Source: an uncultured Mollicutes bacterium
GTDB lineage: Bacteria > Bacillota_I > Bacilli_A > Acholeplasmatales > Anaeroplasmataceae
DNA: 64,000 nt
Direction of reading: 5' to 3'
Assembly: GCA_945923475.1 (NCBI GenBank)
Contig: CAMELE010000007.1
Location: 1-64,000, forward strand
Part shown: positions 1-64,000 of the stretch, piece after piece
Numbering within the stretch: position 1 is the first letter of the stretch
How the letters are laid out: each line of letters begins with the position of its first letter
Made by a program: the position numbers and the translations under genes
Notes under the pieces: generated by a model
What the model was told of the DNA's origin: nothing
The model's input: only the letters and a program-made list of their open reading frames with translations
Databases searched by the model: none

Positions 1-165
1 CTTATCTTTATCCCTTTTTGCATCCTCTTCACCTTGATTCTTGATATATTTTTTATTACCTATAAAGTCATCCTTTATTTCATTAACAAGTATTTTATGA
101 CTATATTTAACACACCAAACGATATGATAATATAAGTCATAAACGTAACCTCTGCCATGCTTCAA
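1..165 (-). pseudogene. tnpA: IS200/IS605-family TnpA (Y1 transposase) remnant, runs off left edge
   Basis: Reading leftward from a TTG codon at 165, which has an AAGGATGTGAT Shine-Dalgarno region just upstream, the frame gives LKHGRGYVYDLYYHIVWCVK and continues open to the window edge. That N-terminus (the YDLxYHIVWxxKY block) is typical of the HUH Y1 transposases of IS200/IS605, which normally run to 130-150 residues. After only about 36 residues the frame passes into KKYIKNQGEED, which resembles the C-terminal tail of the family. The central HUH segment and catalytic Tyr therefore seem to be missing, which I read as an internal deletion. The rest of the copy lies outside the window, so function cannot be judged fully. 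Confidence in family is good, in inactivity moderate. Confidence 0.6.
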
Positions 166-302
166 AGTATCACATCCTTCAATAATATTTTACCATATTT
201 TATGACATTTACATAGAAAAAAATGGAATTTATATACATAGTATATAATTTGATAAAAAATGATTGACATATGCATATTAAAAATATAATTTCATAATTT
301 TT

Positions 303-356
303 GATAAAAATAAACCGAGCCTAACTCGTAAATGAATAAACGAGTGTGCGGCTCAG
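303..356 (-). terminator. Rho-independent terminator overlapping the 3' end of the membrane-protein gene
   Basis: On the minus strand, arms ACTCGT/ACGAGT extended by GAGCC/GGCTC enclose a loop of about 10 nt and are followed by GGTTTATTTTTA. The stop codon lies in the descending arm. Confidence 0.65.
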
Positions 357-866
357 CTTCATCAATTTGTTTTGCTTAGAAAATGCTTTTCCTTTTGCAA
401 CTAAACATATTGTTGGTATAAGATATACGCATACTAAAACATAGATTGTATTTGCCATCATTCCATATGAATAATATCCATCTTCCTCTACATAATACTT
501 TAAATCACCAAATATTATAAATCCTAAAGCTATAATTGTTGGAATCAACCTTAATACAAGCTCACTAATTTTATATTTCCTTTGATGTCTATATTTCATA
601 TCCACATAGAAAAATAGCATCATAATGATCAAATCAATTGAGCCAATAAAAAGCTGATGAGCAAGTCTATTAAACCATGGATATACGCTATCCATATGAG
701 TTATTGTATAAACTGTTAGTAAATCAAATAGCATATATATTTGCGATACTAAAATAAATGCTGTAAAGAACCTTGTAGAGCGGAGTGGTAATCGTTTAAA
801 TCTAAAATAGTTAATCGAAATTGCTATCGTAAATGCGATTGCAGAAATTTGAACCCCTAACTGCAT
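321..866 (-). CDS. Short multi-pass membrane protein, possibly truncated sensor
   Basis: 181 residues, mostly hydrophobic, with five or six predicted membrane segments separated by short basic loops. The start has a good AAAGGAAG ribosome site. No enzymatic domain follows. Length and layout resemble the N-terminal membrane module of membrane-bound GGDEF or histidine-kinase sensors, so it may be the surviving half of such a protein; that is inference only. The last codons lie inside a long inverted repeat (GAGCC-x4-ACTCGT ... ACGAGT-x2-GGCTC) followed by a T-rich stretch, so the gene ends within its own terminator. It sits between an IS200 relic and the broken DUF2871 gene, in a decaying neighbourhood. 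Confidence 0.5.
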   Translation of the reverse strand: MQLGVQISAIAFTIAISINYFRFKRLPLRSTRFFTAFILVSQIYMLFDLLTVYTITHMDSVYPWFNRLAHQLFIGSIDLIIMMLFFYVDMKYRHQRKYKISELVLRLIPTIIALGFIIFGDLKYYVEEDGYYSYGMMANTIYVLVCVYLIPTICLVAKGKAFSKQNKLMKLSRTLVYSFTS

Positions 867-941
867 ATATACTTCCTTTCTAAGGCTAATAATAAAGCTC
901 TTTAATTTTGAAATTTCAAAACCATAAGAGCTTTATCATTA

Positions 942-1370
942 TTAATTTTCATTTTTATTTTTTAACCATGAAATAAAAATCATTACAATACTAATTCCTA
1001 ATATAATGTGGAAAATACCAGAAATACCGCTCCAAGCAGCATCCCCTGACACTTCACTTATCTTTTTTGCTTGAAGTAAAACATCAAAGATTCCGCGAAC
1101 AACTAACATAATACCAGTTCCTGATGCACCTACAATATAGCCTATTAATCCATATTTAAATAATTTGCTGCCCTCATTATTAAATTTTAAATTAATAAGT
1201 CCAAATACTAAAACAAATAAGACTCCTAAAACTAAAAAGTGTGAATGTGCTAATCCTAATGGTGTATACACATGCTCTAAATCCATAGCTTTAGTAAATT
1301 CTCTGTAAAACATACCAGAAACTATTGAAACTACAAAAAATACTAAACTAATCCTAATTTACTTCTTCAT
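942..1370 (-). pseudogene. DUF2871 membrane protein with in-frame stop at codon 4
   Basis: The body from 1313 encodes four hydrophobic segments and the GMFYREFTK / LGLAHSHFLVLG blocks of the DUF2871 family. In-frame sequence upstream extends to an ATG at 1370 and supplies the family's missing first membrane segment (IRISLVFFVVSIVSG), but codon 4 is TAA: ATG AAG AAG TAA. The internal ATG at 1313 has no ribosome site. The gene starts 16 nt after the hydrogenase stop, so it was probably co-transcribed with it. A point mutation or sequencing error at the TAA would explain the break; an internally initiated protein lacking the first helix is less likely. The function of the family is unknown to me. 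Confidence 0.6.
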
Positions 1371-1385
1371 TTTATTATAAATCAT

Positions 1386-3416
1386 CTAAAAATTATTTTC
1401 ATTTATCTCAAAATATGCTTGAGAATATAAGCATACAGGACAAACATCTGGAGCTTTCGTACCTACTACAATATGACCACAATTACGACACTCCCAGACT
1501 TTAACCTCACTCTTTTCAAATACTTGAGCAGTTTCAATATTTTTAAGCAAAGTACGATATCTTTCCTCATGATGCTTCTCAATTGCCGCTACCATTCTAA
1601 ATTTTTCAGCTAAGGATTTAAATCCTTCCTCTTCAGCATCTTTTGCAAATCTTTCATACATATCTGTCCACTCATGATTTTCACCATCTGCAGCTGAATT
1701 TAGATTTTGAATTGTATCTCCTATTCCTTTTAACTCATCAAACCACAATTTAGCATGCTCACGCTCATTGTCTGCAGTTTTTAAGAATAGGGCAGCAATT
1801 TGCTCATAGCCTTCTTTTTTGGCAACACTAGCAAAATAAGTATATTTGTTTCTTGCCTGAGATTCCCCCGCAAAGGCTTCTTTCAAATTCTTCTCTGTTT
1901 TAGTTCCTTCGTATGGATTTTTCTTATTTTCAGAAGTAACTAGCTCAAAGTATTCTTTGCTTTGCCCACACATAGGACAAACGTCTGGAGCATCAGGGCC
2001 TTCATGAATATAGCCACAAATTGTGCAAACCCATTTTTTAGATTCCTTAGCACCTAACATATCACTCTTATCAGTGTATTTTGTGTGAAGCATTTTTTCT
2101 GCAAGCTCTGATAAAGGTTCTTTATAAAATTCCTTGTATAAAATTGCTATTTCAGTGTTTTTATGACTAAATTGTAAGCTCTTATTATCTGCTAATTGAT
2201 ACAATGCTTGAATACGGTTCTTTCTTTGCTCTTCTAATTTTGAAGCTAAAGTCTTAGGCTGTCCACCACCACCGATGCATCCACCTGGACATGTCATAAC
2301 CTCAACAAAATGATATTGTTTTTTAGGCATATATTCTTTTATAAATTTCTCAGCATTTGTAAGTCCGTATATAACTGCAACATTAACAACTATACCCGCA
2401 ATATCTAGGGACGCTTCTTTAATTGCCTCATATCCTCTTACTGGTTCTAATTTGTAAAGCTCTTTTGGCGCAGGTTTATTTGTAATATATTCATACGCAG
2501 TTCTTAAGGCCGCTTCCATAACACCACCAGTATTACCGAAAATAATACCAGCACCACTTGCTTCACCAAGAAGACTATCAAATTTACTATCCTCTAAATT
2601 ATCAAAATCAATTTTTTCTTCTTTGGCCCATTTTGCTAATTCTCTTGTAGTAACTACATAATCCATATCTCTTAGTTCTGGTTCATTTAAATATTTACCA
2701 GCGCTATTCATCTCATCTCTTCTTATTTCATACTTTTTAGCAGTACAAGGAGTGATTGCAACATTAACAATTTGCTTAGGATCAATACCTTTTTTCTTTG
2801 CAAAATATGTTTTAATAGTAGGTCCTTGCATAGAAATAGGGCTTTTAGCACTTGAAATATTATCTAAAAGTTCAGGATGATACATTTCATTATACTTAAT
2901 CCATGCTGGGCAGCATGAAGTAAACTGAGGCAGTGGCTTATTTTTCTTTGTAATTCTTTCTATAAGCTCACTAGCTTCCTCAACAATAGTCAAATCAGCA
3001 GCAAAGCAAGTATCAAGTACATAATCAGCTCCAAGTGCTCTTAACAATGAAACCATTTTACCTTCAACAACGCTACCAAAAGGAAGTCCAAACTCTTCAC
3101 CAAGAGCAACTCTTATTGATGGAGAAGTTGAAAAAATAACAATTTTATTTGGATCTAAAATCGCTTTTTTTACATCAGGATACTCATATTTTTCATGAAT
3201 CGCATTTGTGGGACATACATTTGCACATTGTCCACAATTAACACAAATTGCATTATCATTTGTTTTATCAAGTGAATAATTTCCATAAATGTTTATATCT
3301 TTCTGGCATACATTCTTACACATTCCACACTCAATACAAAGAGACTCTTCTCTTTCGATTGACGGATTATCGAGTTCTATTGGAACTCTTACATCACTTA
3401 AACGATGTTTACTCAT
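1386..3416 (-). CDS. [FeFe] hydrogenase fused to rubredoxin-rubrerythrin-rubredoxin
   Basis: A 676-residue fusion. Two [4Fe-4S] ferredoxin motifs (Cys 27/30/33/37 and 58/61/64/68) precede the H-cluster domain with L1 TSCCPAW (Cys168-169), L2 TPCTAKKYE (Cys224) and L3 [12 protein letters not shown] (Cys376, Cys380). Ala in place of Met in L2 suggests the group B type. It continues into a rubredoxin (CxxCG...CPxCG, about 455-488), a rubrerythrin diiron bundle ([17 protein letters not shown], about 505-630) and a second rubredoxin (about 635-670). By domain logic it could pass electrons between H2/ferredoxin and peroxide reduction in the cytosol. The ATG at 3416 is preceded by AGGAGG (3423-3428); the ATG at 3434 lies upstream of that ribosome site and is unlikely. 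A promoter is seen at 3492-3520. Confidence 0.93.
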
Positions 3417-3491
3417 CTTAATTCCTCCTAGCATTATCTTATATAGTTTCTTTTCCTTTTTTTCTTTAAAAATATCGTTTCTTCTAACCTT

Positions 3492-3520
3492 ATTATAGCA
3501 ATTATTCTTACATTATTCAA
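3492..3520 (-). promoter_or_regulatory. Sigma-A promoter of the hydrogenase fusion gene
   Basis: On the minus strand, TTGAAT (3515-3520), a 17-nt spacer ending in TGC (extended -10), then TATAAT (3492-3497). Confidence 0.65.
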
Positions 3521-3537
3521 CAAAATAAGCCAAATAA

Positions 3538-3555
3538 AAAGCCCTCTTGGGGCTT
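3538..3555 (-). terminator. Terminator of the MATE gene
   Basis: Minus-strand hairpin AAGCCC-caaga-GGGCTT followed by TTTATTT, a few bases after the MATE stop codon. Confidence 0.65.
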
Positions 3556-3560
3556 ATAAT

Positions 3561-5015
3561 TCACTCTATTATACTTTTAGTTGGACATTTATAAATATAT
3601 TTTATAGCTCCATACATCATAATTAAAACGGCAAAAGTCCACGCCATTGGATCAGCGAATGTTAATCCATATAATGCCCTTGATGAGGCTTGAGTATTAA
3701 TTGGACCCCCATTTAACAATCTAGGTAAAATTAAACATACAATTGTTCTTCCACATAGTTCTCCAACCCCGGCAAGAAATGGGAACAATGCTGCACCTAT
3801 TCCTTGTAAAGAGTTTCTTAATACAAACAACACTCCTAATATAAAATATAAAGATAAATCACAATATAGATAAATATTACCATAATGAATTGTTATATCA
3901 TTTATTTTATCCTCAGAATAAAATATATACATATATGCACCATTGATTGTAAGTAGCATACCAATACCACCAAAAACTAAATAAAAAACAAATGAAATTA
4001 TTAACGCTTGTGTAACACCTTTTTTAATCCTTTTTTGATCATTTGCGCCAAAGTTTTGACCACAATATGATAGCATTGCTGTTCCTAGTGCATTAAATGG
4101 GCACATTAAAAAGCTGTTTAATTTTGTTGCAGCTCCAAATCCATTTTGAGCATATGATGAAACAACTATTCCAGTAGGATCTGTATCAAATTTTACAATA
4201 ACAGCCTGCATTACGATAAGTCCAATACATAAAATAGAAAACTGAAATGCAAGCGGTAAACCTAGTTTTAAATGCTTAATATTAAATTTAATATCCCTAG
4301 CAAAGTCGTCTTTATGTAATCTATATTGAGGATATTTCTTGAATGTATATATAAAGCAGCCTAATGCTGAAACAGTTTGTGCTATAACAGTAGCTACTGC
4401 TGCGCCAGCAACACCCATTTTAAACACAGCTATAAATAAAATATCTAATATAATATTCAAAACAGTTGAGAATATCAAAAATACTAGTGGTGAAAGAGAA
4501 TCTCCCACACTTCTTAAAAATGAGCAAATCAAATTATAAAAAATTTGCGCTAACGATCCTAAAAATATAATCAATAAATATAATTTAGCTGATTCATAGA
4601 TTTCATTTTGAATTGGATTTACTGATGCACTAAGACCAATAACTGCAAGTAATGGATCAATAACCAAGCATGCTAATATTGTTAAAATAATACCAATGTA
4701 TAATGATAGCTTAATTTGAATAGCAAAGGATTTACATATTCCCTTGCAATCGTTTTGACCAACCTTGTTAGCAGTAATAACCGAAAATCCAGCAGTACAT
4801 CCAAATGCAAATTGCAAAACAATGAACACTAAATTCCCTGTATTATTTACTCCTGCAACCTGATTTTCATTTAAAAATTGACCACAAATTGCTGCATCGG
4901 CAATTGTATATATTTGCTGAAATACATAACTTAGCAATATTGGAAATGTAAAAATTAAAATTGATTTCCAAATTGTCCCTTTTGTTAGATCTACTGGTTT
5001 AAAAAGCTTACTCAT
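3561..5015 (-). CDS. MATE family multidrug/sodium antiporter
   Basis: 484 residues with about 12 membrane segments and the two-fold MATE organisation. The N-terminus MSKLFKPVDLTKGTIWKSIL leads into the first helix and a FQQIYTIADAAICG motif, as in NorM/DinF-like exporters. These proteins extrude cationic drugs or metabolites using Na+ or H+ gradients; the substrate cannot be told here. The ATG at 5015 has a GAGGTG ribosome site about 8 nt upstream; the frame opens 27 nt earlier but without one. It lies downstream of the ger operon on the same strand with a gap of about 85 nt, so it may be a separate unit. A second, distinct MATE gene is at 62123-63466. Confidence 0.9.
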   Translation of the reverse strand: MSKLFKPVDLTKGTIWKSILIFTFPILLSYVFQQIYTIADAAICGQFLNENQVAGVNNTGNLVFIVLQFAFGCTAGFSVITANKVGQNDCKGICKSFAIQIKLSLYIGIILTILACLVIDPLLAVIGLSASVNPIQNEIYESAKLYLLIIFLGSLAQIFYNLICSFLRSVGDSLSPLVFLIFSTVLNIILDILFIAVFKMGVAGAAVATVIAQTVSALGCFIYTFKKYPQYRLHKDDFARDIKFNIKHLKLGLPLAFQFSILCIGLIVMQAVIVKFDTDPTGIVVSSYAQNGFGAATKLNSFLMCPFNALGTAMLSYCGQNFGANDQKRIKKGVTQALIISFVFYLVFGGIGMLLTINGAYMYIFYSEDKINDITIHYGNIYLYCDLSLYFILGVLFVLRNSLQGIGAALFPFLAGVGELCGRTIVCLILPRLLNGGPINTQASSRALYGLTFADPMAWTFAVLIMMYGAIKYIYKCPTKSIIE

Positions 5016-5099
5016 AAAGCAGCACCTCTTTTTTGCACACATTATTTTATACTTTTATTTTAAAAAGTAAAGATATAAAAATCAATTTTTTGAAAATAT

Positions 5100-6095
5100 T
5101 TACATTTTATTCAATAAAATTTTAAATTTAATATCCTGATACGTATAGTTCTTCTTATATATATCATTTATATACTTTAGATTTAAGTAATCGATATCAT
5201 TTTTTAATAAGTAATTTATATTATCATCAAGCTTCATTAACAAAAATTCCCTAAGCTCCAGTGTATTATCAAGATTTAGTAAACCTTTATATTTTATTTT
5301 AATTTTAATAATCAATTTATCATTGTATTTATATGATAAAGTATTTCTTTTAATAATCGCATCATATTTATCAATATATACTGACCCTTCAGTAAATTCG
5401 TTCAATAAAAATAAATACGGATTATCTTCCTTTAGAGTTATTTTTATTTTCCCCTCATAATAGCTTGTAACCCCATTTATAAAAATATTTTTTGTAGTCT
5501 TATCGTCAATAATATAATTTTCATTTATTTCAATATATGGCAAATTAATGGTTTCATTATCTGAATACCTTTTTAAAAATTCAACATAATGTATAGGTGA
5601 AGCATATGTATATAAATACCTTGATAATGCATTAAGATTTAAAACCGAAAAATAGCTAGAAACATCATCCGGATTTTTAAAGCTAAATAGCTCATCTCCT
5701 TTTTTTGATGTTGTAAATACATAAAAATTAAAATCAATAAATGAATTATTGGAGATGAATCGATTAAATTCATCTAAAATCCTTTTATTAAAAGCATTTA
5801 TATTGAATACAATGCTAACAATATGTCGATAATTAATTGTTAATACTGATGACGTCGCGGCCTCATTAAATGCCTCATCTAAGGAATTTCCTTCACATTT
5901 AATAAGGGATGAACTAATATCCTGCTTATCCTTACTTCCAACTGAGCTAGCACTTGGGCAAAGCATTGTTAGCTCATACTTATCATTATAATCAATATAA
6001 ATAGCACACACATAAATATTATTTGATATAACAAAACGTGACCCTACCAAATAAAATGCAACAAATACTATTATAAGCATTAATAACTTTTTCAT
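5100..6095 (-). CDS. Ger(x)C family spore germination protein lacking the lipobox cysteine
   Basis: 331 residues, third gene of a ger operon, overlapping the stop of the A subunit gene by 4 nt (ATGA). The N-terminal helix is followed by GSRFVISNNIYVCAIYIDYN, which aligns with the usual lipobox-GCWDxxEI...AIGIDY start of GerAC proteins. Here the Cys after the helix is absent (VGSR), so lipidation is not expected and the helix may remain as an uncleaved anchor. The C-terminal part (LxEFTEGSVYIDKYDAIIKRNTLSYKY, then a charged helix with LKNDIDYLNL) fits the GerAC fold. The family forms part of the nutrient germinant receptor in the spore inner membrane. It is shorter than the usual 370-400 residues. 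Confidence 0.75.
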   Translation of the reverse strand: MKKLLMLIIVFVAFYLVGSRFVISNNIYVCAIYIDYNDKYELTMLCPSASSVGSKDKQDISSSLIKCEGNSLDEAFNEAATSSVLTINYRHIVSIVFNINAFNKRILDEFNRFISNNSFIDFNFYVFTTSKKGDELFSFKNPDDVSSYFSVLNLNALSRYLYTYASPIHYVEFLKRYSDNETINLPYIEINENYIIDDKTTKNIFINGVTSYYEGKIKITLKEDNPYLFLLNEFTEGSVYIDKYDAIIKRNTLSYKYNDKLIIKIKIKYKGLLNLDNTLELREFLLMKLDDNINYLLKNDIDYLNLKYINDIYKKNYTYQDIKFKILLNKM

Positions 6096-7486
6096 CTTTT
6101 TCTCCTTTTAGTAATAGTTTTTAAAGGAGCAGGTCGTGTTTTTAATTCAAAGGAGGAATCATATAAAACTGCCTTCTTAATTCCCTTTTTAGAAAAAGGA
6201 ATAAACGGGTATAGGAAATCAGAGTGAAATTTTGATTCATCCGCAATCTTACATACAACGTAAAAAGATGCAATAGATAACCCAAACAATCCTAAAAATA
6301 AGGTACTTATTAGTAGCATTATTCTAATTAAAGATAAGCTCATTACAAACGTAGAGTTTGATGATATGGTAAATGTTGCTAAAAAACATAGTGCAACTAT
6401 TGTAATTATAAACACGTCGACCATCCCTGATTCTACCGTATTTTGCCCAATTATAATACCACCCACAAGCACAACCATGGATGATAGTGTAAGCTTTGGC
6501 GATTTAAACGAGACTATATAATATAGCTCAAATAAAAACAAAACGAGAAACACTTGTAAATATATCGGTAAAAATACTCCTTCCTGGGAAACTTTAACAG
6601 TTGATAGCGTTAATAAAGAAAGTGAATCTGATTGAAACGTAAGAAAACAGGTTAAAATAGGCAAGAAAAAGACCGATAAAAAGACCGATAAATATAAGAA
6701 TATTCTTTCAAAGGTAGAATAAAAAAGTAAATTAACGTGCTCCACTCTATTTCTTAAAAAAGAAGAAATTGTGTTAGGAAGACAAATAGCCGATGGTATA
6801 TTATCTGCAAATATTAATATCTCACCATCAAGCAATCTTCTAGATGCAATATCTGGTGCACCTACATATAGATACTGCGGCATAATACATCCATCCTGAA
6901 ATACCGTAGTTATATCCTCTATTGTTAAAATAGCGTCTGTATCTATTTTATTTAAATAATGTAAGGTTTGCTTAATAAAGCCCTTATTCGTAATGTTTTT
7001 TAATGATAAAACATTAATTTTAGTTTTACTCTTCCTTCCTAATATTAGCTCATCAATATGCAAATCACTATCCTTTACCCGTTGTCTTACGATGGTAATA
7101 TTATACTTGATATTTTCAACAAAGCCATCTCTTGAACCAGTAATAGCTTCCGGTTCCTGCAAGCTATCGGAGGTTTGTCTAACCGTTCTTGAAATAAGTT
7201 CAAGCATAAAATAGCTATCAGTTTTTTTCTCATAAATTATCAACATACCAGTAAATAAAAGACTTAAAATATTTTTTATATTATTTTCTTCTATTTTTTT
7301 ACAAACGCCAGGAAACAAATCAATAAAGCTTTTATTATTACGCTCATAAATTGGTAAATACTTACGATTAAAAACATCTATATTAAATGAATCATTTTGA
7401 TAGATTAAAACATGTCCTTCAATACTAGTAATTATAGTAACATCTGTTGAATCGTTAAGAGCTTCTATTAGCTCGCTTATTTTCAA
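6092..7486 (-). CDS. GerA family spore germination protein (receptor A subunit)
   Basis: About 464 residues from a TTG at 7486, preceded by GGAG at 8 nt; an ATG 33 nt further upstream is possible but has no ribosome site. It has a soluble N-terminal domain (about 1-260, including DLHIDELILGRKSKT and VQEG/ITTVFQDGC-like segments), then the conserved RNRVEHVNLLFYSTFERIF stretch and five or so membrane segments. This is the GerAA/GerKA organisation, the subunit that with GerAB and GerAC senses germinants in Clostridia and Bacilli. The reading frame overlaps the 3' end of the B subunit gene by about 30 nt and the C subunit start by 4 nt, so the three are translated as one unit. Confidence 0.88.
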   Translation of the reverse strand: MKISELIEALNDSTDVTIITSIEGHVLIYQNDSFNIDVFNRKYLPIYERNNKSFIDLFPGVCKKIEENNIKNILSLLFTGMLIIYEKKTDSYFMLELISRTVRQTSDSLQEPEAITGSRDGFVENIKYNITIVRQRVKDSDLHIDELILGRKSKTKINVLSLKNITNKGFIKQTLHYLNKIDTDAILTIEDITTVFQDGCIMPQYLYVGAPDIASRRLLDGEILIFADNIPSAICLPNTISSFLRNRVEHVNLLFYSTFERIFLYLSVFLSVFFLPILTCFLTFQSDSLSLLTLSTVKVSQEGVFLPIYLQVFLVLFLFELYYIVSFKSPKLTLSSMVVLVGGIIIGQNTVESGMVDVFIITIVALCFLATFTISSNSTFVMSLSLIRIMLLISTLFLGLFGLSIASFYVVCKIADESKFHSDFLYPFIPFSKKGIKKAVLYDSSFELKTRPAPLKTITKRRKR

Positions 7487-8477
7487 AATACCATCTCCAT
7501 AAATAAATAATAAAAACAATCGGAATTATGATTATTCCAAATATTATTATGTATAGCTTATCATCTATTATGTAGTAATAATATGATAAAAAATAGCCTC
7601 CAATTAAAAGGAAACTTACTACTATTGGCATAACTACCTTTATTTTTTCAAAGTTAAATAGTTTTATCATATTTAAACAAATAACTGTTTTTACAATAGC
7701 AGAAACTGTAATTAGATAAATATAGACAAAATCAAAATTGCCAATAATTCCTGCAATTGGCTCAATTGAATATAAAAAATAGCCAAATCCATAGAACTTA
7801 TTTAAAGATAAGCCTAGAATCATTAAAAGACAACTTGATTCGACAAGCTCCATTAAAAAATATAATAAAGTACCTATTATAATTACCTTTTTTCCTCTAT
7901 GCTTAAGCATTGGAATAATTAAAATATATAGATATGAATCTAGAACAATAAAAATCATCATTATTATTCCTTTTATAGTCATATTGTTTGGCTTAAATAG
8001 TAAAATAGTATCAAAATCCATAAAATTTATATGCCTTAATGTATTAAAAATAAGAAAAAAAATCGTACCTATAAAAAATATAAAGGAAGTATTTATAATG
8101 ATTGGAATTTTGACATTTAAAAAGAAGAGTGAACCTATAACGAACATAATTAAAAAAGGTAGAAACGACCTTCCTTCATAAAAAATCGAAGATAATGCGA
8201 CTGACGCGAAGCAAACTCCAATTGTAGCTACAATTAATAAATATAGTGTCATTATTATCCTTAGTACTTTAGTTTGTCTTACCTTCTTGATTGGATTAAA
8301 TGTTATTTTAGGTGTTAAAAAATATATGATGATTGTTAAAAGAGCGGCTAAAACAAAATAAAAAGGTAGACTATATCCTGAATTTTCATATAATATTGGG
8401 TAGCAATAAAAATCTAATAGGATAAAATTATTTAAAAACACAATAACAATTCCGGCAGCTGAGCTAATCTTATTCAT
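7455..8477 (-). CDS. GerAB/spore permease family germination protein (receptor B subunit)
   Basis: 340 residues with about ten hydrophobic segments, as in the GerAB members of the amino acid-polyamine-organocation superfamily, which bind the nutrient germinant in the spore membrane. The ATG at 8477 is preceded by AAGGGGTG; the frame extends to 8570 but that extension has no ribosome site and contains the promoter region. It is first in a B-A-C operon, whereas the classic order is A-B-C. The Shine-Dalgarno lies in the right arm of a GGACAC/GTGTCC inverted repeat (8479-8504) that could mask it. Presence of this operon implies an endospore former. Confidence 0.82.
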   Translation of the reverse strand: MNKISSAAGIVIVFLNNFILLDFYCYPILYENSGYSLPFYFVLAALLTIIIYFLTPKITFNPIKKVRQTKVLRIIMTLYLLIVATIGVCFASVALSSIFYEGRSFLPFLIMFVIGSLFFLNVKIPIIINTSFIFFIGTIFFLIFNTLRHINFMDFDTILLFKPNNMTIKGIIMMIFIVLDSYLYILIIPMLKHRGKKVIIIGTLLYFLMELVESSCLLMILGLSLNKFYGFGYFLYSIEPIAGIIGNFDFVYIYLITVSAIVKTVICLNMIKLFNFEKIKVVMPIVVSFLLIGGYFLSYYYYIIDDKLYIIIFGIIIIPIVFIIYLWRWYFENKRANRSS

Positions 8478-8478
8478 A

Positions 8479-8504
8479 GGACACCCCTTTTTATTATCGT
8501 GTCC
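8479..8504 (-). promoter_or_regulatory. Hairpin that can sequester the ger operon ribosome site
   Basis: Minus-strand arms GGACAC (8499-8504) and GTGTCC (8479-8484) flank 14 nt; the Shine-Dalgarno AGGGGTG runs into the downstream arm, two bases before the ATG at 8477. Confidence 0.45.
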
Positions 8505-8554
8505 GAAAAATAATAAAAAATTCCAATAGTTTGAGTTTTTTAAGAAAATATCAA

Positions 8555-8587
8555 AATAAAAAGCCACCACTTTGTAGTGATGACTTG
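8555..8587 (-). terminator. Terminator of the Nudix/lipid-kinase operon
   Basis: Minus-strand stem of 11 pairs, AAGTCATCACT-acaa-AGTGGTGGCTT, followed by TTT. It separates the kinase gene from the ger operon. Confidence 0.7.
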
Positions 8588-8597
8588 TACTATAGTA

Positions 8598-9515
8598 TTA
8601 ATTCATAAAATATTTCTTTTTTGACTTCATAGGAACTATCATAGTAACAGCTTCTTTTAACAGACTAATATTACATTCTTCCGTTTTAAATGCATATTCA
8701 CCATCAACTGTATATTCTACTGGTTCAGCCGATTCAATTTTTAAATTTGATACATGATAGTGCTCCGTGTGATATTTAAAAATATTCTTATCACCAAATA
8801 TAACAAAATTTAACAATCGGTGCCAGCTCAAAATACCTTTACTTTCAATCAAGGTCAAATCAATAATACCATCATTTAATTTAACTTTTTGACGTCTTCT
8901 AATATGAAAGCCAGAAACATGGTCACTATTTAACGCTAAAGCTACATAATAATCCCCTTCTACTATTTTACCATCAAATGTAAGCTTCAAATGCATTTTC
9001 TTTCTAGCTGCAAGTTCCTTAGCCCCGTATAAAAAATATGCAGCCTTACCAATTCGTTTTTTTAGCTTATGGGGAGTTGCATAGGCAATATCAATAAACT
9101 TGCCGGAACCACAAACATATGCAAAACATTTCTCATTTGCCCTGCAAATATCCATTCTAACCCTTTCACCATTTAATGTATTTGCTAATGCTTTCTTTAT
9201 CCTTTTTTTAAGGTGAAGCATAGAGCCAACATCATTACATGTTCCCGCAGGAATATAAGACAATGCTGTATCCTTTGCATTTCCTTCAATCAGTCCAGTA
9301 ACAGCCTCATTTAAAGTACCATCTCCACCGCTTATTAATACCAAATCATAATCTCTAGCTACTTCCCTTAAATGCTCAGTTAATGCTTGCGGACCTGTTG
9401 TAGCATATATATCTACAGCATCATATTTTTTTTCCAATTCAGTTTTAACGTATTCTAATTTATTTGATAATTTTTGTTTACCACTTTTTGGATTATAGCA
9501 TACTAATGCTTTCAT
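8598..9515 (-). CDS. YegS/DgkB-like lipid (diacylglycerol) kinase
   Basis: 305 residues of the DAGK catalytic family. The nucleotide-binding GGDGT motif is at 63-67 after NPKSGK (9-14); the IPAGTCNDVG segment near 85-95 and the C-terminal TVDGE motif are also typical. Such enzymes phosphorylate diacylglycerol or related lipids at the membrane, in Gram-positives recycling the diacylglycerol left by lipoteichoic acid synthesis. No transmembrane segment, as expected for this soluble family. It starts one base after the Nudix stop codon, so the two are translationally linked; a strong terminator follows. Whether the substrate is DAG, sphingosine or another lipid is not shown by the sequence. Confidence 0.88.
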   Translation of the reverse strand: MKALVCYNPKSGKQKLSNKLEYVKTELEKKYDAVDIYATTGPQALTEHLREVARDYDLVLISGGDGTLNEAVTGLIEGNAKDTALSYIPAGTCNDVGSMLHLKKRIKKALANTLNGERVRMDICRANEKCFAYVCGSGKFIDIAYATPHKLKKRIGKAAYFLYGAKELAARKKMHLKLTFDGKIVEGDYYVALALNSDHVSGFHIRRRQKVKLNDGIIDLTLIESKGILSWHRLLNFVIFGDKNIFKYHTEHYHVSNLKIESAEPVEYTVDGEYAFKTEECNISLLKEAVTMIVPMKSKKKYFMN

Positions 9516-9516
9516 A

Positions 9517-10029
9517 TTACGCCTCCATTAATTTTGCGATAATTTTTAAGACTAAATTCTCTCTTTTTATCCAAGGCTTATCTAAATCATTTAGATGTTG
9601 CTCGTTAATCTTAATAGCTTCCTTAGGATCAATTAAAACCGGAAAAAAGCCGGCTTCTTTTTCATATTCATCAAGATCCTGCCCAGTAAACGCATCCTGA
9701 ATATCGCAATAATAATATTCCGAAATCATCTTAAACATTGCTTCATTTTTACCCGATAGCTTTTTTATTTCCTCAACATACCCAAGAGGCTTAATCGATG
9801 ATTTGATTATTTTGAAGCCTGCTTCCTCCATAGTTTCTCTTATAAGAGCATCAATGGATGTTTCGAACACCTTTCTTCCTCCACCTGGGAACTTGTAATA
9901 ATTTCCCTCAAATGATTTTATTAGTAAGACCTTATTACCTTTAATAATAATTGCCCGTGAAGCTTTTCTTAATTCTATGTAGTTGTATTTTCCGTAATCC
10001 TTAAAATCTATTGTCGCAATCTTTTTCAT
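9517..10029 (-). CDS. Nudix hydrolase
   Basis: 170 residues with a full Nudix box at 50-72 (G-x5-E-x7-REtMEEaGF), the site that binds Mg2+ and hydrolyses nucleoside diphosphate-X bonds. The preceding YKFPGG is standard. Substrate cannot be predicted from the box alone; lipid-kinase linkage might suggest a CDP-linked substrate, but this is only context. It is first in a two-gene operon with the lipid kinase and is divergent from the M60 gene, with 199 nt between the two starts. Confidence 0.85.
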   Translation of the reverse strand: MKKIATIDFKDYGKYNYIELRKASRAIIIKGNKVLLIKSFEGNYYKFPGGGRKVFETSIDALIRETMEEAGFKIIKSSIKPLGYVEEIKKLSGKNEAMFKMISEYYYCDIQDAFTGQDLDEYEKEAGFFPVLIDPKEAIKINEQHLNDLDKPWIKRENLVLKIIAKLMEA

Positions 10030-10228
10030 ATAAATACCTACTACCTCAATTATATCAAATATTAGAAATAGAGTAAACTTAAGAAATCATTTTTAAAGAT
10101 TAAATTACTATTTATTAAGCATTTATGATAATTTTATATTTTTTCATTTTTGAGCATTATCACTTTAAAAAATATAAAATATGCTATAATGAAATTGGTA
10201 AATACTATTACAATAGGAGGAGATAAAA

Positions 10229-13200
10229 ATGCGTAAAAGATTTTTCTATATAATTTTAATTATAATGGGTGTTTTATCATTTTCTTCATGCAAAAAGGGT
10301 AGCGTTATCGAGCCATCTGAAGCTACCACAAGTGATAATAATTCACCTATAGATTGGGAAGATTTAAGCTTATCTACTTCCAATACAAAAATTGGTCAAT
10401 CCTTTGAAATACTAGGAAATACAAAAAGAACAGCTCCTGAAATTTCAAACGAAGGATTAAGCAGATATCCTTCATATGGTACAAGCCTACCAAATATCAC
10501 ATATGATGAAAAGGTAGCATTAATCAATGAATCAAATTATTTACGTAGTAGTTCTTCTACTTATGATAAAATGGATTCTGATGGCAATTTATACCTAAAT
10601 GATCAAAAGCTTAACCGCAAGCTATATAAGCATACTGCTTCTGACAACCTTTTCTTTGGTAATGTAGCTGAAACTGAACCTGCAGTTATTAAAAAAATAA
10701 CTATTAATCCAAGACAAAATGGTAACTACATAACTGGACTATATGCACCTGCAGGAGAAATAATTAAGGTAGATATTTCTGATGAGGATTTAAAGCGTAC
10801 AGGTGGAGTCAAGATCGAAATAGGACAATTCCCTCAAAATAATCAACTTAACAACATTTGGGAAGCAAGAGATGATTTTTCAAGAATGCCACACGTAGGA
10901 AATGAAATGCTAGTTGATGAAACAACAGCATATGTTGGGGCATATTTAGGAGGTCCAATATATGTTACACCCGTTAATCAAGCTAGTTTTAGCATTACAA
11001 TAAGCGGAGCTGTTGAATATTGTCATTTTATTTATGGGCTTACAACTGAAGATGAATTTAATCGTTTATCAAAAACAAGTGCTCCATACTTTGACCTGGA
11101 GGTTTGGGATAATTCAGTAAGGAACTCAGGTCCTAAGTCCTATGCCAATTTAGATTATAACAATTTAAATAAAATATCCGAATTCTGGCTAGCTACATCT
11201 AATATTAGCAGACAAATCCCTGCAGGTTCTTCCTTAAGTATGGGAATCACATTTCTTTATGACACCTTTGTTTGTGCCGGGGCTGCCTGTGCAATTGTTG
11301 GAAGAAACTGGTGTAACATGCCAGTTAGCTGGATGACAAGTGCCTTAAATTATGATTCCTTCACTCAAAGTGGTGGATGGGGATCAATTCATGAATTTAA
11401 TCACCACTTCCAACGTTATGGCTTTGCACCGGGTGATGAGGTTACAAATAATGCTATAAGCCTTCTTTCTTATATTAATAATACTAATATATCTGCTTAT
11501 AGAAGCACAGGCTTAAACGGTTGGAATAAATACCTTGACCCAGAAATAAGTCTAAAGGAAACCCTAAGCCTTAGCAATGAAAGTCAAGCCATTAGTAGCT
11601 TATCCTCATATGCTGATATTATCCATACCTTTGGAGTTGATACCTTCATTAATGCGGCTAAATATGGTGAAGGAAAAGGTGGAGTTGACACATGGTATGA
11701 AGCATTATCGTCAATAACTGGTTATGATATGTCATATTATTTTGAAAATATTTTAAATCAAACTGTGTCTGATAATGTAAAAAGTAAATATTTACAATAT
11801 AAGCCATATATTCCTGCTACATTAAAATATCAGACTGGACGTGTAATTAATAATAAGGATATTATTACTGTTAAACCATATAAGATTAATTATAATGAAA
11901 ATGTAAGAATTGATTTAAATAATGATTTGACTTTACCAGAAGGGTTTTCTTATAAAGTAAAATCCGTGTCCTCTCCTAAATTTGGAAAGATAATCAAAAA
12001 CAATGACGGAACCTATACCTATACTCCAGATAAAAATGCCTCTTCTGGTCAAATTAAGCTTATAATTACGATAACAAATGGCACCATAACTCAAGATTTA
12101 GAATTTATTTTTGAATTTATTCAAGACTATTTAGGGCTTGAAGCCACAAGATATACATACTCAACTGATATCTACAAAGACGCTAAGACTGCAGTAAATA
12201 ACAGCTTTGATGGATATTCATCTAAGAATGATGAAATTATTAATAAGCATTTTGTTAATCAGGTAAAAAATAAAGAAATATATACATATTCTGGCAAAAT
12301 TTATATTGATAACGATGGCTTATATAAATTTGGAGTTAGAACATCATCACGGTCTAATACCTATGTAGAATTTGCACTTAACTCAAATAATTATACCGAT
12401 ACATTTAATTCTTTAAAGGAAAATCCAATTAATTATGAAAAGGATAATGTTACATATAATTGTAAAAAAGGAGATTACGTTTACTTTAGAATCACAATTC
12501 AATCATTCCATAATGATGCCTTTGCAGAAATATTTGCTAGCTTTAATGGTGATACTATGAAAAGCATTAGTACAAACTATATTTATAATAGTAATTCGAA
12601 AGGCTTTATATCATATCAAATAGATGATGCTTATAAAAAAACATATAAAGCATCTAGCATTAGATGTAATTCTTCTTCGCAAAAGATTATATCATACACA
12701 GAAAGCTATAGCTCTTGGGATGATAACTTTTTAATCAACAATGTAATTGATGGTAATGAAGGTACCTCATACCATAGTGTTAATGGTAAAATGATTTCCT
12801 CAGAGCCATTTGAACTCACAATTGATTTAGGAAAGACACAAATAGTTGACACCTTAATGATAACAGGCTATACAGGTGTTCAAATGCATATGCCAATCAC
12901 ATTTAAGCTATATGGCGGTAAATCAGTTGATAATATGACACTTTTAGGAGATTATAATGATGTTCAATACACTGGAAGATATCTATCAGTAAGCTTTAAT
13001 AAATCAGAAATAAGATATTATAAAATTGTTATTACGGATACATCTAATCATCGCTATGTAGCAATATCAGAAATCAATATGGCGTTAAGCGTTAGTGGAA
13101 ATATTCTTTGTCCTGGTGCTGCATCTTACTATAAAAAAGATACCTCAAGCTTTACATTGATTAATACTCAATCAACCTTTGGTTCAGTAATTAAAGGGAA

Positions 13201-13417
13201 TGGTTTAATTAAACTTACTACTAATGGTTCTTCTTTTGGTATTTTCACAAAGAATACTAAAGTAGCTAAGATAAGACTAACAATTGATTCTGTAGCAAAG
13301 GAAATAACAATTTATCCTGATGTATTATCTGTTTATGAAATTCTAAGTAACGGAAATCATCAAATTGAAATTGAGGTTCTTGATGGTGAAATCATTATCG
13401 ATTCATTTATAGCATAA
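10229..13417 (+). CDS. Secreted M60 (enhancin/mucinase-like) metallopeptidase lipoprotein
   Basis: 1062 residues. An N-terminal signal ends in a lipobox-like SFSSC, so it is probably anchored outside the cell. The gluzincin site HEFNH (388-392) with a third ligand Glu404 (HEXXH-x11-E) and the surrounding GGWGSIHEFNHHFQ identify the M60/enhancin family, known to cut mucin glycoproteins. Downstream are an Ig/cadherin-like region (about 540-635), a PA14-like module (about 645-790), a discoidin/F5-8C-type carbohydrate-binding module (about 815-955) and a small C-terminal beta domain. The ATG follows AGGAGG; a TATAAT is at 10185-10190. It is a single-gene unit closed by the hairpin at 13422-13463. 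Substrate is most likely glycosylated host protein. Confidence 0.9.
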   Translation: MRKRFFYIILIIMGVLSFSSCKKGSVIEPSEATTSDNNSPIDWEDLSLSTSNTKIGQSFEILGNTKRTAPEISNEGLSRYPSYGTSLPNITYDEKVALINESNYLRSSSSTYDKMDSDGNLYLNDQKLNRKLYKHTASDNLFFGNVAETEPAVIKKITINPRQNGNYITGLYAPAGEIIKVDISDEDLKRTGGVKIEIGQFPQNNQLNNIWEARDDFSRMPHVGNEMLVDETTAYVGAYLGGPIYVTPVNQASFSITISGAVEYCHFIYGLTTEDEFNRLSKTSAPYFDLEVWDNSVRNSGPKSYANLDYNNLNKISEFWLATSNISRQIPAGSSLSMGITFLYDTFVCAGAACAIVGRNWCNMPVSWMTSALNYDSFTQSGGWGSIHEFNHHFQRYGFAPGDEVTNNAISLLSYINNTNISAYRSTGLNGWNKYLDPEISLKETLSLSNESQAISSLSSYADIIHTFGVDTFINAAKYGEGKGGVDTWYEALSSITGYDMSYYFENILNQTVSDNVKSKYLQYKPYIPATLKYQTGRVINNKDIITVKPYKINYNENVRIDLNNDLTLPEGFSYKVKSVSSPKFGKIIKNNDGTYTYTPDKNASSGQIKLIITITNGTITQDLEFIFEFIQDYLGLEATRYTYSTDIYKDAKTAVNNSFDGYSSKNDEIINKHFVNQVKNKEIYTYSGKIYIDNDGLYKFGVRTSSRSNTYVEFALNSNNYTDTFNSLKENPINYEKDNVTYNCKKGDYVYFRITIQSFHNDAFAEIFASFNGDTMKSISTNYIYNSNSKGFISYQIDDAYKKTYKASSIRCNSSSQKIISYTESYSSWDDNFLINNVIDGNEGTSYHSVNGKMISSEPFELTIDLGKTQIVDTLMITGYTGVQMHMPITFKLYGGKSVDNMTLLGDYNDVQYTGRYLSVSFNKSEIRYYKIVITDTSNHRYVAISEINMALSVSGNILCPGAASYYKKDTSSFTLINTQSTFGSVIKGNGLIKLTTNGSSFGIFTKNTKVAKIRLTIDSVAKEITIYPDVLSVYEILSNGNHQIEIEVLDGEIIIDSFIA

Positions 13418-13419
13418 TA

Positions 13420-13470
13420 AAAAAGCTTCCTATTTTAGTTAGTATACTAATTTAGAAAGCTTTTTCTTTT
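13420..13470. terminator. Bidirectional terminator between M60 and P-type ATPase genes
   Basis: AAAGCTT-x1-CTATTTTAGT ... ACTAATTTAG-x1-AAGCTTT followed by TTCTTTTT on the plus strand; the reverse strand also has an AT-rich tail. It separates two convergent genes. Confidence 0.8.
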
Positions 13471-13479
13471 TAGCTAGAT

Positions 13480-15906
13480 TTATTTTATCATTGAATTTAT
13501 TATTGGTAATGGTAATGCTAAGAGTACTGCAATAATTAAATCAATTATGCTAAGGCTTGCAAATTTAAATACAGGACCAAGAATATAACATGCACCTAAA
13601 GTTAAGGTAGTACCTAAAATAAATGCTATATTTAATATTTTATTGCTGGTAAGTTTTTTAAAGCCATGTAATGCAAGACTAAAGAAAAGCTGCGACATAG
13701 ATATTGAAACAAAAGCCATTGTTTGACCATAAGCTAGCCCCTTACTCCTTCCAATTCTAAAAGAAATAAACGCCATTAATCCCATAACTATTCCTTCAAA
13801 TAGGATTCTTAACATCATTTTTTTAGAAATAATCCTCTCATCCTTTTTCCTTGGTCTATTACTAATCATTGTTGTATTATCAAGACCAATAGCTATAGCT
13901 GGTAAGGTATCAGTTACTAGATTAATCCATAACAAATGGACTGGCTTTAAAGCTGGCCCAAAGCTTCTATTTACCATACATACGATAGTTACAAATAATA
14001 CTAGAGCTACCTCGCCAATATTTGAGGACAATAAATACCTAATTGTTTTTTGAATGTTTAAATAGCTTCTTCTTCCATCCTTAATTGCCAAAACAATTGT
14101 TCTAAAGCTATTATCTAGCAAAATCATATCAGCCGCATCCTTTGCTATATCCGATCCATTTCCCATTGCGACTCCAATATCAGCATTTTTTAATGCTGGA
14201 GAATCATTTATTCCATCCCCTGTCATTGCAATAACATCTTTTCTATTTTGATAGGCTTTGATAATTCTTAGTTTATCTAAGGGCTCTACCCTTGAATAAA
14301 CGCTATATTTATCTAAGCTTTCTCTTAACTCTTCATCAGATAAACTATGAATTATCTCGGGCGTAGCCACCTCTTCTATTTTTGATGCAATTTTAACCTC
14401 CTTGGCAATTTTAAAGGCTGTATCCTTAAAATCCCCCGTAATCATTATCGGCTTAACCCCAAGCTCTCTACACTCTAATATTGCTGGCATAGCAGTTGGT
14501 CTAATCTCATCCTCGAACAATGCCATTCCTATTATTTTAAAATCTCGTTCCTTACTTACCTCATCAAGGCTTCCTTCCTTTTTTGCAACAAATAATACTC
14601 TATAATTTGTAGCAGCATTTTTTGCTTTATTTAAAAGACTTTGATTCTTATTTATAGCTAGCTTAAACATAACATCAAATGCGCCCTTTGTGTATGAAAC
14701 ATATTTGTTTCCATCCTTATATATGATGGTTTCTAGCTTTCTTGATGACGAAAATGGTATAGCCTTGAAATAAGAATTAGTTTTAGATTCTAATAATATT
14801 CTATTTATTTCATTTGTAGGACTTAAGGATGCTAATCTAAACGCCTCCTTAGCCTCTCCATCAGTTCTACCAAACCCAATAATACTATTTAAGGTTAGAT
14901 TCCCTGTTGTTATTGTTCCCGTTTTATCAGTTGCAATAACACTAATTGCGCCTAAAGCCTCAGCAGATGGCATTCTTTTAACGATTGCGTTGTTTTTAGA
15001 TAATTTTAATACTGAAAGTGCCATCACCATAGTTATAACAGTTGATAATCCCTCAGGTATTGCCGCAACTGACAAGGACACTGCTGTTTTAAAGGATTCA
15101 AGAACATTCCTCGATGTAAAAAGCTCCAAAGCGTAAATAACAATACAAATACCCATAATGATAACACCAATCAGCTTACTAATATGCTTAATTGCCTCTT
15201 CAAGTGGGCTTTTCTTGCTTGATGTATCATTAATATTTTTAGCAATTTTACCTATTTCAGTATTATTTCCAATACTTACTACAATTCCTTCTCCACTTCC
15301 AGATGTAATAAATGTTGAGGAAAATAACATATTGTTTCTTTCTGCTATTATTTTACTACCAGTTAATGTATTATTAGATTTTAAAACAGATTTAGATTCT
15401 CCTGTTAATGCTGATTCTAATGCTTGAAGCTCTGCCGATTTGATTACTATAATATCAGCAGGAACGCAATTTCCAGCATCAAGTATAACTAAATCCCCTA
15501 TAACAACCTCTCTTGCTGGAATCTCAATTATTCTTCCATCTCTTTTTACATGAGCATTATGACGGGAAAGACTACTTATTTTTTTGATTGTAGTTCGAGC
15601 CTTATACTCTTGAACAACTCCTAATGTTGCGTTAAAAATTACAACAATTATTATTAATAATGCATCCATATAATCATTCTTATCAATAATTATTGTTATA
15701 ATTGAGCTAAATATCAGCATCCATACTAGCATGTCCTTGAATTGATTAATAATCATATGAAATAACGTATTTTTGTTCTTAAGCTTTATTTCGTTATAGC
15801 CATTCTTTTTTATTCTAATAGCTGCTTGTTCCTCAGAAATACCATTGTAGCCTGTGTTATACTTACTAAATAAATCTTCTATTTTTAGATTATAGTCCTC
15901 CATCAT
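13480..15906 (-). CDS. P-type cation-transporting ATPase (Ca2+ type, PacL/SERCA-like)
   Basis: 808 residues. The actuator motif LTGES, the phosphorylation site DKTGT (Asp327), the hinge TGDGINDSPALKNADIGVAMG and PEGL in the fourth membrane segment place it among type II Ca2+ (or Mn2+) exporting ATPases of the plasma membrane. The N-terminal cation-ATPase domain begins directly (EDLFSKYNTGYNGISEEQAA). Ten membrane segments are expected, six after the hinge; the C-terminal block is intact. Two ATGs lie in tandem; AGGGTG spacing favours the second (15903). It appears to be a single-gene unit between the M60 terminator and the ABC operon terminator. Confidence 0.9.
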   Translation of the reverse strand: MMEDYNLKIEDLFSKYNTGYNGISEEQAAIRIKKNGYNEIKLKNKNTLFHMIINQFKDMLVWMLIFSSIITIIIDKNDYMDALLIIIVVIFNATLGVVQEYKARTTIKKISSLSRHNAHVKRDGRIIEIPAREVVIGDLVILDAGNCVPADIIVIKSAELQALESALTGESKSVLKSNNTLTGSKIIAERNNMLFSSTFITSGSGEGIVVSIGNNTEIGKIAKNINDTSSKKSPLEEAIKHISKLIGVIIMGICIVIYALELFTSRNVLESFKTAVSLSVAAIPEGLSTVITMVMALSVLKLSKNNAIVKRMPSAEALGAISVIATDKTGTITTGNLTLNSIIGFGRTDGEAKEAFRLASLSPTNEINRILLESKTNSYFKAIPFSSSRKLETIIYKDGNKYVSYTKGAFDVMFKLAINKNQSLLNKAKNAATNYRVLFVAKKEGSLDEVSKERDFKIIGMALFEDEIRPTAMPAILECRELGVKPIMITGDFKDTAFKIAKEVKIASKIEEVATPEIIHSLSDEELRESLDKYSVYSRVEPLDKLRIIKAYQNRKDVIAMTGDGINDSPALKNADIGVAMGNGSDIAKDAADMILLDNSFRTIVLAIKDGRRSYLNIQKTIRYLLSSNIGEVALVLFVTIVCMVNRSFGPALKPVHLLWINLVTDTLPAIAIGLDNTTMISNRPRKKDERIISKKMMLRILFEGIVMGLMAFISFRIGRSKGLAYGQTMAFVSISMSQLFFSLALHGFKKLTSNKILNIAFILGTTLTLGACYILGPVFKFASLSIIDLIIAVLLALPLPIINSMIK

Positions 15907-15949
15907 TTCACCCTATAAAAGAATATGAATAACAAAGTTAAAATAGACG

Positions 15950-15982
15950 AAAAAAAGAAACAACTTTTAAAAGCTGTCTCTT
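15950..15982 (-). terminator. Terminator of the TetR/ABC-2 operon
   Basis: Minus-strand GAGACAGCTTT/AAAGTTGTTTC stem (with G-T pairs) followed by TTTTTTT. Confidence 0.7.
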
Positions 15983-16757
15983 AATTGTCTTGTCTTCTAT
16001 TAAATATTAAAACTGATATTATAAGTACTAAAATTGTATATATTGCTAGCAATACAAGACCAACAATACTAATATTTGAAAAAGAATAAACCTCTCCAGA
16101 TACATATGTCGCCTTTGTCGCAATTCTTCCTAAGCATACAGATGGATAAAACGGTAAGAAATTACAAAATGATTTGAATCCTCCCATTGTCTCAAGTGGC
16201 ATCCAGCTTCCTCCTAGTACTCCTGCAGCACTAATTAATATTGAACTAATTCCTGGTGCACTCTTTTCACTTAACGCTGTACCACATAATATTCCTAAAA
16301 ATACAAAAAATATTAAAATTGGCATTTGGGTTAAAATTAATAATAAGCATCTTGCAAAACTAAAATAAACTGCACCTTCTATTTTAGCAATAATAAATCC
16401 AAATAAAATTGTACATAAAGATTGAGCAAGACCAACTAAAATTCCTAAAATAGCATATCCTAAAATAAATTCGATTGATTTCATCGGAGACGTATATAGT
16501 CTTTTTAATAGTGCACTAGTTTTATCCTTTGATACCTGTAGTGATAGTTGTAGCATTACAAATGTAAATGAAAACATCATAATTCCTGGTATTAATGATG
16601 TAGGCTCAAATGTTGGTGTATTTCCTGCTGTAAAATGATTAATAACCGAAAACATTATAAGCATGACGAGTGGGAAGCCTAAACAAAATATATATACTAT
16701 AGGATCTCTTACCATTTCCTTAAAGTTTCTATTCAAAAAGGTCAATGTTCTTTTCAT
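15981..16757 (-). CDS. ABC-2 type transporter permease
   Basis: 258 residues with six hydrophobic segments and the RDPIVYIFCLGFPLVMLIMFS start typical of ABC-2 permeases of drug or lipid exporters. The ATG at 16757 has GGAGG 9 nt upstream; the frame's earlier ATG at 16796 lies inside the ATPase gene without a ribosome site. It overlaps the end of the ATPase gene by 29 nt and forms one exporter with it. Third gene of a TetR-ATPase-permease operon, a layout commonly found in drug-inducible efflux units. Confidence 0.88.
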   Translation of the reverse strand: MKRTLTFLNRNFKEMVRDPIVYIFCLGFPLVMLIMFSVINHFTAGNTPTFEPTSLIPGIMMFSFTFVMLQLSLQVSKDKTSALLKRLYTSPMKSIEFILGYAILGILVGLAQSLCTILFGFIIAKIEGAVYFSFARCLLLILTQMPILIFFVFLGILCGTALSEKSAPGISSILISAAGVLGGSWMPLETMGGFKSFCNFLPFYPSVCLGRIATKATYVSGEVYSFSNISIVGLVLLAIYTILVLIISVLIFNRRQDN

Positions 16758-17472
16758 TTGCTTTTTCCTCCACAATCTTAACAAATGCATCCTCAAGTGT
16801 TACTGCATCAGCATTCTTTTTTATTTCATCAGATGTTCCAATAGCTAAAACATTACCCTTAGACATAATTAAAATTCGATCACAAAGTGCTTCAATCTCC
16901 TCTAAATAATGCGTTGTAAGAATAATTGTAATTTTACCTTTTAGCTTTAATATTATTCTCCATAGTTCTCTTCTTGATATTACATCTAGTCCCAATGTTG
17001 GTTCATCTAAAAATAGAACTTTTGGTTTTGATATTAATGCACATGCTATTGATACTCTTCTTTGATACCCACCAGATAGCTTCTTTACAGGTTTATTCAC
17101 TACCTCATTTAAGTCAAATACATCAATAACCTTTTTTAAATATGCTTCATCATACTTATCATAAATATTGGCAAAAAATTTTAAATTTTCAATCACTGTT
17201 AAATTAGGTGCTACTGATGTTTCTTGAGGCGATACATCAATGATTTTTTTAATCTCGTTTAAATCATTATCAAGATCTAATCCTAGAATTTTCGCTTCCC
17301 CATTTGTTTTCTTTGTAAGCCCACTTAAAATCTTAATTAATGTAGTTTTCCCTGCCCCATTGACTCCAAGTAATCCAAAAAGCTCGCCTTCATTAACACT
17401 AAAGCTAACATCCTTTAATGCAGTAACATCCTTATACTCTTTTACAATGTTACTAATTTTAATTGCTTCCAT
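16729..17472 (-). CDS. ABC transporter ATP-binding protein (drug/lipid exporter type)
   Basis: 247 residues with Walker A GVNGAGKTT, the Q-loop SPQET, signature LSGGYQRR, Walker B VLFLDEPT and the H-loop TTHYLEE. It belongs to the CcmA/DrrA-like group that pairs with ABC-2 permeases. The ATG at 17472 sits about 8 nt from GGGAG; the ATG three codons earlier is too close to that site. The gene overlaps the TetR gene end by 14 nt and the permease start by 29 nt, so all three are coupled. Substrate unknown. Confidence 0.92.
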   Translation of the reverse strand: MEAIKISNIVKEYKDVTALKDVSFSVNEGELFGLLGVNGAGKTTLIKILSGLTKKTNGEAKILGLDLDNDLNEIKKIIDVSPQETSVAPNLTVIENLKFFANIYDKYDEAYLKKVIDVFDLNEVVNKPVKKLSGGYQRRVSIACALISKPKVLFLDEPTLGLDVISRRELWRIILKLKGKITIILTTHYLEEIEALCDRILIMSKGNVLAIGTSDEIKKNADAVTLEDAFVKIVEEKANEKNIDLFE

Positions 17473-18028
17473 TTTTCTCATCTCCCTTATATTTTAGTTT
17501 TAAAGCGATAAATTCATCCTCTAATAAATCATTTATTATATCTAAATCCCATTTTATATAGCCTGTAGCTATTTGAGTTGCAATACCATGAGCATAAATA
17601 AAGCTTTGTATATAAAACTTTTCCGTGATTTTATATGTATATCCTCCAGCTTTTGCAATACCCTTAATAATATTATCATTATATGCTTGATCAGCCTCAG
17701 AATTCTCACAAGCCATTTTTAGATATATAAATTCATATAATTTAGGATATTCATATGCAAATTTAATAAATGCTGATAGATATCCCATAAACAAAGTGTC
17801 ATACTCATGTAAGCGTGATTGAATGTAGCTAGAAATAAAGGCTTTACTATTTACAAGTAATTGTTTTTTTAAATCATCCATACTTTTAAATGAAAGATAT
17901 ATTGGTTGAGTTGAACAATTTAGTTCTTTTGCAAGACTTCTAGCATTTAAGCTATCAATCCCATTTTTTATTACATATTGTAAAGCTCCATCTAAAATAA
18001 TTTCTTTTGTAATTACTCTTTTTTTCAT
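17459..18028 (-). CDS. TetR family transcriptional regulator of the adjacent exporter
   Basis: 189 residues. The N-terminal helix-turn-helix (ITKEIILDGALQYVIKNGID...LNARSLAKELNCSTQPIYLSFKSMDDL) is standard TetR. The remainder is an alpha-helical ligand domain, with no further recognisable signature. It heads the exporter operon and a perfect 9-bp-arm inverted repeat lies 13 nt upstream of the start, so autoregulation by ligand-relieved repression is likely. The inducer is unknown. Confidence 0.88.
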   Translation of the reverse strand: MKKRVITKEIILDGALQYVIKNGIDSLNARSLAKELNCSTQPIYLSFKSMDDLKKQLLVNSKAFISSYIQSRLHEYDTLFMGYLSAFIKFAYEYPKLYEFIYLKMACENSEADQAYNDNIIKGIAKAGGYTYKITEKFYIQSFIYAHGIATQIATGYIKWDLDIINDLLEDEFIALKLKYKGDEKNGSN

Positions 18029-18041
18029 AGCTATCTCCTAT

Positions 18042-18061
18042 AAAATAACACTTGTTATTTT
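18042..18061. promoter_or_regulatory. Likely TetR operator
   Basis: Perfect inverted repeat AAAATAACA-CT-TGTTATTTT, 13 nt upstream of the TetR start codon. Confidence 0.7.
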
Positions 18062-18098
18062 TAGTATATCACAAATATTTTAATATTCAAGAAAAAAA

Positions 18099-18123
18099 TA
18101 AATCCAATCAAAATGATTGGACT
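18099..18123 (-). terminator. Terminator after the InlB-repeat lipoprotein pseudogene
   Basis: Minus-strand TCCAATCA-ttt-TGATTGGA stem followed by TTTATTTTTTT. Confidence 0.7.
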
Positions 18124-18131
18124 TATTTGAA

Positions 18132-18849
18132 TTATGCATAGGTAAATACGATACCACCTAGTGAGAACTCTTTACTTGCTGAGCAACAACGAGTCATTGT
18201 ATATTCTCCTGCCTCAAGTGTTATCTCAACTGCCTTATAGCCTGAGCCTTCAGTATTTTCTGTATGATCTATTTTATATGTATTACCATTTGTATTAGTA
18301 AATACTAATCCATGACCTTGTGGATCATTAAGAGCCATATATACCGTTAGTATCATTTTTTGTTTAATAGTAAATGTTACACTTCCCGAACTATTCATTT
18401 TTAATCCTCTAGCAATAGTTGTGCCATTTATTACTCCACCGTAATCCTTATAGCTTGTAGAGGCTGTACTGACATAGACATCGCTATCTTCAACTAAAGC
18501 TACGTTATTTGAATCAACCTGGCTTAACATATGTATACCAACCGCCAAATGTATAGCCTGTTTTTGTTGGATCTTCTGGCTTTGTAGCTAATGAATTATA
18601 ATTTATTTTTGAATTGCTACATTACTTCCATTTGTATTAAATACAATTATATAATATACTTCAACAGGTACACTTGTTGTTGGAGGAATGGTTGTACTTG
18701 GTACTGTCGTGGTTGAAAACATTGAAGATTCCGAAGACGTTTGACTTGGTACAGCACTAGTTGTATTTGAAACATTAATTTTAGTACAAGATACTAAAAT
18801 AATCCCCAGAAAAAATACTAATTAGTATCCATAATCTTTTATTTTTCAT
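18132..18849 (-). pseudogene. Secreted lipoprotein with InlB-type repeat, broken by several frameshifts
   Basis: An ATG at 18849 with AAAGGA upstream opens a signal peptide that reads MKNKRLWILISIF and then shifts frame in a TTTTTT run. In the next frame it continues as LGIILVSC (lipobox), a Thr/Ser/Pro-rich linker and FNTNGSNVAIQK. A second shift in an AAAAA run gives INYNSLATKPEDPTKTGYTF, matching the Listeria-Bacteroides (InlB B) repeat, and a third shift leads into the 138-residue open frame at 18132-18548. That last part is a beta-rich module (KDYGGVINGTTIARGLKMNSSG...) like those at the ends of secreted polysaccharide lyases. Three lesions in about 300 bp argue for a pseudogene, although errors in homopolymers could contribute. 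Confidence 0.7.
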
Positions 18850-18953
18850 ATTCTTGTAATCCTTTCTTCATTACTTAAGATATAACATTTTTTTTATTTT
18901 TAATAAATATTTTTTTTAAATTTGGTATAAAAAATGATATTTTTTATGTAAAA

Positions 18954-18986
18954 TTAAAAAAAGCGGTAATTATTGTTTCTTACCGC
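18954..18986 (-). terminator. Terminator of the Sel1-repeat gene region
   Basis: Minus-strand GCGGTAA (18980-18986) and TTACCGC (18963-18969) arms followed by TTTTTTT. Confidence 0.75.
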
Positions 18987-19047
18987 ACTTTGAGCAATAT
19001 ATACCGAGTCAAAACCAATTTTTTCTCCACAATACTTGCGCGAAATC
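18970..19047 (-). pseudogene. Zinc-ribbon tail remnant
   Basis: Downstream of the Sel1 gene stop, minus-strand frames read KYCGEKIGFDSVY and then, after a one-base shift, YCSKCGKKQ-stop. Together they resemble the C-terminal zinc-ribbon motifs (CxxCG...CxxCG) common in small membrane proteins. The expected first Cys is Ser and the frame is broken, so this is a decayed fragment, perhaps of a former C-terminal extension or a lost gene. Confidence 0.4.
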
Positions 19048-19069
19048 CAACATCATTTCATTATAATTT

Positions 19070-20929
19070 TTAGCATACTATCTTCTTTTTAATATGATTC
19101 ATCTTATAAACATTACATGGAAGCTCATATCCATAAATAACCTTAAATTCAACAGGATATATATCCTTTCCAGTTTCTTCTACATACCACTCATCACTTA
19201 CAGATCCTTCTTCATCTACAAGGAAGGTATATTTTTTTCCTTTACCCCTATTAAATTGACATATAGCTACTCGATATTCATTGCTATCTAAATTATTAAT
19301 CAATTTATTTTTATGTTCGATTTTATAAGGACCAGGCGCAATCTTTCCAATTATAACACTGTTATGATAGAAAATATATTCACCCTTATTATTCATATCA
19401 ACTTTTGTACAATAACTCCTATTTTTAAAGCCCTTAAGAATTTTTCCTTCAAAATTAACAACAATTCTATCAGTAAATTCACAATTCATGTCTTGAATAT
19501 CAACCACTATTGTTTTTATTTCATTAATGATTACAATTGAATTACCTTCACGCTTTACAATAAAATTTTTACAATAAGACAATGCATGAGCCAACGCGAA
19601 TTCTTCCTTTATTTCTTCACCATAACAATTATATAAATTAACTATATTAGCAACTATCTGCTTCCTTATTGAATCATCATAAAAATTGTGCCTGTAGTTC
19701 ATAGACATTAATGATTGTAAATATAATACAGCAGCAGGCAAAGCCCCTTCCTTATAGCCATCATAGAATGACGCAATTCTTAATGCAACATCCGGAAGGC
19801 TTGAATTATCTTGATTATCATAAAATTCAGATAGAACTCTATCATAAAGTTTTTCATATGTAATTCTAGCTACTTGCTCATTTTGCTTAACTCCATAGCC
19901 ATTTCTATACATATCGCCAAGCTTATATATTGACTCAACATTGCCATTTATAGCGGCCATACTGTAATAATCAAAAGCCTTTTCGTACTCAGGCTCTCCA
20001 CCATTAACTCTTCCATAATAATAAATGTAACCAAGTGTATTTGCATATGAGCTATCATAATACATATCTACAAGCTTTAATAGGCATTCTTCCGAAATTT
20101 TATAATTGCATTCTACTACAGAATTTCCACCATAATATGCATACGCCTTAATGTCTAGGCCAACTTGATTGTTTAAATTACATAGTTTTTCCATAAATGT
20201 GACATAACAATTTTTTTTGAAATCACTAATTTTACTATTAGAATAATTTCTTTCTAACGATATTAAAATTCTTTCCATAACATATTCTGGAACACTCTTT
20301 AAATATAGAGGCTTTTCTTCATCTAAAATCATATTAATTAACATTTGATATGCTTCATCAACTCTATTAATAAAAGGAATTGAAAAATCAAATAGCTTAT
20401 AATATACATCAGCTAAAGTATAATTTTCAAAATCAATATCAGTATCTAAATCGGTTAAATATTCAATATTCAAATCCCATATGTTTAAAAGTTTATCCTC
20501 TTTTACACTTCCTAAAGATATATTTTCCTGTAAATTAGCTAGTATATCCTTAAATGTCTCAACTTTGATTTTTAGTTTACCCTCAGGAAAGATAATTTTT
20601 GCTTTTGTTAAATTTTTATATACTTTTCCAGATAAAATATTAGCTATATCTTCATGATTTAATATCAAAATATTTTTCGTGTTGTGTGCTAAATTAGAGC
20701 AAATTTCCTCACGATAATGAAAAAAAGCTCCATCATAGTCTTTCGGCAAAAGGTCATTCCAGTCATATTTAATGCATATTTCATCATATCCTTCATCGGT
20801 TAATGCTGCTTTTCCATCAGTAACCATTTTTAAAAATTTTTTAACTTTTTTTAACGTGTTAAAATCATCTTCATATACATTTATTCTGTTTGGATATACA
20901 TCACAATAAACTCCTAATATTTCTTTCAT
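19070..20929 (-). CDS. Sel1-repeat protein of unknown function
   Basis: 619 residues, no signal peptide. The middle (about 285-345) holds Sel1-like tetratricopeptide units (ANTLGYIYYYGR, AFDYYSMAAINGNVESIYKLGDMYRNGYGVKQNEQ), which mediate protein contacts. The C-terminal 170 residues look beta-rich with repeated charged blocks (VVNFEGKILKGFKNRSYCTKV, GPYKIEHKNKLINN) and I do not recognise them. The N-terminus is Asp/Glu rich. A GGAGAAC ribosome site fixes the start. It sits beside the DUF2828 gene but each has its own terminator. The protein is likely cytosolic; role unknown. Confidence 0.7.
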   Translation of the reverse strand: MKEILGVYCDVYPNRINVYEDDFNTLKKVKKFLKMVTDGKAALTDEGYDEICIKYDWNDLLPKDYDGAFFHYREEICSNLAHNTKNILILNHEDIANILSGKVYKNLTKAKIIFPEGKLKIKVETFKDILANLQENISLGSVKEDKLLNIWDLNIEYLTDLDTDIDFENYTLADVYYKLFDFSIPFINRVDEAYQMLINMILDEEKPLYLKSVPEYVMERILISLERNYSNSKISDFKKNCYVTFMEKLCNLNNQVGLDIKAYAYYGGNSVVECNYKISEECLLKLVDMYYDSSYANTLGYIYYYGRVNGGEPEYEKAFDYYSMAAINGNVESIYKLGDMYRNGYGVKQNEQVARITYEKLYDRVLSEFYDNQDNSSLPDVALRIASFYDGYKEGALPAAVLYLQSLMSMNYRHNFYDDSIRKQIVANIVNLYNCYGEEIKEEFALAHALSYCKNFIVKREGNSIVIINEIKTIVVDIQDMNCEFTDRIVVNFEGKILKGFKNRSYCTKVDMNNKGEYIFYHNSVIIGKIAPGPYKIEHKNKLINNLDSNEYRVAICQFNRGKGKKYTFLVDEEGSVSDEWYVEETGKDIYPVEFKVIYGYELPCNVYKMNHIKKKIVC

Positions 20930-20969
20930 ATAAAGTTCTCCTTCTTATATACATTTATTTTAACATAAA

Positions 20970-21015
20970 AATAATATAAAAGACTATAAAGTTACATATT
21001 ATTCTTTATAGCCGT
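20970..21015 (-). terminator. Terminator of the DUF2828 gene
   Basis: Minus-strand GGCTATAAAG ... CTTTATAGTC stem with a 12-nt loop, followed by TTTTATATTATTTTT. Confidence 0.7.
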
Positions 21016-21027
21016 AATAAGGAGGAA

Positions 21028-22440
21028 TTAGATCATTTGTAAATATGGTTCTAATATTTCAAGCATCGCATCTACTGGATTATAATTTTCAATATCGAAT
21101 ATTCCTTTGAATATTGTAGAGGAAAAGCCAGAAACCATAATTACATCATTTTCATTTTTTGTAACAGGTACTCCATTAACATCCCCTGCAACGTCCCAGA
21201 ATACAATCTTTGGCATTTCAATTCCATGAGCTTGATACTCCTCTTTCCAGTGTTGGAAGTTTGTTTTTTTGTTTGTACAGCTATCATACTCCATGTCTGA
21301 AATGATTACTAAATGAGTTGGACAATCTTCTTTAGAAGCTAAGGTAGCTTTTAGAATCATCCTGATAGCCGCATCTATATTAGTTGATAACTCCCAATTA
21401 TCATAGTCAATAGAATCAAGCATCTCAGAAAGTTTATTTCCATGTAATTGCTGGAAAGTTGGATTAGACGAGAAATTAATGAACTTATTGTGGAATATTC
21501 CCGTATTTCTTTGGGCAGCATATACTGCAAGTCCTACTGCTGAGGCCATTGGAAGATAATCGTAATTTGACATAGATCCAGATGTATCAGCAACAACTAA
21601 TACGTTAGAATTTCCATTGTCAAAGAAATTCTCCATCTTATCCCATAACTCATCGATAACTTCCTTATCCATACTATTTTTCATCGAAGCCTTGATAAGC
21701 TCATATGGTGCAAGGCATTTTGTATTAATTTTAGCATTTCCTCCCTTTACAGAATCTAAATATACATTAAAGCGTTCTTCATCATTATTTTTAAATAAAT
21801 GATGATAATTCTTCATTGCTTTAGCTGGAACATGCTCATAATTAATATTTAAATAATCCTTTTGGGTGATATTCTTTTCAACAACCTCAAGCTTAGTACG
21901 AAGTGATGCCAATACCTTTCGATACTCTTTTTCATTATAACCAAGTTTTAATGCAAGCATTTTAGCAAAAGGATTATTCTTATTATGCGTTCTAAGTGAT
22001 GGCATCCACTTAGCGAGAAGTGAAGGATGATCACTATTAATATCATTACTTAGCTGATCTCTAATCATGATGAATGCATCTTCCCAAATTGGAGTTTGAT
22101 ATGTCTCAAAAAGATAATCATATCTACCAAGTGAAGGAATTAGCTTAAGTATCTTAATTGCAAGTTCTTTATCACATAAACACATTTGATGAAATAATGT
22201 CTTAAATACTCTTCTTTCACCCTTACCACCTCTAATATCTAGATTATATAAAATATTAGCTGCAAGTAGTTCCTTATTTTCCAAATATGCTAATTTAAAT
22301 AGCTTTATAAGATTTTCCTCTGGCATAAAGCGACTTGCCATTGTAAATACATCTAGATTTGCATCAAAGGTCGTACCATAATATAGACCACCCTTTGAGT
22401 TCTCTTTGTATGATCTGTTTTGTAATTCTTCGATAAACAT
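21028..22440 (-). CDS. DUF2828 family protein, helical domain plus vWA (Ro60-like architecture)
   Basis: 470 residues. The N-terminal helical half carries the family hallmark DIRGGKGERRVF and LPSLGRYD; the C-terminal half is a von Willebrand A domain with the metal site DTSGSMS and a second strand VIISDMEYDSC. Helical repeats followed by vWA is the same arrangement as TROVE/Ro60 RNA-binding proteins, but whether DUF2828 binds RNA is not established here. The start has AGGAGGTG. It is preceded by a 410-nt gene-free leader with long inverted repeats. No signal peptide or membrane segment. Confidence 0.85.
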   Translation of the reverse strand: MFIEELQNRSYKENSKGGLYYGTTFDANLDVFTMASRFMPEENLIKLFKLAYLENKELLAANILYNLDIRGGKGERRVFKTLFHQMCLCDKELAIKILKLIPSLGRYDYLFETYQTPIWEDAFIMIRDQLSNDINSDHPSLLAKWMPSLRTHNKNNPFAKMLALKLGYNEKEYRKVLASLRTKLEVVEKNITQKDYLNINYEHVPAKAMKNYHHLFKNNDEERFNVYLDSVKGGNAKINTKCLAPYELIKASMKNSMDKEVIDELWDKMENFFDNGNSNVLVVADTSGSMSNYDYLPMASAVGLAVYAAQRNTGIFHNKFINFSSNPTFQQLHGNKLSEMLDSIDYDNWELSTNIDAAIRMILKATLASKEDCPTHLVIISDMEYDSCTNKKTNFQHWKEEYQAHGIEMPKIVFWDVAGDVNGVPVTKNENDVIMVSGFSSTIFKGIFDIENYNPVDAMLEILEPYLQMI

Positions 22441-22849
22441 AAACTAACACCTCCTGAATATCATAAATAACTAGCCGGAATTAAAAATAACCATATACTA
22501 CTATAAATAATTTCCTACTCAAATACTTTGCTGTAACCGGCTCCAAGCCACATAAAATTTTTTTTAAACATACTAATTAAAAAATGATTGCTGATAGTGG
22601 CTTTTATTAAATTGTAGCTGTGATTATAACGATTGCCCTTTTTGTTTAATTCAACACCTAGCTTAAGTCCATACGTATTTTGCTAATAGTCTCCTACAAC
22701 ATCTCATATTCACACAAATCTACATATCTTCAGATACCATTAATAAGAGATATTGGCTAAAATTAAACAGTATTCAGTTTTCCCTTGGGCTATCAACCAC
22801 GACTATATTATATGATTATATAAAAATATGTGTGAGGACAAGAAATGTC
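22441..22849 (-). other. Gene-free leader upstream of DUF2828, possible structured RNA
   Basis: No coding frame. On the minus strand two long-range inverted repeats stand in tandem: AAGCCAC (22597-22603 read leftward) with GTGGCTT (22545-22551), then AGCCGG (22537-22542) with CCGGCT (22473-22478), the latter ending just before the DUF2828 ribosome site. The second pair spans 70 nt, similar to a tRNA-sized fold. It could be a 5' regulatory RNA or a separate RNA (Ro60-like proteins bind Y RNAs), but no known RNA family was recognised. Confidence 0.35.
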
Positions 22850-22890
22850 CTAAAAAGTCAAAAAGCACCTTGAGCTTGACTCAAGATGCT
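22848..22890 (-). terminator. Terminator overlapping the 3' end of the XRE gene
   Basis: Minus-strand AGCATCTTGAG-tcaag-CTCAAGGTGCT then TTTTTGACTTTTT; the TGA stop lies inside the T tract. Confidence 0.75.
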
Positions 22891-23091
22891 TAATGAATTA
22901 ATGTTAAATTGTTGAGCGTACATATTTACAACAGTAAGTTTATCCGTCCCTTCTGTTTCATATCGTCTAATTTGACGAATGTCACAATAAAGAACATCCG
23001 CAAGCTCCTGCTGAGTAAGCTCGTGTTCTACACGTATTTGTTTAAGGACACGTGCAAGTCCTTCTTTTGAAATTTGTCCAGTCATGTGCAT
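22858..23091 (-). CDS. Small XRE-family helix-turn-helix protein
   Basis: 77 residues. The single HTH (LARVLKQIRVEHELTQQELADVLYCDIRQIRRYETEG) fills most of the protein, with a short tail. Such proteins act as DNA-binding repressors or as antitoxin-like regulators. The ATG follows AGGAGG. The gene is monocistronic, ending inside a terminator hairpin. The upstream region (23092-23250) contains several short inverted motifs (e.g. GTCC/GGAC around 23200-23215) that may be its own operator. Target unknown. Confidence 0.75.
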   Translation of the reverse strand: MHMTGQISKEGLARVLKQIRVEHELTQQELADVLYCDIRQIRRYETEGTDKLTVVNMYAQQFNINSLSILSQAQGAF

Positions 23092-23309
23092 ACCTCCTAA
23101 AAACAGACTCTTGGCACTATATGCCTACATTTGTCTAATCTCATATACGATCCTTTCGTATTATTTGAGTCTTTCTACTGACTCTTTTTAGTATGCGTCC
23201 ACTTAGGACAAATTCATTTTAGCACTTTTTTATTTTTGTGACAATAGTTATTATAATTTTAATAAAGTCACCTGTAATGTAGCATTTAAATCTTTAACTT
23301 TATTATTTG

Positions 23310-23699
23310 TTAAGCAATTGAAAATTTAACAATATTAAACATGCATATTAAAACAATTACTGCATTTAATATTAGATATAAAATATTTACAGCCTTATCA
23401 TCAAGCTTTTTATCAATTATTCTTCCTAATATTCCGCCAACCACTCCTCCAGCAGCCATTACTACTAAAATATACCAATCAAATTGCGGAACCTTACCAG
23501 CAATAAACGAATATACTAGTGATGCAATTTGGGAAATTAGAATTATACAAATTGAATTTTTAGCAGCTACTTTTGTATTCATCGAGAAGAAAAATGATAA
23601 AATTACTAGATTAATTGGTCCTCCGCCAATGCCTAAAAATGATGACATAACGCCTAAAAATAAACCAATAATTATAAATGCAAAAATACTTTTTATCTC
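23310..23699 (-). pseudogene. TauE/SafE exporter, C-terminal half (split by the mobile element)
   Basis: About 128 residues: IKSIFAFIIIGLFLGVMSSF, LGIGGGPINLVILSFFF, and two more membrane segments. This is the second repeat of a TauE/SafE (PF01925) sulfite/sulfate exporter; the GIGGG motif marks the repeat. The first repeat is at 30469-30867. Joined at GAG they give HTFE-IKSIFAF in frame and a protein of about 261 residues, the normal length. The apparent GTG start at 23702 is created by the element end and has no proper role. The half-protein is unlikely to transport. Confidence 0.85.
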
Positions 23700-23706
23700 C
23701 ACCCTT
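23692..23706. repeat. Left attachment junction (attL)
   Basis: Plus strand TTTATCTC|CACCCTTT: tauE sequence to the left, element to the right, sharing CTC/GAG with the other junction. Confidence 0.7.
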
Positions 23707-23935
23707 TAATTATCCAAAAAAAATTAAAAATAAAAGTCTTGAAATTTAAAATGTTCCTGAGTGAAATATCACTGTATTTATGAGTAACACTCCATATTAT
23801 TTTATGATTTCTACTCCCTTTTTTAAATACCTATTTATTTGTTTTATTATATTAATGTAGAAATTAGTTAAATAACATTAAAGCTTTCTACAATAAATAT
23901 AATATCATTTATATTGACATTTTAAAATATTATAT

Positions 23936-24796
23936 TTATATCAACTTTATATTATTTTTGATATGATTTAAAATAATATTTTCCTCTTCATTTATTATTT
24001 TATTTTGCTTATATATAAGAGAAATTGGTCTTATTAACTCAATTTCTTTTATTTTTATTTCTTTAAGATTATTTTTATCATTAATTGAAACCTTAGGTAA
24101 TACAGCTATACCAAAGCCACTTTTTGCAAATTCTAATAAGGATAAATTAGATGCTGATTCTATTTGAGGATTTACTATTAAATTATTACTTTTTAATAAA
24201 TTATCAAATGTTTCTCTAACACCTGTATTTTTATTTCTAAGCAATAAAGGATATTTTATTAATTGTTCAACACTAATTTCGTTTGGAATATCAAAATTAT
24301 TATTAACTAGAAAAACAAGCGGATCTCCAGTTAACTCTATCACTTTCAATCTAGGATCTAACTTAGGCGTTTCAACAACCCCAAAGTCTAAGTTAGCATT
24401 TAAAATATCTTCTAATATATTATTTGATGTATCAATTTTAAAATAAATGTTGTTTTTATTTGAAACATTCGTCATTAAATTGGGTATTAATTTTTCACCA
24501 ACGGATAATGAGCATCCAAACTTAATTGTCTTGTTTATAGATTTGTTAAATGCTATATCCTCAAACTCCTCAAAATTATTAATTATACTATTAGCATATT
24601 GTAATAAAATTTTTCCTTCTTCAGTTATTTTTATTCTTTGCTTAATTCTTTCAAACAGTTTTATTTTATAATACTCCTCAAGCTGAGAAATAGCTAAGCT
24701 TACTGCTGGTTGAGTCATATATAATTCTTCAGCAGCATGTGTGATATTTTCATTTTTAGCAACACATATAAATATTTTTAAATGCTTTAATGTCAT
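23936..24796 (-). CDS. LysR-type regulator of the Lgt/chromate-transporter genes
   Basis: 286 residues. N-terminal winged HTH (MTLKHLKIFICVAKNENITHAAEELYMTQPAVSLAISQLEEYYKIKLFER) then a periplasmic-binding-like effector domain (from about 90). The ATG at 24796 has GAGGTG at 5 nt; the frame opens four codons earlier. It is divergent from the Lgt-like gene with 97 nt between starts that hold direct and inverted repeats typical of LysR targets, so it probably controls that operon. Co-inducer unknown. It is part of the inserted element. Confidence 0.9.
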   Translation of the reverse strand: MTLKHLKIFICVAKNENITHAAEELYMTQPAVSLAISQLEEYYKIKLFERIKQRIKITEEGKILLQYANSIINNFEEFEDIAFNKSINKTIKFGCSLSVGEKLIPNLMTNVSNKNNIYFKIDTSNNILEDILNANLDFGVVETPKLDPRLKVIELTGDPLVFLVNNNFDIPNEISVEQLIKYPLLLRNKNTGVRETFDNLLKSNNLIVNPQIESASNLSLLEFAKSGFGIAVLPKVSINDKNNLKEIKIKEIELIRPISLIYKQNKIINEEENIILNHIKNNIKLI

Positions 24797-24820
24797 AATA
24801 CACCTCATATTGTTTTTTAT

Positions 24821-24873
24821 ATCAAGTTTATAATATTATATTATTTTTATTATAAACAATCAAGTTATATAAT
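24821..24873. promoter_or_regulatory. Candidate LysR binding region
   Basis: Inverted repeat TTTATAAT (24827-24834) / ATTATAAA (24849-24856) and two direct copies of ATCAAGTT-T/A-TA-TAAT (from 24821 and 24859) lie between the divergent genes. Confidence 0.45.
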
Positions 24874-24893
24874 AATTATATGGGGTGATTTTT

Positions 24894-25646
24894 ATGTTAC
24901 CAAAAATTGGTTTTACTAATATGTATGGCTTATGTATAGCTATAGGTATTCTATTAGCTTATATAACCTTATACTATACTTTTAAACATTTGAAAATAGA
25001 TAAAAAATACTATGATAAGATTTTTAATATATCGATAGTAAGTATAGTTATAGGATTCTTCTTTGGATTTCTAATGCAAGCACTTTATAATTACATAGAT
25101 AATCCAAATGAGGGTTTTAATTTATTTGGTGGCATTACATTTTTAGGTGGCTTATTAGGTGGTTGCATTACATTTTTAACGATTTACTTTATACATTATA
25201 GAAATAATATACGTAATGGTATAAATGACCTAGTTAAAGCGCTCCCTTGTATAGTTATATCAATTTGTATAGCACATTCTTTTGGTAGAATTGGTTGTTT
25301 CTGTGCAGGATGCTGTTATGGTATAGAAACTACATCAAGTTTTGGCATTGCTTTTCCAGGTATGGCTACCAAGGTTTATCCTACTCAATTGTTTGAAGCT
25401 TTATTTTTATTTCTAATGGCAGTTGTTTTATTGCTATTTGTTATCTATAAAAAGCATAATTATAATTTGGAATTATACCTGATGGGATATGGTACTTTTA
25501 GATATCTAATAGAATTTATTAGAGGTGACGACAGAGGTGCATTCATTAATGAAATGTCACCGTCACAATTTTGGTCAATAATTCTTTTAATAATCGGTAT
25601 AATTATAGCATTATCAAAAAATTTAAGGAGGAAGTCTAGTGTTTAA
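24894..25646 (+). CDS. Lgt-like prolipoprotein diacylglyceryl transferase family membrane protein
   Basis: About 250 residues, seven hydrophobic segments. Carries the Lgt family signature AHSFGRIGCFCAGCCYG and a later FRYLIEFIRGDDRG, equivalent to the R/E residues that Lgt uses to move diacylglycerol from phosphatidylglycerol to lipoprotein cysteines. It is a plausible paralogue rather than the housekeeping enzyme: it travels on a mobile element and overlaps a chromate-transporter gene by 8 nt. The ATG at 24894 is 6 nt from GGGGTG; the GTG at 24885 lies inside that site. Substrate may differ from that of true Lgt. Confidence 0.8.
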   Translation: MLPKIGFTNMYGLCIAIGILLAYITLYYTFKHLKIDKKYYDKIFNISIVSIVIGFFFGFLMQALYNYIDNPNEGFNLFGGITFLGGLLGGCITFLTIYFIHYRNNIRNGINDLVKALPCIVISICIAHSFGRIGCFCAGCCYGIETTSSFGIAFPGMATKVYPTQLFEALFLFLMAVVLLLFVIYKKHNYNLELYLMGYGTFRYLIEFIRGDDRGAFINEMSPSQFWSIILLIIGIIIALSKNLRRKSSV

Positions 25647-26202
25647 TTTATTTTGGATATTTTTTAAATTAGGATTATTTACTTTTGGTGGTGGTTACGC
25701 AATGATACCACAAATTAAAGAAATTATAGTTGATAAAAAGGGATGGCTGACTAATGATGAAATGTTAGAAATCATAGCCGTTGCCGAATCTACTCCAGGA
25801 CCTATTGCTATCAATATGGCTACTTATATAGGCTATAAGCAAAAGAAAATATTAGGTAGTATTATGGCTACCTTAGGTGTAGTATTGCCATCCTTAATTA
25901 TTATTTTTATCATTTCTTTATTCTTAGATGCTTTTATGGAAAATAAGTATGTTCAATATGCATTTGTTGGTATTAAATGCTGTGTTGCATATTTAATATT
26001 AAAAGCTGGTTTAAGTATGATAATTAAAGAAAAGAAAACTGTATTTTCTATTATAATTTTTTCGATTATTTTTATACTAATGATCTTATTTGATTTATTT
26101 AGCATTCAATTCTCCTCTATTTATTTAATACTTATTGGAGGAATTATAGGTATAATATACTTTTCTATAAAGAAAGTGATAACTAAGGAGAATGAGCAAT
26201 GA
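25639..26202 (+). CDS. Short chromate transporter (ChrA half), first of pair
   Basis: 187 residues, one CHR domain with the TFGGGYAMIPQIKE and ESTPGPIAINMATYIGYK motifs. Chromate transporters occur as long two-domain ChrA or as pairs of short proteins that act together; this is the short paired type. GTG start with GGAGG at 9 nt. It overlaps the Lgt-like gene and is overlapped by the second copy (ATGA), so the three are made from one mRNA. In anaerobes lacking chromate exposure the real substrate is often unknown. Confidence 0.88.
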   Translation: MFNLFWIFFKLGLFTFGGGYAMIPQIKEIIVDKKGWLTNDEMLEIIAVAESTPGPIAINMATYIGYKQKKILGSIMATLGVVLPSLIIIFIISLFLDAFMENKYVQYAFVGIKCCVAYLILKAGLSMIIKEKKTVFSIIIFSIIFILMILFDLFSIQFSSIYLILIGGIIGIIYFSIKKVITKENEQ

Positions 26203-26765
26203 TATATCTTAAATTATTTTTAGAGTTTTTTAAAATTGGATTATTTACTTTTGGTGGCGGCTATGCAATGATTCCATTATTAAGAGAAACAATATTAAAA
26301 TATGGTTGGATGAGTGAATCAGCATTCTATGACTTTATTGGTGTTTGTGAATCTACTCCAGGACCAATCGCAGTTAATATGGCATCTTATGTTGGTTCTA
26401 CTCAAGGTGGTCTTTTAGGAAGCATAGTAGCAACTTTTGGAGTTGCATTACCATCATTTATTATTATTTTACTTATTGCATCTGTAATGAAGAAAATTGT
26501 TAAGAATAAATACTTTATTTATTTTATGGATGGTATTAAACCTGTTATATTAGGTCTTATTTTATCAACTGGTGTTTTATTATTCATAAAAACTATTGGA
26601 TATAATGGTTTATCATCCTTTGATTTTGATTATAAATCACTTATCATATTTGGATTAATATTAATTATATCTTTATTTTCGAAATTTATTATTAAGAAAA
26701 AAATGAACACTATTTTGCTTATAGTGTTCAGCGCAATATTAGGTATTATAGTTTGTGTATTATAA
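26199..26765 (+). CDS. Short chromate transporter (ChrA half), second of pair
   Basis: 188 residues, closely similar to the preceding gene: TFGGGYAMIPLLRETI, ESTPGPIAVNMASYVG, then five or six hydrophobic segments. Two homologous short CHR proteins with opposite topology are expected to form the transporter. Starts within the ATGA overlap of the first copy. The gene ends shortly before the convergent recombinase gene. Confidence 0.88.
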   Translation: MIYLKLFLEFFKIGLFTFGGGYAMIPLLRETILKYGWMSESAFYDFIGVCESTPGPIAVNMASYVGSTQGGLLGSIVATFGVALPSFIIILLIASVMKKIVKNKYFIYFMDGIKPVILGLILSTGVLLFIKTIGYNGLSSFDFDYKSLIIFGLILIISLFSKFIIKKKMNTILLIVFSAILGIIVCVL

Positions 26766-26831
26766 TTAATTATGTGGGAATTAACATCTAAGAAAAATGT
26801 TTCAATTCCCATTTTTTTATTCTTCTAATTA

Positions 26832-28594
26832 TTATTCCAATTTTAATGCTATTCTACATGTTACAAAGTTTCTAAGTATTTTATTCTTAACTCCAGTTTC
26901 TGGATCAGTTTCAAAAACATAATATTTATAGTTCAATTCAAATGAGCCTATATTTACTATTTTTTCTTCCCCAGAATTACTTTCACCACATAGATTAAAT
27001 ATGTATGTTACTATATGAGGATGGAATTCTCCATTATCTCCACGAACTCCAATGATCATACTATGGATTAATGCTTCAAATATATCATCATCGAATTCTG
27101 TAAATTTAATACCTAATTTGATCATATTAGAAAATACTTCTAATTTTTCTTTGATTGTATTTTTCTTCTTAAACAATTCTTGTGTTTCAACTAATTCAAT
27201 ATTTAGTTTACTTATTTCATCATTTAATTCAATTAATTTAACATTATATTCATTCTTAGTTATTGTTCCATCTATCATAGCATCTAAGGCTCTTGATTTA
27301 CGTTGCTCTAATGTTTTAATCTCACTTTGAATTCTATTAATGTTATTAGAATATTCCATATTAATTCCAGTTTCGTTTAATGTTTTAATGAAACTACTTA
27401 AGAGACTCTTATCACTAACTAATAACATATTTAGAGCTTGTATGAAACCTTCTTTTAATGCTTTTTCATCCATTGCTTTAGAGTCTTTACAATATATAGC
27501 ACCATCTTTAACTGAGCTTTTACATTTCCATACATCTTTATATGTTTTCGATGTATTCATATGACTTCTCCTAGTATATATATTATTACAACAAGCACAT
27601 TTTATTTTACCTGACATTGCAAATTTACCTACAAATAATTGACCTTGACATTGAGGCTTCTTCTTAGCCTCTTCACATCTGATTTTATATAGTTGGTTTG
27701 CTTGTTCCCATATTTCTTTAGAAACGATTGGTTCATGGTGGTTTTCAAAGTAATATTGATCACCTTGTCCTTGGTTTTTAACTCTTTTCTTTTCAATAGG
27801 ATCAATTGTAACTGTTTTACTAAACAATATATCACCTTTATATTTTTCATTAGTGATTATACCTGAAATGGTTCTAGCTTCCCATCTTTCATTCCCTTTT
27901 CTAGTTTTACATCCCATTCTTCTTAAATCCTTACCAATTCGTTGAACTCCATAACCTTCAATATATTTGTTGTAAATATATCTAACTATATCAACTTCTT
28001 CTTGATTAATCGTCATAGTTTTAGTGACTGGATCAAAATCATAACCGAAGCATTTAGGATTACCAATAATTTCTCCTCTTTGAAGTTTCATTTTTAAACC
28101 CTTCTTAACATGTTCAGAAGTATTTTGAACTTCTTGTTGTGCTACTGATGATAAAATTGTTAATAGTAATTCTCCATCCATTGTTAAGGTATTTATGTTT
28201 TCTTCTTCAAAGTATACTGCAACATTGTAATTTTTAAGTTTTCGAACAAAGTTTAATGTATCTACTGTATTTCTAGCAAAACGAGATATTGATTTAGTCA
28301 TTACCATATCTATCTTACCTTCCATACAATCAGCTATCATTTTTTGGAATCCATCACGAGTAGCTACTTTTGTACCTGTTACAGCTTCATCTGAATATAT
28401 ACCTGCATATTCCCAATCTTTATTTTCTTTTATTCTCTCTTGGTAATATGTTACCTGTGAAGTAAAACTATTTAATTGTTCTTCACCGTCTGTAGAAACT
28501 CTACAGTAAGCAGCTACTCTCAATTTTGACTTTCTTGATATAATTGGCCGATTGGCTTTACTGCTTTAATTACTTTTACATTACTTTGTTGCAT
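26832..28594 (-). CDS. Large serine recombinase, with frameshift near the N-terminus
   Basis: The main frame (26832-28523) has a resolvase domain with catalytic Ser in YCRVSTDG, a Recombinase domain (NPKCFGYDFDPVTKTM, WEARTISGIITNEKYKGDILFSK), a zinc ribbon (CACCNN...CKSS...C) and a coiled-coil tail; TndX/TnpX-like. It opens at a TTG without a ribosome site. Upstream, an ATG at 28594 with AAAGGTAGG encodes MQQSNVKVIKAVKPIGQLYQ, the usual N-terminal arm of this group (VxVIxxxKP), but stops at 28520-28522. One extra A in the AAAA run near 28526 would fuse both frames. Either a recent lesion, an assembly error or frameshifted expression. Confidence 0.88.
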
Positions 28595-28608
28595 ATACTT
28601 ACCTACCT

Positions 28609-28770
28609 TTACAAATATTTCTTTTGTATGTTTCTTTTTAATTTATAATACTCTTCTTCATTAAGGTATCCTTCCTTAAAGAGGATATTTAGCCACATTA
28701 ATTCAAAAGCAATATTAAGCTTTGATAAATCAATACCTTGCGGTACATTAATTGAGCTTTCATTAACCAT
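28609..28770 (-). CDS. Small SHOCT-like protein upstream of the recombinase
   Basis: 53 residues, not annotated by long-ORF criteria. The second half LNILFKEGYLNEEEYYKLKRNIQKKY matches the short C-terminal helix-pair (SHOCT) pattern, often placed next to large serine recombinases in Tn4451-like elements. The ATG has GAGAGAGG upstream; the stop is 12 nt before the recombinase ATG at 28594, so the two are one operon. It may assist excision or oligomerise with the recombinase; this is inference. Confidence 0.6.
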   Translation of the reverse strand: MVNESSINVPQGIDLSKLNIAFELMWLNILFKEGYLNEEEYYKLKRNIQKKYL

Positions 28771-28792
28771 ATTCCTCTCTCTCATCATTAAT

Positions 28793-28823
28793 CTAAGAGG
28801 TTTATGGTCAATTCACCTCTTAG
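28793..28823. terminator. Inverted repeat, possible terminator or processing hairpin
   Basis: Perfect 9-bp arms CTAAGAGGT / ACCTCTTAG with a 13-nt loop directly after the drmB-like fragment. No long T tract follows on either strand. Confidence 0.35.
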
Positions 28824-29068
28824 TCATCATTTAAAATTTTTCCAGATTTAATATATCTATCAATTAACTCTTGAATAATAGGATTCTCATTTTGATAATT
28901 AATGCCATCTTCTATCATTATATATAGCTTATCGATATAAGGAGGTATAGAAATTGCACTTTTTATAACAGGAAAGTAAACATTAGAAGCTCCCCTTTGT
29001 AAAACAAGCATTTTAGATGAACATTTTTTTGAAGCAAATGATGGCCTAAACGGGTGCCCCCATTGCAA
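28820..29068 (-). pseudogene. Probable DISARM DrmB (DUF1998) fragment
   Basis: 82 residues from a TTG without a ribosome site. The stretch SKMLVLQRGASNVYFPVIKS then AISIPPY looks like the conserved RGASNxYFPxxxSAxSIPP block of DrmB proteins, which are normally several hundred residues long. Flanks are unrelated: upstream the frame overlaps the end of a small secreted protein gene, downstream it stops at a hairpin. I read it as a leftover of a former DISARM-type defence cargo. Identification rests on motif memory only. Confidence 0.45.
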
Positions 29069-29267
29069 TTACATTGAGTTGATAGCCATCATCTTGGTAA
29101 TAATCTAAATGCCAAGAAGGTAGTGTTCCATTTCTTACATAGGTTTCTACTTCATGGCTTATTAAATCATCCATTGGGGCTTCGGCTGCAGAAACTGTTC
29201 CAAATCCTAGGAATAGTGTTAATAAACATGCAAGAATGAATGTTATTATTTTAAATTTTTTCTTCAT
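29046..29267 (-). CDS. Small secreted protein of unknown function
   Basis: 73 residues with a clear signal peptide (MKKKFKIITFILACLLTLFLGFGTVSAAEA, cut after SAA or AEA). The mature part is about 43 residues, acidic, ending WHLDYYQDDGYQLNVIAMG. The ATG follows AAAAGGAGT at 7 nt and starts 3 bases after the stop of a small membrane protein gene, so it is third in a three-gene operon of the element. No Cys or known toxin motif. The 3' end abuts a drmB-like fragment, so it may be truncated. Confidence 0.55.
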   Translation of the reverse strand: MKKKFKIITFILACLLTLFLGFGTVSAAEAPMDDLISHEVETYVRNGTLPSWHLDYYQDDGYQLNVIAMGAPV

Positions 29268-29269
29268 AT

Positions 29270-29443
29270 CTACTCCTTTTCGGTCACCTTCTTAATGACG
29301 AATAGACCGATAAGGGCTCCACCGATTGCAAGTATAAACTTGTAAACACGAGCTAATATGAACTTAGCGATCTTCCATACAAATAAGAAGACTTGACCTA
29401 GTAAAGAAAATATATTAGATAGAAAGCTTAGTACTTCTTTCAT
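29270..29443 (-). CDS. 57-residue membrane protein
   Basis: MKEVLSFLSNIFSLLGQVFL then a long hydrophobic stretch (WKIAKFILARVYKFILAIGG, ALIGLFVIKK) and a charged end. One or two membrane segments. The frame begins 15 nt after the stop of the 149-residue gene and ends within the ribosome site of the secreted protein gene, which supports its being real. Holin-like or conjugation-accessory roles are possible, but nothing specific is seen. Confidence 0.5.
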   Translation of the reverse strand: MKEVLSFLSNIFSLLGQVFLFVWKIAKFILARVYKFILAIGGALIGLFVIKKVTEKE

Positions 29444-29457
29444 CTAATCACCAGACT

Positions 29458-29907
29458 TTACTTTTTAGTAGGTGCTGGTTTAACCTCGATAGGTAATGTG
29501 ACTGTTTTTTCATCATCAGTAGTCTTTTCTGTGAATTCAAAAGGATACTTTTCATAAACAATCTTTCCTAATTGATCCGGATCAAAGAAATAAGTTCTTT
29601 TAATCTTTTCGGTGAATTTAACATTAATCCAGTAGCTTACTGGACCTGAATTTGTTTTTTTAAATGCTTCTGCATCACATTCTAAGAATAAATCCTTATT
29701 AGCATATACTTTGAATTCGGGTCTTTCATAACCTATGTTTTCAACCTCATCAACTGATAACCTATCTTCAGGATTTAAATGCAATGTAGTATGCTTTAAT
29801 CCCATACCAGGTTGCCAGTTTGTTTTAGGTAATAGTAAATCAGCTGTTACTATTGGTTGTTTTGATTTCGTATTAATTGAAATCTTTACTGTTAATTTTG
29901 TTTTCAT
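29458..29907 (-). CDS. Unknown 149-residue protein, first of a small operon in the element
   Basis: Not recognised. Cytosolic (no signal or membrane segment), beta-rich, with alternating charged and hydrophobic residues: TVKISINTKSKQPIVTADLL, WINVKFTEKIKRTYFFDPD, and a Pro/Lys tail. The ATG has a GGAGG site. Together with the 57- and 73-residue genes it resembles a small cassette of unknown purpose between the recombinase and the right end of the element. Confidence 0.55.
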   Translation of the reverse strand: MKTKLTVKISINTKSKQPIVTADLLLPKTNWQPGMGLKHTTLHLNPEDRLSVDEVENIGYERPEFKVYANKDLFLECDAEAFKKTNSGPVSYWINVKFTEKIKRTYFFDPDQLGKIVYEKYPFEFTEKTTDDEKTVTLPIEVKPAPTKK

Positions 29908-30438
29908 AATTTCCTCCGAGTTTTAACATAAATAGAACCTCTTTAGGAATGACTTGCATTTTGAACCCTATACTCACAATCTTCCATTCTTATTCTTTAT
30001 GTCATCATCATTCCTATCTGAGGAACTATGAATGTTTTATTATTTGTACTTACTCTTGGAGGAGCGCTTCTTTATAATTTTTAATCTCCAATTGCTTGGT
30101 ACAATTCCATTATACGGGTACACTGGGGCACTATTAATTCACGGTTAAAAATAAATAAAAAAAATCAGCAAAATTTTTTCACTGACTCAAAATAATCACT
30201 ATTCAATTGTAGTATTCTATACCCAAAATATATCAACATGCTTAATTTCCAGTATCCCTACGGGATAAGAAAGACATGTCAACTTAACTAATTTTAGCTA
30301 TTTTTTTGTATAAATTTGCTTATTTTTATGCTTAAACTAGTTGATATAAAAGAAAAAGGCCTTTAAAACGTCTGAAAACACGTCAACAAGGCCATTTATA
30401 ATTATATGTATATAATTATTTTGATATAAATTTTTTTA
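29908..30438. other. Non-coding right end of the element
   Basis: About 530 nt without a credible gene. It holds a TATAAT at about 30109-30116 (minus-strand orientation, weak -35), the terminator at 30350-30393, and a perfect palindrome ATAATTATAT-GT-ATATAATTAT (30398-30419) 50 nt from the right junction, which may be a recombinase or regulator site. Confidence 0.4.
30350..30393 (-). terminator. Terminator supplied by the element downstream of truncated TauE
   Basis: Minus-strand GGCCTT (30388-30393) and AAGGCC (30358-30363) with an inner ACGT/ACGT pair, then TTTTTC. Confidence 0.5.
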
Positions 30439-30461
30439 CTAATTCACCTTCGTAAGCAAGC

Positions 30462-30478
30462 AAACGCACTCAAATGTA
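30462..30478. repeat. Right attachment junction (attR)
   Basis: Plus strand AACGCACTC|AAATGTAT: element to the left, tauE to the right. The rebuilt empty site reads TTTATCTC|AAATGTAT. Confidence 0.7.
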
Positions 30479-30867
30479 TGAATCCTTTTTTTAAAGATAG
30501 CATACAAAAATATCATAATCGTAAGCGCTAGTAAAATAGATGATTGAATAATCGAGACTGTATTACTTCCATCTGATATCATATTGAAGATTATCTTCCC
30601 AACGACACCACCAACTGCCGCTCCAATTCCTAAAGGTACAGATGTTCTAACCTGCAACCCCTTATCCTTTTTAACAACCATAGAAATTGTTGAATAAGAA
30701 GACATCGCAAGTACTGTACAACCACTTAAAAAGCTTGCTTGAGCAACTGTTAATAGTCCGAATGAATCAATAAGTGGCTTAATAATTACCCCTCCACCAA
30801 TTCCACATATAGCACCAACTATTGAAGCGCCAAAGCATATTATAAATAAAATTATAGCAAGTACCAT
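30469..30867 (-). pseudogene. TauE/SafE exporter, N-terminal half (split by the mobile element)
   Basis: About 133 residues of genuine sequence: MVLAIILFIICFGASIVGAI, the CGIGGGVIIKPLID motif and three more membrane segments, ending KKRIHTFE; the reading frame then runs 9 more codons into the element (CVCLLTKVN). The ATG at 30867 has AAGGAG at 7 nt; an ATG at 30885 overlaps that site. The gene starts 31 nt after the GH2 stop and was the last gene of the sulfatase operon, where a TauE exporter would remove sulfate or sulfite. The other half is at 23310-23699. Confidence 0.87.
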
Positions 30868-30897
30868 ATATTCTCTCCTTATCATTCATTTCATTTA

Positions 30898-33069
30898 TTA
30901 TTTAATCTTAATTTCCATTAAACCTTCCGCAAAACTGTTGAAATCCTCTGGAGTTAGATTCTTACACATTCTTAATACAAATTTAATTGGTATAAGTTCC
31001 AAAGTCGTACCAGGGTTACGAGGATTATCTCCCGTCAATACATCATATGTAATATTATATGGTGCAAGCCTTTTTAGAACATATTCTTTACCCTTCTCAT
31101 TATTAAGAATATCTTTTACCTTTGAATTTAAGGTAAAGTATCCACTCTTTTCCTTATCAATAAATCCAAGCCAATTTATAATAGTTTTATTATCAAGCTT
31201 ATAGTTTGAATCAGGCTCGTTTACCTTTTTAATTTCAAATGAGTCCTCTAATCCATTTGCTCTAGCTGTGATTATATGGTTTCTACTGATTTTGAAATCA
31301 AATTCGTATTTATATTTTCCTTTTTTTGTTTCAAATAATTTATCATCAATATATAAAGAAACCTCACTACAATTTGAATATACAATAATCTTAGTTCTTT
31401 CTTCAACTCTATTTATATAGTTTTTGTTACAAATATGCACCATAGGATCTTTGTTCCAATGACACTTATATAAATAATACGCATCCTTCTTATATTTTCT
31501 ATCAAATGTTACCAAGCCCTTTTGATTTTGACCAGGCTTTCCACCTTCATTTCTTCCATCAGCCCCAAAATCAAACATGTTCCATATAAATGTACCCCAT
31601 AGATATGGTCTTTCTTCTATGATTTCAAGCATTTGCTCATGATAATAAGCTTGATAATTTTCCGAATAATCTCCTCGCTCAGAATCAAGGCCACAATACT
31701 TCGGATTGCAGTCGGCTCCATATTCAGTAATTCCGAAGCAAGCATTAGGATGCTTTAAATGACGTGAGTCAAAATATTCCTTACAATCACTAACCTTCTT
31801 TTCATACCATCCATAGTAAATATTAATTCCATGAATATCTGGAATATTAAATAGCTTATTTGTATCGCAATTAAATGCACCTATGTGAGCCATTGCTGTC
31901 TTTCTTGTACTATCAAGGCTATGGCATAAGGTATTTAGTTTAATATGATTTATATATCTATCTTCATTTTCATCATTAGAAATACAAATTTCATTACTTA
32001 AGCCCCAGCATACAATTGATGGATGATTATAGTTTTGAACAACTAGCTCCTTCATTTGCGATAAAGTATTTTCAAATCCATTAGCTAAATGCTCAGAGAT
32101 ATAAGGAATCTCTGCCCAAACAATTAATCCTACCTTATCACATAAATCATAGAAATATTGATCATGCTGATAATGAGCTAATCTTACTGCTGTAGCTCCC
32201 ATATCTAAGATTATTTTTATATCCTCCTCCATATCCTCTTTGGATATAGCAGAGCCCTTCTGTGCTTTATCCTGATGCTTAGCAACACCACGAAGTAAAT
32301 ACTTTTTATCATTTAAAATAAAGCCATTATTTGGGTCAAAATCATATTTCCTTACGCCAAAGCTTTGTTCAACTAAATCATCCTTTAATGACACTAAAAC
32401 TTTATAAAGGTATGGATCCTCTACACCATTCCATAGATGAGGATTATTTAGTACAAATGAATGACATGCATAGCCGTTTTTCACCTTTTTACTCACTGAT
32501 TCATCTAGTAAAGTAAATGTAATGTCCATATCCTCACCATTTGTGACATACGCCTCCACCAAAACATTACATATATTTTGATTAAGTGTTGGCGTAACCT
32601 TTATACCATTACCACCAAAATATGATAGACAAATATGTGATTTAGGTACGATTATTAGGTTTACATCTCTATAAATTCCTCCATAGAAGGTAAAATCAGC
32701 TTGCTGAGGATATACTCTATCATTTATTTCATTTGTAACATTAACACATAATTCATTTTCTTCCTTTAAAAGATCTGTTATACGAAATCTAAAGGTAGAA
32801 TATCCCCCATCATGATGGCCAACAAATTCCCCATTAAAATAAACTTCTGCACTATGGTTAGCTCCCTTAAATTCGAGAAATACCTCTTTATTATTTAATT
32901 TATCCTTTAATATAATTTTTTTCTTATAGTAGCATTTACCTCTATAATAATCATTTTTTCCATCTGTTCCATCAATTGCATTCCATGTATGAGGAAGATT
33001 AATTAACTCAAAATTATTATTATTCTTACTGAATAACCAATCGCTATTAATATTTCGTATTTCTCTCAT
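30898..33069 (-). CDS. Glycoside hydrolase family 2 (beta-glycosidase)
   Basis: 723 residues. Sugar-binding jelly roll (1-170), immunoglobulin-like domain, then the TIM barrel with acid/base Glu360 (WGLSNEI) and nucleophile Glu449 (GITEYGA); C-terminal beta domains follow. Family 2 includes beta-galactosidases, beta-glucuronidases and beta-mannosidases; the uronate genes nearby favour beta-glucuronidase or galactosidase activity but the sequence does not decide. No signal peptide, so it works in the cytosol on imported saccharides. Last intact gene of the ABC/sulfatase operon; 13 nt after GH39. Confidence 0.9.
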   Translation of the reverse strand: MREIRNINSDWLFSKNNNNFELINLPHTWNAIDGTDGKNDYYRGKCYYKKKIILKDKLNNKEVFLEFKGANHSAEVYFNGEFVGHHDGGYSTFRFRITDLLKEENELCVNVTNEINDRVYPQQADFTFYGGIYRDVNLIIVPKSHICLSYFGGNGIKVTPTLNQNICNVLVEAYVTNGEDMDITFTLLDESVSKKVKNGYACHSFVLNNPHLWNGVEDPYLYKVLVSLKDDLVEQSFGVRKYDFDPNNGFILNDKKYLLRGVAKHQDKAQKGSAISKEDMEEDIKIILDMGATAVRLAHYQHDQYFYDLCDKVGLIVWAEIPYISEHLANGFENTLSQMKELVVQNYNHPSIVCWGLSNEICISNDENEDRYINHIKLNTLCHSLDSTRKTAMAHIGAFNCDTNKLFNIPDIHGINIYYGWYEKKVSDCKEYFDSRHLKHPNACFGITEYGADCNPKYCGLDSERGDYSENYQAYYHEQMLEIIEERPYLWGTFIWNMFDFGADGRNEGGKPGQNQKGLVTFDRKYKKDAYYLYKCHWNKDPMVHICNKNYINRVEERTKIIVYSNCSEVSLYIDDKLFETKKGKYKYEFDFKISRNHIITARANGLEDSFEIKKVNEPDSNYKLDNKTIINWLGFIDKEKSGYFTLNSKVKDILNNEKGKEYVLKRLAPYNITYDVLTGDNPRNPGTTLELIPIKFVLRMCKNLTPEDFNSFAEGLMEIKIK

Positions 33070-33082
33070 AAGGTCCTCCTTA

Positions 33083-34648
33083 TCATTTTAATCTAACTAA
33101 GTATATATCATTTACAAATAAGCTAAGCTTAAATTTTGTAGTAGAGCCATCATTTAAAAGTTCTAAATTCTTTTGTACTACCATACTTTGTGATTTGATA
33201 GTCTCAACATCACTCTTTGTTAAATACTTTGGCTTACCCATTGCCTCGTATATTGCAAGAGGATTACCAGACTCCTCGGTAATTGCTTCAAAAGAAGCTT
33301 TACTAAATGCTTTATTTAATTTAAATTCAACACAAATTGGATCAAGTTTAAGGTTTTTCATATTTTGTCTTGTTAAAAGAACCTCTACCTCATCACCATT
33401 TTTAAATACCCCGTATGTAATTTCTCCTTCTGTGTCTGGTAAAACATACCTTTCATCTCCTATGCTTGACAGCATACGCATTCCATAATAGGAAGGCTTA
33501 GGTATTCCATTATGGGTTAAAAGTCCAAAACCACCGTGGAATTCCTCATGAAACATATGTAGTTCCTCAAAAATATCTGAAAAACACCATAGTGATGATC
33601 CATCAATTGTATCAGCTATCTTTAATGATGTCATTACAATAAATGCTGGTACCTTTCTCGTATCATTTGTATAAGCACTAAATGTCGCATTTTCATTCCA
33701 TTCTGTATAATATAGTGGAAGATTACCAATTACATTTCGTGTTTGTCTAGAATTAATGATAATTGAATCGTTTCGAATATCCTTTATTTCACTTTTATCA
33801 ATAAAAACATTTCTTAATCCTTCTAATATACTTCCACTTTCAACATTCTTTAATAAATCCGGATTTGCAAACGGACTTACAGATGGCTTTTCCTCCTTTA
33901 GCTCCAAATTGTTACCATCAATATTACCAATTGGATCTCCTGCATATTGATGTGTTGTAATAAAATCTAAAGGTAGATTGTTCTTATGAACAAACTCAAG
34001 GAACTCATTAATCCATTTAGATCCTGAGGTTGAGGGACCCCCAACTAGAATATTAGAATCAACTGACTTAATCGCTTTAACAGTTATTTCATATAAATGG
34101 AAATAGTCCTCCATTGAGCCACCAAAGAATACAATTAGATCTGGTTCATTCCATACCTCAAATAGCCAAGATTCAACCTCTTTTTTACCATATCTATCGA
34201 TTAAGAAATGAATAAAGTCTTTGATGAATGCACTCCACTCATCATCATCTTTAGGCATACATGAATATGACTCAGAGCCGTAATAAAACATTACATGCTG
34301 ATTTAAATTTTTAGCAAGATGCTTTGGCATAAAGCTTAGCTCAACTAAAGGCTTCATTCCAGCTGCTAACACATTATCATATACCTCGCCACAACGAGAA
34401 AAATTTATATCCTTGAATCGATCAGAGCCTGGAACAGGAATAATATCTGAAAGTTTTCTTACAACATTCATATCATCTGAAAAAATACCATGAAAACGAA
34501 CTCTTTCAATTCCTAAGGTATCGTGAATAAATTTTAACTGTTCACAATAATCCTTCCTAAGGGCTAAAGGAGCATGCCCTGAGCCAATACAAAACTTGTA
34601 ATGCTTGTTAAATTTCTTAGTTTCCTTCAATTCAACATTAATTTTCAT
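33083..34648 (-). CDS. Glycoside hydrolase family 39
   Basis: 521 residues. TIM barrel with acid/base Glu168 in FEVWNEPD and nucleophile Glu316 in YYTEWNEN, then a beta-sandwich. GH39 contains beta-xylosidases and alpha-L-iduronidases. In a locus with a sulfatase and uronate enzymes, iduronidase-like activity is attractive but unproved. It has no signal peptide. Starts 10 nt inside the end of the sulfatase gene. The AraC regulator at 44071 carries a related GH39 domain without these two Glu residues, suggesting the regulator senses the substrate of this enzyme. Confidence 0.9.
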   Translation of the reverse strand: MKINVELKETKKFNKHYKFCIGSGHAPLALRKDYCEQLKFIHDTLGIERVRFHGIFSDDMNVVRKLSDIIPVPGSDRFKDINFSRCGEVYDNVLAAGMKPLVELSFMPKHLAKNLNQHVMFYYGSESYSCMPKDDDEWSAFIKDFIHFLIDRYGKKEVESWLFEVWNEPDLIVFFGGSMEDYFHLYEITVKAIKSVDSNILVGGPSTSGSKWINEFLEFVHKNNLPLDFITTHQYAGDPIGNIDGNNLELKEEKPSVSPFANPDLLKNVESGSILEGLRNVFIDKSEIKDIRNDSIIINSRQTRNVIGNLPLYYTEWNENATFSAYTNDTRKVPAFIVMTSLKIADTIDGSSLWCFSDIFEELHMFHEEFHGGFGLLTHNGIPKPSYYGMRMLSSIGDERYVLPDTEGEITYGVFKNGDEVEVLLTRQNMKNLKLDPICVEFKLNKAFSKASFEAITEESGNPLAIYEAMGKPKYLTKSDVETIKSQSMVVQKNLELLNDGSTTKFKLSLFVNDIYLVRLK

Positions 34649-36239
34649 TCTTTTTCTCCTTATTTAAGCTCAAAATATAGTTAATACAAGCACCGAAGGA
34701 AGCTCCAGTATTAATAAAAGACTTAACCTTATCCTCATCTGCTGGCCTCACCATTCCCTGAAGCTTCGACCAAATCATAGTTTTTGTGAATCTTGCATCA
34801 TACTCAAATGGTACTATATCTGCCGTACGCTGAAGCCATTTCATTAACTCGTATTGCATTTTTATAATTACATCCTTATATTCTTCTTTGTCAATGACGT
34901 TAACTGTTTCATGTGGGTCTTTTGATAAATCATATAATTCATCTTTTGTTTTTGATCTGCTAATATATTTGAAATTATAATCTCGAATCATTATACCCTT
35001 ATCATGAAGATCATCAAATGATTGTGCCATTTTTTTAGGCCAATAAGCTGAATTAGGATTGGGATCAGCATGATATTCATCACAGTGAACTTCTCCAGCC
35101 TCTCTTCCACCTTCACAAAATACATATTCTCTTGCCTTTTCATTCTTACAAGCTATATTTTTCACTAAGCTTCTACCAAAATGGGTATGATTTGGTTTAA
35201 CCTGTGCCATATCCATTGCAGTAGCATAGAAATCAATTAGTTCAACAAGATTATCATTTACACCAGGATCGATTTCATAGCCCTTTGGAGGTTTAATCAA
35301 GAATGGTACTCTTGTTAGACAATCCTCAAAGGAATTTTGGCACTTTTCTACTAATGAATAGTCACCAGCAAAGTCGCCATGATCAGAGAAAAAGAAAATA
35401 GCAGTATCATCATAGATTCCAGCATTCTTTAAAGCATTTACTAATCGACCAAACTGATTATCAATTTTCATACACATACCTAAATAAGTAGCACGAATTT
35501 CATTCCATTCATCCTCAGATAAGCCATCCATAGCACAATATGAACGAATTTTATCCAAAATTGGGGCCTTATTCTTACAATCCTCAGGCTTGATGCGCTT
35601 TAAAAGCTTATTTCTATCAATTGCACTAAAATATGGATTTTCTACCTGATATGGTACATGAGGATAGAAAAGCCCCAAAAACATGCATAAAGGCTTATCA
35701 TCCTTAGGATTAAGAATTCTTTCAATACATGCGTCTACTACTTCATCATCACTATTATATTGAAGCCCATCACTATCAAGCTTAAGTTCTCCCTCATAAT
35801 GTGAATATTTATATTTTGAATCTAAATGATAGTTATTTAAGGGTTCACCTCTTCTTGCAATTCTACTATTATAAAAAATCTCATTAGCATGACTCTCAGT
35901 CCAACCATCAATTTGTCCTGCAGTAAGATCATTTCGATCATTCATCCATACGTAGTATCCTCCCTCCTTTAATTCCTTTAAGATTGAATCCTCACCAGGA
36001 TGAAGTAAGTATGACATTGTTCTATGTCCTCTTGTATGAGGATATAATCCTGTCATAAAGCTACATCTTGAAGGAACACATACAGGATTCTGACAAAACG
36101 CATGAGAAAAAGACACGGCATCATTTTCAATTATAGCATCAAGATTTGGTGTAATAGCTGCTGGATTTTGCATATGAGACATTGTATCCCAACGCATTTC
36201 GTCAGGATTAAAAATAATAATATTAGGTCTTTTCTTCAT
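34638..36239 (-). CDS. Sulfatase (type I, formylglycine-dependent)
   Basis: 533 residues. NPDEMRWDT metal ligands at 11-19, then the modification site CVPSR at 54-58 (Cys type, so matured by an anSME, which is encoded at 49603). Other ligands include the SDHGD segment. S1 family enzymes remove sulfate from sugars of glycosaminoglycans, mucin or algal polymers. Lack of a signal peptide indicates cytosolic action. It lies between the HAD phosphatase and the GH39 gene; the released sulfate would need export (TauE). Confidence 0.93.
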   Translation of the reverse strand: MKKRPNIIIFNPDEMRWDTMSHMQNPAAITPNLDAIIENDAVSFSHAFCQNPVCVPSRCSFMTGLYPHTRGHRTMSYLLHPGEDSILKELKEGGYYVWMNDRNDLTAGQIDGWTESHANEIFYNSRIARRGEPLNNYHLDSKYKYSHYEGELKLDSDGLQYNSDDEVVDACIERILNPKDDKPLCMFLGLFYPHVPYQVENPYFSAIDRNKLLKRIKPEDCKNKAPILDKIRSYCAMDGLSEDEWNEIRATYLGMCMKIDNQFGRLVNALKNAGIYDDTAIFFFSDHGDFAGDYSLVEKCQNSFEDCLTRVPFLIKPPKGYEIDPGVNDNLVELIDFYATAMDMAQVKPNHTHFGRSLVKNIACKNEKAREYVFCEGGREAGEVHCDEYHADPNPNSAYWPKKMAQSFDDLHDKGIMIRDYNFKYISRSKTKDELYDLSKDPHETVNVIDKEEYKDVIIKMQYELMKWLQRTADIVPFEYDARFTKTMIWSKLQGMVRPADEDKVKSFINTGASFGACINYILSLNKEKKNEN

Positions 36240-36291
36240 AATATACTCCTTATAAGCAAAATGGTATCCAAAGGATACCCATAAAAATTTT

Positions 36292-37134
36292 TTAAGATGA
36301 CTTTAAATTATTTTTAAAAGCATCAACTAATTCCTCTTGGTGCTCACCAATAGTATTATTGTCAAAATTATCAATATAGCTTAATGATTTTTCCCAAGAT
36401 TCCTCCTCATGCTTACAAACAATCGGATAGAAATATACACCATTTACAAATGCTGCATCTAGATCTCCCGGGCTATCACCAATCATTACAACATTGCTAG
36501 CTTTATAGCCCTTGAACAATAATGATTGAATACATAAAGCCTTTGTACCATCATGCTGACTGCAAAAGCAATCAACATAATTTAAAATGCCAAGGCGCTC
36601 CCATTCCTTCCAGATTGCATCAAAGTTAGCGCTTGATACAACTGCAATATTGGCAAATTTTGCTAGACTAGCTATACTTTCCTTAACATTCTTAAATAAG
36701 CCAATATCTTTATCAGGAATTGCCTTAATTCTTCTATTAGTTTCTACACTCCATTTTAAGCACATATCTAATAGCTTTGATGGATGCTCATTTTTATACT
36801 CTATTAAAGCTTCATTACTAAAAGCCTTTGTTTGATTGCAAAAACAGTCAAAATCTTCAATATTTTCAATTCTTGTAAAATTATCATTGCAATAATGAAG
36901 AGCCATATTTAAGCCCTTAAAGCGATTAATCCCACGAGTCATAGAATACAGATTAATTCTCATCCATTCTGCTAGCATTTCATCTCTGTATTGAGTTAAA
37001 TCAAATGTATCAATTAAAGCAGGCCCAAATGCAAGTTTATGCTTTACTGTCATAGAATCAATCGCACATCCATCAGAATCTATACAAACTAAATATTCCT
37101 TTGTCTTCTGAAAAGATTGTATGCTCTTACTCAT
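36292..37134 (-). CDS. HAD family hydrolase (phosphatase-like), first copy
   Basis: 280 residues. Nucleophile motif CIDSDGCAID (Asp19, Asp21), motif II VVSSAN and the C-terminal VVMIGDSPGDLDAA. Class I HAD with a helical cap, most like phosphoglycolate/beta-phosphoglucomutase types. The ATG at 37134 has AAGGAGGGG; the frame opens at 37236, within the GH3 gene. A paralogue sits at 46566-47390. It follows the GH3 gene by 13 nt. Role: perhaps dephosphorylating a sugar intermediate of this pathway; unknown. Confidence 0.85.
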   Translation of the reverse strand: MSKSIQSFQKTKEYLVCIDSDGCAIDSMTVKHKLAFGPALIDTFDLTQYRDEMLAEWMRINLYSMTRGINRFKGLNMALHYCNDNFTRIENIEDFDCFCNQTKAFSNEALIEYKNEHPSKLLDMCLKWSVETNRRIKAIPDKDIGLFKNVKESIASLAKFANIAVVSSANFDAIWKEWERLGILNYVDCFCSQHDGTKALCIQSLLFKGYKASNVVMIGDSPGDLDAAFVNGVYFYPIVCKHEEESWEKSLSYIDNFDNNTIGEHQEELVDAFKNNLKSS

Positions 37135-37147
37135 AGGTATCCCCTCC

Positions 37148-38890
37148 TTATAATCGTGTATCCCAACGATCACAGAATACATTATCCTGTGCTTTACCTT
37201 TAAATTTACTCTTTCCTTGCATTTTCTCAATTGCAATTCTTATATGCTCTCTTGTTGGAGCATAGGCATTAACTAATGTATGTACCTGTGGGAAATCAAT
37301 TAAATGGTTTGTATAGTTTAAGCTCATCGCAATGGTAGGAATTTCCTCGTTATACCATGGCATTTCCTTTGAATGATTGCAGCTCCATTTAATTCTAACC
37401 CAGTTTTCCTGAGCGTACCCCTTTACATTAAATACTACTAATGCAAAATCATATTTTTTCTTAAAATCCTCGCATGCTCCCTTGTCCATCATCTTAAGTG
37501 TGTTCATGTAGCTTGGACCATTTTTAATTTCAAGGTCATGAAATGAATCAAGTGCGTCAACCACGAAGCCAGCTCTCTCTAATTCCTCAATTACAACCTG
37601 TTTGGTCGCATCTCCATTATATGCTTTAGTAACTGGACTCGATCCAACATATACTAAATAGCATCTTTTCATATTAGATGAGAGTGGTAAGTATCCTCTT
37701 GTATCCTTAACAAGGGTAATACAGTCCATAGCAGCATCTATCGAATATGACTTGTGCTCCTCACACCCAATACATTTTAATTTTTCTTCAGTTGGAATCA
37801 ACATTTCAGGCTTATATAGGTGAAGATGAGCCTTTAATGCAAGAATTCTTGTAACCGCATCATTTAATCTTTCCATAGATAATCTACCATCAGCAATGGC
37901 TGCTTTAATATATCCTATATCTTCCTTTTGATCATTCATGAATAAGAACATATCGCATCCTGCCGCAATTGCTCCAGGTACATATTCACTTCTTTTAGCT
38001 ACTGCAGCCATACCAATCATATGAGAGGCATCGGTAATAATAAGTCCATTAAATCCCATATCATTTCGAAGCAAATCAGTTAATAGCTCTGGCGATAATG
38101 TAGCAGGCTTAATATCCTTATCTAAAATTCCTGGGCGAAGCTTTTTTGACATTTGAGGAAGGGCAATATGACCAACCATAATTGCTTCTAAGCCGTCATT
38201 AATTAAGTTTCTGTATACATAGCCAAAACTTTCCTCCCATTCGTTAACAGATAAATTGTTAACTCCGAGAGCTAAATGCTGATCTAGTTCTTCAACCCCA
38301 TCACCTGGGAAATGCTTAGCAGTTGCAGCCATATTAGGATTAGCATCCTTTACTCCCTTGATGTATGCTCTTGCACATTCCAATACTTTTTTTGGATTAT
38401 CAGAAAATGATCTAGTGTTTACAATAGTATTTCGCCAGTTTTTATAAATATCTACAACCGGGTTAAACATCCAGTTGGCACCAATTGCAGAGGCTTCCCT
38501 TGCAGCTACTAAACCAACATGATATGCATGCTTTGTATCATCTGAAGCACCACATTCAACAGCTGTAGCTACAAATGTACCATTTGGTACTGCACCATTA
38601 CCACCATCATCACAATTAACTGCTATAAGCTGAGGAATCTTTGATAACCTTTGAACAGTTTTATTTTGCAAATAGGCACCATTCATATCTTGGTTTTGCC
38701 AACGCCAACCGCCGTTATGGACGGAATCGATAATTCCTTTTATTTGAGATTCATCTACTCCAGGATTAGCCTTTAAAACAACAAATAGCTGTCCAATCTT
38801 TTCATCAAGCGTTAAAGAGCTTAAAGTATCCTCAACCCATTTAACTTCTAAATCATTTAAATAAAATGGTTTTTCTTTTAGATTTATCAT
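37148..38890 (-). CDS. Glycoside hydrolase family 3 (beta-N-acetylhexosaminidase-like)
   Basis: 580 residues. KHFPGDGVEELDQHL and nucleophile Asp287 in IITDASHM resemble the NagZ-type GH3 enzymes, where a His in the KHFPGxG loop is the proton donor. The C-terminal alpha/beta domain (from about 390) is present. Such enzymes release terminal hexosamines or glucose. No signal peptide. First enzyme gene after the transporter genes; a hairpin (38974-38993) lies between it and the permease gene, possibly stabilising or attenuating the upstream message. Confidence 0.88.
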   Translation of the reverse strand: MINLKEKPFYLNDLEVKWVEDTLSSLTLDEKIGQLFVVLKANPGVDESQIKGIIDSVHNGGWRWQNQDMNGAYLQNKTVQRLSKIPQLIAVNCDDGGNGAVPNGTFVATAVECGASDDTKHAYHVGLVAAREASAIGANWMFNPVVDIYKNWRNTIVNTRSFSDNPKKVLECARAYIKGVKDANPNMAATAKHFPGDGVEELDQHLALGVNNLSVNEWEESFGYVYRNLINDGLEAIMVGHIALPQMSKKLRPGILDKDIKPATLSPELLTDLLRNDMGFNGLIITDASHMIGMAAVAKRSEYVPGAIAAGCDMFLFMNDQKEDIGYIKAAIADGRLSMERLNDAVTRILALKAHLHLYKPEMLIPTEEKLKCIGCEEHKSYSIDAAMDCITLVKDTRGYLPLSSNMKRCYLVYVGSSPVTKAYNGDATKQVVIEELERAGFVVDALDSFHDLEIKNGPSYMNTLKMMDKGACEDFKKKYDFALVVFNVKGYAQENWVRIKWSCNHSKEMPWYNEEIPTIAMSLNYTNHLIDFPQVHTLVNAYAPTREHIRIAIEKMQGKSKFKGKAQDNVFCDRWDTRL

Positions 38891-38971
38891 TATTTTGTCC
38901 CTCCTATTTTATATATTTTTTTATAAATATCGAAAATTCAGTATTCAGAAAAAAATATATAACCTAAGGAG

Positions 38972-38995
38972 TAGGGAGCATTTATATGCTCCCAT
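38972..38995 (-). promoter_or_regulatory. Intra-operon hairpin between transporter and glycosidase genes
   Basis: GGGAGCA-tttata-TGCTCCC stem in the 119-nt gap; no T tract directly after it on the minus strand, so more likely a processing or partial attenuation element. Confidence 0.45.
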
Positions 38996-39009
38996 TCCCT
39001 ATATTTTTA

Positions 39010-40029
39010 TCAGCTGGTTAAGCCACCCATATCTTCCTTTTGTTTCTTTCTAAAAATCTTTTTTAGCCATAATTTTACATACATAACTATCTGATCCCAG
39101 AAGCCTGAAATGAAGATAAATATTGCTAAGAATACTGCATAACAAATAGTCTTAACGCCACCACTTATACCATTTGAATCTAAACCACAATATAATAATT
39201 GAATTGATAATGCACCAATAAGTGTTCCAAAATTACCATCAATAAATCTAGATAGGAATAATCCAAATAATGATGGAATAATATTACCAAATAAGGTGCC
39301 TGCAGTTGAAAGTGGAACAGTTATCGGATTAATGAAATTAGATACTGCATATAAAGAAGCAGCCAAACCAAATATAACTCCAGAAACCGCATAACAAATA
39401 AGCGTATTTTTAACCTCGTTTATACCAATATTTACTGCAGAACTTTGGTTTTTTGCAAGCAACGAAGCTTGTCGACCCGCAACGGTAAACCTCTGGAAAA
39501 CAATACATATAGCAATAGCCAAAATTAATGGTACAATTACCAATGCAGATTTATAAAGCACTGCAATTGATGATTCTTGAATATTTATTGTATCAGAAAC
39601 TAGAAGTCCTGATAAGGATTCAAGTAAGAACGTCGTTCCTAAAGAAATTACTGCAATCGGTACGCGAACCTTTATATAAATTAGACCATTGAGTAATGAA
39701 GCTATAACCGCAACAACAATACAAATTAGCATAAAAGGGAAAACACCTATACCTGTTGCAACATGTATTTTTGTCGCAACAATGGCAGCTATGATTGTAA
39801 TTGCTCCTCCAGAAAAGTCAAATCTACCATATCCTAATTGAAAGCCAATACCCAATGCGATAATTGCCATATATGAAGTTTTTCTTAGAAGAATGGCAAA
39901 TGTATCTGGGTTAAAAATATTGTAACTATTATTATTTGCAGTACACACAATTAGCATAACTAAATAAATTGCTACAGGCATGAAGAATATTGCCATTAAT
40001 TTTTGAAATATTGTTTTCTTCTTACTCAT
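39010..40029 (-). CDS. ABC sugar permease (RbsC-like), second permease
   Basis: 339 residues with eight to ten membrane segments of the BPD_transp_2 family (GLGFQLGYGRFDFSGGAITIIAA and the LLAKNQSSAVNIGINEVK cytoplasmic loop that docks to the ATPase). It pairs with the permease at 41251. Two different permeases in one unit are expected for a heterodimeric channel. It follows the substrate-binding protein gene by 38 nt. Import of a sugar or oligosaccharide is inferred. Confidence 0.88.
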   Translation of the reverse strand: MSKKKTIFQKLMAIFFMPVAIYLVMLIVCTANNNSYNIFNPDTFAILLRKTSYMAIIALGIGFQLGYGRFDFSGGAITIIAAIVATKIHVATGIGVFPFMLICIVVAVIASLLNGLIYIKVRVPIAVISLGTTFLLESLSGLLVSDTINIQESSIAVLYKSALVIVPLILAIAICIVFQRFTVAGRQASLLAKNQSSAVNIGINEVKNTLICYAVSGVIFGLAASLYAVSNFINPITVPLSTAGTLFGNIIPSLFGLFLSRFIDGNFGTLIGALSIQLLYCGLDSNGISGGVKTICYAVFLAIFIFISGFWDQIVMYVKLWLKKIFRKKQKEDMGGLTS

Positions 40030-40067
40030 TAGTGTATACCTCCTATTATTATTTTAATTGAAGTAAA

Positions 40068-41216
40068 CTATTTTAATTTATTTAATACATACTCATTTGT
40101 CCAAGATTCTACTAAAGCTACAAGATCCTTATCAGGTGCACCTACTAATGCTTTAGCTTGTTCAAGTGTGAATAACGCATTTGCAAATGAATGCTGTGAA
40201 TCCATAGTAATTAGCTTAGTTTTAGCTGCAGTTAGTTGAGAAGCCTTAGTGAAATATATATAATTACCAACAGCAATCTTTTCATCAACAGGAATTGGAT
40301 CTGCACCATTTACAGCATTAATAATACGCATTAAAGGTAAGATAATTGAATCAGCTGGTGCACTACCTTCACAACGTAGTTGCTTATCCTCACCAAACTG
40401 GGCATCATATGTTGAATCATAACCAACATTATATAAATGAACAGATGGGTCTAAGTTAGGCATAACATACTTAGCAACAGAGTTTACTGCAACAATTGCG
40501 TCTACATTCTGAGCCTTTAAATTAGCCTTTTCAGTATCAGCTAAAGGACCAAATTTACAAGTCCATGTATCAGTATGATCACTGAACTCACCATATGTGA
40601 ATTGATCATCTGGGTGATCAACATTCCACTTAGTAACTAATTCTTTAAATCTATTTAAAGCGTCAGTTACCTTAGGGAAGAATTGAGATGAGAATGATCC
40701 TAAAACAATCTTACGATCTGTTGAAGCAGAAATAGCATTAAATAAGCTTTCTCCTCTTAATCCCCAGTCATATTCACCATCAGTAACTCCACCTAAGAAA
40801 TATTTGCTATCTCTTACTTCAGGAGTCTTCATAGCATTTGTCATTTCTTGCTTATATCCTACATAGTAGCATCCTGCATCCTCACAATTTTGAATTAATT
40901 CCTTAGCTTGAGCTGCATCTAGGTCAGCCATTGAAATAATTCCATTGAATCCCATACTTAGCTTTTCATTATAAGTATTTAAATTGGCAACAGAATCTCT
41001 CGAATTTAATAAAACCTCCTCATAAGTAAAGTTTAATTCATCCTTTAATGAATCCAAAATGCTTTCTACAGCTAATGTATTAGCATCTCCTTTTTGTTGA
41101 AGTCCAAGCAATATTTTAGCTTGTTTTGTTCCTCCATTTCCGTTACAAGATGCTAGCGTTAAACCAGCAACTCCAGCTATTACAGCTGTACTTAAAATTT
41201 TACTAATTTTTTTCAT
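40068..41216 (-). CDS. ABC transporter sugar-binding lipoprotein
   Basis: 382 residues, signal peptide with lipobox LASC, then a periplasmic-binding-protein fold of the type I (peripla_BP_4/ribose-like) class. Regions such as MGFNGIISMADLDAAQAKELI and YNVGYDSTYDAQFGEDKQ fit. It captures the substrate outside the cell and delivers it to the two permeases. The likely ligand is a sulfated or uronate-containing saccharide, from the enzymes in the same operon; the sequence does not show it directly. Confidence 0.87.
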   Translation of the reverse strand: MKKISKILSTAVIAGVAGLTLASCNGNGGTKQAKILLGLQQKGDANTLAVESILDSLKDELNFTYEEVLLNSRDSVANLNTYNEKLSMGFNGIISMADLDAAQAKELIQNCEDAGCYYVGYKQEMTNAMKTPEVRDSKYFLGGVTDGEYDWGLRGESLFNAISASTDRKIVLGSFSSQFFPKVTDALNRFKELVTKWNVDHPDDQFTYGEFSDHTDTWTCKFGPLADTEKANLKAQNVDAIVAVNSVAKYVMPNLDPSVHLYNVGYDSTYDAQFGEDKQLRCEGSAPADSIILPLMRIINAVNGADPIPVDEKIAVGNYIYFTKASQLTAAKTKLITMDSQHSFANALFTLEQAKALVGAPDKDLVALVESWTNEYVLNKLK

Positions 41217-41250
41217 TTTGTTTTTTTCTCCTTATCTTTTTTTTTTTTAT

Positions 41251-42273
41251 TTAACGAGGAAGATATTCCTCATTAGTTCTACATGTCATTGATACAATTA
41301 CCAAGAAGATAATTGCTTGAGTAATTAGAATAAAGCTTGGCGGTACACTACAATATGACATACCTGTACTAATCAAGTTATATGTTAAGCATCCAACAAT
41401 GGAACCTGATAGCCTTACTCTCATACCACCTTTAAGAGGAACCCCTCCCATTAGTAGCATAATCATAATATCCATTTGGAAATTTTCTGTTGCAGCAAGT
41501 GGCATAGACTTCGATCTACCAATTAGGAAGAATGCACAAATACATAAGAACACTGAGAACACTGCATAGCAGGACATTCTTGTTATTAATAGCTTTGCGC
41601 CTGCTTCATTAGCAGCTAGCTTATTTGCACCAATTGCTCTTGCACGTTTTCCAATTTTCGTATAATTTAGAACATACGTTGCAGCTATACATAATACTAC
41701 AATCACAATAATTACATAAATTTGATTTTCAGCCCATGCAAATCTTGCAGCAATATCTGAATTAGTAATATCAACACTTGTTCCACCGAATTTATCTTGA
41801 ATCAATGTAGATATACCCGAGAACAATTGCATCAAAATAACTGATGACATTACAGCCGGCAGCTTAACATATGCTCCAATAGTTGCATTAAACATTGCAC
41901 ATAGAATACCAATAACAATGATTGTTCCAAATGCTAAAAATATACTTCCGGTTGCATTTAATATTACGACAAATATAGCTCCATATACTGCGGTTTGATA
42001 ACCTACTGAAATATCAATTGAACCCATTGAATAAATAAATGTGGCTCCAATACCAACAATTAGAAGGGGTGTAATCTTCTTAACAAAATTTCTTAATGGA
42101 ACCTTGTCCCAAATTGAAACACCATTAATAATTGGAGGTAGGATGCTAAATACAATTAAGCATATAACGAATCCTAAATATGCTGCAAGTTCAAACTTAT
42201 GTAGCAGGATAAAATCTTTAATTAATTTTCGATTAAATTTGCTTTTTGGTTTTATTTCTTCGCTTTTTTCCAT
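41251..42273 (-). CDS. ABC sugar permease (RbsC-like), first permease
   Basis: 340 residues, about nine membrane segments; GIGATFIYSMGSIDISVGYQTA and the IGANKLAANEAG coupling loop match RbsC-type permeases. Starts 12 nt after the ATPase gene, so coupled. Forms a transporter with the second permease, the lipoprotein and the double ATPase. Confidence 0.88.
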   Translation of the reverse strand: MEKSEEIKPKSKFNRKLIKDFILLHKFELAAYLGFVICLIVFSILPPIINGVSIWDKVPLRNFVKKITPLLIVGIGATFIYSMGSIDISVGYQTAVYGAIFVVILNATGSIFLAFGTIIVIGILCAMFNATIGAYVKLPAVMSSVILMQLFSGISTLIQDKFGGTSVDITNSDIAARFAWAENQIYVIIVIVVLCIAATYVLNYTKIGKRARAIGANKLAANEAGAKLLITRMSCYAVFSVFLCICAFFLIGRSKSMPLAATENFQMDIMIMLLMGGVPLKGGMRVRLSGSIVGCLTYNLISTGMSYCSVPPSFILITQAIIFLVIVSMTCRTNEEYLPR

Positions 42274-42284
42274 TTTTGCACCTC

Positions 42285-43802
42285 CTATAGCATGTACTCA
42301 ATAATATCAGTTTGCTTAAGGTCCTTTGATCTTAAGAATTCCTTTACTACCTTTGCTTCCTTGTTTTTTTCAGCCATAATAAGAATTCTATCTGCCATAC
42401 CAATTAGTTCAGTTAGCTCTTCACTTATTAGCAGTATTGCTTTTCCTTCTTTTTTCATTTGATTGATTATGCCATACATTGCTTGCTTAACGCTTACGTC
42501 TACTCCACGTGTAGGACAATCCATAATAATCACATTTGCATCACAAGCTGTCCATTTGGCAAAGGAAACCTTTTGCTTGTTACCACCAGATAGCTTAGAA
42601 ACATACGTTTTTTTACTATAGCATTTAATAGATAAATTCTTTATTTGTTGATCAACAATTTCATTTTCTGTTTTAGGATTAATAAAACTAAATTTACTTA
42701 TTTTATCTAATGAAGGAAGTAAAATATTTTCCTTAATAGGTGCATCTAATATTAATGCTTCTGTATCACGATTTTTTGAAATGTAACCAACATTATTATT
42801 GATTGCTTTATTTGGAGAGGTGATTTTAACTCCATTACCTATAATCTCACCAGATTCAGGTTTTCTTACTCCAAATGCTAGCTGACCGACAAGATGAATA
42901 CCACAATCAGATAGTCCACCAATACCTACAATTTCACCTCGATGAACCTCTAGGTTAAAATCTTTAATATTACGATAATTTACATTTTTAAACTCAAGAC
43001 CAACTTCAGGTAAGCTAGATGGCTCAAAATCATCGCGGAAATATGCATCACCAATATCTCTACCAACCATTAATGTTGAGATAAGTTTTGCATCATATTG
43101 GTCCTTTGTTAAGGTATCAATAATATCGCCATCTCTTAAGACTGTTAAATGAGTACATTTATCCATAATTTCGTCTAGATCATGTGAAATAAATACTACT
43201 GCTTTTCCATTTGCTGCCATTTTATTGATTAAATCATATAAAATTTCGCGTCCTTCATGAGACAACGCTGTAGTTGTTTCATCTACTACAAGAATTTCAG
43301 GATCCTTTTCTACTGCTCTAATGATTTCAATAAGTTTTTTTGTTTCAAAGCCGAGCATATCAATAGGAGTATTTCCTTTAAAATTTGTAATATTAAACCT
43401 AGCAAGAATCTCATCTGCAGCCTTATACATCTTTTTCATATTAATAAAGCCATACTTTGAAAATTCTTTTTCTCTACCCGCAAACAAATTTTCTGCTACA
43501 GTTACATGTGGAATTGTATTTGATTCCTGAAGAATCATCGCAATACCAGCATTTTGTGCTTCTAGCATTGTTTTTGGACTCCAAGGCTTTCCCTTGTAAA
43601 ACATTTCACCTGAAGTAGCACCTTGCATTCCAGCCGCAATTGACATTATGGTCGATTTACCAGAGCCATTTTCGCCGATTAAACCTCTAATTTCACCTCG
43701 ATGTAGAGTAAAATCTACATCCTTTAGAGCAATCGTAGGACCATATTCCTTATGCATATGCTTCGCTTCAAATAATAATTCACCAAAACTTGTATTTTCC
43801 AT
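42285..43802 (-). CDS. ABC sugar transporter double ATPase (RbsA/MglA-like)
   Basis: 505 residues with two ATPase cassettes. The first has Walker A GENGSGKST (43-51) but a degenerate signature (TPIDMLGFETK); the second has a degenerate Walker A region (GGLSDCG) and a canonical signature KLSGGNKQKV. This split of intact sites is usual in RbsA-type proteins. The ATG at 43802 has GGAG upstream; the frame opens 39 nt earlier. First gene of the operon, driven from the promoter at 43864-43892. Confidence 0.92.
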   Translation of the reverse strand: MENTSFGELLFEAKHMHKEYGPTIALKDVDFTLHRGEIRGLIGENGSGKSTIMSIAAGMQGATSGEMFYKGKPWSPKTMLEAQNAGIAMILQESNTIPHVTVAENLFAGREKEFSKYGFINMKKMYKAADEILARFNITNFKGNTPIDMLGFETKKLIEIIRAVEKDPEILVVDETTTALSHEGREILYDLINKMAANGKAVVFISHDLDEIMDKCTHLTVLRDGDIIDTLTKDQYDAKLISTLMVGRDIGDAYFRDDFEPSSLPEVGLEFKNVNYRNIKDFNLEVHRGEIVGIGGLSDCGIHLVGQLAFGVRKPESGEIIGNGVKITSPNKAINNNVGYISKNRDTEALILDAPIKENILLPSLDKISKFSFINPKTENEIVDQQIKNLSIKCYSKKTYVSKLSGGNKQKVSFAKWTACDANVIIMDCPTRGVDVSVKQAMYGIINQMKKEGKAILLISEELTELIGMADRILIMAEKNKEAKVVKEFLRSKDLKQTDIIEYML

Positions 43803-43863
43803 ACGAATCTCCTTTCCTTCATAATGTTGATAAAAAATCATATTAACTTCTTTTTACACCTAA

Positions 43864-43892
43864 ATTATATAATCTTATGAAAGCGTATCCAA
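43864..43892 (-). promoter_or_regulatory. Promoter of the glycan-utilisation operon
   Basis: Minus strand TTGGAT (43887-43892), 17-nt spacer, TATAAT (43864-43869). Confidence 0.65.
43877..43891. promoter_or_regulatory. Catabolite-responsive element (cre) overlapping the operon promoter
   Basis: Plus strand ATGAAAGCGTATCCA matches the cre consensus WTGNAANCGNWNNCW at every defined position and covers the -35/spacer, so CcpA would repress the operon. Confidence 0.65.
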
Positions 43893-44008
43893 TTCGATTT
43901 CTTTTCTTTTTTTTATCATTTTTTTCTTAAATTTATATACATTTTTTTGTTATAAGAGCTTAGCTGATAAAAAAACTCATTTTTTTGCTTTATATTCTGT
44001 AAAACTTC

Positions 44009-44036
44009 TTGATTATACTCAAAAAAATGCTATAAT
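44009..44036 (+). promoter_or_regulatory. Promoter of the AraC-GH39 regulator gene
   Basis: TTGATT (44009-44014), 16-nt spacer, TATAAT (44031-44036), 35 nt before the start codon. Confidence 0.6.
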
Positions 44037-44070
44037 TAGCTAAAGAAAACTTTTTTTCAGGAGGTAAAAT

Positions 44071-46533
44071 ATGATTGGTTCAAAACTTGAAGCCATTAAT
44101 TTTATTGGCACATTACCTTATAGATGCATACTCTATGAGCCATATGCTACAAGAAGACATTATCACAATGAAATATCTATTTTTTTACTTATAAAAGGGC
44201 AAGCCGAAGTAATTGTTGAAGATAATCATTATGTTCTTAATGAAGATGATGTTATTCTTATTAATCCTCTTGAATCCCATGAATTAATTAGTGGATTGGA
44301 ATCCTATGGTATACTTCTTCAATTTGATCCAAAAAAATTCTATATTTCTAAAAATATTCATTTCAAGCATTTGATAAATGATACTACCGATTTGGACTTG
44401 CTATATCAACTTAAATCAATAATTTATACTGTATTTAAAAACTGTATTGAGAATAAATATTTTAATAATATCAGAACAATTCACGATCTAATAGCTATTC
44501 TTTTTGAAAATTGCCGCGAGCTTGAGTCTTTTGAAAGAAAGGTCAATAAGCATCAAGCCCGTATTGATGAAATTGCTGAATATATTGAAAAAAACTATTC
44601 TAAACGTATTACTTTACAGGAGCTTGCTAGTAAACAAGCTTTATCTATAAGCTACCTTTCAAATTTCTTCGAAAAGAATTTTGGTAAAACATTTCTTCAA
44701 TACTATAATGATATAAGAATTGACCATGCAATTGATGATCTTTTAAATTCTAATTTTTCAATTGACGAAATATCTTTAAGAAATGGCTTTGATGATCCAA
44801 GGTCATTTGTTTCAGCGTTTAAGAAAAGATATCATATTTTACCGAGTATATATAGAAAGAAATCTACATCAAGGCTGATGAAGGATAAGCTAAAAAACGA
44901 AAATGAAATTGATATAGATAAATTATCTTATATTAAAGAAAAATTTAATACTTTTTTAATTGATAAGCCAACATTATCTTCCGAGTTTATTAGCCCAGCT
45001 CCAGAAAAATTGATTGAAATTAATAGTTTGGATATTACAAAGCAAGGTACTCCATTTAACAAAAACTTTAATCATGCAATTGGAGTAGTTTCTGCTCATG
45101 ATATGCTCTTAGGTGATGTTCAATCAATGCTTATAAGAGCTAAAAAGGATATTAATTTTAAATATGTTAAATTTCATGGTATATTATCAGACGAAATGGA
45201 AGTTTATAACGAATCTCCTGATGGAGAGCCAATCCTAAACTTCTTCTTAATTGACAAGGTTCTAGACTTTATACTATCTATATCGATGAAGCCAATTATC
45301 GAGCTAACTTATATGCCAAGCCTATTAGCACTACATCCAAAGAGGTATTTATATAACAATAAATGCATTGCATCCGAACCAAAAGATTTAAACAAATGGC
45401 AGCATTTTATTGAAGGCCTTCTTGAGCACATTATATCTAAATATGGTGAAAACGAAATAAATACCTGGTATTTTACAATATGGAATTTACCCGAAAGTGG
45501 CACCTCCTTCTTAGGATTTGATTCAGATCAAAGATTCTTCGAATTCTACTTAAAAACATATAATTGTATAAAAGGATATTTACCAGATTCCGTTATGCTA
45601 TCCCCAACCATTGGACTAAGCCCAGGAAATCCTAGTGAGTTTTTTTCTAATTTTGTTGAGTTTTGCTCAAGCAATGATTGTATGCCTGATATAATTAACG
45701 TAACATACTCAAATGAAATATTTCAGATGATTGGAGATATGAATACCATTCAAACCACAGCATTTTTTAAAAAGAATCCTGATGCCTTATTAGAAGCAAC
45801 TAATAACACAATTAGTTTCTTTAAAGAAAAAAATATAAATGCGCCAATATTCCTTTCAACATGGATGCTTACATCCTCTCATAGAAATCTAATAAATGAT
45901 ACAGTCTTTAAATCCTGCTATTATGTTAAAAATTACCTACAGGTTCATGATAAAATAGATTTATTTGGACTTTGGTGTCTAACTGATCTTAATGGTGAGT
46001 CTCCACTTAATCCATCACTTTTTTATGGGGGACAAGGAATGCTCACAAAGCGTGGTATAGAAAAGAGCACCTATAATGCACTAATTCTTCTTTCAAAGCT
46101 AGGTAAAGAAATTATTTATCAGGATGAAGGAATATTAGTTACAAGATCCTATAAAAAAATTCAAATTCTATTGTATAATTATCAGCATTATTCTGATTTA
46201 TATGCTGAAGGCAAAATTACACTTGAGGCAAATAATCGTTATATTCCTTTTGACTTATCAAAAAAACATCGATATAAAATAGTTTTAAATAATATAACCT
46301 CAGATAAGGTGTTTATTAAAACATATACTGTCTCACAACAGCATGGCTCTAGTTACGATGCATTTTTAAGAATGGGTGGAGTAGAGTTAAAATATGATGA
46401 TGAATTTGATCATTTACAAAGACATTCAAGCTACTATATTGAGGTTGAAGAACAAAAAACAGTAAACAACACTATTACAATCAATAAAATCGTTCCTGTT
46501 TTAGGAATTTATCTAATTGAAATCAAGCTATAA
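44071..46533 (+). CDS. AraC-type regulator fused to a catalytically altered GH39 domain
   Basis: 820 residues. A cupin-like N-terminus (LPYRCILYEPYATRRHYHNEIS..., residues 1-130), two AraC HTH motifs (about 165-268), a linker, then a GH39-like barrel plus beta-sandwich (about 330-815). The segment TIWNLPESG replaces WNEP, so the acid/base Glu is Leu473, and FLSTWML replaces YTEW, so the nucleophile is Thr597. The enzyme fold is therefore probably a ligand sensor. The neighbouring GH39 keeps both Glu. Divergent from the ABC/sulfatase operon, which it probably activates; it starts 268 nt from the ATPase gene. Confidence 0.92.
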   Translation: MIGSKLEAINFIGTLPYRCILYEPYATRRHYHNEISIFLLIKGQAEVIVEDNHYVLNEDDVILINPLESHELISGLESYGILLQFDPKKFYISKNIHFKHLINDTTDLDLLYQLKSIIYTVFKNCIENKYFNNIRTIHDLIAILFENCRELESFERKVNKHQARIDEIAEYIEKNYSKRITLQELASKQALSISYLSNFFEKNFGKTFLQYYNDIRIDHAIDDLLNSNFSIDEISLRNGFDDPRSFVSAFKKRYHILPSIYRKKSTSRLMKDKLKNENEIDIDKLSYIKEKFNTFLIDKPTLSSEFISPAPEKLIEINSLDITKQGTPFNKNFNHAIGVVSAHDMLLGDVQSMLIRAKKDINFKYVKFHGILSDEMEVYNESPDGEPILNFFLIDKVLDFILSISMKPIIELTYMPSLLALHPKRYLYNNKCIASEPKDLNKWQHFIEGLLEHIISKYGENEINTWYFTIWNLPESGTSFLGFDSDQRFFEFYLKTYNCIKGYLPDSVMLSPTIGLSPGNPSEFFSNFVEFCSSNDCMPDIINVTYSNEIFQMIGDMNTIQTTAFFKKNPDALLEATNNTISFFKEKNINAPIFLSTWMLTSSHRNLINDTVFKSCYYVKNYLQVHDKIDLFGLWCLTDLNGESPLNPSLFYGGQGMLTKRGIEKSTYNALILLSKLGKEIIYQDEGILVTRSYKKIQILLYNYQHYSDLYAEGKITLEANNRYIPFDLSKKHRYKIVLNNITSDKVFIKTYTVSQQHGSSYDAFLRMGGVELKYDDEFDHLQRHSSYYIEVEEQKTVNNTITINKIVPVLGIYLIEIKL

Positions 46534-46565
46534 AAAAAGTCTATGCAAGTTGCATAGATTTTTTA
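46530..46565. terminator. Bidirectional terminator between AraC-GH39 and the HAD gene
   Basis: TCTATGC (46540-46546) / GCATAGA (46552-46558) stem with A-rich left and T-rich right flanks, useful to both convergent genes. Confidence 0.75.
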
Positions 46566-47390
46566 TTAGCTTAAACATACCTCAAATTTATTTAATAGTT
46601 CTCTTTGAAAATTATCATCAAAGTTCCCACTAATTAGTCTTGGGTACACGATATTATAGAATTCATCCCATGATTCATTTTCATGACCAGGGATTATAGG
46701 ATATACCCAAATGCCAGCTGCCTTGGCAGCCTTGATATCAGCAAATGAATCGCCAATCATTATGGCATTAGTTTTAAGATATCCATTTTTTAATGCTTCC
46801 TTTATAACATATTCCTTTGTACCATATTCCTGGCTTGCAACAAAATTAAAATAGTCATATATTCCTATTGATTTCCATTCCTTCGTTAATGCTTTTTTAT
46901 TTGCAGTTGAAACCCCAAGCAAATCTGCTTTTCTAAGCTTTAATATAATCTCTCTTGCATTTTCAAAAGGAGCTGCATTAGGCAACATTGATATTCTTTC
47001 ATTACATAGTAATGCCCATTTTTTAGCTAATTGAAGACAATTTGAGTTAACTATTTTTTCAATTCTTTGCTCAAGAGAAGGGATTGACAACGACAATGTC
47101 TCCTGAACCCATTTATGGTACTCATCAAGACCAGCATATTCGTATCCATATTCTTTAACTTTACCCAGAATTATATCAAGGGTTATAAATCGGTTAAATC
47201 CTCTTTTTGAGCTAAAGCAATTTAAATTTATCCAATCATTTAAGATTTCGTTCTTATGATTAGATATATTAAAGACCTCTATAAAAGAAGGTCCTAAAGC
47301 ATATTTGTGCTTTAGGATCATTGTGTCCATTACAGTTCCGTCACTATCAATGCAAATTAGAAAATCATTCTTTTTTTCTAATTTAATCAT
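46566..47390 (-). CDS. HAD family hydrolase (phosphatase-like), second copy
   Basis: 274 residues, paralogue of the protein at 36292-37134 over its full length: nucleophile CIDSDGTVMD (Asp15, Asp17), then HKxALGPxxIxxF and the FNRF segment, and the final NAIMIGDSFADIKAAKAAG. The ATG at 47390 has AGGAG; it is 5 nt after the SDR stop. Last gene of the uxu-like operon. Having one copy in each operon suggests a shared step, such as dephosphorylation of a pathway intermediate, but the substrate is unknown. Confidence 0.83.
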   Translation of the reverse strand: MIKLEKKNDFLICIDSDGTVMDTMILKHKYALGPSFIEVFNISNHKNEILNDWINLNCFSSKRGFNRFITLDIILGKVKEYGYEYAGLDEYHKWVQETLSLSIPSLEQRIEKIVNSNCLQLAKKWALLCNERISMLPNAAPFENAREIILKLRKADLLGVSTANKKALTKEWKSIGIYDYFNFVASQEYGTKEYVIKEALKNGYLKTNAIMIGDSFADIKAAKAAGIWVYPIIPGHENESWDEFYNIVYPRLISGNFDDNFQRELLNKFEVCLS

Positions 47391-47394
47391 AGTA

Positions 47395-48243
47395 TTATAC
47401 TCCTGAATAGCTTGAAAAACCACCATCAATTGGTATACAAACACCTGTTACAAAGGATGCTGCATCAGGTGAGCATAGGAATAATGTTGCACCTACTAAA
47501 TCATCAACAACACCAAATCTTCCCATTGGTGTAGCAGCTAAAATCTTACCAGTTCTAGCTGTTGGTGTTCCATCAGGATTCCATAATAGCTTTTCATTTT
47601 GCTTTGTTGAAAAGAAGCCTGGCGCAATTGCATTTACTCTAATTCCTACATGCGAGAAATGAACAGCTAACCATTGTGTGAAATTAGAAACAGCAGCCTT
47701 TGCTCCTGAATATGCAGGAATTTTAGTTAATGGTGTATATGCATTCATCGAAGAAACGTTCAAAATTGAGCAATCCTTGCGACCAATCATATCCTTTGCA
47801 AATACCTGAGTAGGTAATAATGTACCTATAAAGTTTAGGTTAAAAACAAACTCAACACCTGCTTGATCCAAGTCAAAGAAGGTCTTCATTTCCTTTAAAT
47901 CATCACCAAGCTCAGCATATTCATTATCAGTAGTTGCTCTTGGGTTATTTCCACCAGCTCCATTAATTAAAATATCACATTTGCCAAATTCCTTTAGTAC
48001 CTCTTCATGACATTTTTCCAATGATTCTTTAATTAACACATTTGCTTCAAAGCCCTTAGCAATACCACCTTCTGCAACAATTATATCAGCTTGTGCTTGT
48101 GCGGATTCCTTCTTTATATCCAATAAAGCAACCTTTGCACCACATGCTGCTAAAGCTTTAGCTAAATGTGAGCAGATAACTCCACCAGCTCCTGTAACAA
48201 CCGCAACCTTATCCTTTAAATTTATTTCAAATGGTAATTTCAT
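47395..48243 (-). CDS. uxuB: SDR oxidoreductase, D-mannonate/fructuronate type (UxuB-like)
   Basis: 282 residues. Rossmann TGAGGVICSHLA, the NGAGG strand, catalytic Ser and YSGAK, and a C-terminal IPIDGGF typical of short-chain dehydrogenases. The longer loop after NGAGGNNPRATT and position beside uxuA match the B. subtilis YjmF-type D-mannonate oxidoreductase, which reduces fructuronate with NAD(P)H. 14 nt after the uxuA stop. Symbol assigned by context plus similarity; a sorbose or gluconate dehydrogenase role remains possible. Confidence 0.8.
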   Translation of the reverse strand: MKLPFEINLKDKVAVVTGAGGVICSHLAKALAACGAKVALLDIKKESAQAQADIIVAEGGIAKGFEANVLIKESLEKCHEEVLKEFGKCDILINGAGGNNPRATTDNEYAELGDDLKEMKTFFDLDQAGVEFVFNLNFIGTLLPTQVFAKDMIGRKDCSILNVSSMNAYTPLTKIPAYSGAKAAVSNFTQWLAVHFSHVGIRVNAIAPGFFSTKQNEKLLWNPDGTPTARTGKILAATPMGRFGVVDDLVGATLFLCSPDAASFVTGVCIPIDGGFSSYSGV

Positions 48244-48257
48244 AATAATCTCCTTTT

Positions 48258-49295
48258 TTACTTTTTTAAATCCTTTTCAATCGCTTCAAACATACCAACT
48301 AAATAAGTAGCGCCTAATGCTCTATCGTAAAGTCCATAGCCAGGCTTTGCATCCTCGCCCCAGATATTTCTTCCATGGTCAGGTCTTAAGTAACAATCAT
48401 TACCATTTTCTACTAAAGCTCTAACAATTTCATATATATCAACATTACCGCAAGCTGTTTGATGACCATTTTCATAAAAATCTGTATCATTAGTAAACTT
48501 AAGCTGTCTTAAATGAGCAAAGTAAATACGATCAGCATATTTAGCTGCCATCTTAGGTAAATCATTAAATCTTCCAGCACCTAAAGAACCTGTACAGAAT
48601 GTTATACCATTATGCTTGTTGGGAACAGCCTTAAACATTCTATCGTAATCCTCCTCACGACCAACAATACGTGGAAGGCCAAAAATATCCCAAGGTGGAT
48701 CATCAGGATGAATAGCCATATTTATTCCGACCTCATCACATGCAGGCATAATACCATTTAAGAAATAGACTAAATTTTCAAATAGTTTCTCATGTGTCAT
48801 ACCCTTGTATTCCTCAAGCAAGCCGTTTAACTCCTCACTTGTATATGATTCATCCCAACCAGGTAATCTTAAATTATGCTTATCAAGCTTAGCAAAATCC
48901 TCTTCGCTATAGCTTAGTGAAGTTGAACCATCATTATGCTTATAATATAGATTTGTTCTAAACCAATCAAATACTGGCATAAAATTATAGCAGATACATT
49001 TAACACCGTATTTGCCCAATCTTCTTATATTTTCAGCGTAATTGGCAATTAGTTTATCACGAGTTGGCTTACCAAGCTTAATATCCTCATGAACAGGAAC
49101 CGATTCAATAACCTCCATCGCAAGTCCTGCTTGTTCGGTTAATTCCTTAAGTCTTGAAATTTTTTCCTCAGGCCATACCTCACCAACAGGAACATCATAT
49201 ACTGCCGTTACTACACCAGTCATACCTTGAATTTGTTTAATATAGTTTAAAGGAATACAATCCTTTTCACCATACCATCTAAAAGTAAGTTTCAT
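48258..49295 (-). CDS. uxuA: Mannonate dehydratase
   Basis: 345 residues with the UxuA start MKLTFRWYG, then CICYNFMPVFDWFRTNL and HPDDPPWDIFGLPRIV, typical of the Fe2+/Mn2+ mannonate dehydratase that makes 2-keto-3-deoxygluconate. First gene of an operon with the SDR and the HAD gene; the promoter is at 49354-49382. Glucuronate isomerase, KDG kinase and aldolase genes must lie elsewhere. Its presence shows that the locus handles hexuronic acids. Confidence 0.93.
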   Translation of the reverse strand: MKLTFRWYGEKDCIPLNYIKQIQGMTGVVTAVYDVPVGEVWPEEKISRLKELTEQAGLAMEVIESVPVHEDIKLGKPTRDKLIANYAENIRRLGKYGVKCICYNFMPVFDWFRTNLYYKHNDGSTSLSYSEEDFAKLDKHNLRLPGWDESYTSEELNGLLEEYKGMTHEKLFENLVYFLNGIMPACDEVGINMAIHPDDPPWDIFGLPRIVGREEDYDRMFKAVPNKHNGITFCTGSLGAGRFNDLPKMAAKYADRIYFAHLRQLKFTNDTDFYENGHQTACGNVDIYEIVRALVENGNDCYLRPDHGRNIWGEDAKPGYGLYDRALGATYLVGMFEAIEKDLKK

Positions 49296-49353
49296 GTTTA
49301 TCCTCCTTATAGTTTATTATATATAAGTAATTTACTGCCTATTTTCACTTATT

Positions 49354-49382
49354 ATTATAATTTTTCAATAATTAATTAACAA
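49354..49382 (-). promoter_or_regulatory. Promoter of the uxuA operon
   Basis: Minus strand TTGTTA (49377-49382), 17-nt spacer, TATAAT (49354-49359). The rest of 49296-49602 holds no gene; a likely AraC site was not resolved. Confidence 0.6.
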
Positions 49383-49602
49383 TTCGTTTTCTTTACTAAT
49401 ACGTTGCAAATTTTCTCCTTTCCCATAAAAAATTTTATCATAAAAACATATCTTTTATCAAAGAAACTCACTTTTTTACTATTTGTGTATTATTAAGGAG
49501 CATTATAGTACATTTTTTTGATGTTTTATTTTAAAGTTTCTATATAATTTGATTTTCAATTTTAAAAATAGTAAAATGAAATTAATAAAAGGAGATATTT
49601 TC

Positions 49603-50742
49603 ATGCGTTCAGTTTCTTTATTAATTAAGCCTGCGAGTGGACTATGCAATTTAAATTGCAAATATTGCTTCTACCATGATGAAATGACAAAAAGAGAAAA
49701 CAGTAATTATGGAATAATGACAAATCAAACATTTAAAAACTTAATTGAAACATTTATTAATCTTCCAAATATAAAACTAATATCCCTTGCATTTCAAGGA
49801 GGGGAGCCAACTGTTGCAGGCCTTTCTTTTTTTAAGGATGCTATAAATACAGTAAATTCTTTAAACAAAAATAATGTTAAAATAGCCTATTCAATTCAAA
49901 CAAATGCAACATTGCTTAACGATGATTGGGCTAAATTTTTGCATGATAATAAATTTTTAGTTGGTGTATCTCTTGACGGAGATAAATCATGTCACGACCT
50001 ATACAGGATAGATAATAATGGTAATGGTACACATAGTACTGTATATAAAAAAATAGAGTTACTAAAAAAATATAATGTTGAGTTTAATATCTTAACTGTT
50101 ATTACTAAAAAAACAAGTAAGAATATTGAGGCTATTTATAGATACTATAAAGAAAATGGCTTCACATTCCAGCAATATATTCCTTGCCTTGATCCATTAA
50201 ATGAAAAAAAAGGTAATAAGGATTATTCACTATTACCTCATGATTATGAATTATTTTTAAATAAGCTTTTTAACCTATATTATAACGATATAAAATCGGG
50301 TGAATATGTATATAATCGATTTTTTGAAAATCTAATAGCTATTCTTCTAGGTGGTAATCCTGAGATATGCTCGATGAATGGATGCTGCTCTATTCAATAT
50401 GTATGCGAGGCAAACGGAAATATTTATCCATGTGACTTTTACTCCATAGATGAATATCTTCTTGGTAATATAAACCAAAACTCAATAGCTGAAATTGATG
50501 ATAAACGCAAGGAGCTTAGGTTTATTGAGGATTCAATGAACATACCTGATAAATGCAGGGCATGTAAATATCTTAATCTGTGTAGAACAGGCTGTAGACG
50601 AGATAAAGAAATAAGTGGTAACATCAATAAAAATTTTTATTGTTCAAGTCTTTTTAACTTTTTTAACAAGAATTTAGACAAGCTTATTGAGCTTGCTAAG
50701 CTTGTAATTGAAAACAAATTTCCTAAATATAATCATAATTAA
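49603..50742 (+). CDS. Anaerobic sulfatase-maturating radical SAM enzyme (anSME)
   Basis: 379 residues. Radical SAM cluster Cys15-x3-Cys19-x2-Cys22 (GLCNLNCKYCFYH), EGGEPT-like FQGGEPT, then two auxiliary cluster regions (CSMNGCCSIQYVCEANGNIYPCDFY and CRACKYLNLCRTGCRRD), the SPASM layout of anSME. It converts the sulfatase active-site Cys to formylglycine. The ATG at 49603 has GGAGATATTTTC; the frame opens 54 nt earlier without support. Although on the opposite strand, it serves the sulfatase at 34638. A terminator follows. Confidence 0.92.
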   Translation: MRSVSLLIKPASGLCNLNCKYCFYHDEMTKRENSNYGIMTNQTFKNLIETFINLPNIKLISLAFQGGEPTVAGLSFFKDAINTVNSLNKNNVKIAYSIQTNATLLNDDWAKFLHDNKFLVGVSLDGDKSCHDLYRIDNNGNGTHSTVYKKIELLKKYNVEFNILTVITKKTSKNIEAIYRYYKENGFTFQQYIPCLDPLNEKKGNKDYSLLPHDYELFLNKLFNLYYNDIKSGEYVYNRFFENLIAILLGGNPEICSMNGCCSIQYVCEANGNIYPCDFYSIDEYLLGNINQNSIAEIDDKRKELRFIEDSMNIPDKCRACKYLNLCRTGCRRDKEISGNINKNFYCSSLFNFFNKNLDKLIELAKLVIENKFPKYNHN

Positions 50743-50773
50743 TCCTATATACGAAAAATATATAGGATTTTTT
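50740..50773 (+). terminator. Terminator of the anSME gene
   Basis: AATCCTATATA-cgaaaaa-TATATAGGATT followed by TTTT. Confidence 0.75.
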
Positions 50774-50810
50774 ACGAAAAGAACTTAATAACTAATAATA
50801 TGACATATTT

Positions 50811-51722
50811 TTATTTATAAACTAAATTAAGCTTTGAAAAAAAATCCTCAAGGATAAATCTTGAATCAATATAGTCATATACTCTAATTTTCTTAGATAT
50901 ATCTTCTTGTTTGTATCTTCCATCCGATAAAACATATGGAGCATCTTCCATATGATATTGCCCTCTAAAATGATTCATTAAGAGGACCCCTATTGTTGAA
51001 TTATCACCTAAGGTCCAATTTTCACCTGTTCTTAATAAGAATCTTGGATTGTAAGCATTAAAGTTTTCCTCAATTAAATTATTAAATAAATACTCGCCAA
51101 TTTTACCACATGGATACACCTTATACTTTAGTTCTGAAATAGATACCTCAAGTGATGAGTAAACATCCTGATGTATTTGCCAAATCTCTGCTTCTGATTT
51201 AAACACTACATTCACTGCATCAATATCCTGCAGAAAGTTAAATTCTGCCCTACCAATTGGATATGGTCCACCACCATTTACAATAATAGTCATTTTTTTT
51301 GCTATCTCTGGGGCTTTTTTAAGTGCAGATGCAACATTTGTTAATGCTCCTAAGCAGCATATGAATATATGATTGTTTTCATTAGCACTTTTAATGATAA
51401 AATCTGTAGCCTCAGAATCGCTACTATCTATTCCTAATGAATTTGTATTTCCCTTTAATACTTTAACATCATTAATATTTGCAATGGAAAGGACTTTTTT
51501 TATTTCATTATAACTTTTTTCCATACTTTTTGATGATTTATCCTTTTTCTCAAAATGAGCCGCACAGATACCTAATATATCGATTGTCGGAGTTAGTAAA
51601 AAATGCATGATAGCAAATTGATCATCTGCCTCATTTTTTGCATCTGTATCAATAATAACTTTTTTTATTGCCGCAAATGGGGTTTCAATTCCTAACGCTT
51701 TTAACATTTCATTTCTTTTCAT
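50811..51722 (-). CDS. Nucleoside hydrolase (inosine-uridine preferring family)
   Basis: 303 residues. The Ca2+-binding motif VIIDTDAKNEADDQFA (Asp25, Asp27, Asp33-34) and a VNGGGPYPIGRAEFNFLQDIDA strand fit the IU-nucleoside hydrolase fold. It splits ribonucleosides to base and ribose for purine or pyrimidine salvage. Substrate preference cannot be read. A tiny reading frame with a strong ribosome site (51724-51759) overlaps its start region and may couple translation. It is the first gene right of the anSME unit. Confidence 0.85.
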   Translation of the reverse strand: MKRNEMLKALGIETPFAAIKKVIIDTDAKNEADDQFAIMHFLLTPTIDILGICAAHFEKKDKSSKSMEKSYNEIKKVLSIANINDVKVLKGNTNSLGIDSSDSEATDFIIKSANENNHIFICCLGALTNVASALKKAPEIAKKMTIIVNGGGPYPIGRAEFNFLQDIDAVNVVFKSEAEIWQIHQDVYSSLEVSISELKYKVYPCGKIGEYLFNNLIEENFNAYNPRFLLRTGENWTLGDNSTIGVLLMNHFRGQYHMEDAPYVLSDGRYKQEDISKKIRVYDYIDSRFILEDFFSKLNLVYK

Positions 51723-51723
51723 T

Positions 51724-51759
51724 TCATAGTAGTATGATAATTTTACTTAAATCATACAT
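51724..51759 (-). CDS. Possible 11-residue leader peptide upstream of the nucleoside hydrolase
   Basis: MYDLSKIIILL-stop with GGGAGG 3 nt upstream of ATG, the strongest ribosome site in the region. Its stop codon TGA overlaps an ATGAAATG just before the hydrolase start, which itself has no good site, so translational coupling is plausible. Confidence 0.4.
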   Translation of the reverse strand: MYDLSKIIILL

Positions 51760-52357
51760 CCTCCCTCTTTAAAATTTAATGTTATGAGTACCACATAAAC
51801 TATATATCACTCAAACAGACTTTAATATTTAATACTTAACCATTTCAAATAAGCAAAAAAGAATTATACATTATCTTATGTTCATTTTTTACCTAATTTG
51901 TCGTTTCCCCTTAATAATATACTAGCTAATACTATGCTTTATCTTGAAACGTCCATATCTAGTATCGTCCCATTACAAAGTCCTTAAGTATAACAAAATT
52001 CATATGTGATAGCATATAATCGAACTTGTATAATATTATAATAACAAATTATTTAATCTACTCTATTCGTTTCTAATTATTCTTAAATTATGATTTCATA
52101 CTCCACCATTTGGATAAGACTCATCTGATTCTTTATCATTCATCTATTCAAAAAAATTATACTATCTATTGTTTTTTACGTCAAATAATATTATAACAAT
52201 CTGTACTGAATAAAAAACTCAACAAATCCAAATAATAATGAAAAATCAATCTAAAAACAATTCTGTTTTATATAAAAAAATATCAACGCATCTTAGCATT
52301 GATATTTTCCATTTTCAAAGATTATTAATTATATATTTAATCTAATAATTACAATTA
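51760..52357. other. Gene-free AT-rich intergenic stretch
   Basis: About 600 nt without credible coding frame on either strand. Its right part contains the glnN terminator (52276-52309). No tRNA, riboswitch or repeat family recognised in the rest. Confidence 0.6.
52272..52309 (-). terminator. Terminator of glnN
   Basis: Minus-strand AAATATCAA (52299-52307) / TTGATATTT (52278-52286) stem with TTTTTTT tail. Confidence 0.75.
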
Positions 52358-54442
52358 TTACTTAACAGAATATAGTAAATCACCATATGTTGGGAATGGC
52401 CAAGCATTCTTATCAACTAATCCCTCTAAGCTATCTACAACATCACGTAAGTCTGACATTTTTGTTAATACCTCATCCTTATAGAACATTGAATGCTTAG
52501 CAATATCTTCAACTTCTTTTGCTTTAGCTAATGCTTTCTCTAAATCAAGCTTAATTGCATAGGCTTTTGATAATCCATCTGATAATTTATTTAAAATATC
52601 AAATTCATAAGAAGTATCAACACCTAAGTTCTTCTTTACAGCTATTGTTTCAGCTAATTGTTTAGAATATTTTGATACAGCAGGAAGAATATCCTTAGAA
52701 ACCATATCAATGGCAGTTAAGGCTTCAATATTTACAACTTTTGAATAATGCTCCTGACAAATTTCATATCTAGCATTAATTTCATCAACAGTGTAAATCT
52801 CATGTGATGTAAACAATTTAACATTTTTATCGTGTAAATAATAAGGAAGTGCCTCTGGAGTTGATTTTAAATTTAAAAGTCCTCTCTTCGCAGCTTCTTT
52901 TACCCATGATTCATCATAGCCATTACCGTTGAAAATAATTCTCTTATGCTCAGTAATTGTCTTTTTAATTAATGCATGTAAATCATTTTCAAAATCCTTT
53001 GAGTCTTCTAATGCATCCGCAAATTGCTTCAAAGATTCAGCAACTGCTGTATTTAAAATAATATTGGCACAAGAAATTGATTCAGATGAACCTAAAGCAC
53101 GGAATTCAAATTTATTTCCAGTAAAGGCAAATGGAGATGTTCTATTTCTGTCTGTTGAATCCTTAGGAAGCTCAGGTAATACATCAGCACCAATCTTTAA
53201 GAAAGATTTACCATTATTCTTTAATGGCTTTCCAGTTTCAATTGCCTCTAAAACGGCTTCAAGCTCTGAACCAATAAAGATTGAAATAATTGCAGGAGGC
53301 GCTTCATTAGCTCCTAAACGGAAATCATTACCAGCACTTGCAACAGAAATTCTTAATAAATCTTGATATTCATCAACAGCTTTAATAACAGATACTAAAA
53401 ATAATAGGAATTGAGCGTTATCATAAGGAGTGTCACCAGGTTCTAATAAATTAATACCTGTATTTGTAGACATACTCCAGTTATTATGCTTACCGCTACC
53501 ATTTACACCCTTAAATGGCTTTTCATGTAATAAACATACTAAGTCATGCTTCTTCGCAACCTTTTGCATTAAGTCCATTGTAATTTGGTTGTGATCAGCA
53601 GCAATGTTTGTTGTAGCAAAAATAGGTGCTAGTTCATGTTGTGCAGGTGCAACCTCATTGTGTTCAGTCTTTGCAAGAATTCCAAGCTTCCATAATTCTT
53701 CATTTAAATCATTCATAAATGCTTGAACTCTTGGCTTAATTACACCAAAATAATGATCCTCAAGCTCTTGGCCCTTTGGAGCCATTGCACCAAATAATGT
53801 ACGTCCCGTATAAATTAAATCCTTACGTTTATTATACATTTCCTTATCAATTAAGAAGTATTCTTGTTCTGGACCTACAGTTGTTTTGACTACAGTTACA
53901 TCATCATGACCAAATAGCTTTAATACTCGAAGTGCTTGTTTGTTTAAAGCTTGCATTGATCTAAGAAGTGGTGTTTTCTTATCTAGTGCATGACCACTAT
54001 ATGAGCAGAATGCTGTTGGAATACATAATACCTTGTCTTTAATAAATGCATATGATGTAGGATCCCATGCAGTATATCCTCTTGCTTCACAGGTTGCTCT
54101 AAGTCCTCCTGATGGGAATGAAGATGCATCTGGTTCCCCTTTAATTAACTCTTTCCCTTTAAATTCCATAATAACACCATCGCCATCTGGTGAAATAAAG
54201 GAATCGTGCTTTTCAGCTGTAACTCCTGTCATTGGTTGAAACCAGTGTGTATAATGAGTGGCACCATTTTCAATAGCCCAATCCTTCATTGCTAAAGCAA
54301 CTGAATTAGCTACACTAATGTCAAGTTCCTTTCCTTCATTAATTGTCTTCTTTAATTTTTTGTAGACGTCTGATGATAAGCGTGATTTCATAACCTTATC
54401 GTTAAATACTAAACATCCAAAAAAATCTGTTACTTGTTTCAT
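52358..54442 (-). CDS. glnN: Glutamine synthetase type III
   Basis: 694 residues, matching the ~700-residue GSIII family rather than the 450-residue GSI. N-terminal [20 protein letters not shown], the [13 protein letters not shown] metal/ATP region, [16 protein letters not shown] and EFRALGSS segments are present; a C-terminal helical extension follows. It makes glutamine from glutamate, ammonium and ATP, the main ammonium assimilation step. AGGAGG precedes the ATG. The 5' leader (54463-54515) has mutually exclusive hairpins that may control it. Confidence 0.96.
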
Positions 54443-54461
54443 CTCTTTTGCCTCCTAATAC

Positions 54462-54515
54462 ATAAAAAAAAGACACTGGTCCATATAAAAAAGTGGCACC
54501 ATTGCCTTTAATGTC
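54462..54515 (-). promoter_or_regulatory. Candidate transcription attenuator in the glnN leader
   Basis: From the predicted transcript start, AAAGGCA-atgg-TGCC(A)CTTT forms a short stem followed by TTTTTT. Alternatively GACA and TGGT pair with ACCA and TGTC further down, followed by TTTTTTTT. The two folds exclude each other. No known riboswitch class matched by eye. Confidence 0.45.
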
Positions 54516-54518
54516 TTA

Positions 54519-54548
54519 ATTATATTATTTAGCTATTCTTCTTGTCAA
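54519..54548 (-). promoter_or_regulatory. Strong promoter of glnN
   Basis: Minus strand TTGACA (54543-54548), 18-nt spacer, TATAAT (54519-54524); both hexamers are perfect consensus. Confidence 0.8.
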
Positions 54549-54719
54549 CGAGGATAAATTCTTTAAGCTTTTTTCTTTATTTTATAAATTTTTAATATTT
54601 ATTTTTATTTTTTTATTAATTTATTGAGGTTAATTATATATTAATAAAGAAAATCTATAGTTATGATAAGTATATACTCCTTTAATCCTCGTTCATATAA
54701 TGCATTAAGATATTTTTTC

Positions 54720-56147
54720 TTATACTATTCTTTTAATAATTTTATTTTTATTTTTATTATAAATATTTAGATATTCTCTTTTCATATTACCTACAATTCT
54801 AATTTGAGACGGGAAAATTATAGACGAATATATGATACTATCTTTAAACTGAAATATAAACGTATCACATATAGTTGGGGTTACTTCTAACTCACTCATT
54901 CTTTCAATTGGAGATTTTATTCCTTTTACCAAATATAGTTTGTTTTGTGAGTCCATAAATATACTACCGTTTTTTTGGTGCTTTATAATGACAAACGGGC
55001 CTTTAACAAAATTTCTTAAATTATTAAGAATGCTTACCTCTTCATCTAATAAAGCATTATGATTGATATACTCATTTATATATTTAAAATTATCTTGCAC
55101 ACATTTTTGAAGTATTTCGTTTGCTTGAAAACCGTTATATTTGTTTTCATAAAATTCAAATGGTAAGCCATATTTTTTACCAACGTATTTCAAAAAAGGC
55201 ATCAATATTTTATAAAACAAATCTCCGTCTTCTTCTGACAATACATTATCAGTATTTTTATTCAAAATAAATTTAGGCATACAGTCAAACAAAGTAGAAA
55301 AAGCATTTTTTTCATTATTAGACAAACTAGAAAAAAATTTATCAAGATGATATATGTACATATTACTAGCAATCCCACATCCAGAGTAAATAACAAATTC
55401 ATTCAAATCTGTATCATTAAAAAACTCTTTTATTTTATTATGCTTTATGGCGTTAATATAATGTGGTGATTTTATATCGAAATAGTAACAGCCGATATCT
55501 TTAAACTGAGCACCATTATTTGCTAAGCGAATATCTTTAGGATGACTTACAATTAATTCCTCACTATATCCCATTAAATCTTTTAATGTCAAAACACATC
55601 TATCAGTATTATATTCATCAAATGATACAAACCTCTTAAAATAGTAATTATCATTTTCAAAATTTGTTTTATCCATTTTTAGTTTATCTAAAATAGACGC
55701 AAATTCTTTAGGTGTTAATGCTCCATAGGTTCTAAATATACCTACTGCAATATATTGATACTCTTTTTCTTTTTCGATCCTTTCTTTAGAGTCTAAGTAA
55801 ATATCTTTAGCTTTACTTATCACATCTTTTAATTCTTTGGATATTGTATAACCATTAAATGAAGAATTCGTGCAATATAAAAAGAAATCAGTAAATTTTA
55901 GTACAATTTTAAAATCTTTATCATCTATTTCATCAGGCAATGAATACAACAATTCTAGTTCTTCTTTATTAAAAATATAATTAATAATTTCTGGATTTCC
56001 TTTATAAAGATTTATAATCTGATTCATCATCTTTTTTCTAGTAATACTATCATAGTCTACTTGATCATCAATTAGTATTTGAAAAGTATCATAACAGCTT
56101 GGTTTTGAAATGATTTGATTTAAATTTTCTAATATTGAATTTAACAC
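54720..56147 (-). CDS. Unknown 475-residue protein
   Basis: Not recognised. Cytosolic; mostly helical with Asp/Glu/Lys-rich character; C-terminal 70 residues look beta-rich (PFVIIKHQKNGSIFMDSQNKLYLVKG, ELEVTPTICDTFIFQFKDSIIYSS). Two Cys-containing stretches (IGCYYFDIKS, YSGCGIAS) have no zinc motif. GTG start overlapping the stop codon of the 111-residue gene by one base, so the pair is translationally coupled. No link to the glutamine synthetase gene, which is in its own unit. Role unknown. Confidence 0.6.
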   Translation of the reverse strand: MLNSILENLNQIISKPSCYDTFQILIDDQVDYDSITRKKMMNQIINLYKGNPEIINYIFNKEELELLYSLPDEIDDKDFKIVLKFTDFFLYCTNSSFNGYTISKELKDVISKAKDIYLDSKERIEKEKEYQYIAVGIFRTYGALTPKEFASILDKLKMDKTNFENDNYYFKRFVSFDEYNTDRCVLTLKDLMGYSEELIVSHPKDIRLANNGAQFKDIGCYYFDIKSPHYINAIKHNKIKEFFNDTDLNEFVIYSGCGIASNMYIYHLDKFFSSLSNNEKNAFSTLFDCMPKFILNKNTDNVLSEEDGDLFYKILMPFLKYVGKKYGLPFEFYENKYNGFQANEILQKCVQDNFKYINEYINHNALLDEEVSILNNLRNFVKGPFVIIKHQKNGSIFMDSQNKLYLVKGIKSPIERMSELEVTPTICDTFIFQFKDSIIYSSIIFPSQIRIVGNMKREYLNIYNKNKNKIIKRIV

Positions 56148-56482
56148 TACATTGTACCTCTTCCATACATTTTTAAATAATAATTAATCTCTTCTTTTAG
56201 TTCATTACTAAAATCTTCTAATTCTTCAATAAAAATAACTTTTTCTTTTAGCATCAATAATATGTTTTCTATCATTTTTGATCTTCTCATATCAATAACT
56301 ACACCGATATGCTGTTTATCTTTATTAATTCTTTTTTCAAGCTCCCAAAAAATAGATGATGGATTACCATCTTTATTTAATATTTGAATATATTCCTTGT
56401 TTAGCTTATCCATATATCTTTCTTGCCATTTTGGGACAAGCTTTCTAAGTAATTTCCAATCATTTTCTCTTACATTATACAT
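56147..56482 (-). CDS. Unknown 111-residue protein, partner of the 475-residue protein
   Basis: MYNVRENDWKLLRKLVPKWQ, then NKEYIQILNKDGNPSSIFWELEKRI and MRRSKMIENILLMLKEKV: entirely helical. This pattern resembles a small uncharacterised Firmicutes family that databases sometimes mislabel as transporter; there is no membrane segment. The stop TAG shares its G with the GTG of the next gene. The pairing of a small helical protein and a larger helical one hints at a complex, perhaps a regulator or antitoxin-like partner, without proof. Confidence 0.6.
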   Translation of the reverse strand: MYNVRENDWKLLRKLVPKWQERYMDKLNKEYIQILNKDGNPSSIFWELEKRINKDKQHIGVVIDMRRSKMIENILLMLKEKVIFIEELEDFSNELKEEINYYLKMYGRGTM

Positions 56483-56837
56483 ATTCCTAACCTCGCTTAT
56501 AGTAACTTAATTTAATACACATTATGATTATAGCATATTTATCAGTACATGTATAATTGACAAATGTAATATTGCTTAATTATTTGTACCCTAATCTATT
56601 TATACTAAAGCTCTTATTGAACCTCTCATGACTTAAGTCATAAGATTCTCACTTCAATGTCCTTTTTACCACTAGCTTCACTCTTCCAATTATCTAATTT
56701 TTGATATATTTATCTTTTAAAATCATTAAATTCACCTCTATACGCACTTATATTATTTGTCAAAACACCATTATGCGCAAGTTTGAAATGAACAAATATT
56801 AATTTATAAGCATATTAAGTTATGTCATCATTGCATT
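56483..56837. other. Gene-free stretch upstream of the 111/475 pair
   Basis: About 350 nt with no convincing frame. It includes a perfect 14-bp palindrome ATGACTTAAGTCAT (56628-56641), a possible operator, and degraded coding-like sequence that I could not assign. Confidence 0.45.
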
Positions 56838-56903
56838 AAAGGGAGTAATCCTAAATGTTTTGACTCAAATAAAGTCAAAATAAAATAGCTTACTCCCTTT
56901 TTA
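56838..56903. terminator. Nested inverted repeat, bidirectional terminator
   Basis: Outer arms AAAGGGAGTAA (56838-56848) / TTACTCCCTTT (56890-56900) enclose inner arms TTTTGACT (56858-56865) / AGTCAAAA (56873-56880). A T tract follows on the plus strand. Downstream of the SWIM gene. Confidence 0.55.
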
Positions 56904-56966
56904 TTATGATTCATTATATTATTATTTTCCTTATGTAATTTAGCAGTCAACAAATTTTCATAAATC

Positions 56967-57425
56967 TTACCAATATCTATTCTTTCGTTCCATTTCCTCA
57001 TCGTATTCATCAATAAGTTTTTCTATTAATTCTTGACGTGCTGCTTTCGCAGTTAATGAATTAACATATTTAATAATTTCTTTAATCTTATATTCTCTTT
57101 CTCTAGTTAAAGCTTCTTCGTATTCACGATTTATTCTTTCAACATCATCATTAAATTCTTTAACTTTATTTGGATTTATCGCAAAATATGTAGCTATCAT
57201 ATGCTTACATACAACTCTTCTACCATTTGCAAATGTACAATTACAACTTGAACTTCTAGGTCTTGTTATGTTAATAAAAACATCATATGTTTCTCCATTA
57301 CTTCCTTTAACCTTAGATTTATATTCATTATCGTTTATTTTTTCATATCCAATAACTTTTTTTTCATTGTAACAATCCAATCCACGAAATTGTGAATTAC
57401 AACTTGCAAGATTTATAAATTTCAT
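56967..57425 (-). CDS. SWIM zinc-finger protein
   Basis: 152 residues. A SWIM finger CxC-x9-CxH (Cys61, Cys63, Cys73, His75) follows a beta-rich N-terminal part (KVIGYEKINDNEYKSKVKGS); a long charged coiled-coil-like helix fills the C-terminus. SWIM domains bind DNA or protein and are often found with SNF2 helicases. Its ATG overlaps the Nudix stop (TAATG). Third gene of the helicase-Nudix-SWIM operon. Role presumably nucleic-acid binding. Confidence 0.8.
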   Translation of the reverse strand: MKFINLASCNSQFRGLDCYNEKKVIGYEKINDNEYKSKVKGSNGETYDVFINITRPRSSSCNCTFANGRRVVCKHMIATYFAINPNKVKEFNDDVERINREYEEALTREREYKIKEIIKYVNSLTAKAARQELIEKLIDEYDEEMERKNRYW

Positions 57426-57835
57426 TAAAAAAACACCTTCTTTAACAACTCAATTAATGGCTTATCAGCTTCCGCAAAATCCATATTCTTCATTTCATCT
57501 ACTGTAACCCATTTAGCATCTGTATGCTCTGATAATGTTAAATCACCGCTAATAAGCTTACATTTATATGCATACAAAGTAATAGAAAAATCATCATATG
57601 GATAAAGATTATGATATTCATAGCTTGATAATCCTATGTATTTTATAGGTTCAACAATAGAGTTTAATTCTTCTTTTATTTCTCTTACTATAGTTTCTTC
57701 ATGAGTTTCATCTTTTTCAACTTTACCACCAGGAAATTCCCATTTACCTTCTAAAGCTCTTCCTGGTCCTCTTTTTGTACAAAATATTTTATTTTCATTA
57801 TTATATATTATTGCACATACTACTTCATAATGCTT
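57425..57835 (-). CDS. Nudix hydrolase, MutT type (8-oxo-dGTP diphosphatase-like)
   Basis: About 136 residues from a TTG at 57835, which has AAGGTGAT upstream; an ATG at 57868 lies inside the helicase gene with no site. Nudix box G38-x5-E-x7-REIKEELN, with the FPGGKVE and KWEFPGG hallmarks of MutT/8-oxo-dGTP enzymes. Starts 5 nt after the helicase stop. In isolated form it would sanitise oxidised nucleotides; linked to a PLD-helicase, a role with damaged or foreign DNA is possible. Confidence 0.85.
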   Translation of the reverse strand, partial: KHYEVVCAIIYNNENKIFCTKRGPGRALEGKWEFPGGKVEKDETHEETIVREIKEELNSIVEPIKYIGLSSYEYHNLYPYDDFSITLYAYKCKLISGDLTLSEHTDAKWVTVDEMKNMDFAEADKPLIELLKKVFF

Positions 57836-57839
57836 CAAT

Positions 57840-60614
57840 TTAATCACCTTCTGGTATTTCAAAATCAAAATAATATTCCTTTGATACTTCAGTATCTAAA
57901 ATAATATCAAATAATAATGTCGGTACATTTGATTTAGAACCATCTTTATTTAATACTTCTACAAATGATTCTCTTCCATTTTCAAACCTGCCAGTACCAA
58001 AATAAGTAAATGGTAATGTTATTCCATCTTCATCATCCATTTTTCTTATAAATAAATGTATTATTTTAGTATTAATTAATTTCTCACCTACAGGATTATC
58101 CCATGTTGTATCATTTTCAGATTCCCACTGGAAAACCTTAGATGATAGGAATTTATCTTTATAATTTGTTCTTTCTTGTTTAGACTTATCTTTTTTTAAT
58201 CCAACAAATATATAAGTTGTACCATCATCAAACTTTGTTCCTTTCATAAACATTAAGCCTTTTTGGCATAATACTCTCATTATTTGTTCTTTATAATAAT
58301 TACCATATAATTTAAATAAACCTTCATAATCACCGAATTCTATTTCATACCTTGTCAATCCATAATTTAATGTATCTATTAGATAATCGTTAAATTCAGT
58401 ATTTAGTTTATCAATATTTAATTTATTATCTTCTGTTATTAAATTATCTTTTTTAAGTAAGTATAAAGCATTATTTAATGTATTAATATCAACCTTAGAA
58501 TTGAAATCAACAATTCTATTTAAATCTAAATCATTATTCTTTAATAAATCATTAATAATTAAATATTCATCTACTCTTACAAGCGGTAATAATTCTTCTA
58601 ACTCTTCAATAAATGATATCTGAGATGATGTAAACATAGGAAGTGTTTCTTCACCTATTTGACGCAAAAAATTATAATAACATTTATTCTTTTTACCATT
58701 TATCTTAGATTTAATTAATCTCATTAAATCTGGTGCACAATCACTATTTATAAAATCCATATGAGTTGGATAAGTTTCTAAATGTAAATACTTTTTAAAA
58801 TTATAATAATCTTTTGTTAAGAAATCCTTAGTGTTGAAATTCTCATTTTTAATATAATTAATAATTTCTTCTTTTGATAAGGAATCTATATTGATAATTA
58901 CACCCGGTATATTTAATGAATTAAAATCAGTTCTTACTAAATCCATTAAATATGGTTTTTCAATAATTGTTGATTGACCTAATGTACCTAAAGCCATTGC
59001 TATTTGAATTGATCTATCATAATTATTTCCAATAAAGTCTAATACTGTAACATATTCTTTTCCCTCATATTTACGAAGTCCTCTACCTAATTGTTGTAAG
59101 AATATTGTTTGTGATTCAGTAGGCCTTAAAAATAAAACCATATTAACCTGAGGAATATCTACACCCTCATTTAATATATCTACGGCACATATTATCTCAA
59201 GCTCATTATTATCATCCTGTAAATCATTAAATGCTTTTATACGTACTCCTAAATCATTTTTACCAGTTAATGATATAGCATTATAGCCCATTTCATTAAA
59301 GCCTTCTGCCATTAAGCTTGCGTGAGCTATGGTAGTACAGAAAGCTATAGCTTTTAATTTACCATTAGGTCTATGTTTTTCTATTTCATTACAAATAAAC
59401 TCTACATTTACATTCTTAGCTATTTCTCTAGAAATTTTAGAATTGTCCTTTGATTTATAATCTACAAGCTTATCCCTAATTCCATAGTAGTGAAATGGTA
59501 CAACCAAATCATTAATAATCGCATCTCTTAATCTTAATTCATAAGGGACATTCCTATCGAATAATGCAAATACATCCTCATTATCCATACGTTCTGGGGT
59601 TGCAGTTATACCAAGTAAGAATCCTGGATGGAAATATTCAATGATATGCTTGTAGCTAGATGCAGCACTGTGATGGGCTTCATCTAAACATATGTAGTCA
59701 AATTCTTTTTTATCGAATTCAGATAAATGTTGAGACATCATAATGTTTGAAGCAAAAATAAAATCACAGTCAACTTCTTTCTTATCTCCAACAAACAAAC
59801 CATAGGTCTTATTTTGGCCAAACACCTTCATAAACGTTTCCTTTGCATCTGAAAGTATTTTATCTCTGTGGCAAACAAATAAAACTCTCTTTGCATCAAA
59901 ATTTCTAGCATCAAATGCCGCTAAATAAGTTTTTCCAGAACCAGTCGCACTAACAATAAGTGCCTTATTTACACCCATATCTCTATATCTTCTTAATTCC
60001 TTTAATGCTTTTCTTTGCATATAATTAGGCTTAATAGTATTATTAATATCTTCTATATAATCCATATCCCATTTTTCAATAGCATATTCTAATCTTATTT
60101 TATAGGCATTAATTAATTCTTTATTTAATAATAATGTTTTTTTCCATAAATAATCGAATTCTTTTATGCTTTTATTATAAGATTCAAATTCATTTTTAGA
60201 ACATAATGATACATTCCATTCAATATTTTTTAAAAGTGCAAATCTAGTTATATTTGTAGAACCTACTACAAATTCCACCTCATCATCATATTCAAATATA
60301 TATCCTTTTGAATGAAAACCATTATCACCAAATGATTCAAAATCTAAATGGCATGAAAAATTAGGATATTTTTGCGTCCAATTATAAAAAGTTTCTAAGG
60401 ATGCTATATCAGTAAAATTTTGATAAGTTGATGTAATTAATTTACCTTTTACTCCTCTTTTTAAAGCATCTTCTAATTCATGCTCTAAAAGTATTAATCC
60501 AGCTTTTTTAATAAAGCTTACTGAGAAATAAAAAGCATTGCATTTATTGATAGAATCTTTAATTTTATCAAGAAACTTAACATCTGAATAATTAGTTAAA
60601 AATATATCCTTCAT
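57840..60614 (-). CDS. PLD nuclease-like / superfamily 2 helicase / DUF3427 protein
   Basis: 924 residues. An N-terminal phospholipase D-type domain (HSKGYIFEYDD and GSTNITRFAL, about 100-125) suggests nuclease activity. Superfamily 2 helicase motifs: Walker A GSGKTY (Lys228), DEAHH (311-315), GITATPER and the QQLGRGLRKYEGK arginine-finger motif. The C-terminal 350 residues fit DUF3427. This architecture is widespread in bacteria and often beside a Nudix gene, as here. It may act in repair or defence; neither is proved. GGAG precedes the ATG, and an extended -10 (TGGTATACT) lies upstream. Confidence 0.88.
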   Translation of the reverse strand: MKDIFLTNYSDVKFLDKIKDSINKCNAFYFSVSFIKKAGLILLEHELEDALKRGVKGKLITSTYQNFTDIASLETFYNWTQKYPNFSCHLDFESFGDNGFHSKGYIFEYDDEVEFVVGSTNITRFALLKNIEWNVSLCSKNEFESYNKSIKEFDYLWKKTLLLNKELINAYKIRLEYAIEKWDMDYIEDINNTIKPNYMQRKALKELRRYRDMGVNKALIVSATGSGKTYLAAFDARNFDAKRVLFVCHRDKILSDAKETFMKVFGQNKTYGLFVGDKKEVDCDFIFASNIMMSQHLSEFDKKEFDYICLDEAHHSAASSYKHIIEYFHPGFLLGITATPERMDNEDVFALFDRNVPYELRLRDAIINDLVVPFHYYGIRDKLVDYKSKDNSKISREIAKNVNVEFICNEIEKHRPNGKLKAIAFCTTIAHASLMAEGFNEMGYNAISLTGKNDLGVRIKAFNDLQDDNNELEIICAVDILNEGVDIPQVNMVLFLRPTESQTIFLQQLGRGLRKYEGKEYVTVLDFIGNNYDRSIQIAMALGTLGQSTIIEKPYLMDLVRTDFNSLNIPGVIINIDSLSKEEIINYIKNENFNTKDFLTKDYYNFKKYLHLETYPTHMDFINSDCAPDLMRLIKSKINGKKNKCYYNFLRQIGEETLPMFTSSQISFIEELEELLPLVRVDEYLIINDLLKNNDLDLNRIVDFNSKVDINTLNNALYLLKKDNLITEDNKLNIDKLNTEFNDYLIDTLNYGLTRYEIEFGDYEGLFKLYGNYYKEQIMRVLCQKGLMFMKGTKFDDGTTYIFVGLKKDKSKQERTNYKDKFLSSKVFQWESENDTTWDNPVGEKLINTKIIHLFIRKMDDEDGITLPFTYFGTGRFENGRESFVEVLNKDGSKSNVPTLLFDIILDTEVSKEYYFDFEIPEGD

Positions 60615-60688
60615 TTTCTAAAACTCCTTATTAGCTACAGTATACCAGATTTTAATTCACTTTCATAGCTAAGCTCTAAAAAGTCTCC

Positions 60689-60714
60689 TTATATACTTAA
60701 TGTTAAGTATATAA
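60689..60714. promoter_or_regulatory. 26-bp perfect palindrome upstream of the helicase operon
   Basis: TTATATACTTAA-TG-TTAAGTATATAA, 75 nt from the helicase start and just after the LMW phosphatase gene. No T tract directly follows, so an operator is as likely as a terminator. Confidence 0.5.
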
Positions 60715-60722
60715 AAATTAAG

Positions 60723-61177
60723 CTATTCCTTTTTCAAATAATCAATTATATAAGGAATAGCAGCCTTAATTTCATTATATACACTATTGAAATTAGAAGT
60801 ATACCATGGATCCTCTACATCCTTATTTAAATTATCAAAGAAATGAAATAATTTTATTTTTTCATCACTTTTAAATAATCTAGTCATATTACTAACATTA
60901 TATTTATCCATACCAATAAATAAATCATATTTATTATAATCACTATATTCTAGCTGAATAGCTCTCTTTTTACTAGTATCAATACCATCACTATTTAATA
61001 GTCTTCTCATAGGAGGATATATTAAATTACCTACACCATTATATATTTCTTCATCAGATGTTTCACTACTATAGGCAACAAAATCAAGCTTTGATTTTTT
61101 TGCTATATCATTAAATAATAGCTCAGCAACAGGTGATCTGCATATATTTCCATGACAAACAAACATTATTTTTTCAT
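60723..61177 (-). pseudogene. Low-molecular-weight protein tyrosine phosphatase, start broken by frameshift
   Basis: The frame (60723-61166, 147 residues) holds the CHGNICRS active site (CX5R) and the general acid loop VEDPWY, so LMW-PTP family. The ATG at 61166 has no ribosome site. An upstream ATG at 61177 has AAAGGA but reads ATG AAA AAA TAA; with one more A (AAAAAAA) it would read MKKIMFVCHGNICRS, the family standard. So the gene is probably out of frame by one base in an A run, or the assembly is wrong. Enzyme removes phosphate from tyrosine (or arginine) in proteins. Confidence 0.6.
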
Positions 61178-61202
61178 ATTAATATCCTTTATTATATATC
61201 AG

Positions 61203-62030
61203 CTAGACTGCTAATATTTTTTTATTTTTAAAGCAAGAATTTAAATATTCATAAAATTCATCTACTATTTTTCCATTATTTAAGCCAAATTGATTTTTAG
61301 TAATACATATATATCTATTAATTTTATAATTATCTAATCTTAATAGGCTTATATCATTAAATATATCACCAGATGTAAATTCTGGTATAAAGCCTATACC
61401 ATTATTCTCTAATATTAAATCATGTAATATATTTAAATTATCACATTCAAAGGCTATATTAGGCTTAATATTATTATCCTTATAAAATCTATCAATATTA
61501 TCTCTTAGCTCCTTAAAATGAGTAAATGTAATTACTGGCTTATCCTTTAAATCAGTAACTTTCTTTATCTTATTTTTATATAAGATACCACAGCCAATAA
61601 ATATTTCCTCCATATAACCTTTTTCACCAGAATCTACTAATATATCCCAATCATCACATTCATTTTGTAATAGAGTAAATGTTATATTATTATATTTTCT
61701 TTTAAACTGTAAAATAGCGTTTGTAACAAAGGTTGAGGCAGCTAAAGCACATATTTTAATATGCTTATTATTTTTTAATAAATTAATTTCATTTTTTATA
61801 TTTAAAATAGATCCTAAAGGATCCTTTAGCTTTTCATAAAGCCATTTTCCCCATGGTGTTAGCTTAATATTTCTACCATTATGTAGGAATAATGGTACCT
61901 CAAGCTCCTCCTCTAGCTTATGAATTGCTTTAGTTAGGGCAGGCTGTGCAATATTTATTTCACGACTTGCCTTTGTTATATGCTCAAGCTCTGCGGCCTT
62001 ATAAAAATAATATAATTGTGTTAGCTCCAT
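61203..62030 (-). CDS. LysR-type regulator next to the MATE exporter
   Basis: 275 residues, N-terminal HTH (MELTQLYYFYKAAELEHITKASREINIAQPALTKAIHKLEEELEVPLFLHNGR) and a substrate-binding-like effector domain. The gene is divergent from a MATE exporter; the 92-nt gap holds a typical LysR site ATAAC-x5-GTTAT (62036-62050) within longer arms ATTGATA/TATCAAT (62032-62038, 62057-62063). It most likely controls that exporter in response to an unknown compound. Confidence 0.9.
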   Translation of the reverse strand: MELTQLYYFYKAAELEHITKASREINIAQPALTKAIHKLEEELEVPLFLHNGRNIKLTPWGKWLYEKLKDPLGSILNIKNEINLLKNNKHIKICALAASTFVTNAILQFKRKYNNITFTLLQNECDDWDILVDSGEKGYMEEIFIGCGILYKNKIKKVTDLKDKPVITFTHFKELRDNIDRFYKDNNIKPNIAFECDNLNILHDLILENNGIGFIPEFTSGDIFNDISLLRLDNYKINRYICITKNQFGLNNGKIVDEFYEYLNSCFKNKKILAV

Positions 62031-62031
62031 A

Positions 62032-62063
62032 ATTGATAACCATCCGTTATTAAATCTATCAAT
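62032..62063. promoter_or_regulatory. LysR operator
   Basis: ATAACCATCCGTTAT fits the T-N11-A pattern with matched 5-bp arms, nested in ATTGATA ... TATCAAT. Confidence 0.55.
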
Positions 62064-62122
62064 ATTATATATTTTTATTTATATAAATTCAATGCTATAC
62101 TTAAATTTGCGAGGTATAAAAT

Positions 62123-63466
62123 ATGGAACATGATTTAACAGTAGGGAAGCCATCAAAGGTTTTGTGGCTATTTTGTCTTCCATTATTTGGAAGTATTATC
62201 TTTCAGCAATTATACAATCTAGCAGATAGCCTAGTCGCTGGAAAATTTATTGGAGAGGATGCTCTTGCGGCAGTAGGTAACGGATATGAAATTACACTAA
62301 TATTTTTAGCCTTTGCGTTTGGCTGTAATATAGGATGCTCAGTTGTAACATCAAGGCTATATGGTGAAAAGCGATTTGGAGCTGTTAAAAGCTGTATTTA
62401 TACAGCTATTATCGCAACAACAGCTATTTGTGTTATTCTAACTATTCTTGGTATATTTTTAACTAAGCCATTATTAAAAATAATTAATACACCAGATAAT
62501 ATTATTGATGATTCGTCATTATATCTAGATATTTATATTTATGGATTAATATTTGTATTTATCTATAACGTTTCTACTGGTATATTTTCAGCACTTGGTG
62601 ATTCTAAAACACCATTTATCTTCTTAGCTATTTCTTCTGTATCAAATATATTTGTTGATATATTATTTGTTGCAGTATTTAAAATGGGTATTGCAGGTGT
62701 AGCATGGGCTACATTCATTTGTCAGGCTATAAGTGCAATACTAGCATTTATTATAGTATTCAAAAAAATTAAGAATCTTCCAGTAGATGAGGATGAGGTT
62801 AAAATATTTTCCTTACCACTTCTTAAGGATATGGCAATTGTTGCTATACCATCAACAATCCAGCAAAGCTTCATTTCAGTTGGTAATATTTTAATTCAAA
62901 GCGTTATTAATACCTTTGGCTCTTCTGCAATCGCTGGCTATAGTGCAGCAGTAAAGCTTAATAATTTAATGATTACATCATTAACAACTGTAGGTAATGG
63001 TATTTCTAATTACACAGCTCAAAATCTAGGAAGCTCTAAAATTGATAGAATTCATGAGGGCTTTAAATCAGGTATAAAAATGGTAATTATTCTATGCTTA
63101 CCATTTATAGTATTATATTTTACAGTTGGTAAATATTTATTATATCTATTTATGGATTCTACAAGCACTGATGCCTTAAATGTTGGTATGATGTTTTTAA
63201 GAATCGTTAGTCCCTTCTATTTTATAGTTGCTGCAAAGCTTGTTGCCGACGGAATTTTAAGAGGTACATCAAATATGGTATACTTCATGATTGCAACATT
63301 CACAGATTTAATATTAAGAGTTGCTTTAGCATTTATTCTATCTACTTCATTAGGAACAAACGGAATTTGGATTTCTTGGCCAATTGGCTGGACTATTTCA
63401 ATGGCTTTATCTATAATGTTCTATTTTAAGGTATTCAAAAAAATTAAAAAGATATATGCAAAATAA
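62123..63466 (+). CDS. MATE family efflux transporter
   Basis: 447 residues, 12 membrane segments, two-fold MATE structure with FQQLYNLADSLVAGKFIGEDALAAVG near the start. Distinct from the MATE gene at 3561 (different N-terminus and length). GAGG is 8 nt before ATG. Divergent from the LysR gene, so inducible efflux is likely. The 3' end has a terminator hairpin shared with the convergent ABC gene. Confidence 0.9.
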   Translation: MEHDLTVGKPSKVLWLFCLPLFGSIIFQQLYNLADSLVAGKFIGEDALAAVGNGYEITLIFLAFAFGCNIGCSVVTSRLYGEKRFGAVKSCIYTAIIATTAICVILTILGIFLTKPLLKIINTPDNIIDDSSLYLDIYIYGLIFVFIYNVSTGIFSALGDSKTPFIFLAISSVSNIFVDILFVAVFKMGIAGVAWATFICQAISAILAFIIVFKKIKNLPVDEDEVKIFSLPLLKDMAIVAIPSTIQQSFISVGNILIQSVINTFGSSAIAGYSAAVKLNNLMITSLTTVGNGISNYTAQNLGSSKIDRIHEGFKSGIKMVIILCLPFIVLYFTVGKYLLYLFMDSTSTDALNVGMMFLRIVSPFYFIVAAKLVADGILRGTSNMVYFMIATFTDLILRVALAFILSTSLGTNGIWISWPIGWTISMALSIMFYFKVFKKIKKIYAK

Positions 63467-63506
63467 AAAATATCGTATGATTAATTTGATATGATATTTT
63501 TTTATT
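63464..63506. terminator. Bidirectional terminator
   Basis: AAAATATC-G-TAT ... ATA-T-GATATTTT stem between convergent genes, with A-rich and T-rich flanks. Confidence 0.65.
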
Positions 63507-64000
63507 CTAAGTATTTAAGCCCTTAAATTGAGTTTCATATAGCTTTTTATAAACACCATTTTTCTCAAGAAGCTCATTATGATTACCTGATTCAACTACA
63601 ACACCATTATCTAATACAACAATTAAATCAGCATCCTGAATAGTTGATAAGCGGTGAGCAATTATTATTGATGTACGATTAGCCATTAGTCTAACCATCG
63701 CATCCTGAATCCGTTTTTCAGTTCTAGTATCAACTGATGAGGTAGCCTCATCTAAAATTAATATTTTAGGATTCTTAATAACTGCTCTAGCAATTGTTAA
63801 TAGCCGTCTTTGACCCTGGCTAATATTACATGCACCCTCAGATAGCATTGTTTTCTTACCCTTTTCTAGCTGATTAACGAAGTGATTACAATTAGCAAAT
63901 TCTAGTGCTTTATCTACTTCCTCGCATGTAGAATCACTCTTACCATATTTAATATTATTTTCAATTGTATCTCCAAATAAAACTGGATCCTGTAGAACAA
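63507..64000 (-). CDS. ABC exporter ATPase domain (3' end of gene, runs off right edge)
   Basis: The frame continues to the window edge past the apparent ATG at 63848; upstream residues VLQDPVLFGDTIENNIKYGK hold the Q-loop of an exporter-type ATPase. The rest: signature ISQGQRR, Walker B ILILDEATSSVD, H-loop AHRLSTIQ. In the MsbA/LmrA group such sites follow a six-helix membrane domain, which would be further right. At least 164 residues lie in view. Drug or lipid exporter likely. Confidence 0.85.
   Translation of the reverse strand, partial: VLQDPVLFGDTIENNIKYGKSDSTCEEVDKALEFANCNHFVNQLEKGKKTMLSEGACNISQGQRRLLTIARAVIKNPKILILDEATSSVDTRTEKRIQDAMVRLMANRTSIIIAHRLSTIQDADLIVVLDNGVVVESGNHNELLEKNGVYKKLYETQFKGLNT

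Follow-up and report, generated by a model that had tools for sequence, protein, structure and literature searches.

An AraC-type regulator fused to a GH39 barrel without its catalytic glutamates, most likely a pseudoenzyme sensor for a divergent sugar operon

Glycosidase domains reused as sensors are already known in a few cases, among them RsgI6 of Clostridium thermocellum, whose GH10 domain, of very low activity, binds its polysaccharide (PMC4711584). A second regulator of interest here is AryK of Staphylococcus aureus, which influences toxin expression as well as central metabolism (PMC3922988). A search of the open-access literature, with subscription papers outside its scope, found no description of AraC-GH39 regulators as such. 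Here, we analyze one of these regulators, encoded in a 64,000-nucleotide stretch of DNA from an uncultured low-GC Mollicutes bacterium (hereafter, the window). Most likely, the protein is a sensor-regulator without catalytic activity that controls the operon divergent from it. Its architecture is not unique to the window: AraC-GH39 proteins form a large, barely studied regulator family; most members have an intact enzyme part, which in others has been disarmed, repeatedly and probably for use as a sensor of sugars. The original prediction saw only the window; a complete active site is kept by the majority of related proteins with this architecture.

The gene is an intact open reading frame preceded by a strong ribosome-binding site (GGAGGT, 44060-44065), and its product combines the following domains:

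44071..46533, + strand: open reading frame of the 820-aa AraC-GH39 fusion regulator
44143..44298, + strand: AraC_binding/cupin domain, residues 25-76 (Pfam PF02311, 29.3 bits, cut-off 21.1)
44623..44859, + strand: HTH_18 DNA-binding domain, residues 185-263 (Pfam PF12833, 71.1 bits, cut-off 33.6)
45028..46446, + strand: GH39 domain, residues 320-792 (Pfam PF01229 Glyco_hydro_39, 182.9 bits, cut-off 26, E 1.3e-53)

All three domains score above their curated cut-offs, bearing out the predicted fusion of an AraC regulator to a GH39 domain. Both hallmarks of AraC/XylS proteins, the double helix-turn-helix of HTH_18 and an N-terminal ligand-binding cupin, are present, and the score of the C-terminal half places it in the GH39 sequence family. 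The order of cupin, HTH_18 and GH39 barrel, together with the length, matches the pattern of the AraC-GH39 fusions (about 800-850 aa). The RsgI N-terminal anti-sigma domain has no Pfam match in the protein.

Two positions set the GH39 half apart from an active glycosidase:

45487..45489, + strand: Leu473 at the acid/base position (Glu160 of GsXynB), from phmmer and a 104-sequence alignment
45859..45861, + strand: Thr597 at the nucleophile position (Glu278 of GsXynB), from the same two sources

When phmmer aligns the GH39 half (residues 328-818) to the Geobacillus beta-xylosidase GsXynB (1w91, 2bs9), the WNEP motif that carries Glu160 falls on WNLP and the TEY motif that carries Glu278 falls on STW. 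A separate alignment of 104 sequences, comprising 89 fusions and 15 stand-alone GH39 proteins, gives the same result at both catalytic columns and confirms, residue for residue, the substitutions originally proposed (WNLP for WNEP, STW for TEW). Neither the acid/base glutamate (WNEP) nor the nucleophile (TEY/TEW) is present, and leucine and threonine are incapable of acid/base or nucleophilic catalysis. The original prediction had allowed that the catalytic glutamates might lie elsewhere in the domain; a shift to a nearby site was rejected, as the 104-sequence alignment offers no candidate and places no acidic residue next to Thr597. Glu475, two residues past Leu473, is no substitute because in intact homologs an acidic residue occupies that position alongside the catalytic glutamate. 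Judged from these alignments, the protein is almost certainly unable to hydrolyze a glycan.

The loss of catalytic residues is not accompanied by loss of the fold. An AlphaFold model built from 46 sequences has a mean pLDDT of 86.9 (in the GH39 half, most 10-residue blocks reach 90-98) and contains the GH39 barrel plus a beta-sandwich. The top Foldseek matches of this half are GH39 xylosidases (2bs9, E 1e-40, TM 0.87 on the target), in agreement with the earlier claim that the barrel landmarks are kept. In the model, Leu473 lies just past the strand 467-469 and Thr597 at the end of the strand 593-598, a predicted placement that agrees with where a clan GH-A barrel has its acid/base and nucleophile. 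The gene is not a decaying one, since its frame is intact and the protein retains 42 of the 56 positions that are near-invariant in intact-site fusions.

Upstream of the regulator, on the opposite strand, lies a presumed target operon that spans 43841 down to 30898:

43842..44070, no strand: intergenic region with presumed divergent promoters (sequence inspection)
42285..43841, - strand: sugar ABC ATPase, first divergent gene of the presumed target operon (Pfam)
41251..42273, - strand: BPD_transp_2 permease (Pfam)
40068..41216, - strand: putative substrate-binding protein (no Pfam match; homologs at the equivalent place in related loci)
39010..40029, - strand: BPD_transp_2 permease (Pfam)
37148..38890, - strand: GH3, phosphorylase-like (Pfam; 5vqd, beta-glucoside phosphorylase BglX, 3.4e-105)
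36292..37236, - strand: HAD-like hydrolase (Pfam)
34638..36239, - strand: sulfatase (Pfam and homology)
33083..34648, - strand: stand-alone GH39 with both catalytic glutamates, WNEP and TEWN (Pfam and the 104-sequence alignment)
30898..33069, - strand: GH2, beta-glucuronidase-like (Pfam and homology)

The original prediction described an adjacent GH39 with both glutamates, under the control of its disarmed relative. The intact enzyme exists, although it is not adjacent, lying ~9.4 kb away and deep in the divergent cluster; that the regulator controls this operon we infer from the layout, because a divergent sugar ABC importer beside a regulator is the standard arrangement, and on that basis such control is highly likely. 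A search for an operator in 43842-44070 returned nothing convincing, the region being too A+T-rich and promoter-like matches occurring at chance level. The GH3 protein is the usual partner of AraC-GH39 loci, and its nearest PDB relative is the phosphorylase BglX; therefore, the pathway may be phosphorolytic rather than hydrolytic. On the other side, genes for a HAD hydrolase, an SDR protein and the mannonate dehydratase UxuA (46566-49295) point toward the regulator's 3' end, with UxuA at 48258-49295 and an anaerobic sulfatase maturase at 49549-50742. By gene content, the sulfatase, its maturase, the beta-glucuronidase-like GH2 and UxuA would be consistent with a sulfated uronide as the substrate, in line with the original prediction.

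The reading that we favor, though by a modest probability, is that the protein is a one-component regulator of the divergent operon with the dead GH39 barrel as its sensory half. Acting as a cytoplasmic sensor, it would bind a glycan imported by the divergent ABC importer, or a product of the operon enzymes, in the former active-site cleft or close to it. Ligand binding would rearrange the GH39 and AraC halves and switch the AraC domain, whose helix-turn-helix would act at the divergent promoter region, most likely as an activator. Of the parts of this scheme, glycan binding by the GH39 half appears somewhat probable, and the chance that the ligand is drawn from the operon's own substrate seems about even.

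Whether the old cleft could still hold a sugar depends on the residues around it. The -1 subsite residues of GH39 enzymes and their roles were taken from PMC7242879 (His54, Asn159, Glu160, His228, Tyr230, Glu278, Trp316 and Glu324, Geobacillus numbering) and transferred to the fusions by sequence alignment. Besides the catalytic pair, the window protein has:

45175..45177, + strand: His369, retained (His54; alignment)
45484..45486, + strand: Asn472, retained (Asn159; alignment)
45703..45711, + strand: Thr545 and Ser547 in place of the pocket residues His228 and Tyr230 (alignment)
45973..45999, + strand: Trp635 (Trp316) and Glu643 (Glu324), sugar contacts retained (alignment; roles from PMC7242879)

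Thus, four of the eight mapped residues are altered (Leu473, Thr545, Ser547 and Thr597), so sugar binding at the old -1 site is not assured. With threonine and serine at the positions of His228 and Tyr230, the subsite is remodeled and not merely disarmed; the pattern, as read from the alignment, would fit a remodeled binding site better than simple disarming.

Across the family, each of the eight subsite residues is kept in 53-55 of the 55 non-redundant fusions that have both glutamates, and most of these DNA-binding regulators therefore conserve a complete glycosidase active site. The 26 non-redundant fusions with catalytic loss keep Glu324 in 22 cases, Trp316 and Tyr230 in 19 each, Asn159 in 11 and His228 in six. 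A comparison over 54 near-invariant columns besides the catalytic pair found a retention of 0.60 for the six non-catalytic pocket columns in these fusions versus 0.81 for the 48 others (one-sided p 0.009, with rows that are not independent); thus, loss falls mainly on the pocket and leaves the scaffold in place. This apparent pocket-specific change is a property of the whole fusion set, as the window protein's own counts are too few to carry it: this protein retains four of the six pocket residues outside the catalytic pair and 38 of the 48 remaining near-invariant ones.

The same numbers bear on a different assignment of roles within the protein. In AraC itself, the sugar is sensed by the cupin domain, and the cupin could be the true sensor here instead, with the GH39 barrel as an oligomerization or scaffold module whose active site is free to drift. 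We regard this as unlikely, but it keeps some weight: the AraC_binding domain exceeds its Pfam cut-off in the window protein, and the stronger retention of scaffold than of pocket in fusions with catalytic loss is what such drift would leave. Many GH39 enzymes are, moreover, oligomeric, helped by a C-terminal extension (PMC7242879). However, a mere scaffold has no need of the near-invariant -1 subsite seen in intact fusions, nor of the sugar-contacting tryptophan and glutamate that persist in 19-22 of the 26 fusions with catalytic loss. The cupin is also less conserved than the GH39 half, with a mean identity of 0.14-0.35 versus 0.23-0.42 among the rows listed.

How the disarmed site arose can be followed in the wider family. 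A scan of 85,000 species genomes by profile search with five sequences recovered about 70 further AraC-GH39 fusions among its best 80 loci, hosted by Lachnospiraceae, Butyrivibrio, Paenibacillus, Clostridium, Halanaerobium, Treponema and others; the non-redundant set comprises 81 fusions from Bacillota and Treponema. Viral contigs searched for relatives of the window protein yielded none. Both glutamates are kept in 60 of the 89 aligned fusions and in all 15 stand-alone enzymes, while 29 fusions show a loss, of the acid/base only in 17, of the nucleophile only in four and of both in eight. The figure of 29 probably underestimates loss because similarity, together with patterns derived from conserved sites, guided the choice of loci. 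Some regulators (L012, L013, L018 and L021) carry glutamine at both catalytic positions, and glutamate to glutamine is a near-isosteric exchange and a laboratory route to binding-only glycosidases. The window genome itself holds one stand-alone GH39 and one further AraC-GH39 fusion, on another contig (C9, L121:8416-10863); this second regulator has lost the acid/base to valine (WNVP) and kept the nucleophile (TEF), and is likewise divergent from a sugar ABC ATPase. Elsewhere, a GH39-like frame of 345 aa (L047:14555-15589), ~5 kb from an intact-site fusion, resembles the tail end of another fusion.

A 95-row tree separates the 81 non-redundant fusions, as a single clade, from 14 stand-alone GH39 enzymes (SH-aLRT 96); in it, the window protein lies inside a 44-row fusion set (SH-aLRT 100), and the window's stand-alone GH39 groups with sister-genus enzymes (100). 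The idea that the regulator's GH39 half is a disarmed or recent copy of the operon enzyme was rejected, as the two fall in separate clades. This qualifies the earlier picture of a former enzyme turned sensor, which stands as regards the loss of both glutamates in an intact fold. The deepest fusion branches have intact sites, and at least 10 changes between the intact and lost states are needed on this tree. A more careful tree of 40 rows, built without L076, leaves the window protein unresolved within a 28-row clade (99/97), joined neither by the Gln/Gln nor by the Val/Ala lineages; its branch is long (2.06, with 0.63 as the median), as could also result from relaxed constraint. A grouping with L076 in a quick tree was treated as a likely long-branch effect.

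Gene neighborhoods add a further layer. Among 54 intact-site loci, 28 have a divergent sugar ABC ATPase next to the regulator, and the usual order after this gene is permease, binding protein, permease and GH3; the window matches this layout from 43841 to 37148 and extends it with the HAD, sulfatase, GH39 and GH2 genes. Within the window's own family, the divergent ATPase is present in nine of ten regions (all but L125), whatever the catalytic state. Four regions of a sister genus (L117-L120) have a matching operon, with identities to the window of 72-76% for the ATPase, 37-41% for GH39 and 38-41% for GH3. In this family, both glutamates are lost where the operon carries its own intact GH39 (Leu/Thr in the window, Gln/Gln in L117-L120), whereas fusions at loci without a stand-alone GH39 are intact or short of the acid/base only, a link to which at most two lineages contribute. 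Among named loci, GH3 is nearby in 35 of 54 intact fusions versus two of 17 altered ones; the associations with catalytic state (Fisher p 0.00017 for GH3 and 0.00004 for the divergent ABC ATPase) are only suggestive because the loci share descent.

From this distribution, one can imagine that the ancestral fusion was an enzyme-regulator that destroyed its own inducer, and that the window protein lost hydrolysis after its operon gained a separate GH39 that made this step of the regulator dispensable. The intact majority, the intact deep branches, the repeated state changes and the coincidence of double loss with a stand-alone GH39 would all follow, but that coincidence is supported by two lineages at most, the activity of the intact fusions is presumed from sequence, and the catalytic glutamates could be retained for binding alone; we consider this history quite improbable. 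A broader version is doubtful as well, in which AraC-GH39 proteins are a widespread enzyme-regulator class whose intact majority cleaves its own inducer as a self-reset, pseudoenzyme sensors arise repeatedly on enzyme gain or substrate change, and AryK-type proteins stand at the extreme end. The long terminal branch and altered pocket might hint at a GH39 half that has become a relic with no function, in a regulator heading for loss, but this is very improbable given the intact 820-aa frame, the confident fold, the conserved scaffold and the conserved place beside an ABC operon. The sensor reading, by comparison, is favored by the intact fold, the retained His369, Asn472, Trp635 and Glu643, the conserved divergent layout and the intact-site deep branches.

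The AraC-GH39 family displays the transition from full site through single-residue losses to complete loss many times, beside a similar sugar importer. The series allows a direct test of whether the regulator's enzyme activity matters in signaling, and suggests where the C-terminal half of the AryK-type regulators of staphylococci and Listeria, so far unexplained, came from.

The closest precedent is RsgI6, where, as in our reading of the window protein, a glycosidase domain is reused as a sensor for transcription control; RsgI6, however, is a membrane anti-sigma factor with its GH10 domain outside, whereas the window protein would be a cytoplasmic AraC-type one-component protein. GH39 beta-xylosidases (1w91/2bs9, 1px8) share the fold and many scaffold residues with the window protein but have the catalytic residues that it lacks, and in the window protein the barrel is fused to a DNA-binding regulator. 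Fusions of the type of WP_152403625.1 from Paenibacillus cellulositrophicus, annotated as 'helix-turn-helix domain-containing protein', have the same domain order, length and clade and often lie beside a sugar transporter and GH3, as in the window; the majority keep both glutamates and the -1 subsite, whereas the window protein lacks both glutamates, His228 and Tyr230. The L117-L120 regulators, like the window protein, have lost both glutamates and face a divergent ABC operon with an intact GH39, GH3 and HAD, but both positions are glutamine (WRQP, and TQY or AQY), the identity to the window regulator is ~28% and the lineage is separate.

AryK and the Listeria regulator WP_014601238, distant relatives from pathogens, also join an AraC part to a C-terminal region that derives from GH39 and lacks the nucleophile (NWN); they are far more degenerate than the window protein and lie beside an M20 peptidase gene, not a sugar ABC operon. 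The Listeria gene (L128:2515-4857), between inlJ and the peptidase gene, has a degenerate site (FFEP, VNWN), with Asn at the nucleophile position and a Pfam GH39 match at 9.5e-9. A staphylococcal relative (L127) with the NWN motif, also beside an M20 peptidase gene, is broken into several frames in the copy at hand and was inspected in pieces; we infer that it is AryK. Against the NCBIfam AryK model, the window protein aligns in two stretches with 171.5 bits (2.6e-50), far under the model's cut-off of 850. AryK would be a degenerate relative of the AraC-GH39 regulators, an assignment made less surely than that of the Listeria protein.
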